Positions 1 through 47,227 of a stretch of 47,227 nucleotides of DNA are shown here, in pieces. Made by a program: the position numbers and the translations under genes. This DNA is from Zhongshania marina (GTDB lineage Bacteria; Pseudomonadota; Gammaproteobacteria; Pseudomonadales; Spongiibacteraceae): NCBI RefSeq assembly GCF_002915595.1, contig NZ_PQGG01000044.1:1-47227 (forward strand), in the 5' to 3' direction. Every line of letters begins with the position of its first letter. Within the stretch, counting starts at the first letter, position 1. The notes below the pieces were generated by a model. That model worked only from the letters and a program-made list of their open reading frames with translations, was not told where the DNA came from and did no database searches.

Positions 1-20
1 GTAAGCGCTCAACAAACCCC
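1..20 (+). repeat. IS66 left terminal inverted repeat
   Basis: GTAAGCGCTCAACAAACCCC is the reverse complement of 2463-2482 with one mismatch (C versus T at the twelfth base). The window begins exactly at the element's outer end. Confidence 0.93.
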
Positions 21-177
21 GCCCAATTAATTATTTGCAAACTCAGATAATGCACCTATAGTTTTCTACAGGCTCTGGATGAGTCTACAGCATGGAAGGT
101 AATCTCAAGGATGAGGGGCAGCAAGGGATTGGATGGCGTTGCCAAGAAGGCGACTGCCTTCCTGCTACTTTTCTGTA

Positions 178-1725
178 TTAGGCGTTTGCCCACGGCAACA
201 ATGCCTGTAATTCTTCGGTTGTTGTCATACTTGGTAATTGATTAAAGACTTTGCACAAATACACGTAAGGCTCAAGGCCATTGGCTTTTGCCGTTTCGAT
301 TAAACTATAAATAGCGGCGCTGGTATGAGCACCTCTAGGCGTTGCGCTAAACAGCCAGTTCTTGCGACCTATAACAAAAGGCCGGATGGCATTCTCGGCA
401 AGGTTGTTATCAATATTCACGTCACCATCTTCCGTGTATCGAATCAACTTTTCCCAATTTTTATTGAGATAACCCAGTGCGGTACCCAGCAGGCCTTTGG
501 GCAAGGTACTGTGTAAAGTTTTGTCCAACCACTCCCTAAGGGCATTGAGGATCGGAACGCTTTTGTCTTGTCGCAGCTGGTGACGGGCTTCGCTGCTCGC
601 GTCCTTCGCCTGCTTTTCGATAGCATACAGCTTGGCAATATAGTTAATGGCCACATCGGCCTTGCCGGTGCGGGTAGTCTTTTTGTCTTTGGAGATAGCC
701 GCCTTTTGGGCATCAATGAATTTACGGCGTGCGTGTGCCCAGCACCCCACATGGCTAATATCTTCTTGGCGGCCGACGGCATGGTAGCCTGCATAGTCAT
801 CGGTTTGCAGATAACCACTAAAACCCGTGAGTAAGTTCTTCGCCACGCTGCCAGCGCGACTCGGCGCATAGTCATACAACACGATGGGGTGATCTGGGGC
901 GCCACTACGCCTGACCCACATATACGATTGGCTACTCGCGGGCCTGTCCGGTTCGTTTAATACCTGAAGCGGCGTTTCGTCGCACTGGATGATTTTGCCT
1001 CGGCGAAGCTCGTGATCAAGCTGGGTGATGAGTGGCGCGATCAATTCGCCGCTGCGCATCATCCAATTCGCGAGGGTGTTGCGGGGGATATCAATTTCCA
1101 TCCGTTTGAAGATGGCTTCTTGGCGGTGCAGCGGCAGCGCATCTTGGTATTTCGCGGTAGCGATATACGCCAGTAGGCCTGGGCTCGCATTGCTCTTTGG
1201 AATGGGCTGTGCGGGTAATGCGGCGGTACATACTGTCGACTCACACGCTTTGCAGGCGTATTTCAGTCGGGCGTGTACTAAGACTTGGACGGTTGCGGGA
1301 ATGATATCCAACTGCTCGCTGGTGTCTTCGCCAATATGCGTTAGCGCACAACCGCAGTCACAGACTTTCTCTACATCAGACAGGTCATGTTCGATACGGA
1401 CGCGAGGCAAGTCAGCAGGCAACGATTTACGACCACGAGATTTGCGACGCTCGTATTGGATCGTTTCGGTTTCGGCGTCATCCGTGTTTTCGCTAAGGTC
1501 GTCTTCAGAAGCAGGCTCAGCCGCTTCGGCTTCATTAAACAGCTCGGCCTGTTCGTCCGACTTCTCGCTACTGGCCGCAAAGCGTTTATGCCTGAGTAAA
1601 CGCACTTGCTCTTCGAGTAACGAGATGCGTTTATCCTTCTCATTGAGGCGAAGTTCTTTCTCAAACAGCAAAGCTTTGAGTGCAGAAATATCATCGGGAA
1701 GTGTGTTGGTGGGAGGCGGTGTCAT
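178..1725 (-). CDS. tnpC: IS66 family transposase TnpC
   Basis: This 515-residue protein is the transposase that catalyses IS66 movement. An N-terminal coiled-coil-like region (about 13-50, rich in Leu, Glu and Lys) leads into an acidic linker. A zinc-ribbon region follows with Cys122, Cys124, Cys126, Cys158 and Cys161. The DDE catalytic core has Asp249 in CDETPLQ, Asp309/Asp310 in LQTDDYAGY and Glu444 in NNLAENAIRP, and the conserved HVGCWAHARRKF block lies near 325-336. Length matches full-size IS66 transposases. It is the last gene of the element, 24 bases after tnpB. The long antisense frames over it are shadows. No frameshift is visible, so it is probably functional. Confidence 0.96.
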   Translation of the reverse strand: MTPPPTNTLPDDISALKALLFEKELRLNEKDKRISLLEEQVRLLRHKRFAASSEKSDEQAELFNEAEAAEPASEDDLSENTDDAETETIQYERRKSRGRKSLPADLPRVRIEHDLSDVEKVCDCGCALTHIGEDTSEQLDIIPATVQVLVHARLKYACKACESTVCTAALPAQPIPKSNASPGLLAYIATAKYQDALPLHRQEAIFKRMEIDIPRNTLANWMMRSGELIAPLITQLDHELRRGKIIQCDETPLQVLNEPDRPASSQSYMWVRRSGAPDHPIVLYDYAPSRAGSVAKNLLTGFSGYLQTDDYAGYHAVGRQEDISHVGCWAHARRKFIDAQKAAISKDKKTTRTGKADVAINYIAKLYAIEKQAKDASSEARHQLRQDKSVPILNALREWLDKTLHSTLPKGLLGTALGYLNKNWEKLIRYTEDGDVNIDNNLAENAIRPFVIGRKNWLFSATPRGAHTSAAIYSLIETAKANGLEPYVYLCKVFNQLPSMTTTEELQALLPWANA

Positions 1726-1749
1726 GCTGTGTATTATATCAAAAGTGAG

Positions 1750-2106
1750 TCAGCTAACCGAATCAAAATACAAGGTTTCATGCGGTTTATTGCGCCAAAT
1801 ATCCAAGCCATCAAGCAAAAAGTTTAAGTCGCGACCATCGCGTAATTCATAGCCGGATTCGCATTGGCGAGGCCATTTAAAGCGCTGCTTTTCTAGGCGC
1901 TTATACCAGACCACAAAACCGTTTCGCTCCCAATACAGAAGTTTGATTTTATCCCGGCCACGATTACAAAATACAAATAGCACCTCCATCATCGGCGAGA
2001 GCGCCAGCTCGGTTTCAACCAGCGCGGCCAATCCGTTGATGGACTTGCGCATATCCACCGGAGCCATGTACAAATAGACCTCAACATGGGAGGTCGGCCG
2101 CAGCAT
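1750..2106 (-). CDS. tnpB: IS66 accessory protein TnpB (Orf2)
   Basis: This 118-residue protein has the IS66 Orf2 signature: an MAPVDMRKSINGL block near residues 15-27, then FVFCNRGRDKIKLLYWERNGF and YKRLEKQRF. TnpB is needed together with TnpA for efficient transposition of IS66 elements, though its biochemical role is not settled. Its ATG overlaps the tnpA stop by one base (TGATG), so the two genes are probably translationally coupled. Confidence 0.95.
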   Translation of the reverse strand: MLRPTSHVEVYLYMAPVDMRKSINGLAALVETELALSPMMEVLFVFCNRGRDKIKLLYWERNGFVVWYKRLEKQRFKWPRQCESGYELRDGRDLNFLLDGLDIWRNKPHETLYFDSVS

Positions 2107-2405
2107 CAGTTCGACTCCCGCAGGATATGTAGTACCACGGGCAAGACAACAGGCAAATCGTTGGCGGATAATTCCAATCGAACGCCCAGCGGCAAATTCA
2201 TGATCATACGAGATGAGGTCGGCATACCGCCCAGCTTCATTAATTTCGCAGCCGGTTCTTTTGCGGGGCTCAGCCGATTACGCCAATAAGCAAAGTTGTG
2301 AAACTTGATCTCATGCTGCTTGCAATACGCAGCTTGAGATAGGTTGCTGCCTTGCCAAGCAGAGACGTGGTCTTGCCAGAATTGTGTTTTGTTGATTGTG
2401 TTCAT
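2106..2405 (-). CDS. tnpA: IS66 accessory protein TnpA (helix-turn-helix)
   Basis: This 99-residue protein is the first gene of the element. The segment from about 9 to 45 (WQDHVSAWQGSNLSQAAYCK, then HNFAYWRNRL) is the usual IS66 TnpA pattern, a short helix-turn-helix region followed by a YWR motif. It probably binds DNA or regulates transposition. The ATG lies about 60 bases inside the right inverted repeat, leaving room for a promoter near the element's end. Confidence 0.93.
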   Translation of the reverse strand: MNTINKTQFWQDHVSAWQGSNLSQAAYCKQHEIKFHNFAYWRNRLSPAKEPAAKLMKLGGMPTSSRMIMNLPLGVRLELSANDLPVVLPVVLHILRESN

Positions 2406-2462
2406 GGACGACTCCTCAGCTTAAAACTGAAGAGTAAATCTACCGCGACGAAATTATTAGAT

Positions 2463-2482
2463 GGGGTTTATTGAGCGCTTAC
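2463..2482 (-). repeat. IS66 right terminal inverted repeat
   Basis: This is the mirror copy of bases 1-20, reading GTAAGCGCTCAATAAACCCC on the minus strand. Translation of the interrupted GST runs into it and adds the foreign residues VSAQ before a stop. Confidence 0.93.
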
Positions 2483-2770
2483 AAAGAACATCCATTGCAA
2501 TGCCTGAGCGCGCTCAAAACGGTCAGTGGGTATAAACTTAGACCCTTCAGCCAAATACCAAATAGCGGCATTTGATTCAGGCAAATACTTTTCACCCACT
2601 TGCAGAACAGGCACCCGACCATTTGGATTTATAGTAAGAAATTCCTCGGTTCTAGACTCGCGCTGCAAAATATTTACTTCTATCGATTCATACTCGATTC
2701 CGAGTTGATTCATAAGAAGTCGAATCTTGTAACAATTTCCTGAGTTTTGAAAATTATAGAGTTTATACAT
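2483..2770 (-). pseudogene. Glutathione S-transferase, 5' part only, disrupted by IS66
   Basis: The 96 native codons encode the thioredoxin-like N-terminal domain of a GST. The NSGNCYKIRLLMNQLG segment is in the glutathione-site region, NPNGRVPVL carries the cis-proline, and PESNAAIWYLA is the SNAI glutathione-binding motif. Residues near QALQWMFF are the expected start of the helical C-terminal domain. The frame then enters the IS66 terminus, adds VSAQ and stops, so the C-terminal domain is lost. GSTs of this type are about 200 residues, so roughly half is missing and the product is very unlikely to be active. The 3' half should lie to the left of this window. Confidence 0.9.
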
Positions 2771-2845
2771 TTTATTCCCATACTCCGCGAGGAAGGCTAC
2801 GACTCAGCCCTAAGGCAGCCTAAGCTAAACACCCTTAAGTAAGTA

Positions 2846-3346
2846 TTATTGCGCATGTCGTGTGATTTTCTTGATATTAAAACCTTCCTCAGGTGTAGGA
2901 GCCATAAAATACTTTGTGACCTGCTCAAACATCTCTCGCGTATCAGTCGCTGCTCTCTCAGGCTGCTCTTTACGTCTCTGTTCAATCTGCTCTAAGCAAA
3001 GTTCATTTGGCAGATCGATATATACCAAATTATGTGGCGCATCTATCTCGGAGAAAATATCTCGAAACCAATTTCGCTGAGAAAGGGTATTCGCCGGAAA
3101 GTCCATCACAACATCACTTCCCGCACACAATATAGATTGAACAAGCTTCTTAATCGGCGGCTTCAACAGATTTGAATATTCAATATAGTCATTTAGTGAT
3201 GAAATTTTACGAGGGTAAAGTGAGGCAAGCCATTCATCTTCAGACAGCAACACCGCCTTGCTTTGCTGCGCCAATTTAATAGCTTCGGTAGATTTCCCTG
3301 CACCCATTTTTCCGCAGAAAAAAGTTAATAGCCCCTTATTATTCAT
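2846..3346 (-). CDS. P-loop ATPase / small-molecule kinase-like protein (AAA_33 type)
   Basis: This 166-residue protein starts with a beta strand and a clear Walker A loop, GKMGAGKST (residues 12-20). VVMDFPANT further on could serve as a Walker B or substrate loop, and Arg-rich segments (EQRRKEQPERAATD) look like the lid of a nucleoside or antibiotic kinase. The overall pattern resembles short AAA_33/zeta-toxin-like kinases of unknown substrate. The natural substrate cannot be named. It lies 75 bases upstream of the broken GST and 47 bases downstream of the HEPN-motif gene, all leftward, in a stretch that is more AT-rich than the efflux operon beside it. No strong ribosome-binding site is visible before the ATG. 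Confidence 0.7.
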   Translation of the reverse strand: MNNKGLLTFFCGKMGAGKSTEAIKLAQQSKAVLLSEDEWLASLYPRKISSLNDYIEYSNLLKPPIKKLVQSILCAGSDVVMDFPANTLSQRNWFRDIFSEIDAPHNLVYIDLPNELCLEQIEQRRKEQPERAATDTREMFEQVTKYFMAPTPEEGFNIKKITRHAQ

Positions 3347-3393
3347 AGTTTCTATATATTTTCCCGTTCGATCTCATCGCACTTCGACTTAGA

Positions 3394-4782
3394 CTAAACA
3401 TTACTGACATCAAAAATACGTTTTTTTACTACTTCAACATAGTCCATCTCAAGCCACTCATCTCTTCTAATTCGGCGAAGACTATCCTTAAATGAAAGAC
3501 CAAGAAAAGCGCACACCAGCCGTTCAGATAGGAGAGACAAATGGAAAGTCGCTACAGCTAATCCTTGGTGATGGATGGAGTGCGCTCCACGATGTGCCAA
3601 CTTATTTCGAATTCCGACCAATCCGCTACCTCCACCAATATTCCACAGATCGGAATTATCTACATTTTGGCTTCGTAATAGATCAAGTAATTTGGTGGTC
3701 AAAGAACTCTCCCCCCTCGCGATCTCTTTGGAATACCGCCTAATAATCTTACAAACTTCTGGGTTTCCCTCCTCCATTGAATTCACAACATCGTCTATCA
3801 TTGAAATTGCGATTTTCTCTGAATCTGTAAGTGGTCTTTTCGTCCAACATTTCGTTGCAATTTCTTCAAGCACTCTAAATAGAGACATAAAACGTTCCCC
3901 GTCTCTCAAGCTAATCGCAGGACACAAGCTGTAACTCAAAGAAAAAACGAAACTGCGTTCTTTCTCATTAAGATTGTAATATGTAGCAATTGCTCTATTT
4001 ATCTGCCTTGAAAGATCACTAATCGGCACTAGATATCGTTTTGGCTCAACGCCTACATAGCTGGTTTTTAACGGTTGAATTGGATCTTTCCAGAACCGAG
4101 TCCTTACACCTCCCTTGAACGACTGCCAACCGATCGCCAAGACCCTTTGACAAACAAATATTGACAAAACATCAAGAATTGGCGAAACAAAGCTCAATAT
4201 TTGATTAGCACTAAAGTCTAGTTGGCCGATAGGTATTTCCAACCAATAACCAAAACTAAACACAAAGCTATCGGAGGAATCAATACGAGATTTTGTACAG
4301 TATCGTTGAAGAGTAATATCTCCAAGTTTCGGGCAGGTAAAAGAAACGATGTCTTTGATCATTTCGTTTGCACCCGCCGTCATGACGTTGCCTGATAAGT
4401 AATCTACATGAGAAAGACATACGTAAAACTTATTATCTAAAATTGAAATTTGGTCAACCAATGTCAAGCTCGCTACATGTGTTAGCGAAACAGGTGAAGT
4501 ACCAAACTTTCTTTCTAGCGACATTTCTACAGGCAGATGTCGATACGAAATTTCATTCATTTCGAGTTGCAATTTTGGTGTTGCATTTACGACAGCTAAC
4601 TCGCAAGGATTCTCAACGCTACTGACTGGCATCTCTATGTGAGGTACAGCCAAACGAATATCCACCTCTTGCCCCCAAATACTTGGGAGCTTAACCGTGC
4701 AATCGACTAATATGGTTTTCCCTGTCGAATCAGTTAGTTTCGCATCAAATGAATATGTCTCTTTAATATAATTATGACTCAT
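3394..4782 (-). CDS. Unknown protein with C-terminal HEPN-type RNxxxH motif (ApeA-like candidate)
   Basis: This 462-residue protein has no signal peptide and no obvious membrane segment. Residues 1 to about 230 look beta-rich. From about 260 to 430 it is helical and ends in GIRNKLAHRG, where Arg392-Asn393-x3-His397 is the exact RNxxxH motif of HEPN ribonucleases. A beta-rich N-terminal part followed by a HEPN domain is the plan of ApeA-type anti-phage proteins, which would suit a defence role by RNA cleavage; that assignment is inference from motif and layout only. It sits in an AT-rich island next to a P-loop kinase and an insertion sequence. HEPN folds also occur in non-catalytic proteins. 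Confidence 0.55.
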   Translation of the reverse strand: MSHNYIKETYSFDAKLTDSTGKTILVDCTVKLPSIWGQEVDIRLAVPHIEMPVSSVENPCELAVVNATPKLQLEMNEISYRHLPVEMSLERKFGTSPVSLTHVASLTLVDQISILDNKFYVCLSHVDYLSGNVMTAGANEMIKDIVSFTCPKLGDITLQRYCTKSRIDSSDSFVFSFGYWLEIPIGQLDFSANQILSFVSPILDVLSIFVCQRVLAIGWQSFKGGVRTRFWKDPIQPLKTSYVGVEPKRYLVPISDLSRQINRAIATYYNLNEKERSFVFSLSYSLCPAISLRDGERFMSLFRVLEEIATKCWTKRPLTDSEKIAISMIDDVVNSMEEGNPEVCKIIRRYSKEIARGESSLTTKLLDLLRSQNVDNSDLWNIGGGSGLVGIRNKLAHRGAHSIHHQGLAVATFHLSLLSERLVCAFLGLSFKDSLRRIRRDEWLEMDYVEVVKKRIFDVSNV

Positions 4783-4859
4783 TCACGAATCCTTGCGTAC
4801 ACCCTGCTTAAGAGGCCTAACTGCCTATTCTTGTATCCTACGAAAAAAATATACACCTG

Positions 4860-6299
4860 CTAATTCTTTTCTTCAGCTTCAGCGGCGAAACTCACCGACT
4901 GCACCACTGGATCATTCAGATCCCAGCCGCCGCCAATCACGGCGGCTAGTTGCAAGGCCGCTTGCAAGCGGTCTGCAGCGGTATTCAATCTGGTACGCCG
5001 TGTATTAAGGGTTTGATTTTGCGCGGTAGCCACTTCTAGAAAACTCACCAATCCCGACTTATAGCGGTTGTTGACAATGCGCTCATTTTCTTCCGCCAGC
5101 TTTAATAATATATCCTGCTGCTCAGCTTTTTCTTTTAACAAACTGATTGTCGCTAGTGCATTTTCAACTTCTGCCAAGCCGTCTAATACGGTTTGTCGGT
5201 AGGCGCTGAGTTGTTCGTCGTATTGGGCAACTGCAATATCTTTGCTTGCGCGACGAGCGCCGCCATCGAATAAGGTTTGCAGTAGTGACGGCCCGACAGA
5301 CCATATGGCTTGCGGTGCATCAAATAGATCACTAAATCTTCCAGCGCTCACGCCGTAACCCGCGCTAATACTAAAGCTTGGCAGCCATGCCGCCTGCGCC
5401 ACGCCAATTTGGGCACTGGCGGCGGCCAGTTGGCGCTCCGCAGACACCACATCAGGGCGTCTAGATATCAGCGTTGAGGGCAGCGACGCCGGCAGTTCCG
5501 GTAGCTCAGGTAATATTTGCGCGGGCGCTAATGAGTAATTCACCGGTGCCTTACCCAGCAGTACAGCTATGCTGTTTTCTTCAATAGCGCGCTGATTTTT
5601 TAAATCGATTAGATCTACTTTTAATGACTCGCGCTGTGTCTCTGCCTGAATCACGTCTGATCGCGGCACAATACCCGCTTTATATTGGTTGGTGGTCAGC
5701 GTTGTTGAACGCTCGTAGGCTTCCATTGTTTGTTCAAGAATCGTGCGCTGTAAATCTAAGGCGCGCAGACGAATATAACTCTGAGCGACGGCGAGCTGAA
5801 TATTCAATCGTGCAGCCACCAAATTCGCGGCGCTACTTTGCATACCGGCTTTGCTGGCTTCTACGCTGCGGCGAACGCGACCCCACAAATCGGGTGCCCA
5901 ACTTGCATTTAAACGCGCAGAATAACTTTCGCTCACACTTACATCGTCACCGCCGCTGCGGCTACCGCTCAGAGAGGCGTCAAACTGCGGGCTATAATCC
6001 CCCCGCGCCAATCGCCATTGCCCTTGCGCGGCGCGGTAGCGCGCCTCGGCCTGCGCCAATGTTTGATTCGCCTTATTAGCCTGATTAATAAGCAGGTTTA
6101 ACTCTGGATCGTTAAAGGCTGTCCACCAGTCACCCTGCGCAGCCCAGCTCTGCGGTGAAATAGTTTGCCAACCCGAATCGTATTTAAATTCTGCCGGCAC
6201 CAAGGATTCTGGCTGCTGATAATCTGGCCCTACGGTACAAGCAGCCAAACTTAGAAGCAGTGATAGTGCTGGCAAATATTTTGTGTTGGATAATTTCAT
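4860..6299 (-). CDS. Efflux outer membrane lipoprotein, NodT/OprM family
   Basis: This is the outer-membrane channel of the RND pump encoded upstream, forming a TolC-like trimeric duct. The start chosen is MKLSNTKYL (6299), giving a lipoprotein signal with lipobox LAAC followed by TVGPDYQQPE, a hallmark N-terminus of the NodT family. An in-frame ATG at 6308 (MTFMKLS) is possible. Two OEP repeats follow, with SLPSTLISRRPDV and ERQLAAASAQIGVAQAAWLPS in the second half, where the family motif LIxRRPDV is expected. Length from this start (479 residues) is usual. The gene follows the mdtC stop with almost no gap, so it is the last gene of the operon. In MuxABC-OpmB of Pseudomonas the channel gene has the same place. 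Confidence 0.9.
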   Translation of the reverse strand: MKLSNTKYLPALSLLLSLAACTVGPDYQQPESLVPAEFKYDSGWQTISPQSWAAQGDWWTAFNDPELNLLINQANKANQTLAQAEARYRAAQGQWRLARGDYSPQFDASLSGSRSGGDDVSVSESYSARLNASWAPDLWGRVRRSVEASKAGMQSSAANLVAARLNIQLAVAQSYIRLRALDLQRTILEQTMEAYERSTTLTTNQYKAGIVPRSDVIQAETQRESLKVDLIDLKNQRAIEENSIAVLLGKAPVNYSLAPAQILPELPELPASLPSTLISRRPDVVSAERQLAAASAQIGVAQAAWLPSFSISAGYGVSAGRFSDLFDAPQAIWSVGPSLLQTLFDGGARRASKDIAVAQYDEQLSAYRQTVLDGLAEVENALATISLLKEKAEQQDILLKLAEENERIVNNRYKSGLVSFLEVATAQNQTLNTRRTRLNTAADRLQAALQLAAVIGGGWDLNDPVVQSVSFAAEAEEKN

Positions 6300-6309
6300 A
6301 AATGTCATT

Positions 6310-9300
6310 TCACTTTTTTTCGACAGCAGGCACAGCGTGATTTTTAGCGGGGGATTTATCCCGCAACACAAATTGACGCAAGCGCTCTAAATACAGATAA
6401 ATAATGGGCGTGGTATACAGGGTTAATAGCTGACTTACCGCCAAGCCACCGATAATGGTAATACCGAGTGGGCGACGCAATTCTGCGCCCTCGCCAAAGC
6501 CAATCGCCAAGGGAACCGCACCAAGTAGGCCCGCTAGATTGGTCATGAGTATTGCCCGCAGCCGCAAACGAGCCGCTTCGCGAATTGCCTGCTCTGGCTG
6601 CATACCGTCGCGGCGCTGAGCTTGCAGGGCAAAGTCGATCATCAATATCGCATTCTTCATCACAATGCCGATCAACAAAAACAAGCCTAGCAAGGCGATT
6701 AAACTCAGCTGGGTTTGGCTAGATTTTAATGCCAGTAATGCACCAATGCCTGCAGACGGTAAGGTGGATAAAATGGTCAGCGGATGCAAAGTGCTTTCGT
6801 ATAACACACCCAACACCAAATACACCGCCAACAAGACCCACAGAATTAACCAGGGCTGACTCAGGTCAGCGCCAAAATCAGGCCGCCCGCCATCAGGAGC
6901 AACGTGTACTGCGGTTGGCAGCATAATGCTGTCGAGTGCCCGAGCAATTGCCTGTTCTGCCTCTTGCACGGTTACGTCTGGTGCCAAACCATAGCCTATG
7001 CCCTCGGAGGCAAATTGACCTTCATGACGAATGCGATCTTCGCCCATGCCGTAATCCCAGGTCGCAAAGGTAGACAGCGGCACACGGGCGCCGTCACTAG
7101 TTAAAACATTTAACTGGCTCAGCACCGCAGGCTGCGAGGTATAACCCGGAGCGAGTTCCATCACCACGCGATACTGATTCATATCGTCGTATAAGGTAGC
7201 CACCTGACGCTGGGAAAAGGCGTTGTTTAGCATCGACGCAACGGTACTCATATCAACACCATACTGCTTGGCCAACTCGCGATTTATATTCAGAGTAACC
7301 TGCCGCGCGTCTTCATTCCCCACCGAATCCACGTCAACCAGTTCAGGCAAATCCTGCATGGCCTGCGAGGCAATGCGGCTCCACTTGTCTAAGGCTTCTA
7401 GGGAATCTGAGCGAAGAATTAATTCGTATTCGCTGCGACTAAAGGGCGAGCTTAGGCGAATGTCTTGATCCACCATCATGTGTAACATCGCCCCCGGCAC
7501 CTTCGGCGCGTTTGCCCGCAGCCGATCTACCACCACCTGCGCAGACACACCGCGCTCTGACAAAGGCTTTAAATTTAGGGTGAGCTGGGCATTGGTTAAA
7601 CCACCACTGCCGCCGCTAGTACCAGTTACATCCGCCACCGCAGGGTCGCTTAAAATATACTGCCGAAAGACTTCAATTTTTGGCTGCATCAACTGGAATG
7701 AAAAGCCGTCGTCACCGCGCACAAAGCCCCGCACTTGTCCGGTGTCCTGTTGGGGTAACGTGGTTTTTGGCAAGGCGATATATAAATACACATTGCAGGC
7801 AATTACCCCCGCCAACACGAACATTACAACAATGCCGTGACGGAGCGCCCAATCCAAGCTGCGGGCATAGCCATTTTTAAGTGACTCAAACATCTCATGG
7901 CTATAGGCCGCCATGCGATTTTCCATGCCCGCAGCTAAGTTAGCTTCGTCAGAAGAATTGGCTTCGCGATGTGGTTGCAGCCAACGGGCGCATAAACTCG
8001 GTGTTAAGGTGAGCGACACCAACAAAGAAATTAACATTGCCGCAGCAAGGGTGATGGAGAACTCGCGGAACAAACGCTCTACCACGCCCCCCATAAAGAG
8101 TATCGATACAAACACCACCACTAGCGCCAAGTTCATTGCCAGCAGCGTAAACCCCACTTCTTTTGCGCCAACCAGAGAAGCGCGCAGTGGCGATAAGCCC
8201 GCCTCGATATGACGCTCTATATTCTCAAGCACCACAATGGCGTCATCGACCACCAAACCGCAGGCGACCACCAAGGCCATAAGCGACAGGTTATTAAGGG
8301 AAAAGCCATAAAAATACATAACAACAAAGGCGCCAATCAACGACACCGGAATCGCAATCGAGGGAATCAAGGCCGTGCGTAAACTGCCTAAAAACAACCA
8401 AACTACCAACATCACTAGTGCTACAGATATCAGCAAACTCAGTTGGGCTTCGCTTAGCGTTGCACGAATAACCGGCGAGCGATCCATGATCACTGACAAC
8501 TCACTATCTGCCGGCATCAAGGCCCGCAGCCTAGGGAGCTCCGCGTAAATCGCATCAATAGTTTCAACAATATTGGCGCCGCTTTGACGACTGATCATTA
8601 GGATGACAGCGGGACGATCATTATGAAAACCACTGCTATAACGGTTTTCTACCGACTCAGACACCTCGGCAACATCGCCCAAACGCACCACAGCACCGTC
8701 GTTATGACGAATAACCAAATCACGGTACTCGCTCGCTTTGCGCAAGGGGTCATTGGTGCTCACCCGCCAGCGATGACTGCTATCCTCAATAACACCGAGT
8801 GGCCGCAGGGCATTCGCCTGACTAATAGCACTACGCACTTCGTCTAGGGCAATGCCGCGATGTATTAACGCACCGGGGTCAAGCTGCACCCGCACAGCGG
8901 GTAAAGAAGCTCCGCTAACACCAACTTCGCCCACACCCACAATTTGCGCCAAACGCTGGGAGAGAATCGTTGAGGCGGCATCGTATAATTCACTGGGAGA
9001 CAAGTTTGGCGAACTTAGCGCCAAACCCATGATCGGCGCCTGTGATGGATCGATTTTACGAAACTCAGGATTCCCCGGCATACCCGCCGGCAATTCGCCT
9101 CGCACCACATTGATAGCGGCCTGCACGTCCCGCGCCGCTTCATCTAAATTGCGATCAAGATCAAAAGTCAACACCACTTGGGTAGAACCTTGATTACTCG
9201 ACGACGAGATTGCAGAAATACCGCTAATACTGCCTAGTGCGCGCTCCAAGGGCGTCGCCACCGTACTCGCCATACTTTCTGGACTAGCACCTGGCAGGCT

Positions 9301-9447
9301 GGCGGTCACACTAATTACCGGAAAATCGACCTGTGGAAGCGGCGCCACTGGCAGCAGCCGCCACGCGAGCAAGCCGACCAAAACCAGCGCCAAAGACAAC
9401 AAGCCCGTGGCGACTGGACGGTAAATAAATGGCCGCGAAAGATTCAT
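6310..9447 (-). CDS. mdtC: RND multidrug efflux permease, MdtC/MuxC type
   Basis: This 1045-residue inner-membrane proton antiporter starts with the cytoplasmic helix and first membrane segment (residues 1-30) and has the normal twelve-helix, two-periplasmic-loop RND layout. [15 protein letters not shown] carries the paired acidic residues of TM4 that relay protons. [21 protein letters not shown] near the C-terminus matches the MdtC pattern. Its ATG overlaps the mdtB stop by four bases (ATGA). MdtB and MdtC form a mixed trimer in E. coli; the same is expected here because both paralogues are present. Substrates cannot be read from sequence; relatives export bile salts, novobiocin and similar compounds. 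Confidence 0.92.
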
Positions 9448-12400
9448 CCCCTGCTACTCGGCAAATCAATGTCGTCGTTCAAACCAAGATCTGAATCGGT
9501 GTATTCTGCGCCACTAAACCGATCAAAAAACAAATACACCACCGGCGTGGTAAACAGCGTTAAGACCTGACTCACTAACAAGCCGCCGACCATCACCAGG
9601 CCCAAGGGCTGGCGTAATTCTGCACCGGAGCCGCCGGCTAACATTAGCGGCAAAGCGCCAAACAGGGCCGCCAAGGTCGTCATTAAAATAGGACGGAATC
9701 GTAATAGTGCCGCGCGGTGAATAGCCTCACGTGGACTCATGCCGTGCTTGCGCTGAGCGTCGAGGGCAAAATCCACCATCATGATGCCGTTTTTCTTCAC
9801 CAAACCAATTAGCAACACCACGCCAATGACCGCCACCATATCTAAAGACCGGCCGGTAATAAGCAGTGCTAGTAAGGCCCCAACCGTCGCCGATGGCAGC
9901 GTAGACAAAATCGTAATCGGGTGAATCGTGCTTTCATACAAGACTCCCAGCACCACATACATGGTCGCCACCGCCGCCAGGACCAGCCACAGCGTATTAG
10001 ACAGCGAGGCCCTAAACGCCTCCGCCGCGCCTTGGAAACGGCTTTCTATACCCAGCGGTAAACCAATCTCTAACTCGGTCTCTTGTATTGCGGCCACCGC
10101 CTCGCCAAGCGACGCGCCCTCGGCTAAATTGAATGATAGGGTTGCGGCGGGAAACTGCCCCTGATGATTAATTACCAAGGCCGCCGGCCGTCGCTCTACC
10201 TTCGCCACACTGCTCAGGGGCGCGGGCACACCAGAAGCCGTTGGCACATACAAACTCTTTAGTGCCGCCAAACCGCTGCTCTGCACAGGGTCGACTTCTA
10301 AAACCACGCGGTATTGATTCGACTGGGTAAACAGCGTTGCGATTTGGCGCTGGCCATAAGCATTCTGCAATGTATCTGCGATAGACGATACGCTAACGCC
10401 AAGCCGCGCCGCTGCGTCGCGGTCGATATTGATATACGCCTGCTCGCCCTGCTGCTGCAAGTCGCTGGCAACATCAACAAGCTCTGATCGCTGCTGCAGT
10501 GCTGACATAAGTTTAGGCACCCACTCCGCAAGTTCCGCGGTGCTGGCTGCGGTTAAGGTGAAACGATACTGGGTGCGACTAATTTGATCTTCTATGCTGA
10601 GTTCTTGTACTGGTTGAAACCACGCTTCAATTCCCGGTACATCTTCAGCGCGTTCTCGCAGGCGCTCCATCACCGCAAATACTGATTCGCTGCGTAAATG
10701 ATGGGCGGGCAAATTGATAAACATCCGCCCGCTATTCAGGGTGGTATTGCTGCCATCGACACCAATAAAAGACGACAAACTCGACACGCCCGGATCTTCT
10801 AATAAGGCTGCCGCCAAAGCTTGTTGACGGCGCGACATGGCTGCAAAAGACGAGTTCTGTGGCGCTTCAGTCACGACCTGAATCACGCCGCTGTCTTGTA
10901 CCGGAAAGAAGTCTTTATCGACGGCAAAATATAATAAAACCGTCAGTAAAATCGTCGCCAACATCGCCAGCATCGCGGCGGGCTGACGAGCCAATACCCA
11001 GTCCAGCATCTCACCGTAGCGCGCAATAAATTTATCCATTGCACCCAGTTCTTGATGTTCAGTTTGCAGTGGCTCGCGCAACATACGCGCACACATCATC
11101 GGCGTGAGTGTGAGCGACACCAGTAGTGAAATACCGATAGCCACCGCCAAGGTAACGGCAAACTCGTGGAACATACGGCCAACCACATCCGCCATAAATA
11201 GCAGCGGAATAAGTACGGCGATTAAAGACAGCGTTAAAGATATTAAGGTAAAGCCAATTTCCTTTGCGCCTTTTAAGGCCGCCGCCAATGGGGTTTCGCC
11301 GTTCTCGCGATGACGGGCAATATTTTCTAACATCACAATCGCGTCATCGACCACAAAGCCGGTGGCGATAGTTAAAGCCATTAAACTTAAATTATTAATT
11401 GAAAACTCCGCCAAATACATAAAGGCGAAGGTACCGACCAATGACAAAGGCACGGCGATGCTGGGAATAATAGTGGCGGGCACGCTGCGCAAAAATGCAA
11501 AGGTCACTAATACCACCAAACCGATTGCGAACAGTAATTCTTTTTGCACATCTTTCACTGAGGCGCGAATACTATCCGTGCGATCAGTCAGCACCATGAC
11601 ATCGACAGCAGTAGGCATAGTGGCAGAAAGCTGCGGCAATAGCGCCCGCACGCGGTCAGCAACTTCAATTACGTTGGCGCCAGGTTGTTTTTGAATATTC
11701 AGTAACACCGCCGCCTGAGTGTTTGCCCATGCCGCTAAGAATCTATCCTCCGCGCCGTCACTAATTTTAGCCACATCGCCAAGACGCAGCGGCGCGCCAT
11801 CCTGATAGGCAATAATGAGCTTTTCATAATCTTTGACCGAGCGAATTTGGTCGTTAGCATCTAGCAAGGTCGTGCGATTAGGTCCGTCAAAACTGCCCTT
11901 GGGTTGGTTCACATTGGTGGCAGCAATGACCGAACGAATTTCATTTAAACTCAAACCATAGGCGGCAACCGCAGTAGGATTAACCTGTATACGCAGCGCC
12001 GGACGCTGCCCCCCCGCCAAACTCACCAAACCCACGCCCTGCAACTGCGCCAGCTTTTGCGCCATGCGGGTGTCCACAAGATCGTGAACCTCTGGTAGCG
12101 CTAAGCTTTCGGAGCTGATCGCCAAGGTCATGATCGGCGCATCTGCCGGGTTTACCTTGCGGTAGATTGGCGGCGTTGGTAAATCATTCGGCAATAAACT
12201 ATCCGCCGCATTGAGCGCGGCCTGCACCTCTTGTTCAGCCACACCTAAATCGACTTCTAGCGCAAACTGCAGAGTAATTACCGACGCGCCGCCGGAGCTG
12301 GTAGACGCCATTTGCTTAAGGCCGGGGATTTGCCCCAGTCGTCTTTCCAGCGGTGCGGTAATCGTGCGTGCGGTGACATCTGGGCCTGCGCCTGGGTGAA

Positions 12401-12551
12401 AGGTGAATACCTGAATAATTGGATACTCAACCTGTGGCAAGGCAGACACCGGCAATAGGCGCCATGCCAAAATACCCGCCGCCAATAACGCAAGCATCAG
12501 CAGCGAGGTGGCAACCGGCCGTAAAATAAAGGGGCGTGAGATGCTATTCAT
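9444..12551 (-). CDS. mdtB: RND multidrug efflux permease, MdtB/MuxB type
   Basis: This 1035-residue RND permease is paralogous to the next gene. The N-terminus ([19 protein letters not shown]), [20 protein letters not shown] and the TM4 block [19 protein letters not shown] are characteristic of MdtB. It acts as partner of MdtC in a heterotrimer that takes substrates from the periplasm and inner membrane and passes them through the adaptor to the outer-membrane channel. It begins eight bases after the adaptor stop codon and overlaps mdtC by four bases, so all are one transcript. No frameshift or missing core motif was seen. Confidence 0.92.
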
Positions 12552-12559
12552 CGTCGTGC

Positions 12560-13900
12560 CTAATGATTACGGGGCGCGGAAGTAGCAGCGCTAGCGTCAC
12601 GATTTGGACGTTGACCACCGGCACCATTCGGCCCCTTGCCCGCGCCTTCACGCATCGGCATTCCCTGACGCTGACCGCCTTCACCGCGCTCCATTTTCTT
12701 CCCATCGCGGGGCCGCTGTCCCTGTACTGAGTCAATCCCAGTTGACGGCACATCGCCTTCAACAATCACCTGGCGACCATCGCGCAAACGATCTAAGCCT
12801 TCTAGCACCACCCTATCGCCAGGCTTTAATCCATCAGTAATCGCAACGCGACCACTATCTACCACACCAGTTGTTACCGGACGAATATAGGCCTTACTAT
12901 CTTCCACCACATAAACATAGCTGCCCTGCGAGCCATGCTGTACGGCATCGGCGGGAATCGTTAATACATCGTCAATACTATTTAAACGCAAACGCACATT
13001 CACAAATTGATTTGGGAATAATTCATTGTCGGCGTTTTCAAATACCGCCCGCACTCGCAAGGTCCCCGTGGTGGTATCAATCTGATTATCTAAAGTCGCG
13101 AGTTTGCCGGTGGAAATTACAGTTTGCTCATTGCGACTCAAGGCTTCGACCCGCAACGATTTATCGCCGTTAAAGGCTTTCACTAATGCTGGAACTTCCA
13201 CTTCAGGCACGGTGAACATCACCGCAATAGGTTTGGTTTGAGTAATGGTCACAATACCGTCGCTATCGTTAGCAGCAATTAAATTACCGGCATCTACACG
13301 GCGCAAACCTAAACGGCCAGAGATCGGCGCTTCAATACGCGTCCAAGACAGCTGCAAGCGGGCGTCGTCAACCTGTGCCTGCTGACTTTTATTAGCGCCT
13401 TTTAATTCCCGCACTAGCGCCGCCTGACTATCTAACTGCTGACGGGCAATAGAGTCTTCAGCGTAAAGTCCTTGATACAAATTTAAATCAACTTCCGCAT
13501 TGGCAAGCTGCGCTTGGTTTTGTTGTAACTGACCTAGCGCCTGTTCTAATTGCGCCCGATATGGTGCGGGATCAATCTCTGCCAATAAATCGCCTTTGTT
13601 AACCTCCGCCCCTTCAGTAAAGGTGATTTTATTAAGTACACCGCCTACCCGACTGCGAACAATGACGGTATTTAAGGGTGTAACCGTACCAATAGAGCGA
13701 ACCTGCACATCTAGCCCACCCATTTCAACAGGAACCACCTTCACCGAAGAGGTTTGGCCACCCCAGCCGCGTCGCATCATAGGCTCTGGTGCTGGCGGCG
13801 TGCGGCCCAATAAATACCAAATACCGACAACAAAGAGCAGCAATATCACAACCCAAATGACAGCCTTGCGAGAACTACTTAAACGCGGGGAATTATTCAT
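12560..13900 (-). CDS. mdtA: RND efflux periplasmic adaptor, MdtA/MuxA type
   Basis: This 446-residue membrane-fusion protein is the first gene of the pump operon. An N-terminal anchor helix (about 13-32) precedes the barrel-sandwich lipoyl half ([27 protein letters not shown]). A helical hairpin follows, then the second lipoyl half ([21 protein letters not shown]) and the beta-barrel domain ending in LTIPADAVQ. The last 55 or so residues are a Gly/Arg/Lys-rich low-complexity tail that is longer than the family core needs. No baeSR-type two-component genes adjoin it, so regulation must be encoded elsewhere. It is closest in layout to MdtA of E. coli and MuxA of Pseudomonas. Confidence 0.92.
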
Positions 13901-14180
13901 TTATAAAAAACCATTGCGGGCGCTTCAGCGCAACATCAACAATCATCGCTGAGCAGTGAAAAAAGTATTAATGATTAAACACAGCAAGGGGAAAAACCCC
14001 TCGTTTTAAACGCAAAAAATTATGCTGAGTATACCCTCAAACCATCCTGTGGGTATTTCAGCCAGTATATTTCGGGTCAGTGTAAAAACTCAGATAGAAA
14101 CACTCCTTACTCGAATATAGGCAAGAAGCCAACATTAAAGCAGATCATCGCGCTAAGCGTTTTTATACAGCACCCAAATA
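13901..14180. other. Intergenic region upstream of mdtA and downstream of the flavoreductase gene
   Basis: No gene is supported in these 280 bases. They must hold the promoter of the leftward efflux operon and the 3' end of the iron-cluster transcript. Two small inverted repeats are visible: AGGGG/CCCCT around 13987-14001 and ATACCC/GGGTAT at 14031-14036 and 14051-14056. Neither forms a clear leftward terminator with a T-tract, and no regulator binding site was recognised. Confidence 0.5.
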
Positions 14181-15734
14181 TTAGTATACGTCGCGGCGGT
14201 ATAGGCCGGCGTCGCTTAAGGCATCTACACGACTGTCGCCTAATATGGCGCGAAGTTGCCGGTCTACTGCGCTGGCCATGCCTTCGCGACTTCCGCAAAC
14301 GTAAATTGCTGCCCCTGTCGCCACCCATGTTTTTATTGATTCAGCATTTACCAAAATGGCGTCTTGTACGTAGGCGGGTTGATTGGGATCCCGCGAGAAG
14401 GTCAAATCAATACGCGGCAAATATCCGCTATTTTGCCAATCTGCAATTTCATCTTTAAATATGCGGTCTGCATCTACGCTGCGCTCACCAAACAGCAGCC
14501 AATTGTCATGACGGGCAGCCAATTTACGGGCCTGCAAATGCCCGCGCAATCCGGCAAAGCCCGATCCATTACCAATTAAAATCATTGGTATATTCGACGC
14601 CGGCGCATGAAATAATGGATTGCTGCGCAAGCGCAGCATAACGGTGTCGGAAATTGCGAGGTGCACACCCAGCCAGTTCGACGCTACACCCGGCACGCCA
14701 TCAGTGCACTGCACCCTTACCAGCAAATCAAGACATCCGCTTTGCGGGATCGACGCAATGGAATATTCTCGCTTGGCCAATAAGGGAAATTCATTAAGCC
14801 ACGCAGTAACAGCATTTACGTTATCGCCATCTGGCGCCGCAGTGTTTTTAGCTGTTAAATCTCTGCGAGCAAGTTCTTCGAGTAGACTACGAGATTCACC
14901 CTGTATCGATAACACTAGGCTACCATCGAGTTGATGCTGCGCGGCAAACTCCGCACAACGCCCTGCGCTGTTACGCGGAATGATTTCTGCGATATCCCCC
15001 GCTTGCCACTGATCGTTTTCTTGCAAAGAGAAAAATCGTAAATGAAGCAATGGCTCACCTAAGCTGCCCTGATTAAGCACTTGGCGAGATTCTAAACGCC
15101 AAGCGTGATAGTCAGCCTCGACAAGCGTTGGCATTTGCGAAGGAATATCTGCACCGAAAGTTTGCAGCTGTTGATACCAGCGCTGCATGACACCTACCTT
15201 TGCAGTGTCGTCGTTTCCATCAAGTTCTAAAGGTGCAAAGACCGGCTCAGCACCATGGCCAGACAAACCCGCGTGCAGCTTGTGACCAAAAGCGCAAAAA
15301 TGTTGGTAGGCGCTGTCGCCCAGCGCCAATACCGCAAATTTTAAATGAGAAAACTGCGAAGAATCGCTATTTAGGTAGCGCCTTGCAAAGCGATTGCCAT
15401 TATCCGGTGGCTCACCCTCACCATAGGTGCTGGCAATAAAAAACGCGTGTTTGGTGCTCGCCAAGACCTCGTCATTCACTCGGTCTAGCGGCAGCACCCG
15501 CACCGGCCCAGCAGCCTGTAATGCGCTTGCGCTTTGCTGAGCCAAGCCTAGGGCAACGCCACTTTGGCTGGCATAGGCCACCAGTACGGAGGCCACAGAC
15601 TGGCTTTCTGCATCAACAGGAAATTGCACGCCGCCGCTATTACGGCGGCGAAATTGCCATAGGCAATACACCCACAGCAATGCGTACAAAGTCGACACCG
15701 CCACAACCAGCAGTACTCGCTCCCAAATGGCCAC
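14181..15734 (-). CDS. Membrane-tethered flavodoxin / ferredoxin-NADP reductase-like flavoprotein (sulfite-reductase alpha / CPR type)
   Basis: This 517-residue protein begins with one membrane helix (about 6-27). A flavodoxin-like FMN domain follows (AYASQSGVALGLAQ loop near 53-66, then STYGEGEPPDNG and LALGDSAYQHFC). A FAD-binding barrel carries KREYSIASIPQSG, and a NADPH-binding domain carries GNGSGFAGLRGHLQ and YVCGSREGMA. The order is that of cytochrome P450 reductase and CysJ. It should pass electrons from NADPH through FAD and FMN at the inner face of the membrane. Lying at the end of a TonB/PepSY/DUF2271 cluster, it is more likely a ferric-chelate or quinone-side reductase than an assimilatory sulfite reductase; no cysI is nearby. 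The start is GTG with no clear ribosome-binding site. Confidence 0.85.
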   Translation of the reverse strand: MAIWERVLLVVAVSTLYALLWVYCLWQFRRRNSGGVQFPVDAESQSVASVLVAYASQSGVALGLAQQSASALQAAGPVRVLPLDRVNDEVLASTKHAFFIASTYGEGEPPDNGNRFARRYLNSDSSQFSHLKFAVLALGDSAYQHFCAFGHKLHAGLSGHGAEPVFAPLELDGNDDTAKVGVMQRWYQQLQTFGADIPSQMPTLVEADYHAWRLESRQVLNQGSLGEPLLHLRFFSLQENDQWQAGDIAEIIPRNSAGRCAEFAAQHQLDGSLVLSIQGESRSLLEELARRDLTAKNTAAPDGDNVNAVTAWLNEFPLLAKREYSIASIPQSGCLDLLVRVQCTDGVPGVASNWLGVHLAISDTVMLRLRSNPLFHAPASNIPMILIGNGSGFAGLRGHLQARKLAARHDNWLLFGERSVDADRIFKDEIADWQNSGYLPRIDLTFSRDPNQPAYVQDAILVNAESIKTWVATGAAIYVCGSREGMASAVDRQLRAILGDSRVDALSDAGLYRRDVY

Positions 15735-15758
15735 GATAAATTAACGCGCAATTAAAAC

Positions 15759-16583
15759 TTACTGTGGCAACACTTCCAATGTTGCTGAATAACTACCTTG
15801 CCGTGTTGTCGCCGGCTTCGCGGCCTTATCATCTTGGTATTCAGCTTCTAGCCAGTAACGTCCCGCTGATGGCCACTCAACGCTGACCACGCCTTTTTTA
15901 TCGCTAACGACTTTAATTTCATTAGGACTGTTGCGGTAACGCGAGCCGTCTGGAATAACCGTAACTTCAACACCGACTGCAGGCTTGCCGTCGATCATAA
16001 AACGGAACTGCGCTGTTTCACCGGAGAACAAATCATTGGGGTGAGTAATGGGCTGCATTTCCAAGCCTTCGTTTTGCAATTCAAATACCACTTTACTAGG
16101 CTGACCGGCGGTAACGAAGGTTTCCATGCGACGCGAAGACTGACTTACCTGTAATTTTTTTGCATTTTTAGGTACGGCTTTTTCAAAATCGCCGGGTGCT
16201 GGTGTTTCACCACGGCCAGGCCAAAAACCGCGTTTGCCATCTTCGGTTTCCCAGCGCGCGCGAAGCCCACTGCTGGCACTGAATACTTTATATGTGCCTT
16301 CTTTACTTAGCTCTAAATCAAAACTGCTACGGTATTTACCAGTATGCTGGTTTTGCATTTCTACTTCTTTACCATCTGGGCCAATAGCCTTCATGCCCTT
16401 CAAACGCATAGGAGCGTGGTCGGTGTAAAAAATATCATTAGACACGGCCGCGTCAAAGGTTACCCAGGCATTCTCGCCAGACAATACTGTGGCGGCGGGT
16501 AAAACCCATGCGCGGTGAGCATTAGCCACTAGGGGCAGAGACATAGCTAGTAAAGCAATAAGTGGTAATTTAGTTTTCATCAT
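15759..16583 (-). CDS. DUF4198 family periplasmic protein
   Basis: The protein is about 274 residues with a typical signal peptide ending VANA, so the mature chain would begin HRAWVLP with a histidine first. DUF4198 proteins are beta-rich, carboxypeptidase-regulatory-like periplasmic proteins that often sit beside metal-uptake genes. Here the C-terminal half (KPAVGVEVTVIPDGSRYRN, SAGRYWLEAEYQDD) is the expected Ig-like part. Several ATGs compete at the start (16589, 16583, 16580). A GGGA about six bases before 16583 favours that one or 16580. It lies between the DUF2271 gene and the flavoprotein in the same run. A metal- or chelate-binding role is inference. Confidence 0.82.
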   Translation of the reverse strand: MMKTKLPLIALLAMSLPLVANAHRAWVLPAATVLSGENAWVTFDAAVSNDIFYTDHAPMRLKGMKAIGPDGKEVEMQNQHTGKYRSSFDLELSKEGTYKVFSASSGLRARWETEDGKRGFWPGRGETPAPGDFEKAVPKNAKKLQVSQSSRRMETFVTAGQPSKVVFELQNEGLEMQPITHPNDLFSGETAQFRFMIDGKPAVGVEVTVIPDGSRYRNSPNEIKVVSDKKGVVSVEWPSAGRYWLEAEYQDDKAAKPATTRQGSYSATLEVLPQ

Positions 16584-16646
16584 TTTCATTCCCAATCATG
16601 TTTTGTATACGTGAATACGCAGCGAGCATCTCAATCGAAAAAATAC

Positions 16647-17153
16647 TTACGGCGTAAGCTGTAGGGCAATTTTTCCTAACTCAGTTTTTCCTTGAGCCTC
16701 TAAGAGCTGATTAGATTTAGCCGGCCACTCAAATGGGATTTGCAACAACTCGCGACCACCAACTTCGCGGGCGGCCTCGACATATAATTTGTAACTACCC
16801 GCTGCTAAATTCTTCAGGTTTTTTGTATCTACCGTATGTACACCCGGTTGCTGAGTCGCACCGGTAATACCGTCCACGGGCATGTCTAAACTGCGACCAC
16901 TACGACGCCACCACTGGCGCATATCTTTCAGCCACTGTTCACCTTTCTCACCGCTCTTATCAAGCTGATACCATACGACCAAATTAGTAACGTCGCCGCT
17001 ATCCTTGTTCTGAACCCACATTGCAACATAGGGACGGTGATACTCCGCCACGTCGATGCGCGGCAACTCAACAGAAAGCGTCATGTCTCCCGCCCGTGCG
17101 GCGCTAATACATGCGAAGCCCAGCAAGGTCATCGCCGTCATTTTCTTGATCAT
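16647..17153 (-). CDS. DUF2271 family periplasmic protein with TGAT flavinylation-like motif
   Basis: The mature protein is about 146 residues after a signal peptide (MIKKMTAMTLLGFACISAARA). The start at 17153 is chosen because GGAAGGG sits seven to ten bases upstream and the signal peptide then begins cleanly; a longer open frame reaches 17234. The body shows YHRPYVAMWVQNKDSGDV, VVWYQLD and WLKDMRQWWRRS, which are the DUF2271 hallmarks. MPVDGITGATQQPG follows, with Asp94 to Thr100. The D-x-x-T-G-A-T core resembles the site to which ApbE attaches FMN through a threonine phosphoester in NqrC and RnfG. Its place in a TonB/PepSY/flavoreductase cluster suggests a periplasmic electron carrier, which is inference. 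Confidence 0.85.
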   Translation of the reverse strand: MIKKMTAMTLLGFACISAARAGDMTLSVELPRIDVAEYHRPYVAMWVQNKDSGDVTNLVVWYQLDKSGEKGEQWLKDMRQWWRRSGRSLDMPVDGITGATQQPGVHTVDTKNLKNLAAGSYKLYVEAAREVGGRELLQIPFEWPAKSNQLLEAQGKTELGKIALQLTP

Positions 17154-17223
17154 CAAATTTCCCTTCCTTTGTTTAGGCCTAATTTCAGCGAAATATTTAG
17201 CTAACTTCGCCCCGAGAAGACAG

Positions 17224-17844
17224 TTAATGGACAAATAAAATAATTAATATCAGCGGTATAACTAAGCCCAAGCCAACCATTGGCCAGGTGCTAGGCCGAC
17301 TGCCGGCATGGCGCTGCAATAACAACAGACCGGATACGCAAAACACCACACAGGCAATTGCAAATACATCAATGAACCAGCTCCATGCTGTGCCGGTATC
17401 ACGCCCCTTGTGAAGGTCGTTTAAATACGCAATCCAGCCCCGCGTGGTGCGCTCATATAAAATATCGCCACCGGCTAAATCGATACTCAGCCATGCATCG
17501 CCACCTGGCCTTGGCAGCGCGACATAGACCTCTTCGTCGCTCCACTCGCCCCGCGCTGAGGCAGGAATATAAATACCCAACTCGCGCTCTAACCATGCCC
17601 GCAAGTCTTTACTCAACGAGGCTTTGTCGCTGTCGGGTACAATCACCGCGTCTAACACCGACGGCGGTAATACACTTTCTATAGAGGTCACTACCGGCGT
17701 CGCGGGAATTATCGCAGCGTGATTAAGGGTAATTCCTGTGGCCGCAAACAGCAGCATGCCCACGAGACAAACCGCCGAACTGATCCAATGCCATTGACGC
17801 AGGGAGCCAAGATGCCAGTGCGCAGGAATAATTTTTAGCGCCAT
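17224..17844 (-). CDS. PepSY-associated transmembrane protein
   Basis: This 206-residue inner-membrane protein starts with a short cytoplasmic tail and WHWISSAVCLVGMLLF in TM1 (about 20-40). A periplasmic PepSY-like domain of about 100 residues follows, with YVALPRPGGDAWLSID and GWIAYLNDLHKGRDTG. Two more membrane helices end the chain (about 153-175 and 187-205). PepSY_TM proteins occur with TonB-dependent iron uptake and ferric-siderophore reduction. His19, His42 and His145 flank the membrane segments and could ligate heme, as proposed for membrane electron carriers of this class; that is inference. The gene lies between exbD and the DUF2271 gene on the same strand. Confidence 0.85.
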   Translation of the reverse strand: MALKIIPAHWHLGSLRQWHWISSAVCLVGMLLFAATGITLNHAAIIPATPVVTSIESVLPPSVLDAVIVPDSDKASLSKDLRAWLERELGIYIPASARGEWSDEEVYVALPRPGGDAWLSIDLAGGDILYERTTRGWIAYLNDLHKGRDTGTAWSWFIDVFAIACVVFCVSGLLLLQRHAGSRPSTWPMVGLGLVIPLILIILFVH

Positions 17845-17899
17845 AAATTAGGCTTCCAATACGTCACTCTAATTCCGCAATCGCGAATCATCACTGGGC

Positions 17900-18316
17900 T
17901 TAACTCTCTGGCTCGGTAACAAAGCCGAGTTTTAAAATTCCCGATCGTTGCACTGCCGCCATCACTTTTAATACATGCTCGTAGCTGGCATTGCGATCAC
18001 CGCGAATATGCACCTCCGGCTGCACCGGACTCGCCGCCGCGGCGATTAAACGCTGTTCCAGCGCCTCCATTGTCATTTCAGTTTTATCCCAATGAATTAT
18101 TCCCTCGGCGGTAATCGACAGAGTTACCGCATCAGGTTTGATATCGTTGGGAGTATTGTCAGCGCGGGGCAAATCCACTTTTACCGAGTTGGTTATGACG
18201 GGCACGGTAATAATAAAAATAATCAGCAATACCAACATAACGTCGACCAGCGGCGTCATATTGATCTCGCTCATTACCTCGCTGCTGTCATCGTCTAAGC
18301 CGCCGCCAAATGCCAT
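17900..18316 (-). CDS. exbD: ExbD/TolR family biopolymer transporter
   Basis: This 138-residue protein has one membrane helix (about 24-43). NMTPLVDVMLVLLIIF carries the essential Asp of ExbD, which couples proton flow to TonB. A periplasmic domain follows, with the pattern IHWDKTEMTMEALEQRL and VHIRGDRNASYEHV. It begins one base after the exbB stop codon and is part of the tonB-exbB-exbD run. The acidic LDDDSSEVMSEI N-terminus is usual for this subfamily. Confidence 0.95.
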   Translation of the reverse strand: MAFGGGLDDDSSEVMSEINMTPLVDVMLVLLIIFIITVPVITNSVKVDLPRADNTPNDIKPDAVTLSITAEGIIHWDKTEMTMEALEQRLIAAAASPVQPEVHIRGDRNASYEHVLKVMAAVQRSGILKLGFVTEPES

Positions 18317-18317
18317 G

Positions 18318-19052
18318 TCACACTCCCTCGCGCTTTTGCTGCGCCTTGGCTAAGCTGCTGACAACATCGCCGCTGCGATTTGCCGGCGCCGCGCCAGTAA
18401 TAAGGTAGGCGTGGAGCTGGTGCGCAAAACGATTTAACTTACTGATGATGGCCTTATTGCCTCGGGCCAAGGTGTTGTATGCCAGTACCGCAGGAATGGC
18501 GACCGCCAAACCAAAGGCCGTCATGATTAAAGCCTCACCCACTGGGCCTGCAACTTTATCGATACCTGCTTGGCCAGACACACCAATGTTTACCAAGGCG
18601 TGGTAAATACCCCACACGGTGCCAAACAAGCCTATGAACGGTGCGGTTGAACCAACCGATGCCAACACCGCAAGTCCGCGTTGAAGATTTTCTGAACTTT
18701 CGTCGATTGAGCCCTTCAAGCAGGCGGTGAGCCATTCGGCTAACGGCAAATGCCCGTGCAAATCGGCCTTGTGATTTACATGGTGATCCAAGCCAGACTG
18801 GCCCTCTTCGGCAAGGTGGCGAAAAGGATTGTTTTGCTGATTACCCAGCATATGCAAACCCTCGGCAAAGCTTTGCGCATGCCAAAAATCAACCAAGGCG
18901 CGCACGGGTTTACGCAGGCGATACAAACGCCAAGAGCGAATCACAATGACATACCAAGATGCGATGGACATCGCCAGCAGCATTACCGCCACAACCTTGA
19001 TGACCATATCGCCCTGTGTCCACAGGGCCTCTACGCCATAGGGATTTTCCAT
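18318..19052 (-). CDS. exbB: ExbB/TolQ/MotA family proton channel
   Basis: This 244-residue protein has three predicted membrane helices. SVGSTAPFIGLFGTVWGIYHAL, then GPVGEALIMTAFGLAVAIPAVLAYN, are the conserved ExbB blocks in TM2 and TM3 that form the proton-conducting core. It works with ExbD and TonB to energise outer-membrane receptors. It follows tonB by about 70 bases and runs straight into exbD, forming a complete three-gene motor. Relatedness to TolQ is excluded mainly by the neighbours: tonB is adjacent and no tolA, tolB or pal is present. Confidence 0.95.
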   Translation of the reverse strand: MENPYGVEALWTQGDMVIKVVAVMLLAMSIASWYVIVIRSWRLYRLRKPVRALVDFWHAQSFAEGLHMLGNQQNNPFRHLAEEGQSGLDHHVNHKADLHGHLPLAEWLTACLKGSIDESSENLQRGLAVLASVGSTAPFIGLFGTVWGIYHALVNIGVSGQAGIDKVAGPVGEALIMTAFGLAVAIPAVLAYNTLARGNKAIISKLNRFAHQLHAYLITGAAPANRSGDVVSSLAKAQQKREGV

Positions 19053-19122
19053 AAAACTACATCCTCAAACTTAATATTGCCGACTGCTAACAGCGGCGTA
19101 AAAAAACCTAAATGCCCCACCG

Positions 19123-19860
19123 CTACTGATTCAATGAGAATTCCAGCGGCTGCAAATACCAGTATGGAATCGGCTCATCACCGCGTTTAGCGGGTAAATA
19201 GCGCCAGCGTTTCACGGCCTTCATCGCCGTCTTATCCAATCGCTCAAAACCGCTGGACTGTTTAATTCTCACCTCACCCACGGTGCCGTTCGGCAAAATG
19301 AGTAGTTCTAACACCACAATGCCCTCTTCTTTTAAACGCCGAGAAATACTCGGATACGCGGGTGCCGGATTATTAAGAGGGTTGGCGTCGTGACGCGGCG
19401 GCGTAATCGGCGCCCCCAAGGTCTTGTTGTCATTTTCCGAAACCCGTGCCTGCTTCTGCGCGGGCGGCGGCGGTGCCGGTTGCTCTTCTGCCTGCTCTTC
19501 GCGGCTAATCGCCTTTTCCGATGGTGGCGCCTTAGGTGGCGGCAATTTCGGCTTGGGCTTAGGTTTTGGCAGCGGCTTGGGTTTGGGCTTTGGCTTAGGT
19601 TTAGGTGGCTCCGGCGTTTTTTCTGGCGGCGGCGTTTTTCTCTCACTCGGTAATTGCACTGCCTCGGCCGGTGGCGCGGGAATCAGCACCCCCTGAATAC
19701 TAGGCATTACCACCTGCTTGTGCTCCGGCGATGGGATATACACCACCGCTGCGATAGCACCGCCATGTATGGCGAGCACCAATAAAAGCCCCCACCAAGA
19801 GTCGTATGCCGACTTCACAGTGCGGCTCTCTCGATAATCCAGCCGCCATTTTTCAGACAA
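19123..19860 (-). CDS. tonB: TonB energy transducer
   Basis: This protein of up to 245 residues has one N-terminal membrane anchor (WWGLLLVLAIHGGAIAAVV). A long Pro/Lys-rich spacer follows with repeated KP pairs (about 70-115). The C-terminal TonB domain carries YPSISRRLKEEGIVVLELLI, GTVGEVRIKQSSGFERLDKTA and VKRWRYLPA, where YP and the final WRY block contact receptor TonB boxes. The longest frame starts with TTG at 19860; a GTG at 19818 has a GAGAG sequence upstream and gives a more usual short cytoplasmic tail. It is the first gene of the cluster and lies downstream of a Fur-box-like site. Confidence 0.94.
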   Translation of the reverse strand: MSEKWRLDYRESRTVKSAYDSWWGLLLVLAIHGGAIAAVVYIPSPEHKQVVMPSIQGVLIPAPPAEAVQLPSERKTPPPEKTPEPPKPKPKPKPKPLPKPKPKPKLPPPKAPPSEKAISREEQAEEQPAPPPPAQKQARVSENDNKTLGAPITPPRHDANPLNNPAPAYPSISRRLKEEGIVVLELLILPNGTVGEVRIKQSSGFERLDKTAMKAVKRWRYLPAKRGDEPIPYWYLQPLEFSLNQ

Positions 19861-20093
19861 CCGTGTTTGCTGCCAGCATTTCCTACTCGCACTGTCGCCG
19901 AACCGTAGCTCTCCGCGCTGTATCGCGTTACCGCAGCCTTCATTTTGTCGCTTAAATTCCGTGAAATATGTGTAAGATCGCCGCCCCAGCCCGCCAAGTC
20001 TGCGAACTAAATAGTGCCCGCTGTGTATTTGCCTGCGCAGCTTTCTTAAGCGCGCAGGAATTCACCAGCACAATGCAGCGGCGCAAGAATACT

Positions 20094-20112
20094 ATTAATG
20101 AGAATGATTATC
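20094..20112 (-). promoter_or_regulatory. Fur-box-like operator of the tonB cluster
   Basis: ATTAATGAGAATGATTATC matches the 19-base Fur consensus at 15 positions by my count. On the minus strand a -35-like TTTACC (20117-20122) and a -10-like TTAATA/TAATAG bracket it with 17-18 base spacing, so iron-bound Fur would cover a leftward promoter. The distance to the tonB start is about 235 bases. Confidence 0.75.
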
Positions 20113-20282
20113 AAAGGTAAAGTGAGAATATATTTAGTTACTATTGCTAGTCAACCAAGATATCGCTAAGTAGTTGCTCGGCAAGGCGAGCGCTTGCAGC
20201 CCAAAAATTCCTGTTTCTGATTCCAAATGGAATCCATTCAATCCCTCGCGCCTTCCGCCTTATTTCCGCCGCCTTAGTTTCA

Positions 20283-20326
20283 TGTCAGTCGCCTGTCATC
20301 ATTTCGTCTAAAAACTTCTATATAAA
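20283..20326 (+). promoter_or_regulatory. Pho-box-like repeat and -10 element upstream of alkaline phosphatase
   Basis: TGTCA occurs at 20283-20287 and again at 20294-20298, exactly 11 bases on. A degenerate third copy (CGTCT) begins at 20305. Direct repeats at 11-base period with CTGTCAT in one copy are the PhoB-binding pattern. A -10-like TATATA/TATAAA lies at 20319-20326, the usual short distance downstream, with no good -35, as expected for a PhoB-activated promoter. Confidence 0.7.
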
Positions 20327-20467
20327 CGCAATCAAACTGTAAACCTTTCGCCCTAGTCTCTTAGCCACTCATTGGTATTAGAGCCCTGCTCAATACCACC
20401 GCCCACAGCTACAGCCATGCCATACCGACAAAAGGAAATTTCAAATTTCCAGACTAGGAGCCTTCAC

Positions 20468-22054
20468 ATGCGTATAAGAACCGCCATTTTGTCAGGGGTA
20501 TTGCCCATCGCAATTGCGTCCCACGCCGCCGCTGCGGTAATGCCCGCACATCAGACCAGCAACCCCTGGTATACCGACGCCGCCACTAGCACAAACGCTA
20601 AAGCCACAGCGACCACACCCAATAAAGCAAAGAACGTCATCCTCTTTGTAGGTGACGGCATGGGGGTGTCTACGCTAACCGCCGCACGCATCCTGCAAGG
20701 TCAGCAAAAAGGTAATCAAGGCGAGGAAGGTCTTTTAAGCTTTGAAAGCTTCCCTCATACCGCCTTAGTAAAAACCTATAATGTGGACGCGCAAACCCCT
20801 GACTCAGCCGGCACCATGACCGCGATGATGTCTGGAGTGAAAAGTGATGCCGGCGTGCTTGGCGTCTCAGAAAACATCGAACGCGGCGATTGCAGCACGG
20901 TTAGCGGCAATGAATTAATCACCGCCATTGAGCTAGCCGAATTAAAAGGCATGTCGACGGGTATTATTTCTACCGCACGTATCACCCACGCTACCCCCGC
21001 GGCAGCCTATGCAAAATCCGCTGACCGCGACTGGGAAGACGATGGCGACTTGCCAGACGATGCCAAAGCCGCAGGCTGCGAAGACATTGCATCGCAACTA
21101 ATTAATTTTGAACCCAATCTAGAAGCCCGCATTGAAGGTGCAGACGTCGATGGTTTAGACGTTGTGATGGGTGGCGGTCGCCGCAGCTTTTTGCCCAAAG
21201 ATGCTGCCTTTAACAGCGACGACGCGGTAAGTAGTGTTGAGGGCGATCGCACTGACAACCGCGATCTCACCGCGGAATGGAAAGCACGCTATCCAAACGG
21301 TGACTATGTGTTTGATCAAAGTAGTTTTGACGGCGTAAATGCCAACACCGCCACCAAACTATTTGGCCTGTTTAACGAGTCACATATGCAGTACGAGGCT
21401 GACCGTGGCAACGACGTTGCCGGCGAACCATCGCTGACCGAAATGACCACAAAGGCCATCGACATTTTAGACAACAATAGCAAAGGCTATATATTAGTTG
21501 TGGAGTCGGGTCGTATCGATCACGGTCATCACGCCGGTAGCGCTTACAGCGCACTCACCGATGCGATTGAATTGTCTAATGCAGTAAAAGCCGCCGCCGA
21601 CGCCACCAGCGCAGACGACACCTTAATTCTGGTTACCGCCGACCACAGCCATGTATTCACCATTGCCGGTTACCCTAAACGCGGTAATCCGATTCTAGGT
21701 AAGGTGGTTAACGTAGGTGAAACAACGCCAACTACCGCCGCCGATGGCATGCCTTACACCACTGTCGGCTACACCAATGGTCTTGGCTTTCACGATCTTG
21801 GCAACGCCACCGATGGCGACGCGCTGTATTCTGAAGGCATTCAAGCAGGACGAGCGGATCTGGCCAGTGTCGACACGGAATCATCAGGCTTTCACCAAGA
21901 AGCATTAGTACCACTGGATTCTGAAACCCATGCCGGCGAAGATATCAGCCTTCACGCCCGCGGCCCTGGCTCACAATTTGTGCGCGGCGTTGTCGAGCAG
22001 AACCTAGTTTTCCACTTGATCAATCAAGCACTTGATCTGCTGGCCAGCGAATAA
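20468..22054 (+). CDS. Alkaline phosphatase, soluble periplasmic/secreted (animal-type active site)
   Basis: This 528-residue phosphomonoesterase follows a normal signal peptide (cleavage near SHAAAA). The ATG at 20468 is favoured by AGGAG seven bases upstream; the open frame extends to 20372. Metal and nucleophile motifs are FVGDGMG and TPDSAGTMTA, with the catalytic Ser. RITHATPAA has His where E. coli PhoA has Asp153, and GRIDHGHH has His where E. coli has Lys328. This is the His/His form found in mammalian and shrimp enzymes. The Zn-ligand HSH motif is in TADHSHVF, and a late Zn ligand is in ETHAGED. It releases phosphate from organic esters outside the cytoplasm. It is probably PhoB-controlled and cotranscribed with the next gene. 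Confidence 0.95.
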   Translation: MRIRTAILSGVLPIAIASHAAAAVMPAHQTSNPWYTDAATSTNAKATATTPNKAKNVILFVGDGMGVSTLTAARILQGQQKGNQGEEGLLSFESFPHTALVKTYNVDAQTPDSAGTMTAMMSGVKSDAGVLGVSENIERGDCSTVSGNELITAIELAELKGMSTGIISTARITHATPAAAYAKSADRDWEDDGDLPDDAKAAGCEDIASQLINFEPNLEARIEGADVDGLDVVMGGGRRSFLPKDAAFNSDDAVSSVEGDRTDNRDLTAEWKARYPNGDYVFDQSSFDGVNANTATKLFGLFNESHMQYEADRGNDVAGEPSLTEMTTKAIDILDNNSKGYILVVESGRIDHGHHAGSAYSALTDAIELSNAVKAAADATSADDTLILVTADHSHVFTIAGYPKRGNPILGKVVNVGETTPTTAADGMPYTTVGYTNGLGFHDLGNATDGDALYSEGIQAGRADLASVDTESSGFHQEALVPLDSETHAGEDISLHARGPGSQFVRGVVEQNLVFHLINQALDLLASE

Positions 22055-22065
22055 GGAGAGTGACC

Positions 22066-23712
22066 ATGAAATATTTTAAAGTAGCAATTTTAAGCGCGGC
22101 CGTAGCAGGCCTCGCAGCCTGCGGCGGCGACAATGACAAAAAGAGCAGTTCAAACAACAATAGCAGCGCTGCCATTATTGAAAATACCCGCAGCAATGCA
22201 TGGTATAGCGACGCAGAAGCAAAAATAGCCGCCACCACCCAAGCCAACCTCAATCGTGGCGCGGCAAAAAACGTTATTCTTTTTGTCGGTGACGGCATGG
22301 GTATTTCTACCGTGACCGCCGCCCGTATTCTTGCCGGCCAGCTTAAGGGTCAATCGGGCGAAGAAAACAATCTAAGCTTCGATCTATTCCCCTACACCGG
22401 CTTAGCAAAAACCTATAACGTCGATGCGCAAACTCCAGATTCAGCCGGCACCATGACAGCCCTGATATCGGGTGTAAAAACTGACGTTGGCGTTATTGGC
22501 GTGAATGAAAATATTGTTCGCGGCGACTGCACAACCGTTGCAGGCAACGAATTAGTGACCGCCCTTGAACTCGCGGAAATTGCCGGCAAGTCTACCGGCA
22601 TACTGTCTACCGCCCGCATCACCCACGCCACTCCTGCGGCAACCTACGCAAAATCTGCTGATCGCGACTGGGAAGACGATGGCGACATGCCAGACGCAGC
22701 AATAAGCGCTGGCTGTGAAGACATTGCATCGCAGCTCATTAACTTTGAGCCTAATTTAGAAGCGCGAATTAATGGCGTCGATGTAGATGGTATCGAAGTC
22801 GTCATGGGTGGCGGTCGTCGCAGCTTTTTACCTAAAGACGCGACATTTAACAGCCCAGACGCCGTCAGCAGCGTTGAAGGTGATCGCACCGACGGTCGCG
22901 ATCTAACCGCTGAATGGAAAACACGCTACCCCAGCGGCAATTACATTTTTGACCAAACCAGTTTTGACGCCATCGACACCGAAAGCACAAGCAAAGTACT
23001 CGGCCTATTCAATGAATCACATATGCAATACGAAGCCGACCGTGGCAACGACGTTGCCGGCGAACCCTCGCTAAGTGAGATGACAGAAAAAGCGATCAAG
23101 ATCTTAGACAATAACGACAACGGCTATTTCTTGATGGTTGAATCTGGTCGTATTGACCACGCTCACCACGCTGGTAATGCCTACAATGCGCTAAACGACG
23201 CAGTAGAATTATCGGAAGCTGTTGCCAAGGCCGTTGAACTTAGCAATAGCGATGACACGCTCATTATTGTTACCGCCGACCACAGCCATGTTTTCACTAT
23301 TGCTGGCTATCCTAAACGCGGCAACCCCATCCTCGGCAAAGTCGTCGGTATTGGCTCTAACAGCCCATCGCTGGCTGCCGATGGCACACCTTATACTACC
23401 TTGGGCTACACCAACGGTTTAGGCTTCCGCGATCTCGGCAATGAAACCGACGCCGACGAAGCTTACAACCAAGCAATTGACGCTGGCCGCAAAGACCTGT
23501 CGCAAATTGACACCCAAGCGCCAGGCTTCCATCAAGAGGCATTAATTCCTCTCGGTTCGGAAACCCATGCGGGCGAAGACGTTGGCGTTTATGCATCTGG
23601 CCCTAGCGCCGCATTGGTTAGCGGCACTAACGAGCAAAACATGGTCTTCCATGTAATGAATTACGCAGCAGACCTTGTGAACAAAGCCAATAGCAAGCAA
23701 GTGGCCCCTTGA
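22066..23712 (+). CDS. Alkaline phosphatase, lipoprotein paralogue
   Basis: This 548-residue paralogue begins 11 bases after the previous stop. AAGGAG overlaps that stop and sits seven bases before the ATG. The N-terminus ends in lipobox LAAC followed by GGDNDKK, so it should be lipid-anchored; Gly and Asp after the Cys leave inner versus outer membrane sorting unclear. A Ser/Asn-rich spacer of about 15 residues follows. The core is very like the upstream enzyme: VGDGMG, TPDSAGTMTA, RITHATPAA, GRIDHAHH and ETHAGED are all present with the same His/His substitutions. It looks like a tandem duplication whose copies have diverged in location. Confidence 0.95.
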   Translation: MKYFKVAILSAAVAGLAACGGDNDKKSSSNNNSSAAIIENTRSNAWYSDAEAKIAATTQANLNRGAAKNVILFVGDGMGISTVTAARILAGQLKGQSGEENNLSFDLFPYTGLAKTYNVDAQTPDSAGTMTALISGVKTDVGVIGVNENIVRGDCTTVAGNELVTALELAEIAGKSTGILSTARITHATPAATYAKSADRDWEDDGDMPDAAISAGCEDIASQLINFEPNLEARINGVDVDGIEVVMGGGRRSFLPKDATFNSPDAVSSVEGDRTDGRDLTAEWKTRYPSGNYIFDQTSFDAIDTESTSKVLGLFNESHMQYEADRGNDVAGEPSLSEMTEKAIKILDNNDNGYFLMVESGRIDHAHHAGNAYNALNDAVELSEAVAKAVELSNSDDTLIIVTADHSHVFTIAGYPKRGNPILGKVVGIGSNSPSLAADGTPYTTLGYTNGLGFRDLGNETDADEAYNQAIDAGRKDLSQIDTQAPGFHQEALIPLGSETHAGEDVGVYASGPSAALVSGTNEQNMVFHVMNYAADLVNKANSKQVAP

Positions 23713-23741
23713 TTAAATAATAAAAACGTTTAGACCATCAT

Positions 23742-23773
23742 GACGCTGGTTCACGCCAGCGTCTTTATTTTTA
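23742..23773 (+). terminator. Rho-independent terminator after the phosphatase genes
   Basis: An 8-base perfect stem, GACGCTGG (23742-23749) with CCAGCGTC (23756-23763), has a six-base loop and is followed by TTTATTTTT. Confidence 0.85.
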
Positions 23774-23808
23774 AAAAGTGACAAACTGACATTCGCAAGG
23801 ATTTCCCC

Positions 23809-24579
23809 GTGACGTTCGCAACACGCTTTAAGCTTATTCTTAATCGTCCCAAAGCAGCGATGCTTTTCATTGGCGCCTTGATCACCGCACTGCCCACACA
23901 CGCTGAAGAGTGCAACCCCAACACCCCTATCAGCGCCCACTACCAAGTCACCAGTCGCAATACTGCACAGTCAGAAAAACCCGCCACTAAACAACTGATA
24001 TTATGGCGCCAGAAAAACAGTGTGGCCGAGCAATTTCCAGCCAAGGGAATTACAGAAATATGGGAACGCAACCACAGCAATAGCATAAAACTGAATCGCT
24101 ATTTCGACGCCTATCAACGCGGCATAGAATATTCACCAAGCGAAGTGAAAGATGTAAACGGCAACGATGACTGGAGCATGAAAACCCAACTTGTCGCCGA
24201 TTCGCTGTTACAAAAAATGAGTTTAAGCAATCGCGAAGGCAGCGGCTGTGACCGCGAAGAAAGCTATTTATTAGCCGAAAAAAATTACACTGCCACCCTA
24301 GTTTGGCTACCGGCCTATCGCCTAGTAAAGTCCTATCACATGCAAAGTGGATCGCGGGAACAAGTGTGGACACTAAACAAAATGACGACGGACAAAAACA
24401 GCATTAATCATTTTTTTAAGCAATATTCAGATTATAAAACCACAGACTACGCCGACATTGGCGACAGCGAATCAGATCCCTTTTTACGAAAAATGATTCG
24501 ACTAGGATTTATCGAGCACGGCAGCTCCGGCATGTATGACACACAGGGCAATGATATTGGTGGAGAGCATCATCACTAG
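23809..24579 (+). CDS. Unknown secreted protein (256 residues)
   Basis: I do not recognise the family. The start is GTG with AAGGA about eight bases upstream. A membrane-spanning signal segment (about 14-32, AAMLFIGALITALPTHAEE) is followed by a polar, charged chain with Cys near 36 and Cys near 147, which could form a disulfide. A His-rich C-terminus (GGEHHH) is present. There are no repeats or further helices. It follows the phosphatases in the same direction but lies past their terminator, so shared regulation is not shown. Its stop is only four bases from the stop of the convergent methyltransferase gene. Confidence 0.7.
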   Translation: MTFATRFKLILNRPKAAMLFIGALITALPTHAEECNPNTPISAHYQVTSRNTAQSEKPATKQLILWRQKNSVAEQFPAKGITEIWERNHSNSIKLNRYFDAYQRGIEYSPSEVKDVNGNDDWSMKTQLVADSLLQKMSLSNREGSGCDREESYLLAEKNYTATLVWLPAYRLVKSYHMQSGSREQVWTLNKMTTDKNSINHFFKQYSDYKTTDYADIGDSESDPFLRKMIRLGFIEHGSSGMYDTQGNDIGGEHHH

Positions 24580-24583
24580 GAAG

Positions 24584-25240
24584 TTAAGCAAGTCTCAAAT
24601 AGCGCAGCACTTGGCCTTTAAATTCCTTACTCAAAAAGCCGCTAGTTTCTGGCTTGTGCTGGCTGTGCGAATAACCGAGGGCGACCATCTTTTTACTAAA
24701 AGCCGCATGGTTCAATCTACCGGGATCGACCAAAATTACTTCGCAACTTGGCTTGGCGTGACGCTCAATAAATTCTGACAACAATACAATATGTTCACGC
24801 TCATACAGGACATCAGAGCCCACAATAACATCAAATTTCCCTAAGCCATCACTAGCATCATTCCAGCCTGCTCGCAAAAACGGAATTTTTCCCCCGCTAT
24901 TCAAGCGCACATTTTCGATCAGAAAATTACCCGCCTCAGGGTGAATATCCGTGGCGGTAATGTCGGCCTGCCGCACTTTAAGTAGTAAGCTCGTCAACGC
25001 CAAACCGCAGCCAACCTCTAAAATGCGCTTCCCCTCAATTGCAAAGGTCGCCATCTCATTTGCCAATACCGCGCTAGAATCCCACACCACGCCAAATAAA
25101 GACCACTGAGCAGAAGAAATTCCCAGCGCCTCTGCTTCACCCAAGGCATCTGAAAACTGCTGATTATCGCGAAGACCGCGGACGTGAATATCAAAACCTT
25201 GAACATCGATGGTTTGGTAACGAAGGCGAACAGATTCCAC
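24584..25240 (-). CDS. Class I SAM-dependent methyltransferase (METTL21/lysine methyltransferase-like)
   Basis: In this 218-residue cytosolic protein the SAM-binding motif I is RILEVGCGLALTSLLL (near 70-85), followed by the acidic motif II in ITATDIHPEA. VIVGSDVLYEREH is the post-motif block typical of the METTL21-like family that methylates protein lysines in eukaryotes and has bacterial relatives of unknown substrate. The C-terminus ends in VLRYLRLA. The start is GTG at 25240. It is convergent with the unknown secreted gene and has no functional partner nearby. The substrate cannot be predicted. Confidence 0.8.
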   Translation of the reverse strand: MESVRLRYQTIDVQGFDIHVRGLRDNQQFSDALGEAEALGISSAQWSLFGVVWDSSAVLANEMATFAIEGKRILEVGCGLALTSLLLKVRQADITATDIHPEAGNFLIENVRLNSGGKIPFLRAGWNDASDGLGKFDVIVGSDVLYEREHIVLLSEFIERHAKPSCEVILVDPGRLNHAAFSKKMVALGYSHSQHKPETSGFLSKEFKGQVLRYLRLA

Positions 25241-25536
25241 GAACTACTCCAGCCAATAGGCATAAGCCACAAAGCAAAATAGCTCAGGACAGTAATGTCA
25301 CTATAGACGCATATCCCCACTAAGTCTTGTACAGGCCAATTCTTGAATAGCGGCAGAGTGCCGGTGCAGATTTTTTGTCTTTGCCACATACAGACCAACC
25401 TGAAAGACTAAATTAAAATGTTAGATTTCGTGATTGCGCTCACATTCGCGGTGACTACGTATACGAATGCAGCTACTTAATCACCAAGATCACTAGGCAT
25501 CTTCGAATAAACGCAGCATAGCCAAGGTGACCAGCC

Positions 25537-26070
25537 ATGAGAAAATACCTATCTTACCCAATATTAATCGGATCTCTTTCCCTATCAATCAGCGTCTTCG
25601 CCAATATTGCAACAACGTGGAAAATTGACGACATTTCACGCTCTACGGGGTATACCGTCGTCGGTGAAAACAAGGCAAACCACCAGTTCGGTTTGGTAAA
25701 ACACAGCAACACCTGTGGCAGCGACGAATTATATGTAAGCTGGTCTAGCAATAGCGCCGAGATCTGGTCTCTAGCGGGGCAGACTATTGAGATGGATGCG
25801 GAGTTTGACGGCATCTCGATGAGCCTGCCCCTAGAGGTAGTGGCTATTCGACCGCTGGTAGGTGACCGCCATGAGGTGATTATGGGGCATGTATTTGCCA
25901 ATCCAGAATTACTGGACCTTATGACCAGCTCGGCCACGGTTAATATCTTTATACCGGCGGGAAATTCACTATCACGCCATTTTAATAACAACAGCGATCG
26001 CTTCCCCCTATCTGGCTTTAAAGAAGCCCGCGCTGAGGCACTCAAGCGCTGCTATAGCAAAAGCTCTTAA
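25537..26070 (+). CDS. Unknown exported protein (177 residues)
   Basis: I do not recognise this protein. A signal peptide is clear (MRKYLSYPILIGSLSLSISVFA), with cleavage probably before NIATTW. The mature chain of about 155 residues is mixed strand-like, with Cys near 67 and Cys near 173 that could pair. AAGGTGA about eight bases before the ATG supports the start. It is a single-gene unit between a divergent methyltransferase and a strong two-way terminator. The 296 bases upstream hold no recognised operator. Confidence 0.7.
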   Translation: MRKYLSYPILIGSLSLSISVFANIATTWKIDDISRSTGYTVVGENKANHQFGLVKHSNTCGSDELYVSWSSNSAEIWSLAGQTIEMDAEFDGISMSLPLEVVAIRPLVGDRHEVIMGHVFANPELLDLMTSSATVNIFIPAGNSLSRHFNNNSDRFPLSGFKEARAEALKRCYSKSS

Positions 26071-26077
26071 AATATAA

Positions 26078-26117
26078 GGCGTAAAAAAACCGACACTAAG
26101 GTCGGTTTTTTTACGCC
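26078..26117. terminator. Bidirectional rho-independent terminator
   Basis: A 17-base perfect stem, starting GGCGTAAAAAAACCGAC, closes over a six-base loop (ACTAAG). The A and T tracts inside the stem give T-rich tails in both directions, serving the exported-protein gene from the left and efp from the right. Confidence 0.92.
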
Positions 26118-26128
26118 TAGCCCAGTAC

Positions 26129-26701
26129 TTATACTGGTGCTTTTGCCCGTGATTTATATTCACCGGTGCGGGTGTCTATTTCTATCCAATCGTCAATCTC
26201 ACAGAAGTCGGCAACTTTGATTTCCGTGCCGTTGCTCAGCTTAGCAGGCTTCATAACCTTGCCAGAGGTATCACCCCGTGCAGAACCTTCGGTGTAGGTA
26301 ATCTGACGAACAATCATAGTTGGCAGGTCGACGGAAATTACTTTGCCTTCAAAGAATACCGCTTCGCAAATATCCGTCATACCATCGACGATGTAAGGCA
26401 ATACGCTTTCAATATCTTCTTCATTTAGTTCGTATTGATTGTATTCTTCGTCCATAAATACATAAGTGGACTCGGCAACATAGGAGTAAGTTACCGCGAT
26501 GCGCTCAAGAATAACTGGCTCTACTTTATCGTCTGTTTTATAAACTGTTTCCGTCGTTGAACCGCTAAGCAGATTCTTCAACTTCATTTTAACAATGGCG
26601 CTGTTGCGACCAGATTTAGTAAATTCTGCTTTCTGAACCATCCAAGGCTGGCCGTCGATCAGAATCACGCTATTGGGCTTCATTTCTTGTGCTGTTTTCA
26701 T
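26129..26701 (-). CDS. efp: Elongation factor P, arginine-32 (EarP-modified) type
   Basis: This 190-residue factor relieves ribosome stalling at polyproline stretches. The start at 26701 ([12 protein letters not shown]) matches the family; an upstream extension to 26737 does not. The modification loop reads KSGRNSA with Arg32, where E. coli has Lys34. That is the form rhamnosylated by EarP, and earP lies directly upstream. The C-terminal OB domain carries [16 protein letters not shown] and [12 protein letters not shown]. The gene ends just before the two-way terminator. The whole protein closely follows the Pseudomonas EF-P pattern. Confidence 0.97.
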
Positions 26702-26753
26702 AGGTTTATCCGAATGGAAATTGATATAAGCCAGCAATTTTTTTGGCTGCGTA

Positions 26754-27896
26754 TCATACCCAATTCTGGTAAAACTGCACTAGCGATTCTGCAAGATTAT
26801 TTTGCCCCTCTAAACGGGCGCACCATCGCGCTGAATGCCCCATCAGCTCGGCCCCTCCGGCAAATAGCTGACCCTGCATATCTGCCGGTAAAACACCGGC
26901 ATTCCAAGCCCGCCACGAACCCACCACTGCGGCCTTAAGATCCGCACTCAGACCCTCGGTGTAACAATGTAAAAATGCATCCAATTTTGGGAAATGGGCG
27001 CCTTCTTGCTGAGGGTAGATATGCCATAAAAAAGGCTTGGCCGCCCACTGGGCGCGAACGAAGGAGTCCTCCCCTCTAACCACATTAAAATCACAGCTCC
27101 ACAGCAGTAAATCGTAGTCGCGCTGACTCAAAAATGGGATGAACTGTATGCATACATTACCGCGCTGATAAGGCTCGCCCAATTCATATTTCTCCTGCCC
27201 CAACCAACGGCAGACATCAGCCACAACTCGGCCCGCTGGCACCAAAAAATGACGTTTTCCTTCGCCTTCAGATACCGCATCAAGCCACTGCGCCAGCGCT
27301 GGGCTGTCGTAACAAAACAAAGAAACCAAGGCGCTCTCAGCCGCCACCTCAACACCAAGAGAACGAAGAAACTGAATTTTGGCACACTCGCTTTGCTGAA
27401 ATTCAGTCCGTCGTTTTAATAGGTCGGCTTCACGGAGCAAGCCGCCCGTCTCTGGGCTAAAACCAGGAAAGAAAAAATACTTCTGCAAACCGTTTTGCTG
27501 CAGCGACGGTAGCCCATGACAGCCAGCCACCCACTCTTCGGCACTCAAATATTCTAAGTTTAACCACAGCGACGGCCTTGAGCGCTCAGCCATTGCGACC
27601 AGATAATCTAGGGGGAGCTGACAAGCAAAGGCCTCTATTACCACATCGGCCGGCACTACATTCCGCCAGGTGCTAGACCAATAGTGAACCCAAACTCCGT
27701 CGATTAGGCGCGGGGTATCGCCGCTAATTTGGGAAGGTGCAAGTGCACACAGACGAGCTAGAGTTTCAGGGTCATCGACCCAAAGCCGCACCTCAGCGTC
27801 GTACTCAACTGCCAATTGCCGCGCCAAGCGCCAACACACGCCCGCATCGCCATAGTTATCAATAACATGGCAAAAAATATCCCAACTTGTACGCAT
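26754..27896 (-). CDS. earP: EF-P arginine 32 rhamnosyltransferase EarP
   Basis: This 380-residue GT-B fold enzyme inverts the sugar linkage of dTDP-L-rhamnose onto Arg32 of EF-P. The N-terminal [19 protein letters not shown] block carries Asp13 and Asp17, which are catalytically important in Pseudomonas Ear[15 protein letters not shown] near 270-283 carries Glu276, the likely counterpart of the essential glutamate that contacts the nucleotide sugar. Efp follows after 52 bases, the usual pairing. The dTDP-rhamnose pathway genes (rmlABCD) are not in this window and must be elsewhere. Confidence 0.96.
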
Positions 27897-28007
27897 GAAT
27901 GCCCGCTATGAATAAGAACACGCTTGAATGAAATAACTAAGATGCGCAGTTTAAGCAACAATCGACTATTAAAGAATGCGAAATAGTAAGACTAGAAGAA
28001 GGGAATT

Positions 28008-28037
28008 AAATAGTGGGATTTGCTGATCCCACTATTT
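28008..28037 (-). terminator. Hairpin, probable terminator of the crotonase-family gene
   Basis: A 12-base perfect stem (AAATAGTGGGAT with ATCCCACTATTT) has a six-base loop and lies just past the 3' end of the leftward gene. The T-tract after it is short, so termination strength is uncertain. Confidence 0.65.
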
Positions 28038-28055
28038 ACGATTAGCTGCAGCTTT

Positions 28056-28865
28056 TTATCGTGCTGCTTTTACGCGGGGAAGGACTGGCTCGCGCTTTTC
28101 TAAAAATGCCGCCAGCGCTTCGCGGTGTTCTTCGCTATTGCGGCAACGCTGGAAGTTTTTAATTTCCTCTGCGATATAGCTTTCGCAACTCATTTCCTCA
28201 GCGTTTTTCAAATTGCTTTTTATACATCCCAGCGCATTTGTCGGCCCATCGGCTAAGCGCGTTGCCAAGCTTTCCACTTCGCCACACAGCGCATCCACCT
28301 CACAGACTTTACTTAGCAAGCCATTCTTAAAGGCCTCGTCTGCGCTATAAGTTGGACAAAGCAGACAGAATTCCCGCGCCTTACCTGCGCCCATCCACTT
28401 ACTTAAAAAATAGGCGGCGGCGAAATCGCCAGACAAACCAATTTTGGTATGGGCATACCCTAGGGTGGCGGTGGTGTCAGCTAGACGGAAATCACAGGCC
28501 AAGGCCAAGGACAATCCACCACCTACAGCGGGGCCACGAATCATAGCAATGGTTGGCTTAGGCATCTCGTGCAATAGCATTGCAGCCTCTGCTCCCACCC
28601 GCAGCAACACTTCGGTGGAATATTTGCGCGTGTGCTCGATACCCAGCGCGAGATTTTTGATGTCTGCCCCCGAGCAAAACGCGTCACCCGCTCCCTCTAA
28701 GACCACCGCACCTACAGAATCATCCTGCGCTGCATCCCGCAGGCAGCGGTATAAGGAGGTCACCATCTCTTCATTTATGGCGTTTTTTAAGGCCGGACGA
28801 CTTAAAATTACATGCAGAACTCTGCCGTGACGACGGGTGTGGACAGGGCCAATCTCTTTAATCAT
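28056..28865 (-). CDS. Enoyl-CoA hydratase/isomerase (crotonase) family protein lacking canonical glutamates
   Basis: This 269-residue crotonase-fold protein has the oxyanion-hole segments GDAFCSGADIKNL and RGPAVGGGLSLALACDFRLA. Classical hydratases have GGGCE at the latter site, whose Glu is catalytic; here the place is Ser in GGGLS. The second catalytic Glu position falls in YAHTKIGLSGD, where no Glu is present and an Asp follows. That pattern fits isomerase, dehalogenase or hydrolase members of the superfamily better than a simple hydratase. The substrate is unknown. It stands alone, divergent from the siderophore receptor, with its own hairpin downstream. Confidence 0.85.
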   Translation of the reverse strand: MIKEIGPVHTRRHGRVLHVILSRPALKNAINEEMVTSLYRCLRDAAQDDSVGAVVLEGAGDAFCSGADIKNLALGIEHTRKYSTEVLLRVGAEAAMLLHEMPKPTIAMIRGPAVGGGLSLALACDFRLADTTATLGYAHTKIGLSGDFAAAYFLSKWMGAGKAREFCLLCPTYSADEAFKNGLLSKVCEVDALCGEVESLATRLADGPTNALGCIKSNLKNAEEMSCESYIAEEIKNFQRCRNSEEHREALAAFLEKREPVLPRVKAAR

Positions 28866-29296
28866 TATTTTTATCCCATTAACTACTTGGAAAGCACATC
28901 CTTGCCAATACTTTGCACATTGCTCCTAGCTTTTGTGCTATTCATGCATACAAAATACGGGACAATATCGTTAAAAACAATCGCTAAACAAGGCGCTTTT
29001 TAGACAAAACCCACATCGCGCGAATTAATAAGCAAACCACCTCCCAACCGCACCAAAGTTGCGCACGGCCTTAGACCTCAACCGCCATATTTACCTCCGA
29101 AATGCAGCACTTGGGTGCCATTCCAATTCGAAAGATCAAATAAAGCAATAATCTAAATACAAACTATTTGTGTTTGATAGTGATTCTCATTAATATACAA
29201 CCCGACTTCAGGCTTTGCCTAAATTTACATCCACTGCCGCAACAAAAGTGGCATACACAATCGGCAGTTCTAGAGACTACTCAGGAGATTTTCAAC
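28866..29296. other. Divergent intergenic region upstream of the siderophore receptor
   Basis: These 431 bases contain no supported gene. The right part holds the Fur-box promoter of the receptor and about 100 bases of leader; the left part must hold the promoter of the crotonase-family gene. Nothing else was recognised. Confidence 0.6.
29168..29196 (+). promoter_or_regulatory. Fur-box-like operator overlapping the receptor promoter
   Basis: GATAGTGATTCTCATTAAT (29176-29194) matches the 19-base Fur consensus at 14 positions by my count. A -35-like TTGTGT (29168-29173) and -10-like TAATAT (29191-29196) stand 17 bases apart around it. This also rules out the longest reading frame of the receptor, which would start inside the promoter. 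Confidence 0.82.
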
Positions 29297-31447
29297 GTGA
29301 CCGACCTACAACAAGCAAACCGACCGCAACGCAAATTACTTGCGCAAGCCATTGGCTTGGCATTAGCCAGCACGGCACTGCCATCACTTGCAGCAGAAGA
29401 AGCGCAGCAGACTTTACCTGCGGTGAAAGTGGAATCTACGGTTATCTCTCCATATAAAGCAGAAAAAGCCTCTTCTCCCCAATACACCCAAAAGCTGGCA
29501 GACACCCCAAAAACCATCACCGTTGTACCTGAGCAAATACTACGTGACCAAGCCGTAACGAGCCTGCGCGATGCACTGCGCAATGTGTCAGGTATTACCA
29601 TGCAGGCGGGTGAAGGCGGCGCAGCAGCCGGCGACAACCTAAGCATTCGCGGCTTTGATGCCACCAACGACCTCTACGTAGACGGTGTTCGCGATATTGG
29701 CGCCTATAGCCGCGACACATTTAACCTTGAGCAATTAGAAGTCACCAAAGGTCCCTCATCTACCGTCAGCGGCCGTGGCTCAGCAGGTGGATCGGTTAAC
29801 TTAGTAAGCAAAACTGCCAAGTTTGAAGATTTTAAACGCGGCACCATCATGGTTGGTAACGAAGACCAATTGCGCGCCACCGCAGACATCAATGCGACAC
29901 TGACTAGCAATTTAGCTGGCCGTATCAACCTTATGACACAAGACAGCGGTGTACCTGGCCGTGACGTGACCGAAAACAAAGGTAGCGGCTTTGCCGGTGC
30001 GCTTAGCTATTTGCTGTCAGATAAAACAACTTTGTCGGGCGGTATTACTTATCTAGACCAAGACAACGTTCCTGACGGCGGTGTTCCCTTACTCACTAAC
30101 GCCAACGGCGAGCGCTACTTAGACGAAAAGACCGCAGAGAATTACTACGGTGTTGAAAATCGTGATTACGACGAAAACGAAATCACCACCTTTAAGTTCG
30201 CCGTTGAGCATAACTTCAGCGACACTTTGAGCCTGCGCAACCAAACATTTATCGGCACTACCGAGACCTCCGCTGCCTTCACTCGCCCCAGCTTTGACTC
30301 AGCGACCGGCGAAGCGCGCCGCGGCGGCGCTAAAGGTCGCGACGAAGATCGTGACATCCTCTCTAACCAGACAAGCTTGCGCAGCGACTTTATCAGTGGC
30401 GGCGTGCAGCACAACCTCGTCACCGGCTTTGATATCACCCAAGAGGAATACATCAACTACGAGCTGCTGTACACCGACGACAATGCACCCAATGTTGACC
30501 TATACAATCCTGTTACCAATGACCCTTACAACGGCTCTATTACCCGTGCGGGTGGAAAGCGCAAAGGGACCTACGACGCACTTTCTTTCTTTGTGAGCGA
30601 CACTCTTACCTTTACACCGCAATGGTTGGTCACTGTCGGTATACGTGTTGAAGATTACGATCAAGATTACACACAGGATTACTCGTCTACCAACCGCGAC
30701 GGCAGCATCACTTCGCCGTACACCTATAAATCTAGCGACACCTTAGTAAGCTGGAACGCCGCCGTTACCTATAAGCCCGTTGAAAACGGCAGCATTTATT
30801 TTGGTATCGGCAATGCACAAACACCGCTGGGCAGCAATTTAACACTGAGTTCCGACCAGCAAAATCTGGACGCGGAAGAAGACCAAATCTTAGAACTAGG
30901 CACCAAGTGGGAGCTGTTCGACGCCAAGGTACTTGCCAACGCAGCGCTATTCCGCTCAGTTAAAACCAACGCAGCAACTAACGACGTCGACAATGACGAC
31001 GCATTGGTGCTCGATGGCGAGCAAGTTGTACAGGGACTGGAGATGGGCATAAACGGCACCATTAACGCTCAGTGGGCTATCATTGCCAACTACACCTATA
31101 CCGATAGCGAAGTCACTGAATCTGGTGACCCGACTGAGGAAGGTGAAGTGATTTTCAATATTCCTGAGCACAGCGCCAGCCTGTGGACGACCTACCAAAT
31201 TGATCGCGCATGGCAAGTTGGTGGCGGCCTGCAATACATCGGTGATTATCAGAATGGCAGCACCACAGAACTCGATGCCACCACCCTGCTTAACGCCTCC
31301 GCCTCGTTCCAAGCGACTGACAATGTGAAGCTACAGCTAAATGCCAACAATTTAACAGACGAAAAATATCTGCTAAAACCACGCGGTAGCCGTGGCGTAC
31401 CGGGCACAGGTAAAAGCTTTACACTCACAGCCAGTCTGGAGTTCTAA
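29297..31447 (+). CDS. TonB-dependent catecholate-type siderophore receptor (Fiu/PiuA-like)
   Basis: This 716-residue outer-membrane barrel starts at GTG 29297, nine bases after AGGAG. A signal peptide ends near SLAAEE. A TonB-box-like stretch follows (LPAVKVESTV). The plug domain has LRDALRNVSGITMQAGEGG, LSIRGFDATNDLYVDGVRD and LEVTKGPSSTVSGRGSAGGSVN, a block order typical of Fiu and PiuA. The barrel ends with SFTLTASLEF and a terminal Phe, the usual assembly signal. It imports ferric catecholate compounds using TonB-ExbBD energy, most likely from the cluster at 14181-19860. A PiuC-like gene follows, as fiu-ybiX does in E. coli. Fur control is visible. Confidence 0.94.
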   Translation: MTDLQQANRPQRKLLAQAIGLALASTALPSLAAEEAQQTLPAVKVESTVISPYKAEKASSPQYTQKLADTPKTITVVPEQILRDQAVTSLRDALRNVSGITMQAGEGGAAAGDNLSIRGFDATNDLYVDGVRDIGAYSRDTFNLEQLEVTKGPSSTVSGRGSAGGSVNLVSKTAKFEDFKRGTIMVGNEDQLRATADINATLTSNLAGRINLMTQDSGVPGRDVTENKGSGFAGALSYLLSDKTTLSGGITYLDQDNVPDGGVPLLTNANGERYLDEKTAENYYGVENRDYDENEITTFKFAVEHNFSDTLSLRNQTFIGTTETSAAFTRPSFDSATGEARRGGAKGRDEDRDILSNQTSLRSDFISGGVQHNLVTGFDITQEEYINYELLYTDDNAPNVDLYNPVTNDPYNGSITRAGGKRKGTYDALSFFVSDTLTFTPQWLVTVGIRVEDYDQDYTQDYSSTNRDGSITSPYTYKSSDTLVSWNAAVTYKPVENGSIYFGIGNAQTPLGSNLTLSSDQQNLDAEEDQILELGTKWELFDAKVLANAALFRSVKTNAATNDVDNDDALVLDGEQVVQGLEMGINGTINAQWAIIANYTYTDSEVTESGDPTEEGEVIFNIPEHSASLWTTYQIDRAWQVGGGLQYIGDYQNGSTTELDATTLLNASASFQATDNVKLQLNANNLTDEKYLLKPRGSRGVPGTGKSFTLTASLEF

Positions 31448-31486
31448 TTCCTAACACGCAATAATGTGAGTGTCAGGGAAAACCAC

Positions 31487-31510
31487 CGCCCCGCCTATGC
31501 GGGGCGTTTT
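31487..31510 (+). terminator. Rho-independent terminator after the receptor
   Basis: CGCCCCGC (31487-31494) pairs with GCGGGGCG (31499-31506) over a CTAT loop, followed by TTTT. It may attenuate rather than block reading into the PiuC-like gene 20 bases on. Confidence 0.88.
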
Positions 31511-31528
31511 CGTTAAAGGTCTAAAAAC

Positions 31529-32209
31529 ATGCTAGTTAGAATTCCCGCAGTTCTCAGTAAAGCAGAGGTGGCGCACTGCCGCAGGGTGTTGGAAGCTGCT
31601 GAATGGGTAGACGGCAAAGTAACGGCGGGATACCAATCGGCAAAGAGCAAAAACAATATTCAATTGCTAGAAAATTCCGATGCCGCAAACCAGCTTGGCG
31701 ACATTATTTTAGCCGCCCTCGCTAACAATAATTTATTTATGTCAGCCGCCCTGCCGCTAAAAATTTTCCCACCCCTGTTTAATTGCTACCAAGGTGGTCA
31801 CTCCTTTGGGGTACACGTCGACAATGCGATAAGACAGGTAAAGGGTACGGCAGTTAAGGTGCGAACCGATCTGTCGATGACACTGTTTTTTTCAGAACCG
31901 GAAGAGTACGATGGTGGCGAATTAGTTATTGAAGATACCTACGGCACACAAAGCGTCAAGCTAGCAGCGGGAGATATGATTCTATATCCCTCCACCAGTC
32001 TGCACCGTGTTACCCCAGTGACCAGAGGCAGACGCCTCGCCTCATTTTTTTGGTTGCAAAGCATGATCGCCAGCGACGAGAAGCGCAGCTTGTTATACGA
32101 CATGGATATGAGTATTCAGAACCTAAGCCAAGGCAATGAAGACCACCCTGCAATTATTCAACTCACTGGGGTTTATCACAATTTACTGCGGCAATGGGCG
32201 CAAACCTAA
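31529..32209 (+). CDS. piuC: Fe(II)/2-oxoglutarate dioxygenase, PKHD-type (PiuC/YbiX)
   Basis: This 226-residue member of the prolyl 4-hydroxylase-like PKHD family has iron ligands His96 and Asp98 (HVDNA) and His159 (SLHRV). Arg169 is placed to bind 2-oxoglutarate. The N-terminus ([26 protein letters not shown]) and [10 protein letters not shown] match PiuC/YbiX. Homologues sit beside iron-regulated receptors (fiu-ybiX, piuA-piuC), but their substrate is not established. It follows the receptor by about 80 bases with a hairpin between, so it may be transcribed by read-through under Fur control. Confidence 0.94.
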
Positions 32210-32240
32210 AAACAACGGAGCGCCCAAATAATTGTCGCCC

Positions 32241-32717
32241 TTAGGATTCATCGCCGCCGGTATTACGATATTTCAGCTGCAAGCCCTTTAAGAAATTACG
32301 CAATATCTGGTCTTTACAGTCGCGGTAATGCTTGTGATCTGGCTTACGGAAAAAAGCACTTAACTCGTGTTTACTAATTTTAAAATCAGCCAATTCCAAA
32401 ATTGCCATAACGTCTTCGGCCTTAAGACTCAGGGCAATTTTTAATTTCATAAAAATCATATTATTCGTCAAACGCTTTTCAGGCACAGGTTTCGGCCCCT
32501 CTTTAGCGCCACGCATATCAATAATCAGACCATTCAAAAAGACCGCCAGCAACAAATCGCTGCAGTTTTCGTAACCTTCATCACCCTCTTTCTTTAACCA
32601 CGCGCTAACTTCTTCTCTAGAAACGTGGTGATCTGCCAAACCGTAAATCGCCATCATTTTTGCATCGTTAAAATCAAAGATGTAACGCACTCGGCGCAAC
32701 ACATCGTTATTTACCAT
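32241..32717 (-). CDS. DUF1456 family protein (YehS-like)
   Basis: This 158-residue cytosolic protein is built of two related halves. Each has an NDxLRRxRY/NNMIFMKLKIAL-type helix, then a MMAIYGLADHHVSREEVSAWL / VMAILELADFKISKHELSAFF helical unit, then a YxxCxDxxLxxFLxGL unit. This duplicated pattern is DUF1456, typified by E. coli YehS, of unknown function. It lies 26 bases upstream of nothing leftward and ends near the convergent piuC stop. The short gap to the GTPase gene suggests cotranscription. Confidence 0.88.
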   Translation of the reverse strand: MVNNDVLRRVRYIFDFNDAKMMAIYGLADHHVSREEVSAWLKKEGDEGYENCSDLLLAVFLNGLIIDMRGAKEGPKPVPEKRLTNNMIFMKLKIALSLKAEDVMAILELADFKISKHELSAFFRKPDHKHYRDCKDQILRNFLKGLQLKYRNTGGDES

Positions 32718-32742
32718 TGTCGATTCCTATTACGGTTTTATA

Positions 32743-33678
32743 TCAATCGTCTGAGCGGCGAGAGCCTTCTTTAAAGCGGCGTTTACGCGCCAGTTTCTCT
32801 TCTTCCTTTTTCGCTTTGGCTTCGGCGACTGCGAGATTTTCACGTTCAATCATCGCTGGCGTTTCGAGGCTAATGCGACCTAATGTACCTGCGCGCAATT
32901 CGTTGATTAGCACTTCGCAAATTTTATGAAGGTTAATACGCCCACCAGCACTTAAGGCGCCACGGCGCAGTGCCGCAGCCTCTAAAAATGCCAGTTCGGT
33001 GTTTGGAATACTATCGAGTTGGTAGCGCGCCTGCAGTAATTCGGGATAGGCCTTAATCAAAAAATCAGCGGCGTAAAATCCGACATCGTCATATTCCATT
33101 GCGGTATTTTTAATCGCACCGGTTACGGCTAGCCGATAGCTGCTATTTGGGTTTTCAATTTTGGGCCACAAAATGCCAGGAGTGTCGAACAAAACAATGC
33201 CGCTGCCCAAATTAATGCGCTGCTGACTTTTAGTCACCGCCGGCTCATTGCCGGTTTTGGCAATAATGCGATCCGCTAAAATATTTATTAGGGTCGACTT
33301 TCCCACATTCGGGATGCCAACAATCATGGTGTTAATGGTTTTTAAACTGGCGTCTTTGGCGGGAAACATTTTGCGGCACAGCTCAATAAGCTGTTTGATT
33401 TTCGTCGGATCATCTGTGGTGGTGGTAAACGACTTTACACCGCGATCCCTTTCTAAATACTCCTGCCATTGTGCAGTGACCTTGGGATCAGCCAAATCAG
33501 CCTTGCTCAGCACCTTGATACAGGGCTTATCGCCACGTAATTTTGCAATAGCGGGATTCTCGCTGGAGCTGGGGATACGCGCATCTAAAACCTCAATCAG
33601 CAGATCAACCTGAGGCAAAACCTCGGCTATCGCCTTTTGGGCTTTGTGCATATGCCCTGGATACCACTGAATCGCCAT
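32743..33678 (-). CDS. ylqF: Ribosome biogenesis GTPase YlqF/RbgA type (circularly permuted)
   Basis: This 311-residue circularly permuted GTPase starts at the ATG (AIQWYPGHMHKAQKAI is the family opening). Motifs appear in permuted order: G4 as SKADLADPK first, then G1 as GIPNVGKSTLIN, then G3 as FDTPGIL. A C-terminal helical region and a Lys/Arg-rich tail (AKAKKEEEKLARKRRFKEGSRR) should contact rRNA. In Bacillus the family matures the large ribosomal subunit; the role in gammaproteobacteria is less studied. It is followed by the DUF1456 gene. Confidence 0.93.
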   Translation of the reverse strand: MAIQWYPGHMHKAQKAIAEVLPQVDLLIEVLDARIPSSSENPAIAKLRGDKPCIKVLSKADLADPKVTAQWQEYLERDRGVKSFTTTTDDPTKIKQLIELCRKMFPAKDASLKTINTMIVGIPNVGKSTLINILADRIIAKTGNEPAVTKSQQRINLGSGIVLFDTPGILWPKIENPNSSYRLAVTGAIKNTAMEYDDVGFYAADFLIKAYPELLQARYQLDSIPNTELAFLEAAALRRGALSAGGRINLHKICEVLINELRAGTLGRISLETPAMIERENLAVAEAKAKKEEEKLARKRRFKEGSRRSDD

Positions 33679-33813
33679 CAACTACGCCTTATCGATCAAA
33701 GGCGCTATTGTACGTTAAGCGAAGCAACTTTGGGTAAACTCGGCTCGAATCACGCCGAAATTGCCACACCGATATACGCGATGCCACTGCGCGAACCGAA
33801 CGCCTTTTTGAAT

Positions 33814-34278
33814 TTAGCCCAGCGGCAGGTATACATCGGTCACCATATCCTGAGGCGCAATATCAGGGCCGACATTGAGGTAATGAAAGAAAATCGGAAA
33901 GTCCCCAAGCCGCTCACCGCTTTGTGGTAACCAATGCTCATATAGATAGGCCGCAGCCTCAACATTGTCACGGCAACCAAGGTGACGCGCCACTGCACAC
34001 CGACAGGCCGGAATGCGTTTATTTATTACACCAAAGCTATTCGGCAACACATCGTCTATTACCGAAACCGCCAAATCCACGCGATACTCGGAAGCCGCTA
34101 CCACCCGTGGATCATTGTAATGCAGGCCATAACTACGATGCGCTGGTGACGGTGCTAAACCATTTTCTTTTCGCCATGCTACGAGTTTAGCAATGCTCTG
34201 CCCCTCTGCTGCAGGCGCCCCCAAATGCTCAATCACCGCAATTTTGGTTTCGGGAAAATCAACTATTTTCACCTGCAT
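33814..34278 (-). CDS. GyrI-like / AraC effector-binding-domain protein
   Basis: This 154-residue stand-alone SHS2-type domain carries VKIVDFPETKIAVIEHLGAP at the start and FGVINKRIPACRCAVARHLG in the middle, and closes with FPIFFHYLNVGP and VTDVYLPLG, the GyrI-like pattern. There is no DNA-binding domain. Members bind small hydrophobic ligands or inhibit gyrase (SbmC) in E. coli; which applies here is unknown. It stands between the GTPase gene and an unrecognised gene, all leftward. Confidence 0.85.
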   Translation of the reverse strand: MQVKIVDFPETKIAVIEHLGAPAAEGQSIAKLVAWRKENGLAPSPAHRSYGLHYNDPRVVAASEYRVDLAVSVIDDVLPNSFGVINKRIPACRCAVARHLGCRDNVEAAAYLYEHWLPQSGERLGDFPIFFHYLNVGPDIAPQDMVTDVYLPLG

Positions 34279-34312
34279 CCTAGCCCCCTAGCTTTGTCCT
34301 AAAAACCAAACC

Positions 34313-34756
34313 TTACAATAACTCGGTTTTAGCTCGATCGCCCTCAGAGAACACTGCCACCAAGGAATAACGCATAAACCCGCTGCAGGTGCTCAAATAA
34401 TCGCGTAATTCGTGTTTAACCACATCTGCAAACTCCTCACCTTTAAATTTCCAATGTGTCGATTCAAGAAGATAGGGCTGCAATGACGCCATATCGCAAA
34501 CCACCCGATACGGCGACTCCTGCTGTTTGCTTTCGTCTGTTACTACAATGTTTAAAACCAAATTTTTATCAAATTCAAATAAGAGATAAAGGGAGTTATC
34601 GAGAATATTGCTATGCAATTCATCAACCGCTTTATTCACGCAGGCTGCCAGTAACGGCGCCAACTCGGCTTCTAGCTGCGCCGCGCTTTGTATGAAATAC
34701 CTCGCCTTGACCCCATTTGTCGCCGGAGCTGACAAAACCTCCCATTCAATCTTCAT
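34313..34756 (-). CDS. Unknown cytosolic protein (147 residues)
   Basis: I do not recognise the family. No signal peptide or membrane helix is present. The chain alternates strands and helices: KIEWEVLSAPATNGVKARYFIQS, a long helix with AELAPLLAACVNKAVDEL, then FEFDKNLVLNIVVTD and YRVVCDMASL. It is next to the GyrI-like gene on the same strand with a 35-base gap, so the two may be cotranscribed. Codon use and composition resemble the neighbours. Confidence 0.65.
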   Translation of the reverse strand: MKIEWEVLSAPATNGVKARYFIQSAAQLEAELAPLLAACVNKAVDELHSNILDNSLYLLFEFDKNLVLNIVVTDESKQQESPYRVVCDMASLQPYLLESTHWKFKGEEFADVVKHELRDYLSTCSGFMRYSLVAVFSEGDRAKTELL

Positions 34757-34856
34757 CGCTGTAAAATCCTTAATTTTATATCATTCAAACATGGTTTAGC
34801 CGAGCAATATACGCCGCTATGCCCTGCACACTGCAAAACCAGCCGCCCCAAAAAGC

Positions 34857-34888
34857 AAAAGGCCCTTCTGCTAACAGAAAGGCCTTTG
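34857..34888 (-). terminator. Terminator of the PBP7-type endopeptidase gene
   Basis: AAAGGCC (34858-34864) pairs with GGCCTTT (34881-34887), with an inner TTCTG/CAGAA stem. The A-run on its left side gives a T-rich tail on the minus strand, just past the stop of the leftward gene. Confidence 0.8.
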
Positions 34889-34909
34889 ATCTTTGTGCCG
34901 CTATGTAAA

Positions 34910-35833
34910 CTAACGAATACTTGCTGTTGTCCTCGCCGCAAGATACTCAGAAACCTTTTTCTTTTGGTATACCTGAGCAGCGGTGGCAACATTGCCGCCC
35001 TTGCCGGTTTCTAACCAACGCTTTATGCGGCCGGCATCGCCAATGGGGCTGGTTTTACCAAAGGAATCCAGCATCACAAACAATAAATTTTTACCATCAA
35101 CATTGGCCTTCATCACAAGGCAGCGACCGGCTTCATTAAGATAACCTGTTTTGCTCACTGCCACGTCCCAACGCTGATAGCGAACCAGCGAGTTAGTATT
35201 CACATAGGCAAGATTATAGCCAGGGCGACGGAAATTCGCAGTATGGGTTGTGGTCGTCGAATACTCCGCGATCACGGGGTATTTAGCTGCAGCAGCTATT
35301 AACTTGGCCATGTCCGCGGCGGTTGACACATTGTGGTGAGACAGGCCGCTGGTATCGACGTAGTGGGTGTCCTTCATCCCCAAAGCGCGAGCTTTAGCAT
35401 TCATTTTAGCGACAAATGCGCTTGTGCCACCTGGGAAATTTCTACCGAGGGCCGCCGCTGCCAAATTTTCGGAGGACATCAGCGCTAAGCGCAAGGCTTC
35501 GCCACGGGGCAATTCAGAACCCATACGAATGCGGGAATAGTAGTTATTGATCGCTTTGCGATCTTCTTGAGAAAAGCGAATCACTTCGCGCAGCGACTGC
35601 TTAGAATCAAGTACCACCATCGCGGTCATCACTTTAGTTAAGGACGCAATAGGCTTCACAATGTCAGAATATTTTTGATAGACCACTTCGCCGGTATCGG
35701 CGTCTACCACCATGGCGCTGACCGATGCCAACTGTAAATTTGCAGGGTTATAGCCCTTTGCCGGCGCACTGTTCGCCGCCATTGCAGGCAACGCTAACAG
35801 CGACAAAAATAGCGATATCATTATTTTAATCAT
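34910..35833 (-). CDS. pbpG: D-alanyl-D-alanine endopeptidase, PBP7/PbpG type
   Basis: This 307-residue periplasmic serine peptidase cuts cross-links in peptidoglycan. The ATG at 35833 is chosen because it gives a clean signal peptide ending LPAMAANSA; the longer frame would start with TTG. Active-site motifs are SLTK (Ser64, Lys67), SSEN and KTGY, in the standard S11 order. The chain is about the usual PBP7 length and has no membrane-anchoring C-terminal domain of the PBP5 type. It forms a single-gene unit with its own terminator. Confidence 0.93.
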   Translation of the reverse strand: MIKIMISLFLSLLALPAMAANSAPAKGYNPANLQLASVSAMVVDADTGEVVYQKYSDIVKPIASLTKVMTAMVVLDSKQSLREVIRFSQEDRKAINNYYSRIRMGSELPRGEALRLALMSSENLAAAALGRNFPGGTSAFVAKMNAKARALGMKDTHYVDTSGLSHHNVSTAADMAKLIAAAAKYPVIAEYSTTTTHTANFRRPGYNLAYVNTNSLVRYQRWDVAVSKTGYLNEAGRCLVMKANVDGKNLLFVMLDSFGKTSPIGDAGRIKRWLETGKGGNVATAAQVYQKKKVSEYLAARTTASIR

Positions 35834-35923
35834 TACGTCACTTCTAACCAATTAGTTAAGCGGAAGGTAGCACAGCCATCATGGCCAAACTGCCAACCTG
35901 TTCAATATTTCTACAAAATCCCT

Positions 35924-36331
35924 TTATTCGTCGTTTTTTATGCGTAAGGTGTCTAATATCTGGTCAACCGCAGCGCGATCCATATCCCGATCGTCTTCTG
36001 CGCAGGCATAGCTTACTAGCAGCAAATGACCACCACCTAGTAAGAACCATTCGCGAATATAGTCTCCTTCTTCGACAGTTTCAAACTCCCAACCCCGATA
36101 ATCGTCACCTATTTTGCACGGTTTACCCTGTGCAAGTGGCATACCAACCTCTTTCATCAAGGTTTTTAGGTCTTGTTCGTTGGCCGGCTTACCGTGTTCC
36201 GCTTGCAAACTACTTAGGCTGATGCAGCCTAATTCGTCCTGATCAAAGATCAGAATGCTGTCCTCGTCCTGCTCGGTTCGCCATTCCTCGGGCAAACCAA
36301 TAAACCACCAGTCAGACTCAACTTCCTGCAT
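35924..36331 (-). CDS. Unknown cytosolic protein (135 residues)
   Basis: I do not recognise the family with confidence. The acidic chain lacks a signal peptide. The N-terminal pattern SDWWFIGLPEEWRTEQDEDSI and the later GWEFETVEEGDYIREWFLLGGGHLLLVSYAC resemble small proteins that fold as alternating strands, with WxFxxPxxW-like openings. It lies between rimI and pbpG on the same strand, 46 bases after rimI, so it may belong to the leuA-holD-rimI run. Confidence 0.65.
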   Translation of the reverse strand: MQEVESDWWFIGLPEEWRTEQDEDSILIFDQDELGCISLSSLQAEHGKPANEQDLKTLMKEVGMPLAQGKPCKIGDDYRGWEFETVEEGDYIREWFLLGGGHLLLVSYACAEDDRDMDRAAVDQILDTLRIKNDE

Positions 36332-36376
36332 AATTTCTATCTCAATAAATACGCCAAGGGTTTGCGATTATTCTAC

Positions 36377-36823
36377 TTACATTAAGGGCAGATCAGCGGA
36401 CATCAGCATCGCGTCTTCGTGTCCATCGCCGAGCGGGTAGTAATTTTTGCGAATCCCGTCTTCGACAAAGCCCAGCTTGCTATACAAGGTTCGCGCTACT
36501 GTATTGGATACCCGCACTTCTAGCAAACAGCGCTGACCGCCAAACTGCTGCATCCACTCCAAGCCCTCGGTCAGTAAATGGCGTCCAACACCCTGCCCGC
36601 GAGAATCGGTATCCACCACAATATTTAATAAGCTGACTTCATCCAAGACTAGGCTATAAGCACTAATCGCCAAGAGCTCATTGTCCTGCCAATAACCAAG
36701 ACAGTGATCATCGCGAAGACTGCGCAGCCAATTTACCCGCCCCCAAGGGTGCGGATCAGATCGGGTTTCTATTAATAGACACTGCTCAAGATGCTGTATA
36801 CCAAGCATAGCGACACGGGGCAT
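36377..36823 (-). CDS. rimI: Ribosomal-protein-alanine N-acetyltransferase RimI
   Basis: This 148-residue GNAT enzyme acetylates the N-terminus of ribosomal protein S18 in E. coli. The start at 36823 (MPRVAMLGIQHLEQ) fits the family length; upstream ATG 36838 and TTG 36850 would overlap the previous gene. Motif A, the acetyl-CoA loop, reads VVDTDSRGQGVGRHLLTEGLEWM, followed by LEVRVSNTVARTLYSKLGFVEDGIRKNYY, where the tyrosines are typical of RimI. It follows a HolD-like gene directly, an arrangement known from other gammaproteobacteria. Confidence 0.92.
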   Translation of the reverse strand: MPRVAMLGIQHLEQCLLIETRSDPHPWGRVNWLRSLRDDHCLGYWQDNELLAISAYSLVLDEVSLLNIVVDTDSRGQGVGRHLLTEGLEWMQQFGGQRCLLEVRVSNTVARTLYSKLGFVEDGIRKNYYPLGDGHEDAMLMSADLPLM

Positions 36824-36827
36824 GATG

Positions 36828-37637
36828 TTAGACAGCATCCTTTGAAGCAAGAGACAGCTGGCGCAATTGCTGCCAAAGCACCGCTTTTAAGCTGCCGTCT
36901 GCCAACATTGCCGCAGGCGCGGCACTAAATACGACATTCAAGCCAGATGAGGACAGCAATGCATGATCAAAATAGGCTTTGATCTCATCGCCAAATACCA
37001 CAACACACTGGGCATCTTGGCGCTCTGCGTGGGCCATCACATTCCCTAACAGGGCATCTTTTGCTGCCTCGACTCCCTGCGCCAAGCAGAGGGTCTTTGC
37101 CACCGGCCACTGGAATTTAGCACTCGAAAAAGCGGGAGCCGCCTCAATCTTGTGATGAACTTTTACCGCAACAGCAATATTAGCCAGCAAACGCTTCTCG
37201 GAGGGATTAAGTGGCTTATCGCTGGTATCGGCAATAAATATCACGCCAATATTTGTTCCAACCAAATCAACACTAAACTCGGGATTAGGCTGCACCGCAG
37301 CATCGCCACCAGCCACAGCAGCGGGGCGCTTCTGCGGTTTCTCGCCTAGCGTTAGCCCCTCTAAATCAGAGGCAATACGAGATCGACTTTGGCCCTTGTC
37401 TAGCGGAGCAACAACAGCAGAGCCCGATTGCTCGGCATCGCGCTGGGCACTATGACTTTGATATTCGTTTTCAATATCGTAGCTGTCTGCTGCGCTCGAC
37501 CCGCTGTCATCGTATTCCGGCACGGGAAAATCAAGATCACACAGCGGTGAGGCCGCCGCCCCTTCCAGCACAAAGCGTGGCACATAGCTGTCCACGCCCA
37601 TCGCCTGCAAATAATCTAAGCGCAGTGCTTCGTTCAC
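36828..37637 (-). CDS. HolD-like DNA polymerase III psi subunit candidate
   Basis: This 269-residue protein begins RLDYLQAMGVDSYVPR, resembling the chi-binding N-terminus of E. coli HolD, and ends AVLWQQLRQLSL, resembling the HolD C-terminal helix. Between them lies a long polar linker (about 35-110, rich in Ser, Asp, Glu) and an alpha/beta region. That makes it about twice the length of E. coli psi, as in Pseudomonas-type proteins. It precedes rimI, the same pairing as holD-rimI. Psi would join chi to the clamp loader. The GTG start directly follows the TAA of leuA. The call rests on both ends and context, not on a full-length match. Confidence 0.6.
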   Translation of the reverse strand: MNEALRLDYLQAMGVDSYVPRFVLEGAAASPLCDLDFPVPEYDDSGSSAADSYDIENEYQSHSAQRDAEQSGSAVVAPLDKGQSRSRIASDLEGLTLGEKPQKRPAAVAGGDAAVQPNPEFSVDLVGTNIGVIFIADTSDKPLNPSEKRLLANIAVAVKVHHKIEAAPAFSSAKFQWPVAKTLCLAQGVEAAKDALLGNVMAHAERQDAQCVVVFGDEIKAYFDHALLSSSGLNVVFSAAPAAMLADGSLKAVLWQQLRQLSLASKDAV

Positions 37638-39182
37638 TTACACGCCCCGCTGAGGATGCGCTTTTAACACACCGGCGGCGAGTAAATTCAGCGCATCGAG
37701 ATAGGCCTTGACCGACGCGACGATAATGTCGGTATCGGCGCCGTTGCCATTCACGATAGTGCCGTCTTTTTCTAAACGCACCTGAACTTCGCCTTGGGAA
37801 TCCGTGCCGCTGGTAATGGCATTCACCGAATACAGCTGAAGGTTCGCCCCGCTACTCACAAGGCTTTCCACCGCTTTAAAAGCCGCATCAACTGGGCCAT
37901 CACCCTCGGCGGATGCCTGCTGGGCAGCACCATCAATCAAAAGTTGAATATCTGCCTTGGGCTTAACGCCGGTGCGGGAACTTGCTTCCAAACCGACAAA
38001 GCTATAACGCAATTCACGCTCGGTTGGCTGCACATCACTCATTAAGGCTTGCAGGTCTTCATCAAAAATTTCGTGCTTTTTATCCGCCAGCTCTTTAAAG
38101 CGCGTAAACGCTAAATTTAATGCCGCTTGGTTGTCTAGGGTAATACCCAGCTCTTCCAGTCTGGCTTTAAACGCTGCGCGGCCCGAGTGTTTACCCAAGA
38201 CCAATTTATTCGCGTTCCAACCCACATCTTCCGCGCGCATAATTTCATAGGTTTCGCGGTGCTTTAAAACACCGTCTTGGTGAATACCAGACTCATGGGC
38301 AAAGGCATTCGCACCAACAATGGCTTTATTGGGCTGCACAGGGAAACCGGTAATTGACGACACCAAGCGCGACGTCGGCACAATTTGAGTGGCGTCTACG
38401 TTGACCTCAACAGGGAAAATATCGGCGCGGGTGCGCACCGCCATCACTAACTCTTCCAAGGATGCATTACCCGCACGCTCACCCAAGCCATTTATCGTAC
38501 ATTCCACCTGCCGGGCACCGTGCATTACCGCTGACAGTGAATTCGCAACCGCCAAACCGAGGTCGTTGTGGCAGTGCACCGAGAAGATCGCTTTATCGGC
38601 ATTCGGCACCGAGTTCATTATGCGAGCCACCATCGCGCCATACTCCCCAGGTTCACCATAGCCCACGGTATCTGGCAGATTGATCGTACGCGCACCAGCG
38701 TCGATCACTTTTTCAATAATGCGGCAGAGAAAATCATGTTCAGAACGAGAGGCGTCCTCGCAGGAAAACTCAACATCGCCGATTAAATTACGGGCGTGCT
38801 TAACCGCAGCCACTGCGCGCTCAACGACATTGTCCGGCGCCATGCGCAATTTATATTCCATATGAATAGGCGATGTTGCGATAAAGGTATGAATACGACC
38901 CGACTCCGCAGGGCGCAAAGCCTCTGCGGCGCGGTCTATATCCTCAGCGCCGGTACGCGCCAAACTGCAAATAGTGCTGCCTTTAACTGCCTCTGCCACC
39001 GCCCTTACTGACTCAAAATCGCCAACACTAGCTATTGCAAAGCCCGCCTCAATAACATCGACACCCATTTTTTCGAGCATTTTTGCTATGCGCACTTTCT
39101 CGTCACGAGTCATTGACGCACCAGGGCTTTGCTCGCCGTCGCGCAGGGTGGTGTCAAAAATAATCAGCCGATCTTTAGCCAT
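37638..39182 (-). CDS. leuA: 2-isopropylmalate synthase LeuA
   Basis: This 514-residue enzyme catalyses the first committed step of leucine synthesis, from acetyl-CoA and 2-oxoisovalerate. The TIM-barrel N-terminal half has [15 protein letters not shown] with metal-binding Asp, [10 protein letters not shown] and [15 protein letters not shown] with the HxH-type metal ligands. The C-terminal regulatory domain from about 390 on binds leucine for feedback inhibition. Length and sequence are of the bacterial type 1 (short) form. Other leu genes are not adjacent. No leader peptide with a run of Leu codons was found upstream. It runs into the HolD-like gene without a gap. Confidence 0.97.
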
Positions 39183-39552
39183 GAAAAGCTCCCGTCATCA
39201 TCGTCATTCGTCGCCAGCTAACAGCAGCCGTGCAATCTATGCGGCAATTATAGTCGGACATGAGCCAGACTTCTTGGCTCTTTTCACCATCCAGAGGGGA
39301 TTTTTCGTCGTAACACAGCCCAAACTCGGTAAAAATGCCAATGCCCGTAAATGAACTTAGGCCATTGTTAACGTCAAACTCGGGGAGGGTCACAGCAAGT
39401 GAGTTGAAGCAAAGCGCAATTTACAGGCGTTTCTATTGACGAATTTGTATACAATTTAGCCCACAACTGTGGCCTGATCGATATAACAGTTAACAACAAA
39501 CCAGCAAGCCAACAGTTTGCTCACCCAAATTAACGGAGTAATCCGCTGTATC
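39183..39552. other. Divergent intergenic region between leuA and the aspartoacylase-fold gene
   Basis: No gene is supported in these 370 bases. A short minus-strand frame overlapping the leuA start lacks Leu runs and looks accidental. A perfect ten-base palindrome, TTGTATACAA at 39445-39454, could be an operator of a GntR-type or similar regulator; it is AT-rich, so chance is possible. Confidence 0.45.
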
Positions 39553-41040
39553 ATGCGACGCATCTTTATTTTTTGCATAGCACTCGTCCTTCCACTGCTA
39601 ACTCAACACGCAGTGGCAAACGAACAATCGCCAAAGACACTTAACGAGTCCCGCGAGCTCAATTCCACCACCGTCAGTGAATTGACGAAAGAGGAAGGGA
39701 CGACCTTTACCTCAAATAAACGTAGAAACACCTCTTTAAACAGCGATTTTGATAAAAACGCTGATTCACAAAACTCTTCGGAAGTCGCCTTCACCATTCT
39801 AGGGCAAGATATTTTACGGGGCAGCTTTGAACGCCTGTATTGGACTGCAGGCCAAGCCATCGCCGGCTTAGCCATGCCGACCCCCATTCTCGTTGCGGCG
39901 GGCAATAATCCCGGCCCCACACTGTGCTTAACGGCAGCGGTACACGGTGACGAACTCAACGGCGTAGAAGCCATACGCCGCGTGATGTTCAGCTTAGAAA
40001 GTGACAAGCTCAATGGCGTGGTCATAGGTGTACCTATCGTTAATATGCACGGCTTTCGTCGTACCTCGCGGTATTTACCAGACCGCCGCGACCTCAACCG
40101 CTATTTTCCTGGCGACCCCAAGGGCAGCTCCGCTGGCCGCATCGCCCACAGTTTCTTTAATGAAATCATCACCCATTGTGACCGTTTAATAGACATTCAC
40201 ACCGGCTCCTTTCACCGCACCAACCTTACCCAGTTGCGGGGCAATCTCGGCAAAGAAAGCGTGATGCAGTTCAGCAAAATGTTCCATGACGTTACCGTAT
40301 TAGACGGTGCCGGCGCCCCCGGCACATTGCGCCGCGCCGCTGTAGATGCCGGAATTCCAGCGGTAACGCTGGAAGCCGGCGAGCCGCTGCGACTGCAGCT
40401 TAAGGAAGTGGTACAAAGCGTTAACGGTATTAAAGCCGTGATGTACCACATGAATATGATCGGCCAAAAGCCCAGTCGCGCACCCAAGCAAAACGTGTTT
40501 TACAAATCTACCTGGCTGCGCGCCGATCAAAGCGGTGTGTTTCTTACCGAAGCCAAGCTTGGCCAAAACGTAAAAAAAGGCGACATTCTGGGCACCGTCA
40601 CCGACCCTATTACCAACCGCAGTTCGGTTATTAGAACCAATGTAGACGGTCAAATAATTGGCCTCGCATTAAACCAAATGGTTATGCCAGGCTTTGCGGC
40701 CTATCACGTTGGCATTGCGGCTGATGAGAAGAAAGTCGCCGCTGACAAAGTGGCAGACAGCGTCGTTGCAGAAGCCCTAGAGCCCGTGGCCGAGAACATG
40801 AAGGAAGTTGCGCGGGAGGCTGCACAAACCGCTGCCAAAACCAGCAACGACCCCGCCGAAGTTAGCGCGGCTGCTCGCAAGGCCGTACAAGACGCTGCCC
40901 GCAATGCGTCGCAATTAGTGGATCAGCCGAAATCAGACAAGGACAAAGAAAGTCCTCCTAGTGAAATAGACAAGGTAATTGACCCTGAATCCATTAGCTC
41001 TCCACGACCCAATGACGAACTTGAGGAACACCCCGAGTAA
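39553..41040 (+). CDS. Secreted succinylglutamate desuccinylase/aspartoacylase-family protein
   Basis: This protein of about 495 residues starts with a signal peptide (MRRIFIFCIALVLPLLTQHAVA) and so acts outside the cytoplasm, unlike AstE. A polar linker runs to about 75. The M14-like zinc hydrolase core has LTAAVHGDELNGVEA with His131 and Glu134 as ligands, and RLIDIHTGS with the third His. RYLPDRRDLNRYFPG is the substrate-binding Arg block. From about 390 an Ala/Lys/Glu-rich helical tail and an acidic end follow. The substrate is unknown; amidated peptides or N-acyl amino acids are possible. GGAG lies 14 bases before the ATG, a long spacing, so the start is less sure. Confidence 0.82.
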   Translation: MRRIFIFCIALVLPLLTQHAVANEQSPKTLNESRELNSTTVSELTKEEGTTFTSNKRRNTSLNSDFDKNADSQNSSEVAFTILGQDILRGSFERLYWTAGQAIAGLAMPTPILVAAGNNPGPTLCLTAAVHGDELNGVEAIRRVMFSLESDKLNGVVIGVPIVNMHGFRRTSRYLPDRRDLNRYFPGDPKGSSAGRIAHSFFNEIITHCDRLIDIHTGSFHRTNLTQLRGNLGKESVMQFSKMFHDVTVLDGAGAPGTLRRAAVDAGIPAVTLEAGEPLRLQLKEVVQSVNGIKAVMYHMNMIGQKPSRAPKQNVFYKSTWLRADQSGVFLTEAKLGQNVKKGDILGTVTDPITNRSSVIRTNVDGQIIGLALNQMVMPGFAAYHVGIAADEKKVAADKVADSVVAEALEPVAENMKEVAREAAQTAAKTSNDPAEVSAAARKAVQDAARNASQLVDQPKSDKDKESPPSEIDKVIDPESISSPRPNDELEEHPE

Positions 41041-41352
41041 GCCGAGTGTACTCGGCTAACTAGAGATTCTAGTCATACACGGGCACTGCGCTTATGATGA
41101 ACCGCAGTGCCCGTGCAGTGATTAGAACATATTAAAAATATCTTCATATTTGTACTTAAACCCACCAAAGCCCCGCCCCTCCTAAATTTGATCTACACAT
41201 GCGCAGCCCTTGTCTATAAACCCATTTTCTTATTAGCTTATAAGGCTGTCACGTACCATTCGGTATGTGCTAACTTCTGCTTAGAAATGCTGGTGCTCAT
41301 TTAGCCCTACAAAATCCGCACCTAATAAAATCCCTGTACATAGGAATAATGT
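41041..41352. other. Intergenic region with two inverted repeats upstream of norE/norF-like genes
   Basis: These 312 bases contain no supported gene. AGCCGAG/CTCGGCT forms a small hairpin right at the stop of the aspartoacylase-fold gene (41040-41057). A second stem of 13 perfect pairs, CACGGGCACTGCG with its complement, spans 41078-41115. Neither has a T-tract. The remaining 230 bases show no FNR-type TTGAT-N4-ATCAA site. Confidence 0.6.
41078..41115. repeat. 13-base perfect inverted repeat (hairpin) downstream of the aspartoacylase-fold gene
   Basis: CACGGGCACTGCG (41078-41090) and CGCAGTGCCCGTG (41103-41115) are exact complements with a 12-base loop. It could stabilise the transcript 3' end or terminate transcription with help; the absence of a T-tract argues against a simple intrinsic terminator. 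Confidence 0.75.
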
Positions 41353-41925
41353 GTGAATAAGAGTGTTAAAGAAAAACATATACCTGGGGAGACCGGTATA
41401 TGGGTATTTGTGCTTGGCGATATGTTTATCTTTGGCTTGTTTTTCGTCACCTTTGCCTATTATCGCAGCTTAGATATCGCCCTGTTTCAACAATCTCAGC
41501 TTGAACTCAATCAAAATTGGGGCGCCCTAAATACCGTTTTACTGCTCACCAGTTCGTGGTTTGTTGTTATTGGCATGAGTGCTATTCGTAAAAATCTTAG
41601 ATCGATGTCTCGGGCTTGTTTGTCTTTAGCTTGGCTCTGCGGCTTCGGTTTTGGGGTCGTTAAATTCTTTGAATACGGTGAAAAAATAGAGCATGGCATC
41701 ACCTTAACCAGCAATGATTTTTTCATGTACTACTACATTTTCACCGGCATTCACTTTCTTCACCTCATTATTGGCCTATGTGTTTTAGCTTATTTAATTT
41801 TGCGTCTAGGTAAGAATAAGCCTTTGGCTGAAGATTTGCCGCTGCTAGAGGGCGGCGCGACATACTGGCATATGGTCGATCTATTATGGATCGTGCTGTT
41901 TTCAATTCTCTATTTAATTAAATAA
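41353..41925 (+). CDS. Cytochrome c oxidase subunit III-like protein (NorE type)
   Basis: This 190-residue integral membrane protein has about five hydrophobic helices. IPGETGIWVFVLGDMFIFGLFF at the start and YYYIFTGIHFLHLIIGL with TYWHMVDLLWIVLFSILYL at the end are the subunit III blocks. Its short length fits NorE, which supports nitric oxide reductase in denitrifiers, rather than CtaE of a full oxidase. The start is GTG, seven bases after AGGA. The catalytic norCB genes are not in the window. The next gene begins one base after its stop, so the two act together. Confidence 0.85.
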   Translation: MNKSVKEKHIPGETGIWVFVLGDMFIFGLFFVTFAYYRSLDIALFQQSQLELNQNWGALNTVLLLTSSWFVVIGMSAIRKNLRSMSRACLSLAWLCGFGFGVVKFFEYGEKIEHGITLTSNDFFMYYYIFTGIHFLHLIIGLCVLAYLILRLGKNKPLAEDLPLLEGGATYWHMVDLLWIVLFSILYLIK

Positions 41926-41926
41926 T

Positions 41927-42184
41927 ATGAAATCAATTTTCTTACAAACTAATACAGCTATATGGGCGCTACTAGCACTGGCAACGGTATTATCGTGGTA
42001 TATGGGTAGCGATGCCGCACTCAATATTCCGGCGGCAATGCTTTTAATCGCGTTCTTTAAAACCCGTCTCGTGATTATGCATTTTATGGAAGTAAATCAC
42101 GCGCCACTGGGCCTACGCCTTGTTTGTGAAGCCTGGGGAATAGTATGTTGTGCGGCGCTAATTGTGCTGTATCTACCAAGCTAA
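41927..42184 (+). CDS. Cytochrome c oxidase subunit IV-like small membrane protein (NorF type)
   Basis: This 85-residue protein has three hydrophobic helices. AMLLIAFFKTRLVIMHFMEVNHAP is the recognisable COX4_pro/NorF block, with a conserved FxK..HFME pattern. It follows the NorE-like gene without a gap, the usual norEF pairing. The function is accessory: it aids assembly or activity of a heme-copper NO reductase or oxidase elsewhere in the genome. No catalytic subunit or cofactor-binding residues are encoded here. Confidence 0.82.
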   Translation: MKSIFLQTNTAIWALLALATVLSWYMGSDAALNIPAAMLLIAFFKTRLVIMHFMEVNHAPLGLRLVCEAWGIVCCAALIVLYLPS

Positions 42185-42245
42185 CTTAGTAGCGAGCAAT
42201 GAGTATTAGCGCCCAATAAGCCACAAACAAGCTGTGATTTATTTG

Positions 42246-43730
42246 CTATAAACTCGTCATATTCGCGACCGATGTAAAACCCAGTTCTCGTTCTAGCTGT
42301 GCAGCCAGACTAAACAAGGTTTCCTCATCATTCATACGTCCGGTAAATTGCATGCCAATTGGCAGACCGTCTTGACTGATATGCAGGGGCACCGACATCG
42401 CCGGTAGCCCAGTAATATTGCCCATCATTGTAAATGCCATTTTCTCTAATACCGGCGACGCCATTTGCTCAACAAGGCCTGAGCGCAGCAATAATTTGCC
42501 AACATTTACACGGTGCGAGGCAAGCATCAGTAGCTCTTCAAAACGACTATTTGGCAACTGTCCGTGTGGAACGGCTGGTGTCGGCACCGTGGGGCATAAC
42601 ATAAGGTCGTGATTTTCAAGCAAACGCCCCATCGCCAACTGAATATCGTGCCAGCCCTTTTTTGCGCTAACAAAATCTGCGGCACTCAATGAGCGGCCAA
42701 TCATCGCCATATTTTTAGTGGCCGGCTCAAATTGATTGACGCATGCCGCGCCGTATACAGACTTATATCCCGCAACCATAGCGGCGACTTCTCCGCATAC
42801 CACTACAAAAAAGTCGCGCCAAAATCGCTCGATATCAATATCGGGCTCAAGCTCAACCACCTCATGACCAAGCTCACTTAACTGCTTTGCGGTTTTATTT
42901 AAGGCGGCTTCTACGTCGGCATGTACGTCCGTATTCACCAAAGGCCTTCTGCTCAAAGCGATGCGCAGCGACTTAGGCTCACGCTGGGTAGCGGACAAAA
43001 ACGACGCACTCGGCGGGGCAATATTATACGGCGCACCAATTTCATGGCCGCTGGAGCAATCAAGCATGGCGGCACTGTCGCGTACACTGCGCGTTAATAC
43101 ATGCTCGGCAACAGCGCCCTGCCAATCTTCACCTTGATCAGGACCTAAGGGGTTGCGCCCCCGCGAAGGCTTTAAGCCGAATACACCGCACCAAGACGCG
43201 GGGAATCGTATCGAACCGCCGCCATCGCCGCCGTGGGCCATAGGCACAATACCAGCAGCCACCGCCGCCGCGCTGCCGCCGGAGGAACCACCGGTGCTAT
43301 ATCCCCTTTTGTGTGGATTATGGCTAACACCGTGGGCCTTGGGTTCAGTCGTGATGATAAGACCGAGCTCAGGCGTATTGGTTTTGGCAAAGATATTCAC
43401 TCCACTCGCCTTGTACCGGCGCACCAGCTCGCTATCGTAATTTGGCACAGCCGTCATTCCACGACTACCCATAGTCAGTGGCTCGCCGGCGAAGGCAGCT
43501 AGTAAATCCTTTAATACAAAGGGCACCCCCGTAAACGGGCCGTCTGCCAAGCCGGATTTAATCTGCTTAAAGGCCCGCTCGTCAAAGCGATGAATAATGG
43601 CATTAATCGCTGGATTGACCTCATTGGCACGGGCGATTGCAGCCTCTAGCACCTCGGTCGACGTCACCTCTGCAGACCTAATTAATTCCGCCAAACCAAG
43701 TGCATCGTATTGCCCGTATTCTTTAAACAT
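42246..43730 (-). CDS. Amidase (amidase signature family)
   Basis: This 494-residue hydrolase of carbon-nitrogen bonds starts at 43730 (MFKEYGQYDALGLAELI); a longer open frame to 43832 lacks family similarity. The Ser-cisSer-Lys triad is visible: Lys74 in FVLKDLLA, cis-Ser in GGSSGGSAAAVAAG (about 149) and nucleophile Ser173 in GGDGGGSIRFPASWCG. It is more like broad-specificity amidases (fatty amide, 6-aminohexanoate, aryl-acylamidase types) than GatA, because the C-terminal half lacks the Gln-tRNA pattern and gatB/gatC are absent. The substrate is unknown. It converges with the NorF-like gene. Confidence 0.93.
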   Translation of the reverse strand: MFKEYGQYDALGLAELIRSAEVTSTEVLEAAIARANEVNPAINAIIHRFDERAFKQIKSGLADGPFTGVPFVLKDLLAAFAGEPLTMGSRGMTAVPNYDSELVRRYKASGVNIFAKTNTPELGLIITTEPKAHGVSHNPHKRGYSTGGSSGGSAAAVAAGIVPMAHGGDGGGSIRFPASWCGVFGLKPSRGRNPLGPDQGEDWQGAVAEHVLTRSVRDSAAMLDCSSGHEIGAPYNIAPPSASFLSATQREPKSLRIALSRRPLVNTDVHADVEAALNKTAKQLSELGHEVVELEPDIDIERFWRDFFVVVCGEVAAMVAGYKSVYGAACVNQFEPATKNMAMIGRSLSAADFVSAKKGWHDIQLAMGRLLENHDLMLCPTVPTPAVPHGQLPNSRFEELLMLASHRVNVGKLLLRSGLVEQMASPVLEKMAFTMMGNITGLPAMSVPLHISQDGLPIGMQFTGRMNDEETLFSLAAQLERELGFTSVANMTSL

Positions 43731-43971
43731 TATCGGCCCCGCTTTTATGTTTTGATGATAGTAACAAGCAATTGCCACCCAATAACAATGCAGAAGCCCT
43801 AAAGAATCCCAGCCATGCACCATAATCCGCAAATAATCGAAATGCCTTTGGCCGTCGGCGCAATTTCGCGCTACAGTATTGCCTCTGGGCAGATAACAAC
43901 GCTACCCTCCAGAATCAACAACAAAAGATCTATGCAAAACCTTTAATCCATAACAATACAAGGTTGTAGCT

Positions 43972-44223
43972 ATGCCACTATCCAAAGACGTTTTAGACGA
44001 AATACGTGTACTCACCCAGTTCAACCCCGCTTCTGCCCTAGAAGGCATCAAGGTTCATCACACCGCAGAGGCAAGCACCATCGCCGCCACCCAACGCCTC
44101 TACGAAAAAGAGCTTATTACTCTGCCCGACGGCGGTTACCTTACCAATAGCGGCGTAGAAGTTATCCGCCACTTGGACAGCCTACTCACCGTATTACAAT
44201 GCAAAGAGGCAGTCGCCAGCTAA
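43972..44223 (+). CDS. TIGR02647 family small protein
   Basis: This 83-residue protein matches the remembered pattern of TIGR02647: an acidic N-terminal helix with LTQFNPASALEGIKVHHTA, then IAATQRLYEKELITLPDGGYLTNSGVEVIRHLDSLL. The second half resembles a winged-helix wing (DGGYLT), so nucleic-acid or protein binding is conceivable. The function is unknown. The family occurs in Pseudomonas and related gammaproteobacteria. AAGGTTGTAG just before the ATG supports the start. A small CTGCCA/TGGCAG hairpin lies right after the stop. Confidence 0.85.
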   Translation: MPLSKDVLDEIRVLTQFNPASALEGIKVHHTAEASTIAATQRLYEKELITLPDGGYLTNSGVEVIRHLDSLLTVLQCKEAVAS

Positions 44224-44352
44224 GGCTAGCCGCACTGCCACCGGTTGGCAGCATGGATGTTTCTGATGCTGCCGCCTTAGCTCAGCCCCTATAACGTGAT
44301 CCCCAAGCTCGTTTTCAGCTACACTCTCATGATTTAAATTACTGAGCTAATC

Positions 44353-45348
44353 ATGGACCCTCTTACCCAAGGTTTACTCGGCGCAGTCGCCGTTCGCAAT
44401 ACCACTCGCAAACTGGCCAAACCTGGCGGTGCGGTTTTGCTAGGCTTTTTAGCGGGTATGGCGGCGGATTTAGACGTGCTGATTCGCTCAAACAGCGACC
44501 CCTTATTATTTTTAGAATATCACCGCCAGTTCACCCACTCGCTGATCTTTATTCCCTTTGGCGGCCTTATCTGCGGCTTAGTTTTATATAAGTTAATTGG
44601 GCGGCGGCAAAACTTAAGCTGGCGGCAAAGCGTCTTGTTTTGCACCCTAGGCTACGCCACCCACGCGCTGCTCGACGCCTGCACAACCTATGGCACCCAG
44701 CTATTTTGGCCATTTAGTAATGAGCGTGTCGCATGGAATATCATGTCGATTATCGACCCGCTATACACCCTACCAATAGCTGTATTGCTCTATCTTAGCT
44801 TGGCTAAGCAGCGACGCTGGGCAGCATCAGTAGCGCTGTTCTGGGTCTTCGCCTACCCCACACTGGGTTACGTGCAACGGGATCGCGCTGAAGCAGTCGG
44901 CCACAACATCGCCGCCGAACGCGGCCATAATGTGAATGACCTAGAAGCAAAGCCATCCTTTGGAAATATTTTGTTGTGGAAAATTGTCTATCGCACCGAC
45001 GACGCCTATTACGTTGACGCGGTGCGGGTAGGCCATGACGCGAAGGTGTTTCCCGGCGGAAGTATTCCAATACTAGATTTAGCAAAGCTGCCTTGGCTAG
45101 TTGCCGACAGCAGACAAGCCATAGATTTAGCGCGTTTCCGCTGGTTCTCTAAAGGCTATATTGCTCAAGATCCAAACGACCCGAATCGCATTATCGACAT
45201 TCGCTACTCCCTGCTTCCCAATGAACTCGACGCCCTGTGGAGTATCGAACTCTCACCCGATTCACCCGACAGTGCGGTGAGCTATCAAACCCATCGCACT
45301 GACGGTAGAACAAAACTTAGCCAGCTTTGGTATATGCTGACAAAGTAA
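44353..45348 (+). CDS. YdjM-type membrane-bound metal-dependent hydrolase
   Basis: This 331-residue inner-membrane protein has the opening MDPLTQGLLGAVAV, then FLAGMAADLDVLI, HRQFTHSLIFIP and YATHALLDACTTYGTQLFWPFS. Conserved His and Asp residues of these blocks form the putative metal site of the YdjM family (LexA-regulated in E. coli). About four helices occupy the first 190 residues; a soluble domain of about 130 residues follows. The biochemical reaction is not established. A single gene, followed by a palindromic terminator shared with the next leftward gene. I saw no clear LexA box in the 129 bases upstream. Confidence 0.88.
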   Translation: MDPLTQGLLGAVAVRNTTRKLAKPGGAVLLGFLAGMAADLDVLIRSNSDPLLFLEYHRQFTHSLIFIPFGGLICGLVLYKLIGRRQNLSWRQSVLFCTLGYATHALLDACTTYGTQLFWPFSNERVAWNIMSIIDPLYTLPIAVLLYLSLAKQRRWAASVALFWVFAYPTLGYVQRDRAEAVGHNIAAERGHNVNDLEAKPSFGNILLWKIVYRTDDAYYVDAVRVGHDAKVFPGGSIPILDLAKLPWLVADSRQAIDLARFRWFSKGYIAQDPNDPNRIIDIRYSLLPNELDALWSIELSPDSPDSAVSYQTHRTDGRTKLSQLWYMLTK

Positions 45349-45409
45349 TTAATCAACGTCGTAACGAAAATATCAAATCGATAGTTAAGTACGAGCACTA
45401 AACTAGAGG

Positions 45410-45435
45410 ACGCCCCTTTTTTAAAAAAGAGGCGT
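45410..45435. terminator. Bidirectional terminator between convergent genes
   Basis: ACGCC-C-CTTTTTT pairs with AAAAAAG-A-GGCGT with one mismatch and almost no loop. T and A tracts on each side suit termination in both directions between the YdjM-type gene and the repeat-protein gene. Confidence 0.75.
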
Positions 45436-45445
45436 AATTTTCATA

Positions 45446-47227
45446 CTAATCAACCGGTATCAAGCACGCAGTTGACGGATCTTTATCAGTACAAGCCGTC
45501 AATTGAGAAAGTACGTCGTTGGGAACAGCTGAAAATTCATCAATAGATAAGGGGCACAATGTACTGCTATCTCGATCAGTACAATAAATAAAGCACTGGC
45601 TATATGTGCGTATATCAAACAAATTACAAACACGCACCTCACAAGCGTCACCAATACCATCATTATCGCTATCAATTTGATCAGCATTAGGAATTAACGG
45701 ACAGTTATCAACGTCATTAGGTACGTTATCGTTATCATCATCACTATGCATTACTGGATTAGAAAAACTATATATCGCTACAACCCCTTTGTATAAACCT
45801 ATGCCACTACCTGGGGACGAAGAAACAAAATGATTTTCGTCAATATCAACGGCTGTACCACTTGCCCACCCCGAGCGCTCAGATGATCCGACAATTACCG
45901 TCTTAGAAACCAAAACCCACTCATTGCGGTCTACCCCTCTTACAAAAACATACGTAGTACCATTATTAGCCCCTTCGCCATCATTCCCTGGCTCGCCAAC
46001 GACGATTTTGCTCCCATCAATAGCGATACTTTTACCGAATTTAGGCATACCTGTCGTTTTTACATCCGAGAAAATCGTCGCTACCTGTCCCCAACTACCT
46101 GCACTACCACCCTCATTTCGAGAATAAACATAAACAACACCACTCTCAGCGGAGCCTAACTCTGAACTTTGCGGGTCAGATACAATTGCTAACTCTCCAG
46201 AGACATCTACATCGAACCCAAAACTATTATTAGAAATATCTATGGGCGCCAACCGTTTTGCCTCCACCCACATACCACTCGTGAGATTCTTCTCAAAAAT
46301 ATATGCGGCTCCAGCCGATTCAGCGCCGACTATAACGATCCCGTTATCTATAGCGACAGATCTACCAAAATAGTCATTTATCTCACCGTCAGACGCCAAT
46401 AGTTTCGCTTGTTGCTCCCATACCCCCTGCGAGTTTCTTTCGAACAAATAGACGGCTCCAGTCCTCGCAGTGTCTGCGCTCCCACCCCAAAGCGCAGACA
46501 CTGCGATCACACCACCAGATACAGCAACAGATTCACCGAACTTTATATTAGCTACGGAATCGTCCGGAACAAGCTTTTGGACGAAACTCCACCCGGTCTC
46601 AGAGGACGAGCGAAAATACACATACGCAGCACCTGTCTCTTTATTCTCAAAATTAAATCCTTGAGGGGAGCCAACAATGGCAATATCGCCATCTAGCGCG
46701 ACACTAGTACCAAATTGCTGATCTCGGTGTTCCACAGGAGCCTCAACTTTTAATATCTCACCCCAATTCCCTTCATTATCTCGACTAAAGAAATACGCCG
46801 CTCCATTATTTGAACTCTCTTCTTTAGCCCCCACAATTAGGGTGCCTCCACTAACAGAAACCGCCCCACCAAAATAATTATTACTTGGCTCTTCACCTGA
46901 GCTAACAATCTGCTCCTCAATAACATTTAAAAAATCACATGCGTCACCTAAACCGTCACTGTCTTGATCTTCTTGTCCGGAATTAGGTATTTCTGAACAA
47001 TTATCTTCCTCATTATTTACATCATCACCATCAATGTCTAAATCGCATTCATTACCCTCGCCATCTCCATCTTGATCCTCTTGCAAAGGATTCGGAACCA
47101 TTGAACAATTATCACTACTATCTTTTACACCGTCGCCATCACTATCCGTATCATCCGACGAATCACAGGCATCACCCAATCCATCTCCATCCACATCAGA
47201 TTGGTTGCTATTTGCTACCGCCACACA
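45446..47227 (-). CDS. Large secreted repeat protein: thrombospondin type 3 Ca-binding repeats and FG-GAP beta-propeller (3' part)
   Basis: The gene runs off the right edge: the frame is open to the last base and the first visible residues (CVAVANSNQSDVDGDGLGDACD) are mid-repeat. Three to four thrombospondin type 3 repeats (DxDxDGxGDxCD with NCxxxPNxxQ) come first and bind calcium. Then about 370 residues of FG-GAP-type repeats follow, each near FGxSVAVSGxxxxVGA...GAAYVFxR, likely a seven-bladed propeller. One more type 3 repeat (DNDNDNVPNDVDNCPL) comes next. The end holds two copies of a C-T-D-x-D-x-S-T-x-C motif. No C-terminal anchor or sorting signal was recognised. Such proteins are usually extracellular and adhesive. 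Confidence 0.85.
   Translation of the reverse strand, partial: CVAVANSNQSDVDGDGLGDACDSSDDTDSDGDGVKDSSDNCSMVPNPLQEDQDGDGEGNECDLDIDGDDVNNEEDNCSEIPNSGQEDQDSDGLGDACDFLNVIEEQIVSSGEEPSNNYFGGAVSVSGGTLIVGAKEESSNNGAAYFFSRDNEGNWGEILKVEAPVEHRDQQFGTSVALDGDIAIVGSPQGFNFENKETGAAYVYFRSSSETGWSFVQKLVPDDSVANIKFGESVAVSGGVIAVSALWGGSADTARTGAVYLFERNSQGVWEQQAKLLASDGEINDYFGRSVAIDNGIVIVGAESAGAAYIFEKNLTSGMWVEAKRLAPIDISNNSFGFDVDVSGELAIVSDPQSSELGSAESGVVYVYSRNEGGSAGSWGQVATIFSDVKTTGMPKFGKSIAIDGSKIVVGEPGNDGEGANNGTTYVFVRGVDRNEWVLVSKTVIVGSSERSGWASGTAVDIDENHFVSSSPGSGIGLYKGVVAIYSFSNPVMHSDDDNDNVPNDVDNCPLIPNADQIDSDNDGIGDACEVRVCNLFDIRTYSQCFIYCTDRDSSTLCPLSIDEFSAVPNDVLSQLTACTDKDPSTACLIPVD

Follow-up and report, generated by a model that had tools for sequence, protein, structure and literature searches.

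Gene clusters that combine a PepSY-family membrane protein with DUF2271 and DUF4198 proteins were proposed in 2021 to be flavinylated iron-reduction systems (PMC8238504). That survey counts 3220 PepSY clusters, 2833 with DUF2271 and 1500 with DUF4198, and describes a DUF2271 protein of A. ursilacus that is flavinylated by ApbE and loses the modification when Thr is changed to Ala. Of the PepSY clusters, 231 are listed there with the TonB-domain family PF03544, which the survey calls a TonB receptor but whose Pfam name is TonB C-terminal domain. In Caulobacter crescentus, the homologous operon CC3059-3063 (CCNA_03155-03159) binds Fur, with EMSA and lacZ data (PMC3751524), and transposon insertions in it cause a fitness loss in EDTA (PMC12004947); its first gene is a transporter in the former paper and a PepSY-family member in the latter. 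Periplasmic iron reduction has been described for FoxB- and HiuB-type PepSY_TM reductases (PMC13001220, PMC13038864). The piu locus of Pseudomonas aeruginosa (piuA-piuB, piuC-piuE) holds a receptor, PiuC and PiuB, annotated as an oxidoreductase, under Fur-type sites (PMC9426570), and the linkage of receptor, PiuC and oxidoreductase as such is therefore not new. How iron is removed where siderophore receptors are many and matching ABC importers few is a question raised in PMC7190382. The initial annotation of the locus studied here took the joint mechanism of these families to be poorly described, a view that the 2021 proposal does not bear out. We likewise rejected the idea that the system is undescribed, since the Caulobacter homologue and the clusters of PMC8238504 precede it. 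The core PepSY-DUF2271-DUF4198-reductase system is a known kind of iron-scavenging kit.

The window, that is, the whole stretch of DNA that was analysed, comprises 47,227 nucleotides from Zhongshania marina. It contains seven genes, all on the minus strand, in the order tonB-exbB-exbD-PepSY-DUF2271-DUF4198-diflavin reductase (Table 1). Intergenic gaps are 70, 1, 55, 70, 57 and 24 bp, assuming ATG starts for the DUF2271 (17153) and DUF4198 (16589) genes, which were preferred to TTG starts that the ORF tool had assigned mechanically. In a Pfam profile search each of the seven products scored above a cut-off, the domains being Flavodoxin_1, NAD_binding_1, DUF4198, DUF2271, PepSY_TM_like_2, ExbD, MotA_ExbB and TonB_C. 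The leftward run with short gaps (1-70 bp), the domain set and the upstream Fur-box-like site of the initial annotation were all confirmed.

Table 1. Coordinates of the operon, its upstream sites and possible partner genes in the window
Feature	Position	Strand	Remarks
CysJ-like diflavin reductase	14181..15734	-	N-terminal hydrophobic anchor
DUF4198 protein	15759..16589	-	278-aa ORF; ATG 16589
DUF2271 protein	16647..17153	-	DGITGAT motif for ApbE flavinylation; ATG 17153 taken as start
PepSY_TM_like_2 membrane protein	17224..17844	-	206 aa, three long helices
exbD	17900..18316	-	ExbD Pfam domain
exbB	18318..19052	-	MotA_ExbB
tonB	19123..19860	-	TonB_C domain; start codon uncertain
Fur-box-like site upstream of tonB	20094..20112	-	15/19 vs GATAATGATAATCATTATC
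Second promoter-like site	20114-20086	-	9/12 matches; overlaps Fur-like site
Promoter-like hexamers TTGACT-16-TATATT	20127..20154	-	10/12 matches
Fiu-like TonB-dependent siderophore receptor, possible partner	29168..31447	+	TonB-siderophor model above cut-off
PiuC/YbiX-type Fe(II)-dependent dioxygenase	31529..32209	+	adjoins receptor gene

The Fur-box-like site, scored against the consensus GATAATGATAATCATTATC printed in PMC9426570, has the joint best score within the 47 kb window, equalled by a site at the receptor gene (29176-29194). When the upstream region was shuffled, 15/19 was reached in 1 of 60 shuffles (p 0.033), and the same letters stand upstream of tonB in L035 and L067. Promoter-like sites are not in excess in this region (7 versus a shuffle mean of 7.4). 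The scan was extended to L035-L054 and to the best 80 of 585 relatives (L067-L146). With the window included, and after dropping loci without PepSY or with <300 bp upstream, 100 loci were tested with 60 shuffles each. Fur-like sites at p<=0.05 were present in 61 loci, the mean best score being 13.0 versus 10.7 shuffled, and were lacking in 39, including the tonB-headed L106. The operon may be Fur-repressed and is predicted to be expressed as one transcript.

Conservation of the candidate cofactor residues was counted in the window, L035-L065 and L067-L146 wherever the gene was found, using stop-to-stop frames in which four genomes count twice (L043/L070, L044/L069, L049/L143 and L051/L074). 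The DUF2271 protein is probably a covalent-FMN carrier because it bears the ApbE motif, whose Thr is present in 102/102 aligned rows and whose Asp is present in 100/102. The initial annotation had overlooked this key cofactor motif, along with the mature N-terminal His of DUF4198 and the missing apbE. A PDB sequence search with the DUF2271 protein gave no match. A linked apbE was rejected: none of the seven genes encodes it, and the two ApbE copies of the genome lie elsewhere, one beside DUF3570 and the other after genes read as nqr-like. In the order sample, ApbE was present in 29 of the 30 further genomes that have DUF2271, and the fetched stretch held no ApbE for 30/80 loci (best 80 of 585 relatives). 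DUF2271 itself is patchy, occurring in 31/194 genomes of the order and 2/7 of the genus. With PF16357 and a substrate carrying [ST]GA[ST] in the cluster and ApbE in the genome, the locus has the composition expected of a PepSY-like flavinylated iron-reduction system.

The PepSY protein matches PF16357 at 264 bits and the PepSY_TM Pfam model at 37 bits. Its candidate haem ligands are H19, H42, H145, H179 and H206. Among 103 rows, His is kept at H19 in 102, at H42 in 93 (Asn in the other 10), at H145 in 103 and at H206 in 99; these conserved histidines suggest that the protein may contain haem. A second haem site is unsure, because H179 is replaced by another residue in 25/103 rows. Foldseek with the PepSY model found no PDB match at E<=0.001, FoxB being absent among the 50 matches listed; a PDB sequence search gave one weak match of no clear meaning, and a profile search none that was convincing. 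Proteins that fuse PepSY, flavodoxin and NAD-binding domains adjoin DUF2271 elsewhere in the order; two such cases were scanned. We take PiuB of Pseudomonas aeruginosa to be a PepSY-reductase fusion.

In the reductase, Flavodoxin_1 and NAD_binding_1 scored above the Pfam cut-off and FAD_binding_1 below it, its motif residues being retained; its FMN, FAD and NADPH domains and the motifs in them place the protein in the CysJ/CPR type. The flavin and NADPH motif residues are kept in 82-93 of 93 rows, with gaps in 5 or 6, and an anchor precedes the flavodoxin domain in 86/93 (78/85 split-type and 8 fused proteins). No CysJ-like gene was seen in 11/80 loci (best 80 of 585), none of them a short contig, and ApbE is present in 10 of these 11. 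The mature N-terminus of the DUF4198 protein, with the cleavage site read by eye, falls on a His (codon 16517-16515) that is kept after the inferred signal peptide in 101/103 rows; a second conserved His lies at position 185 of the ORF. In a Foldseek search the predicted structure matched Zcp (9mhk, E 1.1e-14) and Ni-bound 9gcb (E 1.4e-10), and the protein thus appears to share the fold and mature N-terminal His of a metal-binding family (IsDUF4198, Zcp).

We propose that the operon, placed behind a TonB import motor, probably frees iron from ferric chelates by reducing it on the periplasmic side of the inner membrane. From the observed genes, their order, motifs, conservation and Fur-like sites, we infer the electron path, its direction, the haem content and all substrates as follows. 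TonB-ExbB-ExbD would energise at least one receptor for ferric chelates whose gene lies outside the operon; the Fiu-like protein may be such a receptor. The anchored CysJ-like reductase would draw electrons from cytosolic NADPH through FAD and FMN, and the three-helix PepSY protein would use His-ligated haem to move them through the membrane. DUF2271, with covalent FMN attached by the unlinked ApbE, would accept them in the periplasm and reduce Fe(III). DUF4198 would bind a metal, which may be the iron set free, and Fe(II) would enter through a non-Feo importer, for which NRAMP (one match in the genome) or ZIP (one match in two pieces) are candidates. FeoB is improbable as the importer: FeoB_N gave 10 matches, 7 above cut-off, that were read as other GTPases (one of them, at 33172, is YlqF), and a profile search of the genome gave no match to FeoB_C. 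A chain from NADPH through reductase, PepSY and DUF2271 to a ferric chelate, as the initial annotation had it, remains the best reading because of precedent in PMC8238504, PMC3751524 and PMC12004947, the conserved candidate cofactor residues, the Fur-like sites at 61/100 loci and the PepSY-flavodoxin-NAD-binding fusions beside DUF2271. Neither its novelty nor the notion of TonB-driven reduction is supported. Weighing against the proposal are the lack of FeoB_C and of an apbE in the operon, the variable H179, the missing structural match for the PepSY model, the nickel, zinc, copper and cobalt found with DUF4198 and Zcp proteins, the 39 loci without a Fur-like site, the 11 without a CysJ-like gene and the patchy spread of DUF2271. 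The term "energised reduction machine" merged two steps; nothing seen shows TonB-ExbBD driving reduction, and its role is most simply outer-membrane import.

Co-occurrence of the families was assessed in 80 relatives, the best of 585 confirmed ones, and the frequencies therefore hold for close relatives only. PepSY, DUF2271 and DUF4198 stand in that order in 77/80 gene strings, which exceeds chance. The other three are L097 and L118, whose gene sorting was disturbed by long overlapping frames, and L099, where the contig is 3.5 kb long and gave no match to DUF2271. The tonB head is contiguous in 4/80. All three TonB-ExbB-ExbD components of the window are present by Pfam; among NCBIfam models, the TonB C-terminal subfamily domain alone exceeds a cut-off, and ExbB and ExbD score best, below cut-off, against tolQ and tolR. 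Operons headed by tonB occur in Zhongshania and Rhodoferax, and a Solimonas gene run reads receptor-PiuC-TonB-ExbB-ExbD-PepSY-DUF2271-DUF4198-ApbE-CysJ. No description of tonB-exbBD heading such an operon was found in the literature searched, subscription journals lying mostly outside it.

There is about an even chance that the tonB-exbBD head is a mere neighbour of the PepSY operon under one iron-regulated promoter, with TonB serving many receptors; this bears on the idea of a dedicated motor and leaves the iron-reduction reading untouched. The minority status of the contiguous head agrees with it, as do 8 TonB_C matches (7 above cut-off) and 55 matches to a single receptor query in the genome, and a receptor gene instead of or besides the head in 51/80 loci (best 80 of 585). 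Against it, three separate lineages share this gene order, which requires three changes on a tree, although these may be one gain and two losses. The tree, made by a quick method, has 94 rows and excludes four duplicate order copies, L052, L053, L055, L056 and any locus that lacks one of the three genes. The window ExbB is also 45-59% identical to the ExbBs of the tonB-bearing clusters L106, L123, L130, L135 and L144 and <=39% identical to other nearby ExbBs, some over short stretches, in a set that is not balanced by species. TonB lies within about 9 kb of the operon in 9/80 loci (best 80 of 585) versus 2.9 expected, which leaves the random distribution relative to tonB-exbBD, named in the initial annotation as a refutation, neither shown nor refuted. 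In support of the iron-reduction reading, a PiuC-type gene, usually beside a receptor, lies near the operon in 28/80 versus 0.3-0.7. Both naive expectations rest on assumed copy numbers and an assumed genome size, with no correction for common ancestry. The window receptor falls below the curated cut-off of the Fiu model. For the receptor preceding PepSY in relatives, a candidate counterpart is encoded on contig C24 of this genome, where the top match (42-45% identity, two pieces) stands behind a gene read as FecR-type. A less probable reading is that the tonB-exbBD motor is dedicated. Together with the PepSY-DUF2271-DUF4198-CysJ chain, a receptor of Fiu/CciT type and a dioxygenase of PiuC/CciO type, it would then form a full capture-to-reduction route, which could supply the inner-membrane step of CciT-CciO, here without FeoB.

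It is unlikely that the operon instead serves copper, nickel or zinc, with the PepSY chain reducing Cu(II) or another ion and DUF4198 as carrier. Bordetella CrpH (PepSY_TM) is tied to copper and respiration (PMC13038864), an Ideonella DUF4198 protein binds nickel best (Kd 18 nM; PMC12537917), the matched Zcp structures were crystallised with Zn, Cu or Co, and a COX3-like gene lies in the window (41353-41925, about 21 kb from the operon). These points are countered by the Fur-like sites, by the receptor and PiuC-type genes near the operon in relatives, and by Fur control and the EDTA effect in Caulobacter; because EDTA also chelates other metals, the effect is not decisive by itself. A non-iron task such as repair of oxidised periplasmic proteins is very improbable: flavinylated carriers serve many acceptors, and structurally PepSY-like MsrQ-like membrane haem proteins belong to flavinylated systems (PMC11334425), but none of the seven genes encodes a methionine-sulfoxide reductase and the context in relatives is iron.

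Reductive iron release by this type of operon would be a testable route for freeing iron where receptors outnumber matching ABC importers. The PiuC linkage may hint at what the reductase works with and what the CciT-CciO and PiuA-PiuC pairs feed. If DUF4198 carries iron here, iron would join nickel, zinc, copper and cobalt, the metals to which the family has so far been tied. Added here to what was known are the distribution of the tonB-exbBD head, the recurring PiuC-type neighbour, the unlinked apbE and the lack of a FeoB_C match. The Caulobacter operon CC3059-3063 shares the order PepSY-DUF2271-DUF4198-(ApbE)-CysJ-like and the iron context (PMC3751524, PMC12004947), whereas the window operon adds tonB-exbB-exbD in front and lacks apbE, so that the Caulobacter order is not found in full. 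With the PepSY-like clusters of PMC8238504 it shares PepSY (PF16357), DUF2271 with the [ST]GA[ST] motif and DUF4198; it differs in that ApbE is not adjacent and the diflavin reductase is separate and anchored. FoxB, HiuB and other PepSY_TM ferrisiderophore reductases share His at the membrane ends (PMC13001220, PMC13038864), whereas the protein encoded in the window is of the PepSY_TM_like_2 family, has three helices and comes with a flavin carrier and a reductase of its own. SO_1188 of Shewanella oneidensis, also an inner-membrane protein of the PepSY TM kind, has a Fur motif (PMC12442407). For the piu locus, the accessible text of PMC9426570 names no DUF2271, DUF4198 or tonB-exbBD. Like the CciT-CciO, Fiu-YbiX and PiuA-PiuC pairs, the window has a Fiu-like receptor with a PiuC-type gene; in Caulobacter, CciT-CciO (CCNA_00027-28) and the operon (CCNA_03155-59) have distant locus numbers, whereas in the window the pair lies about 9 kb from tonB.

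All seven minus-strand genes of the initial annotation are present, judged from ORF coordinates and Pfam domains (table below). The Fur-box-like site claimed upstream of the operon lies at 20094-20112 with a consensus match of 15/19, the joint best in the window with 29176-29194 (15/19), which falls where a Fiu-like siderophore receptor gene is listed as beginning. Fur-like sites at p<=0.05 were not reached in 39/100 loci tested, and five of the six tonB-headed loci pass, with L106 failing.

Genes of the operon in order of transcription
Gene	Position	Strand	Order
tonB	19860-19123	minus	first
exbB	19052-18318	minus	second
exbD	18316-17900	minus	third
PepSY_TM_like_2 membrane protein	17844-17224	minus	fourth
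DUF2271 protein	from the ATG at 17153 (best start)	minus	fifth
DUF4198 protein	from the ATG at 16589 (best start)	minus	sixth
diflavin reductase	15734-14181	minus	seventh

The Fiu-like receptor gene is followed by a PiuC/YbiX-type dioxygenase gene (29168-32209); in a same-genus genome (G123), a PiuC-type gene is ~15 kb away from DUF2271. Two adjoining alkaline phosphatase genes (20372-23712) run divergently from the operon and look like a tandem duplication. Downstream, 4860-13900 holds an efflux set of membrane-fusion protein, AcrB-type pump genes (6310-9447 by Pfam; 9444-12551 alike by eye) and outer-membrane channel, and ORF 178-1725 is presumably an IS66-type transposase.

Iron reduction with NADPH via PepSY and DUF2271, as initially proposed, stands as the best-supported reading, and we consider it probable that the operon releases iron reductively, with NADPH electrons passing via haem and covalent FMN. 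The diflavin reductase would feed electrons to PepSY haem, from which they would move to FMN on DUF2271. The reductase resembles CysJ and cytochrome P450 reductase across its FMN and NADPH domains, and its flavin/NADPH motif residues are conserved in 82-93 of 93 aligned rows, 5 or 6 rows being gapped there. Ahead of the flavodoxin domain, 86/93 rows have a hydrophobic anchor, eight of them fused PepSY proteins (78/85 for split-type reductases). PepSY_TM-flavodoxin-NAD-binding fusions adjoin DUF2271 in other genomes of the order (two Pfam-scanned: 734 and 755 aa), which ties reductase and PepSY together. Long CysJ-like proteins occur at DUF2271 matches L057-L064, where the two scanned are such fusions.

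The predicted PepSY model comprises a periplasmic domain and three long helices (pLDDT 88.9); FoxB was not among its listed Foldseek matches in the PDB. From helix ends and charge, we read H19 and H179 as cytosol-side and H42, H145 and H206 as periplasm-side. These candidate haem ligands are kept in 102 (H19), 78 (H179), 93 (H42; Asn in 10), 103 (H145) and 99 (H206) of 103 rows, a pattern that suits one periplasm-near haem; a second is less sure. Asn replaces H42 in L084, L097, L105, L111, L113 and L115 (Methylophilus, Achromobacter, Bordetella) and four further loci.

DUF2271 contains an ApbE flavinylation motif, DGITGAT, which the initial annotation had not spotted; its Thr is found in 102 and its Asp in 100 of 102 rows, with Ala replaced by Pro in 11. 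The family is patchy (31/194 genomes of the order, 2/7 of the genus). The window operon lacks apbE and the genome's two ApbE genes lie elsewhere, so FMN would be attached in trans. One appears, from our reading of the sequences, to come after nqr-like genes; the other adjoins DUF3570. The latter pair (contig 17, L034 7835-9997), whose DUF3570 gene has an SGAT motif, is flanked by large CxxCH-motif proteins and is another flavinylation cluster.

DUF4198 has a His directly after the inferred signal peptide in 101/103 rows, and its predicted model (pLDDT 91.7) matches, by Foldseek, Ni-bound IsDUF4198 as well as Zcp structures, both native and holding Cu, Zn or Co. It thus probably carries a metal ion in the periplasm. 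The matching Zcp chains of PDB 9mhi-9mho are labelled phosphoribosylglycinamide formyltransferase, a molecule name that looks wrong. FeoB_C has no match in the 99.99% complete own genome, so Fe(II) import must go by another carrier; NRAMP (one match) and ZIP (one match, split) are candidates.

Among the best 80 of 585 relatives (fetched stretch at most ~9 kb each side), DUF2271 occurs in 79, DUF4198 in 80, a CysJ-like gene in 69, a receptor in 51, ApbE in 50, a PiuC-type dioxygenase in 28, ExbB in 12 and TonB in nine. Ten of the 11 loci missing the CysJ-like gene carry ApbE. Ten Alphaproteobacterial clusters (L087, L092, L093, L094, L102, L116, L126, L132, L136, L138) have PepSY, DUF2271, DUF4198 and ApbE without a CysJ-like gene in the fetched stretch. 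PiuC-type linkage far exceeds the naive expectation (0.3-0.7 of 80), and such genes are present in 12/31 of the order sample's DUF2271 genomes vs 21/163 of its other genomes (Fisher p 0.0013, uncorrected for kinship).

TonB near the cluster is modestly in excess (nine vs a naive 2.9 of 80). A contiguous tonB-exbB-exbD head is found in only four of these 80: Zhongshania L067, Rhodoferax L106 and Solimonas L130 and L144; the window and same-genus L035 also have it. L067, a MAG, has the complete seven-gene run, its PepSY 85% identical to the window's, which suggests that the window's genome is near Zhongshania. Pfam supports 10/10 genes each in L144 and L106, and the L144 run additionally holds a receptor and PiuC-type gene. 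A quick tree built on 94 loci requires three changes of the head, a number that well-supported branches also force; a single gain with two losses may account for them. That TonB-ExbBD is dedicated specifically to the iron-reduction pathway is a testable idea, less likely than not.

The joint mechanism had been called poorly described; earlier reports say otherwise. Caulobacter CC3059-3063 encodes PepSY, DUF2271, DUF4198, ApbE and a sulfite-reductase flavoprotein in that order, its promoter is bound by Fur and it is induced at low iron (PMC3751524); insertions in it reduce EDTA fitness (PMC12004947). Alteromonas DUF4198/DUF2271 pairs are up under iron limitation (PMC7190382), and the P. aeruginosa piu locus unites receptor, PiuC and PiuB, an annotated oxidoreductase (PMC9426570). 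An iron-reduction role was put forward in PMC8238504, where an A. ursilacus DUF2271 protein was flavinylated and a Thr-to-Ala variant was not. Given these precedents, the window operon belongs to an already described kind; newly added here are the tonB-exbBD head distribution and the PiuC-type linkage among those 80 relatives. The window operon shares the gene order of CC3059-3063 apart from ApbE, which of these two operons only the Caulobacter one includes.
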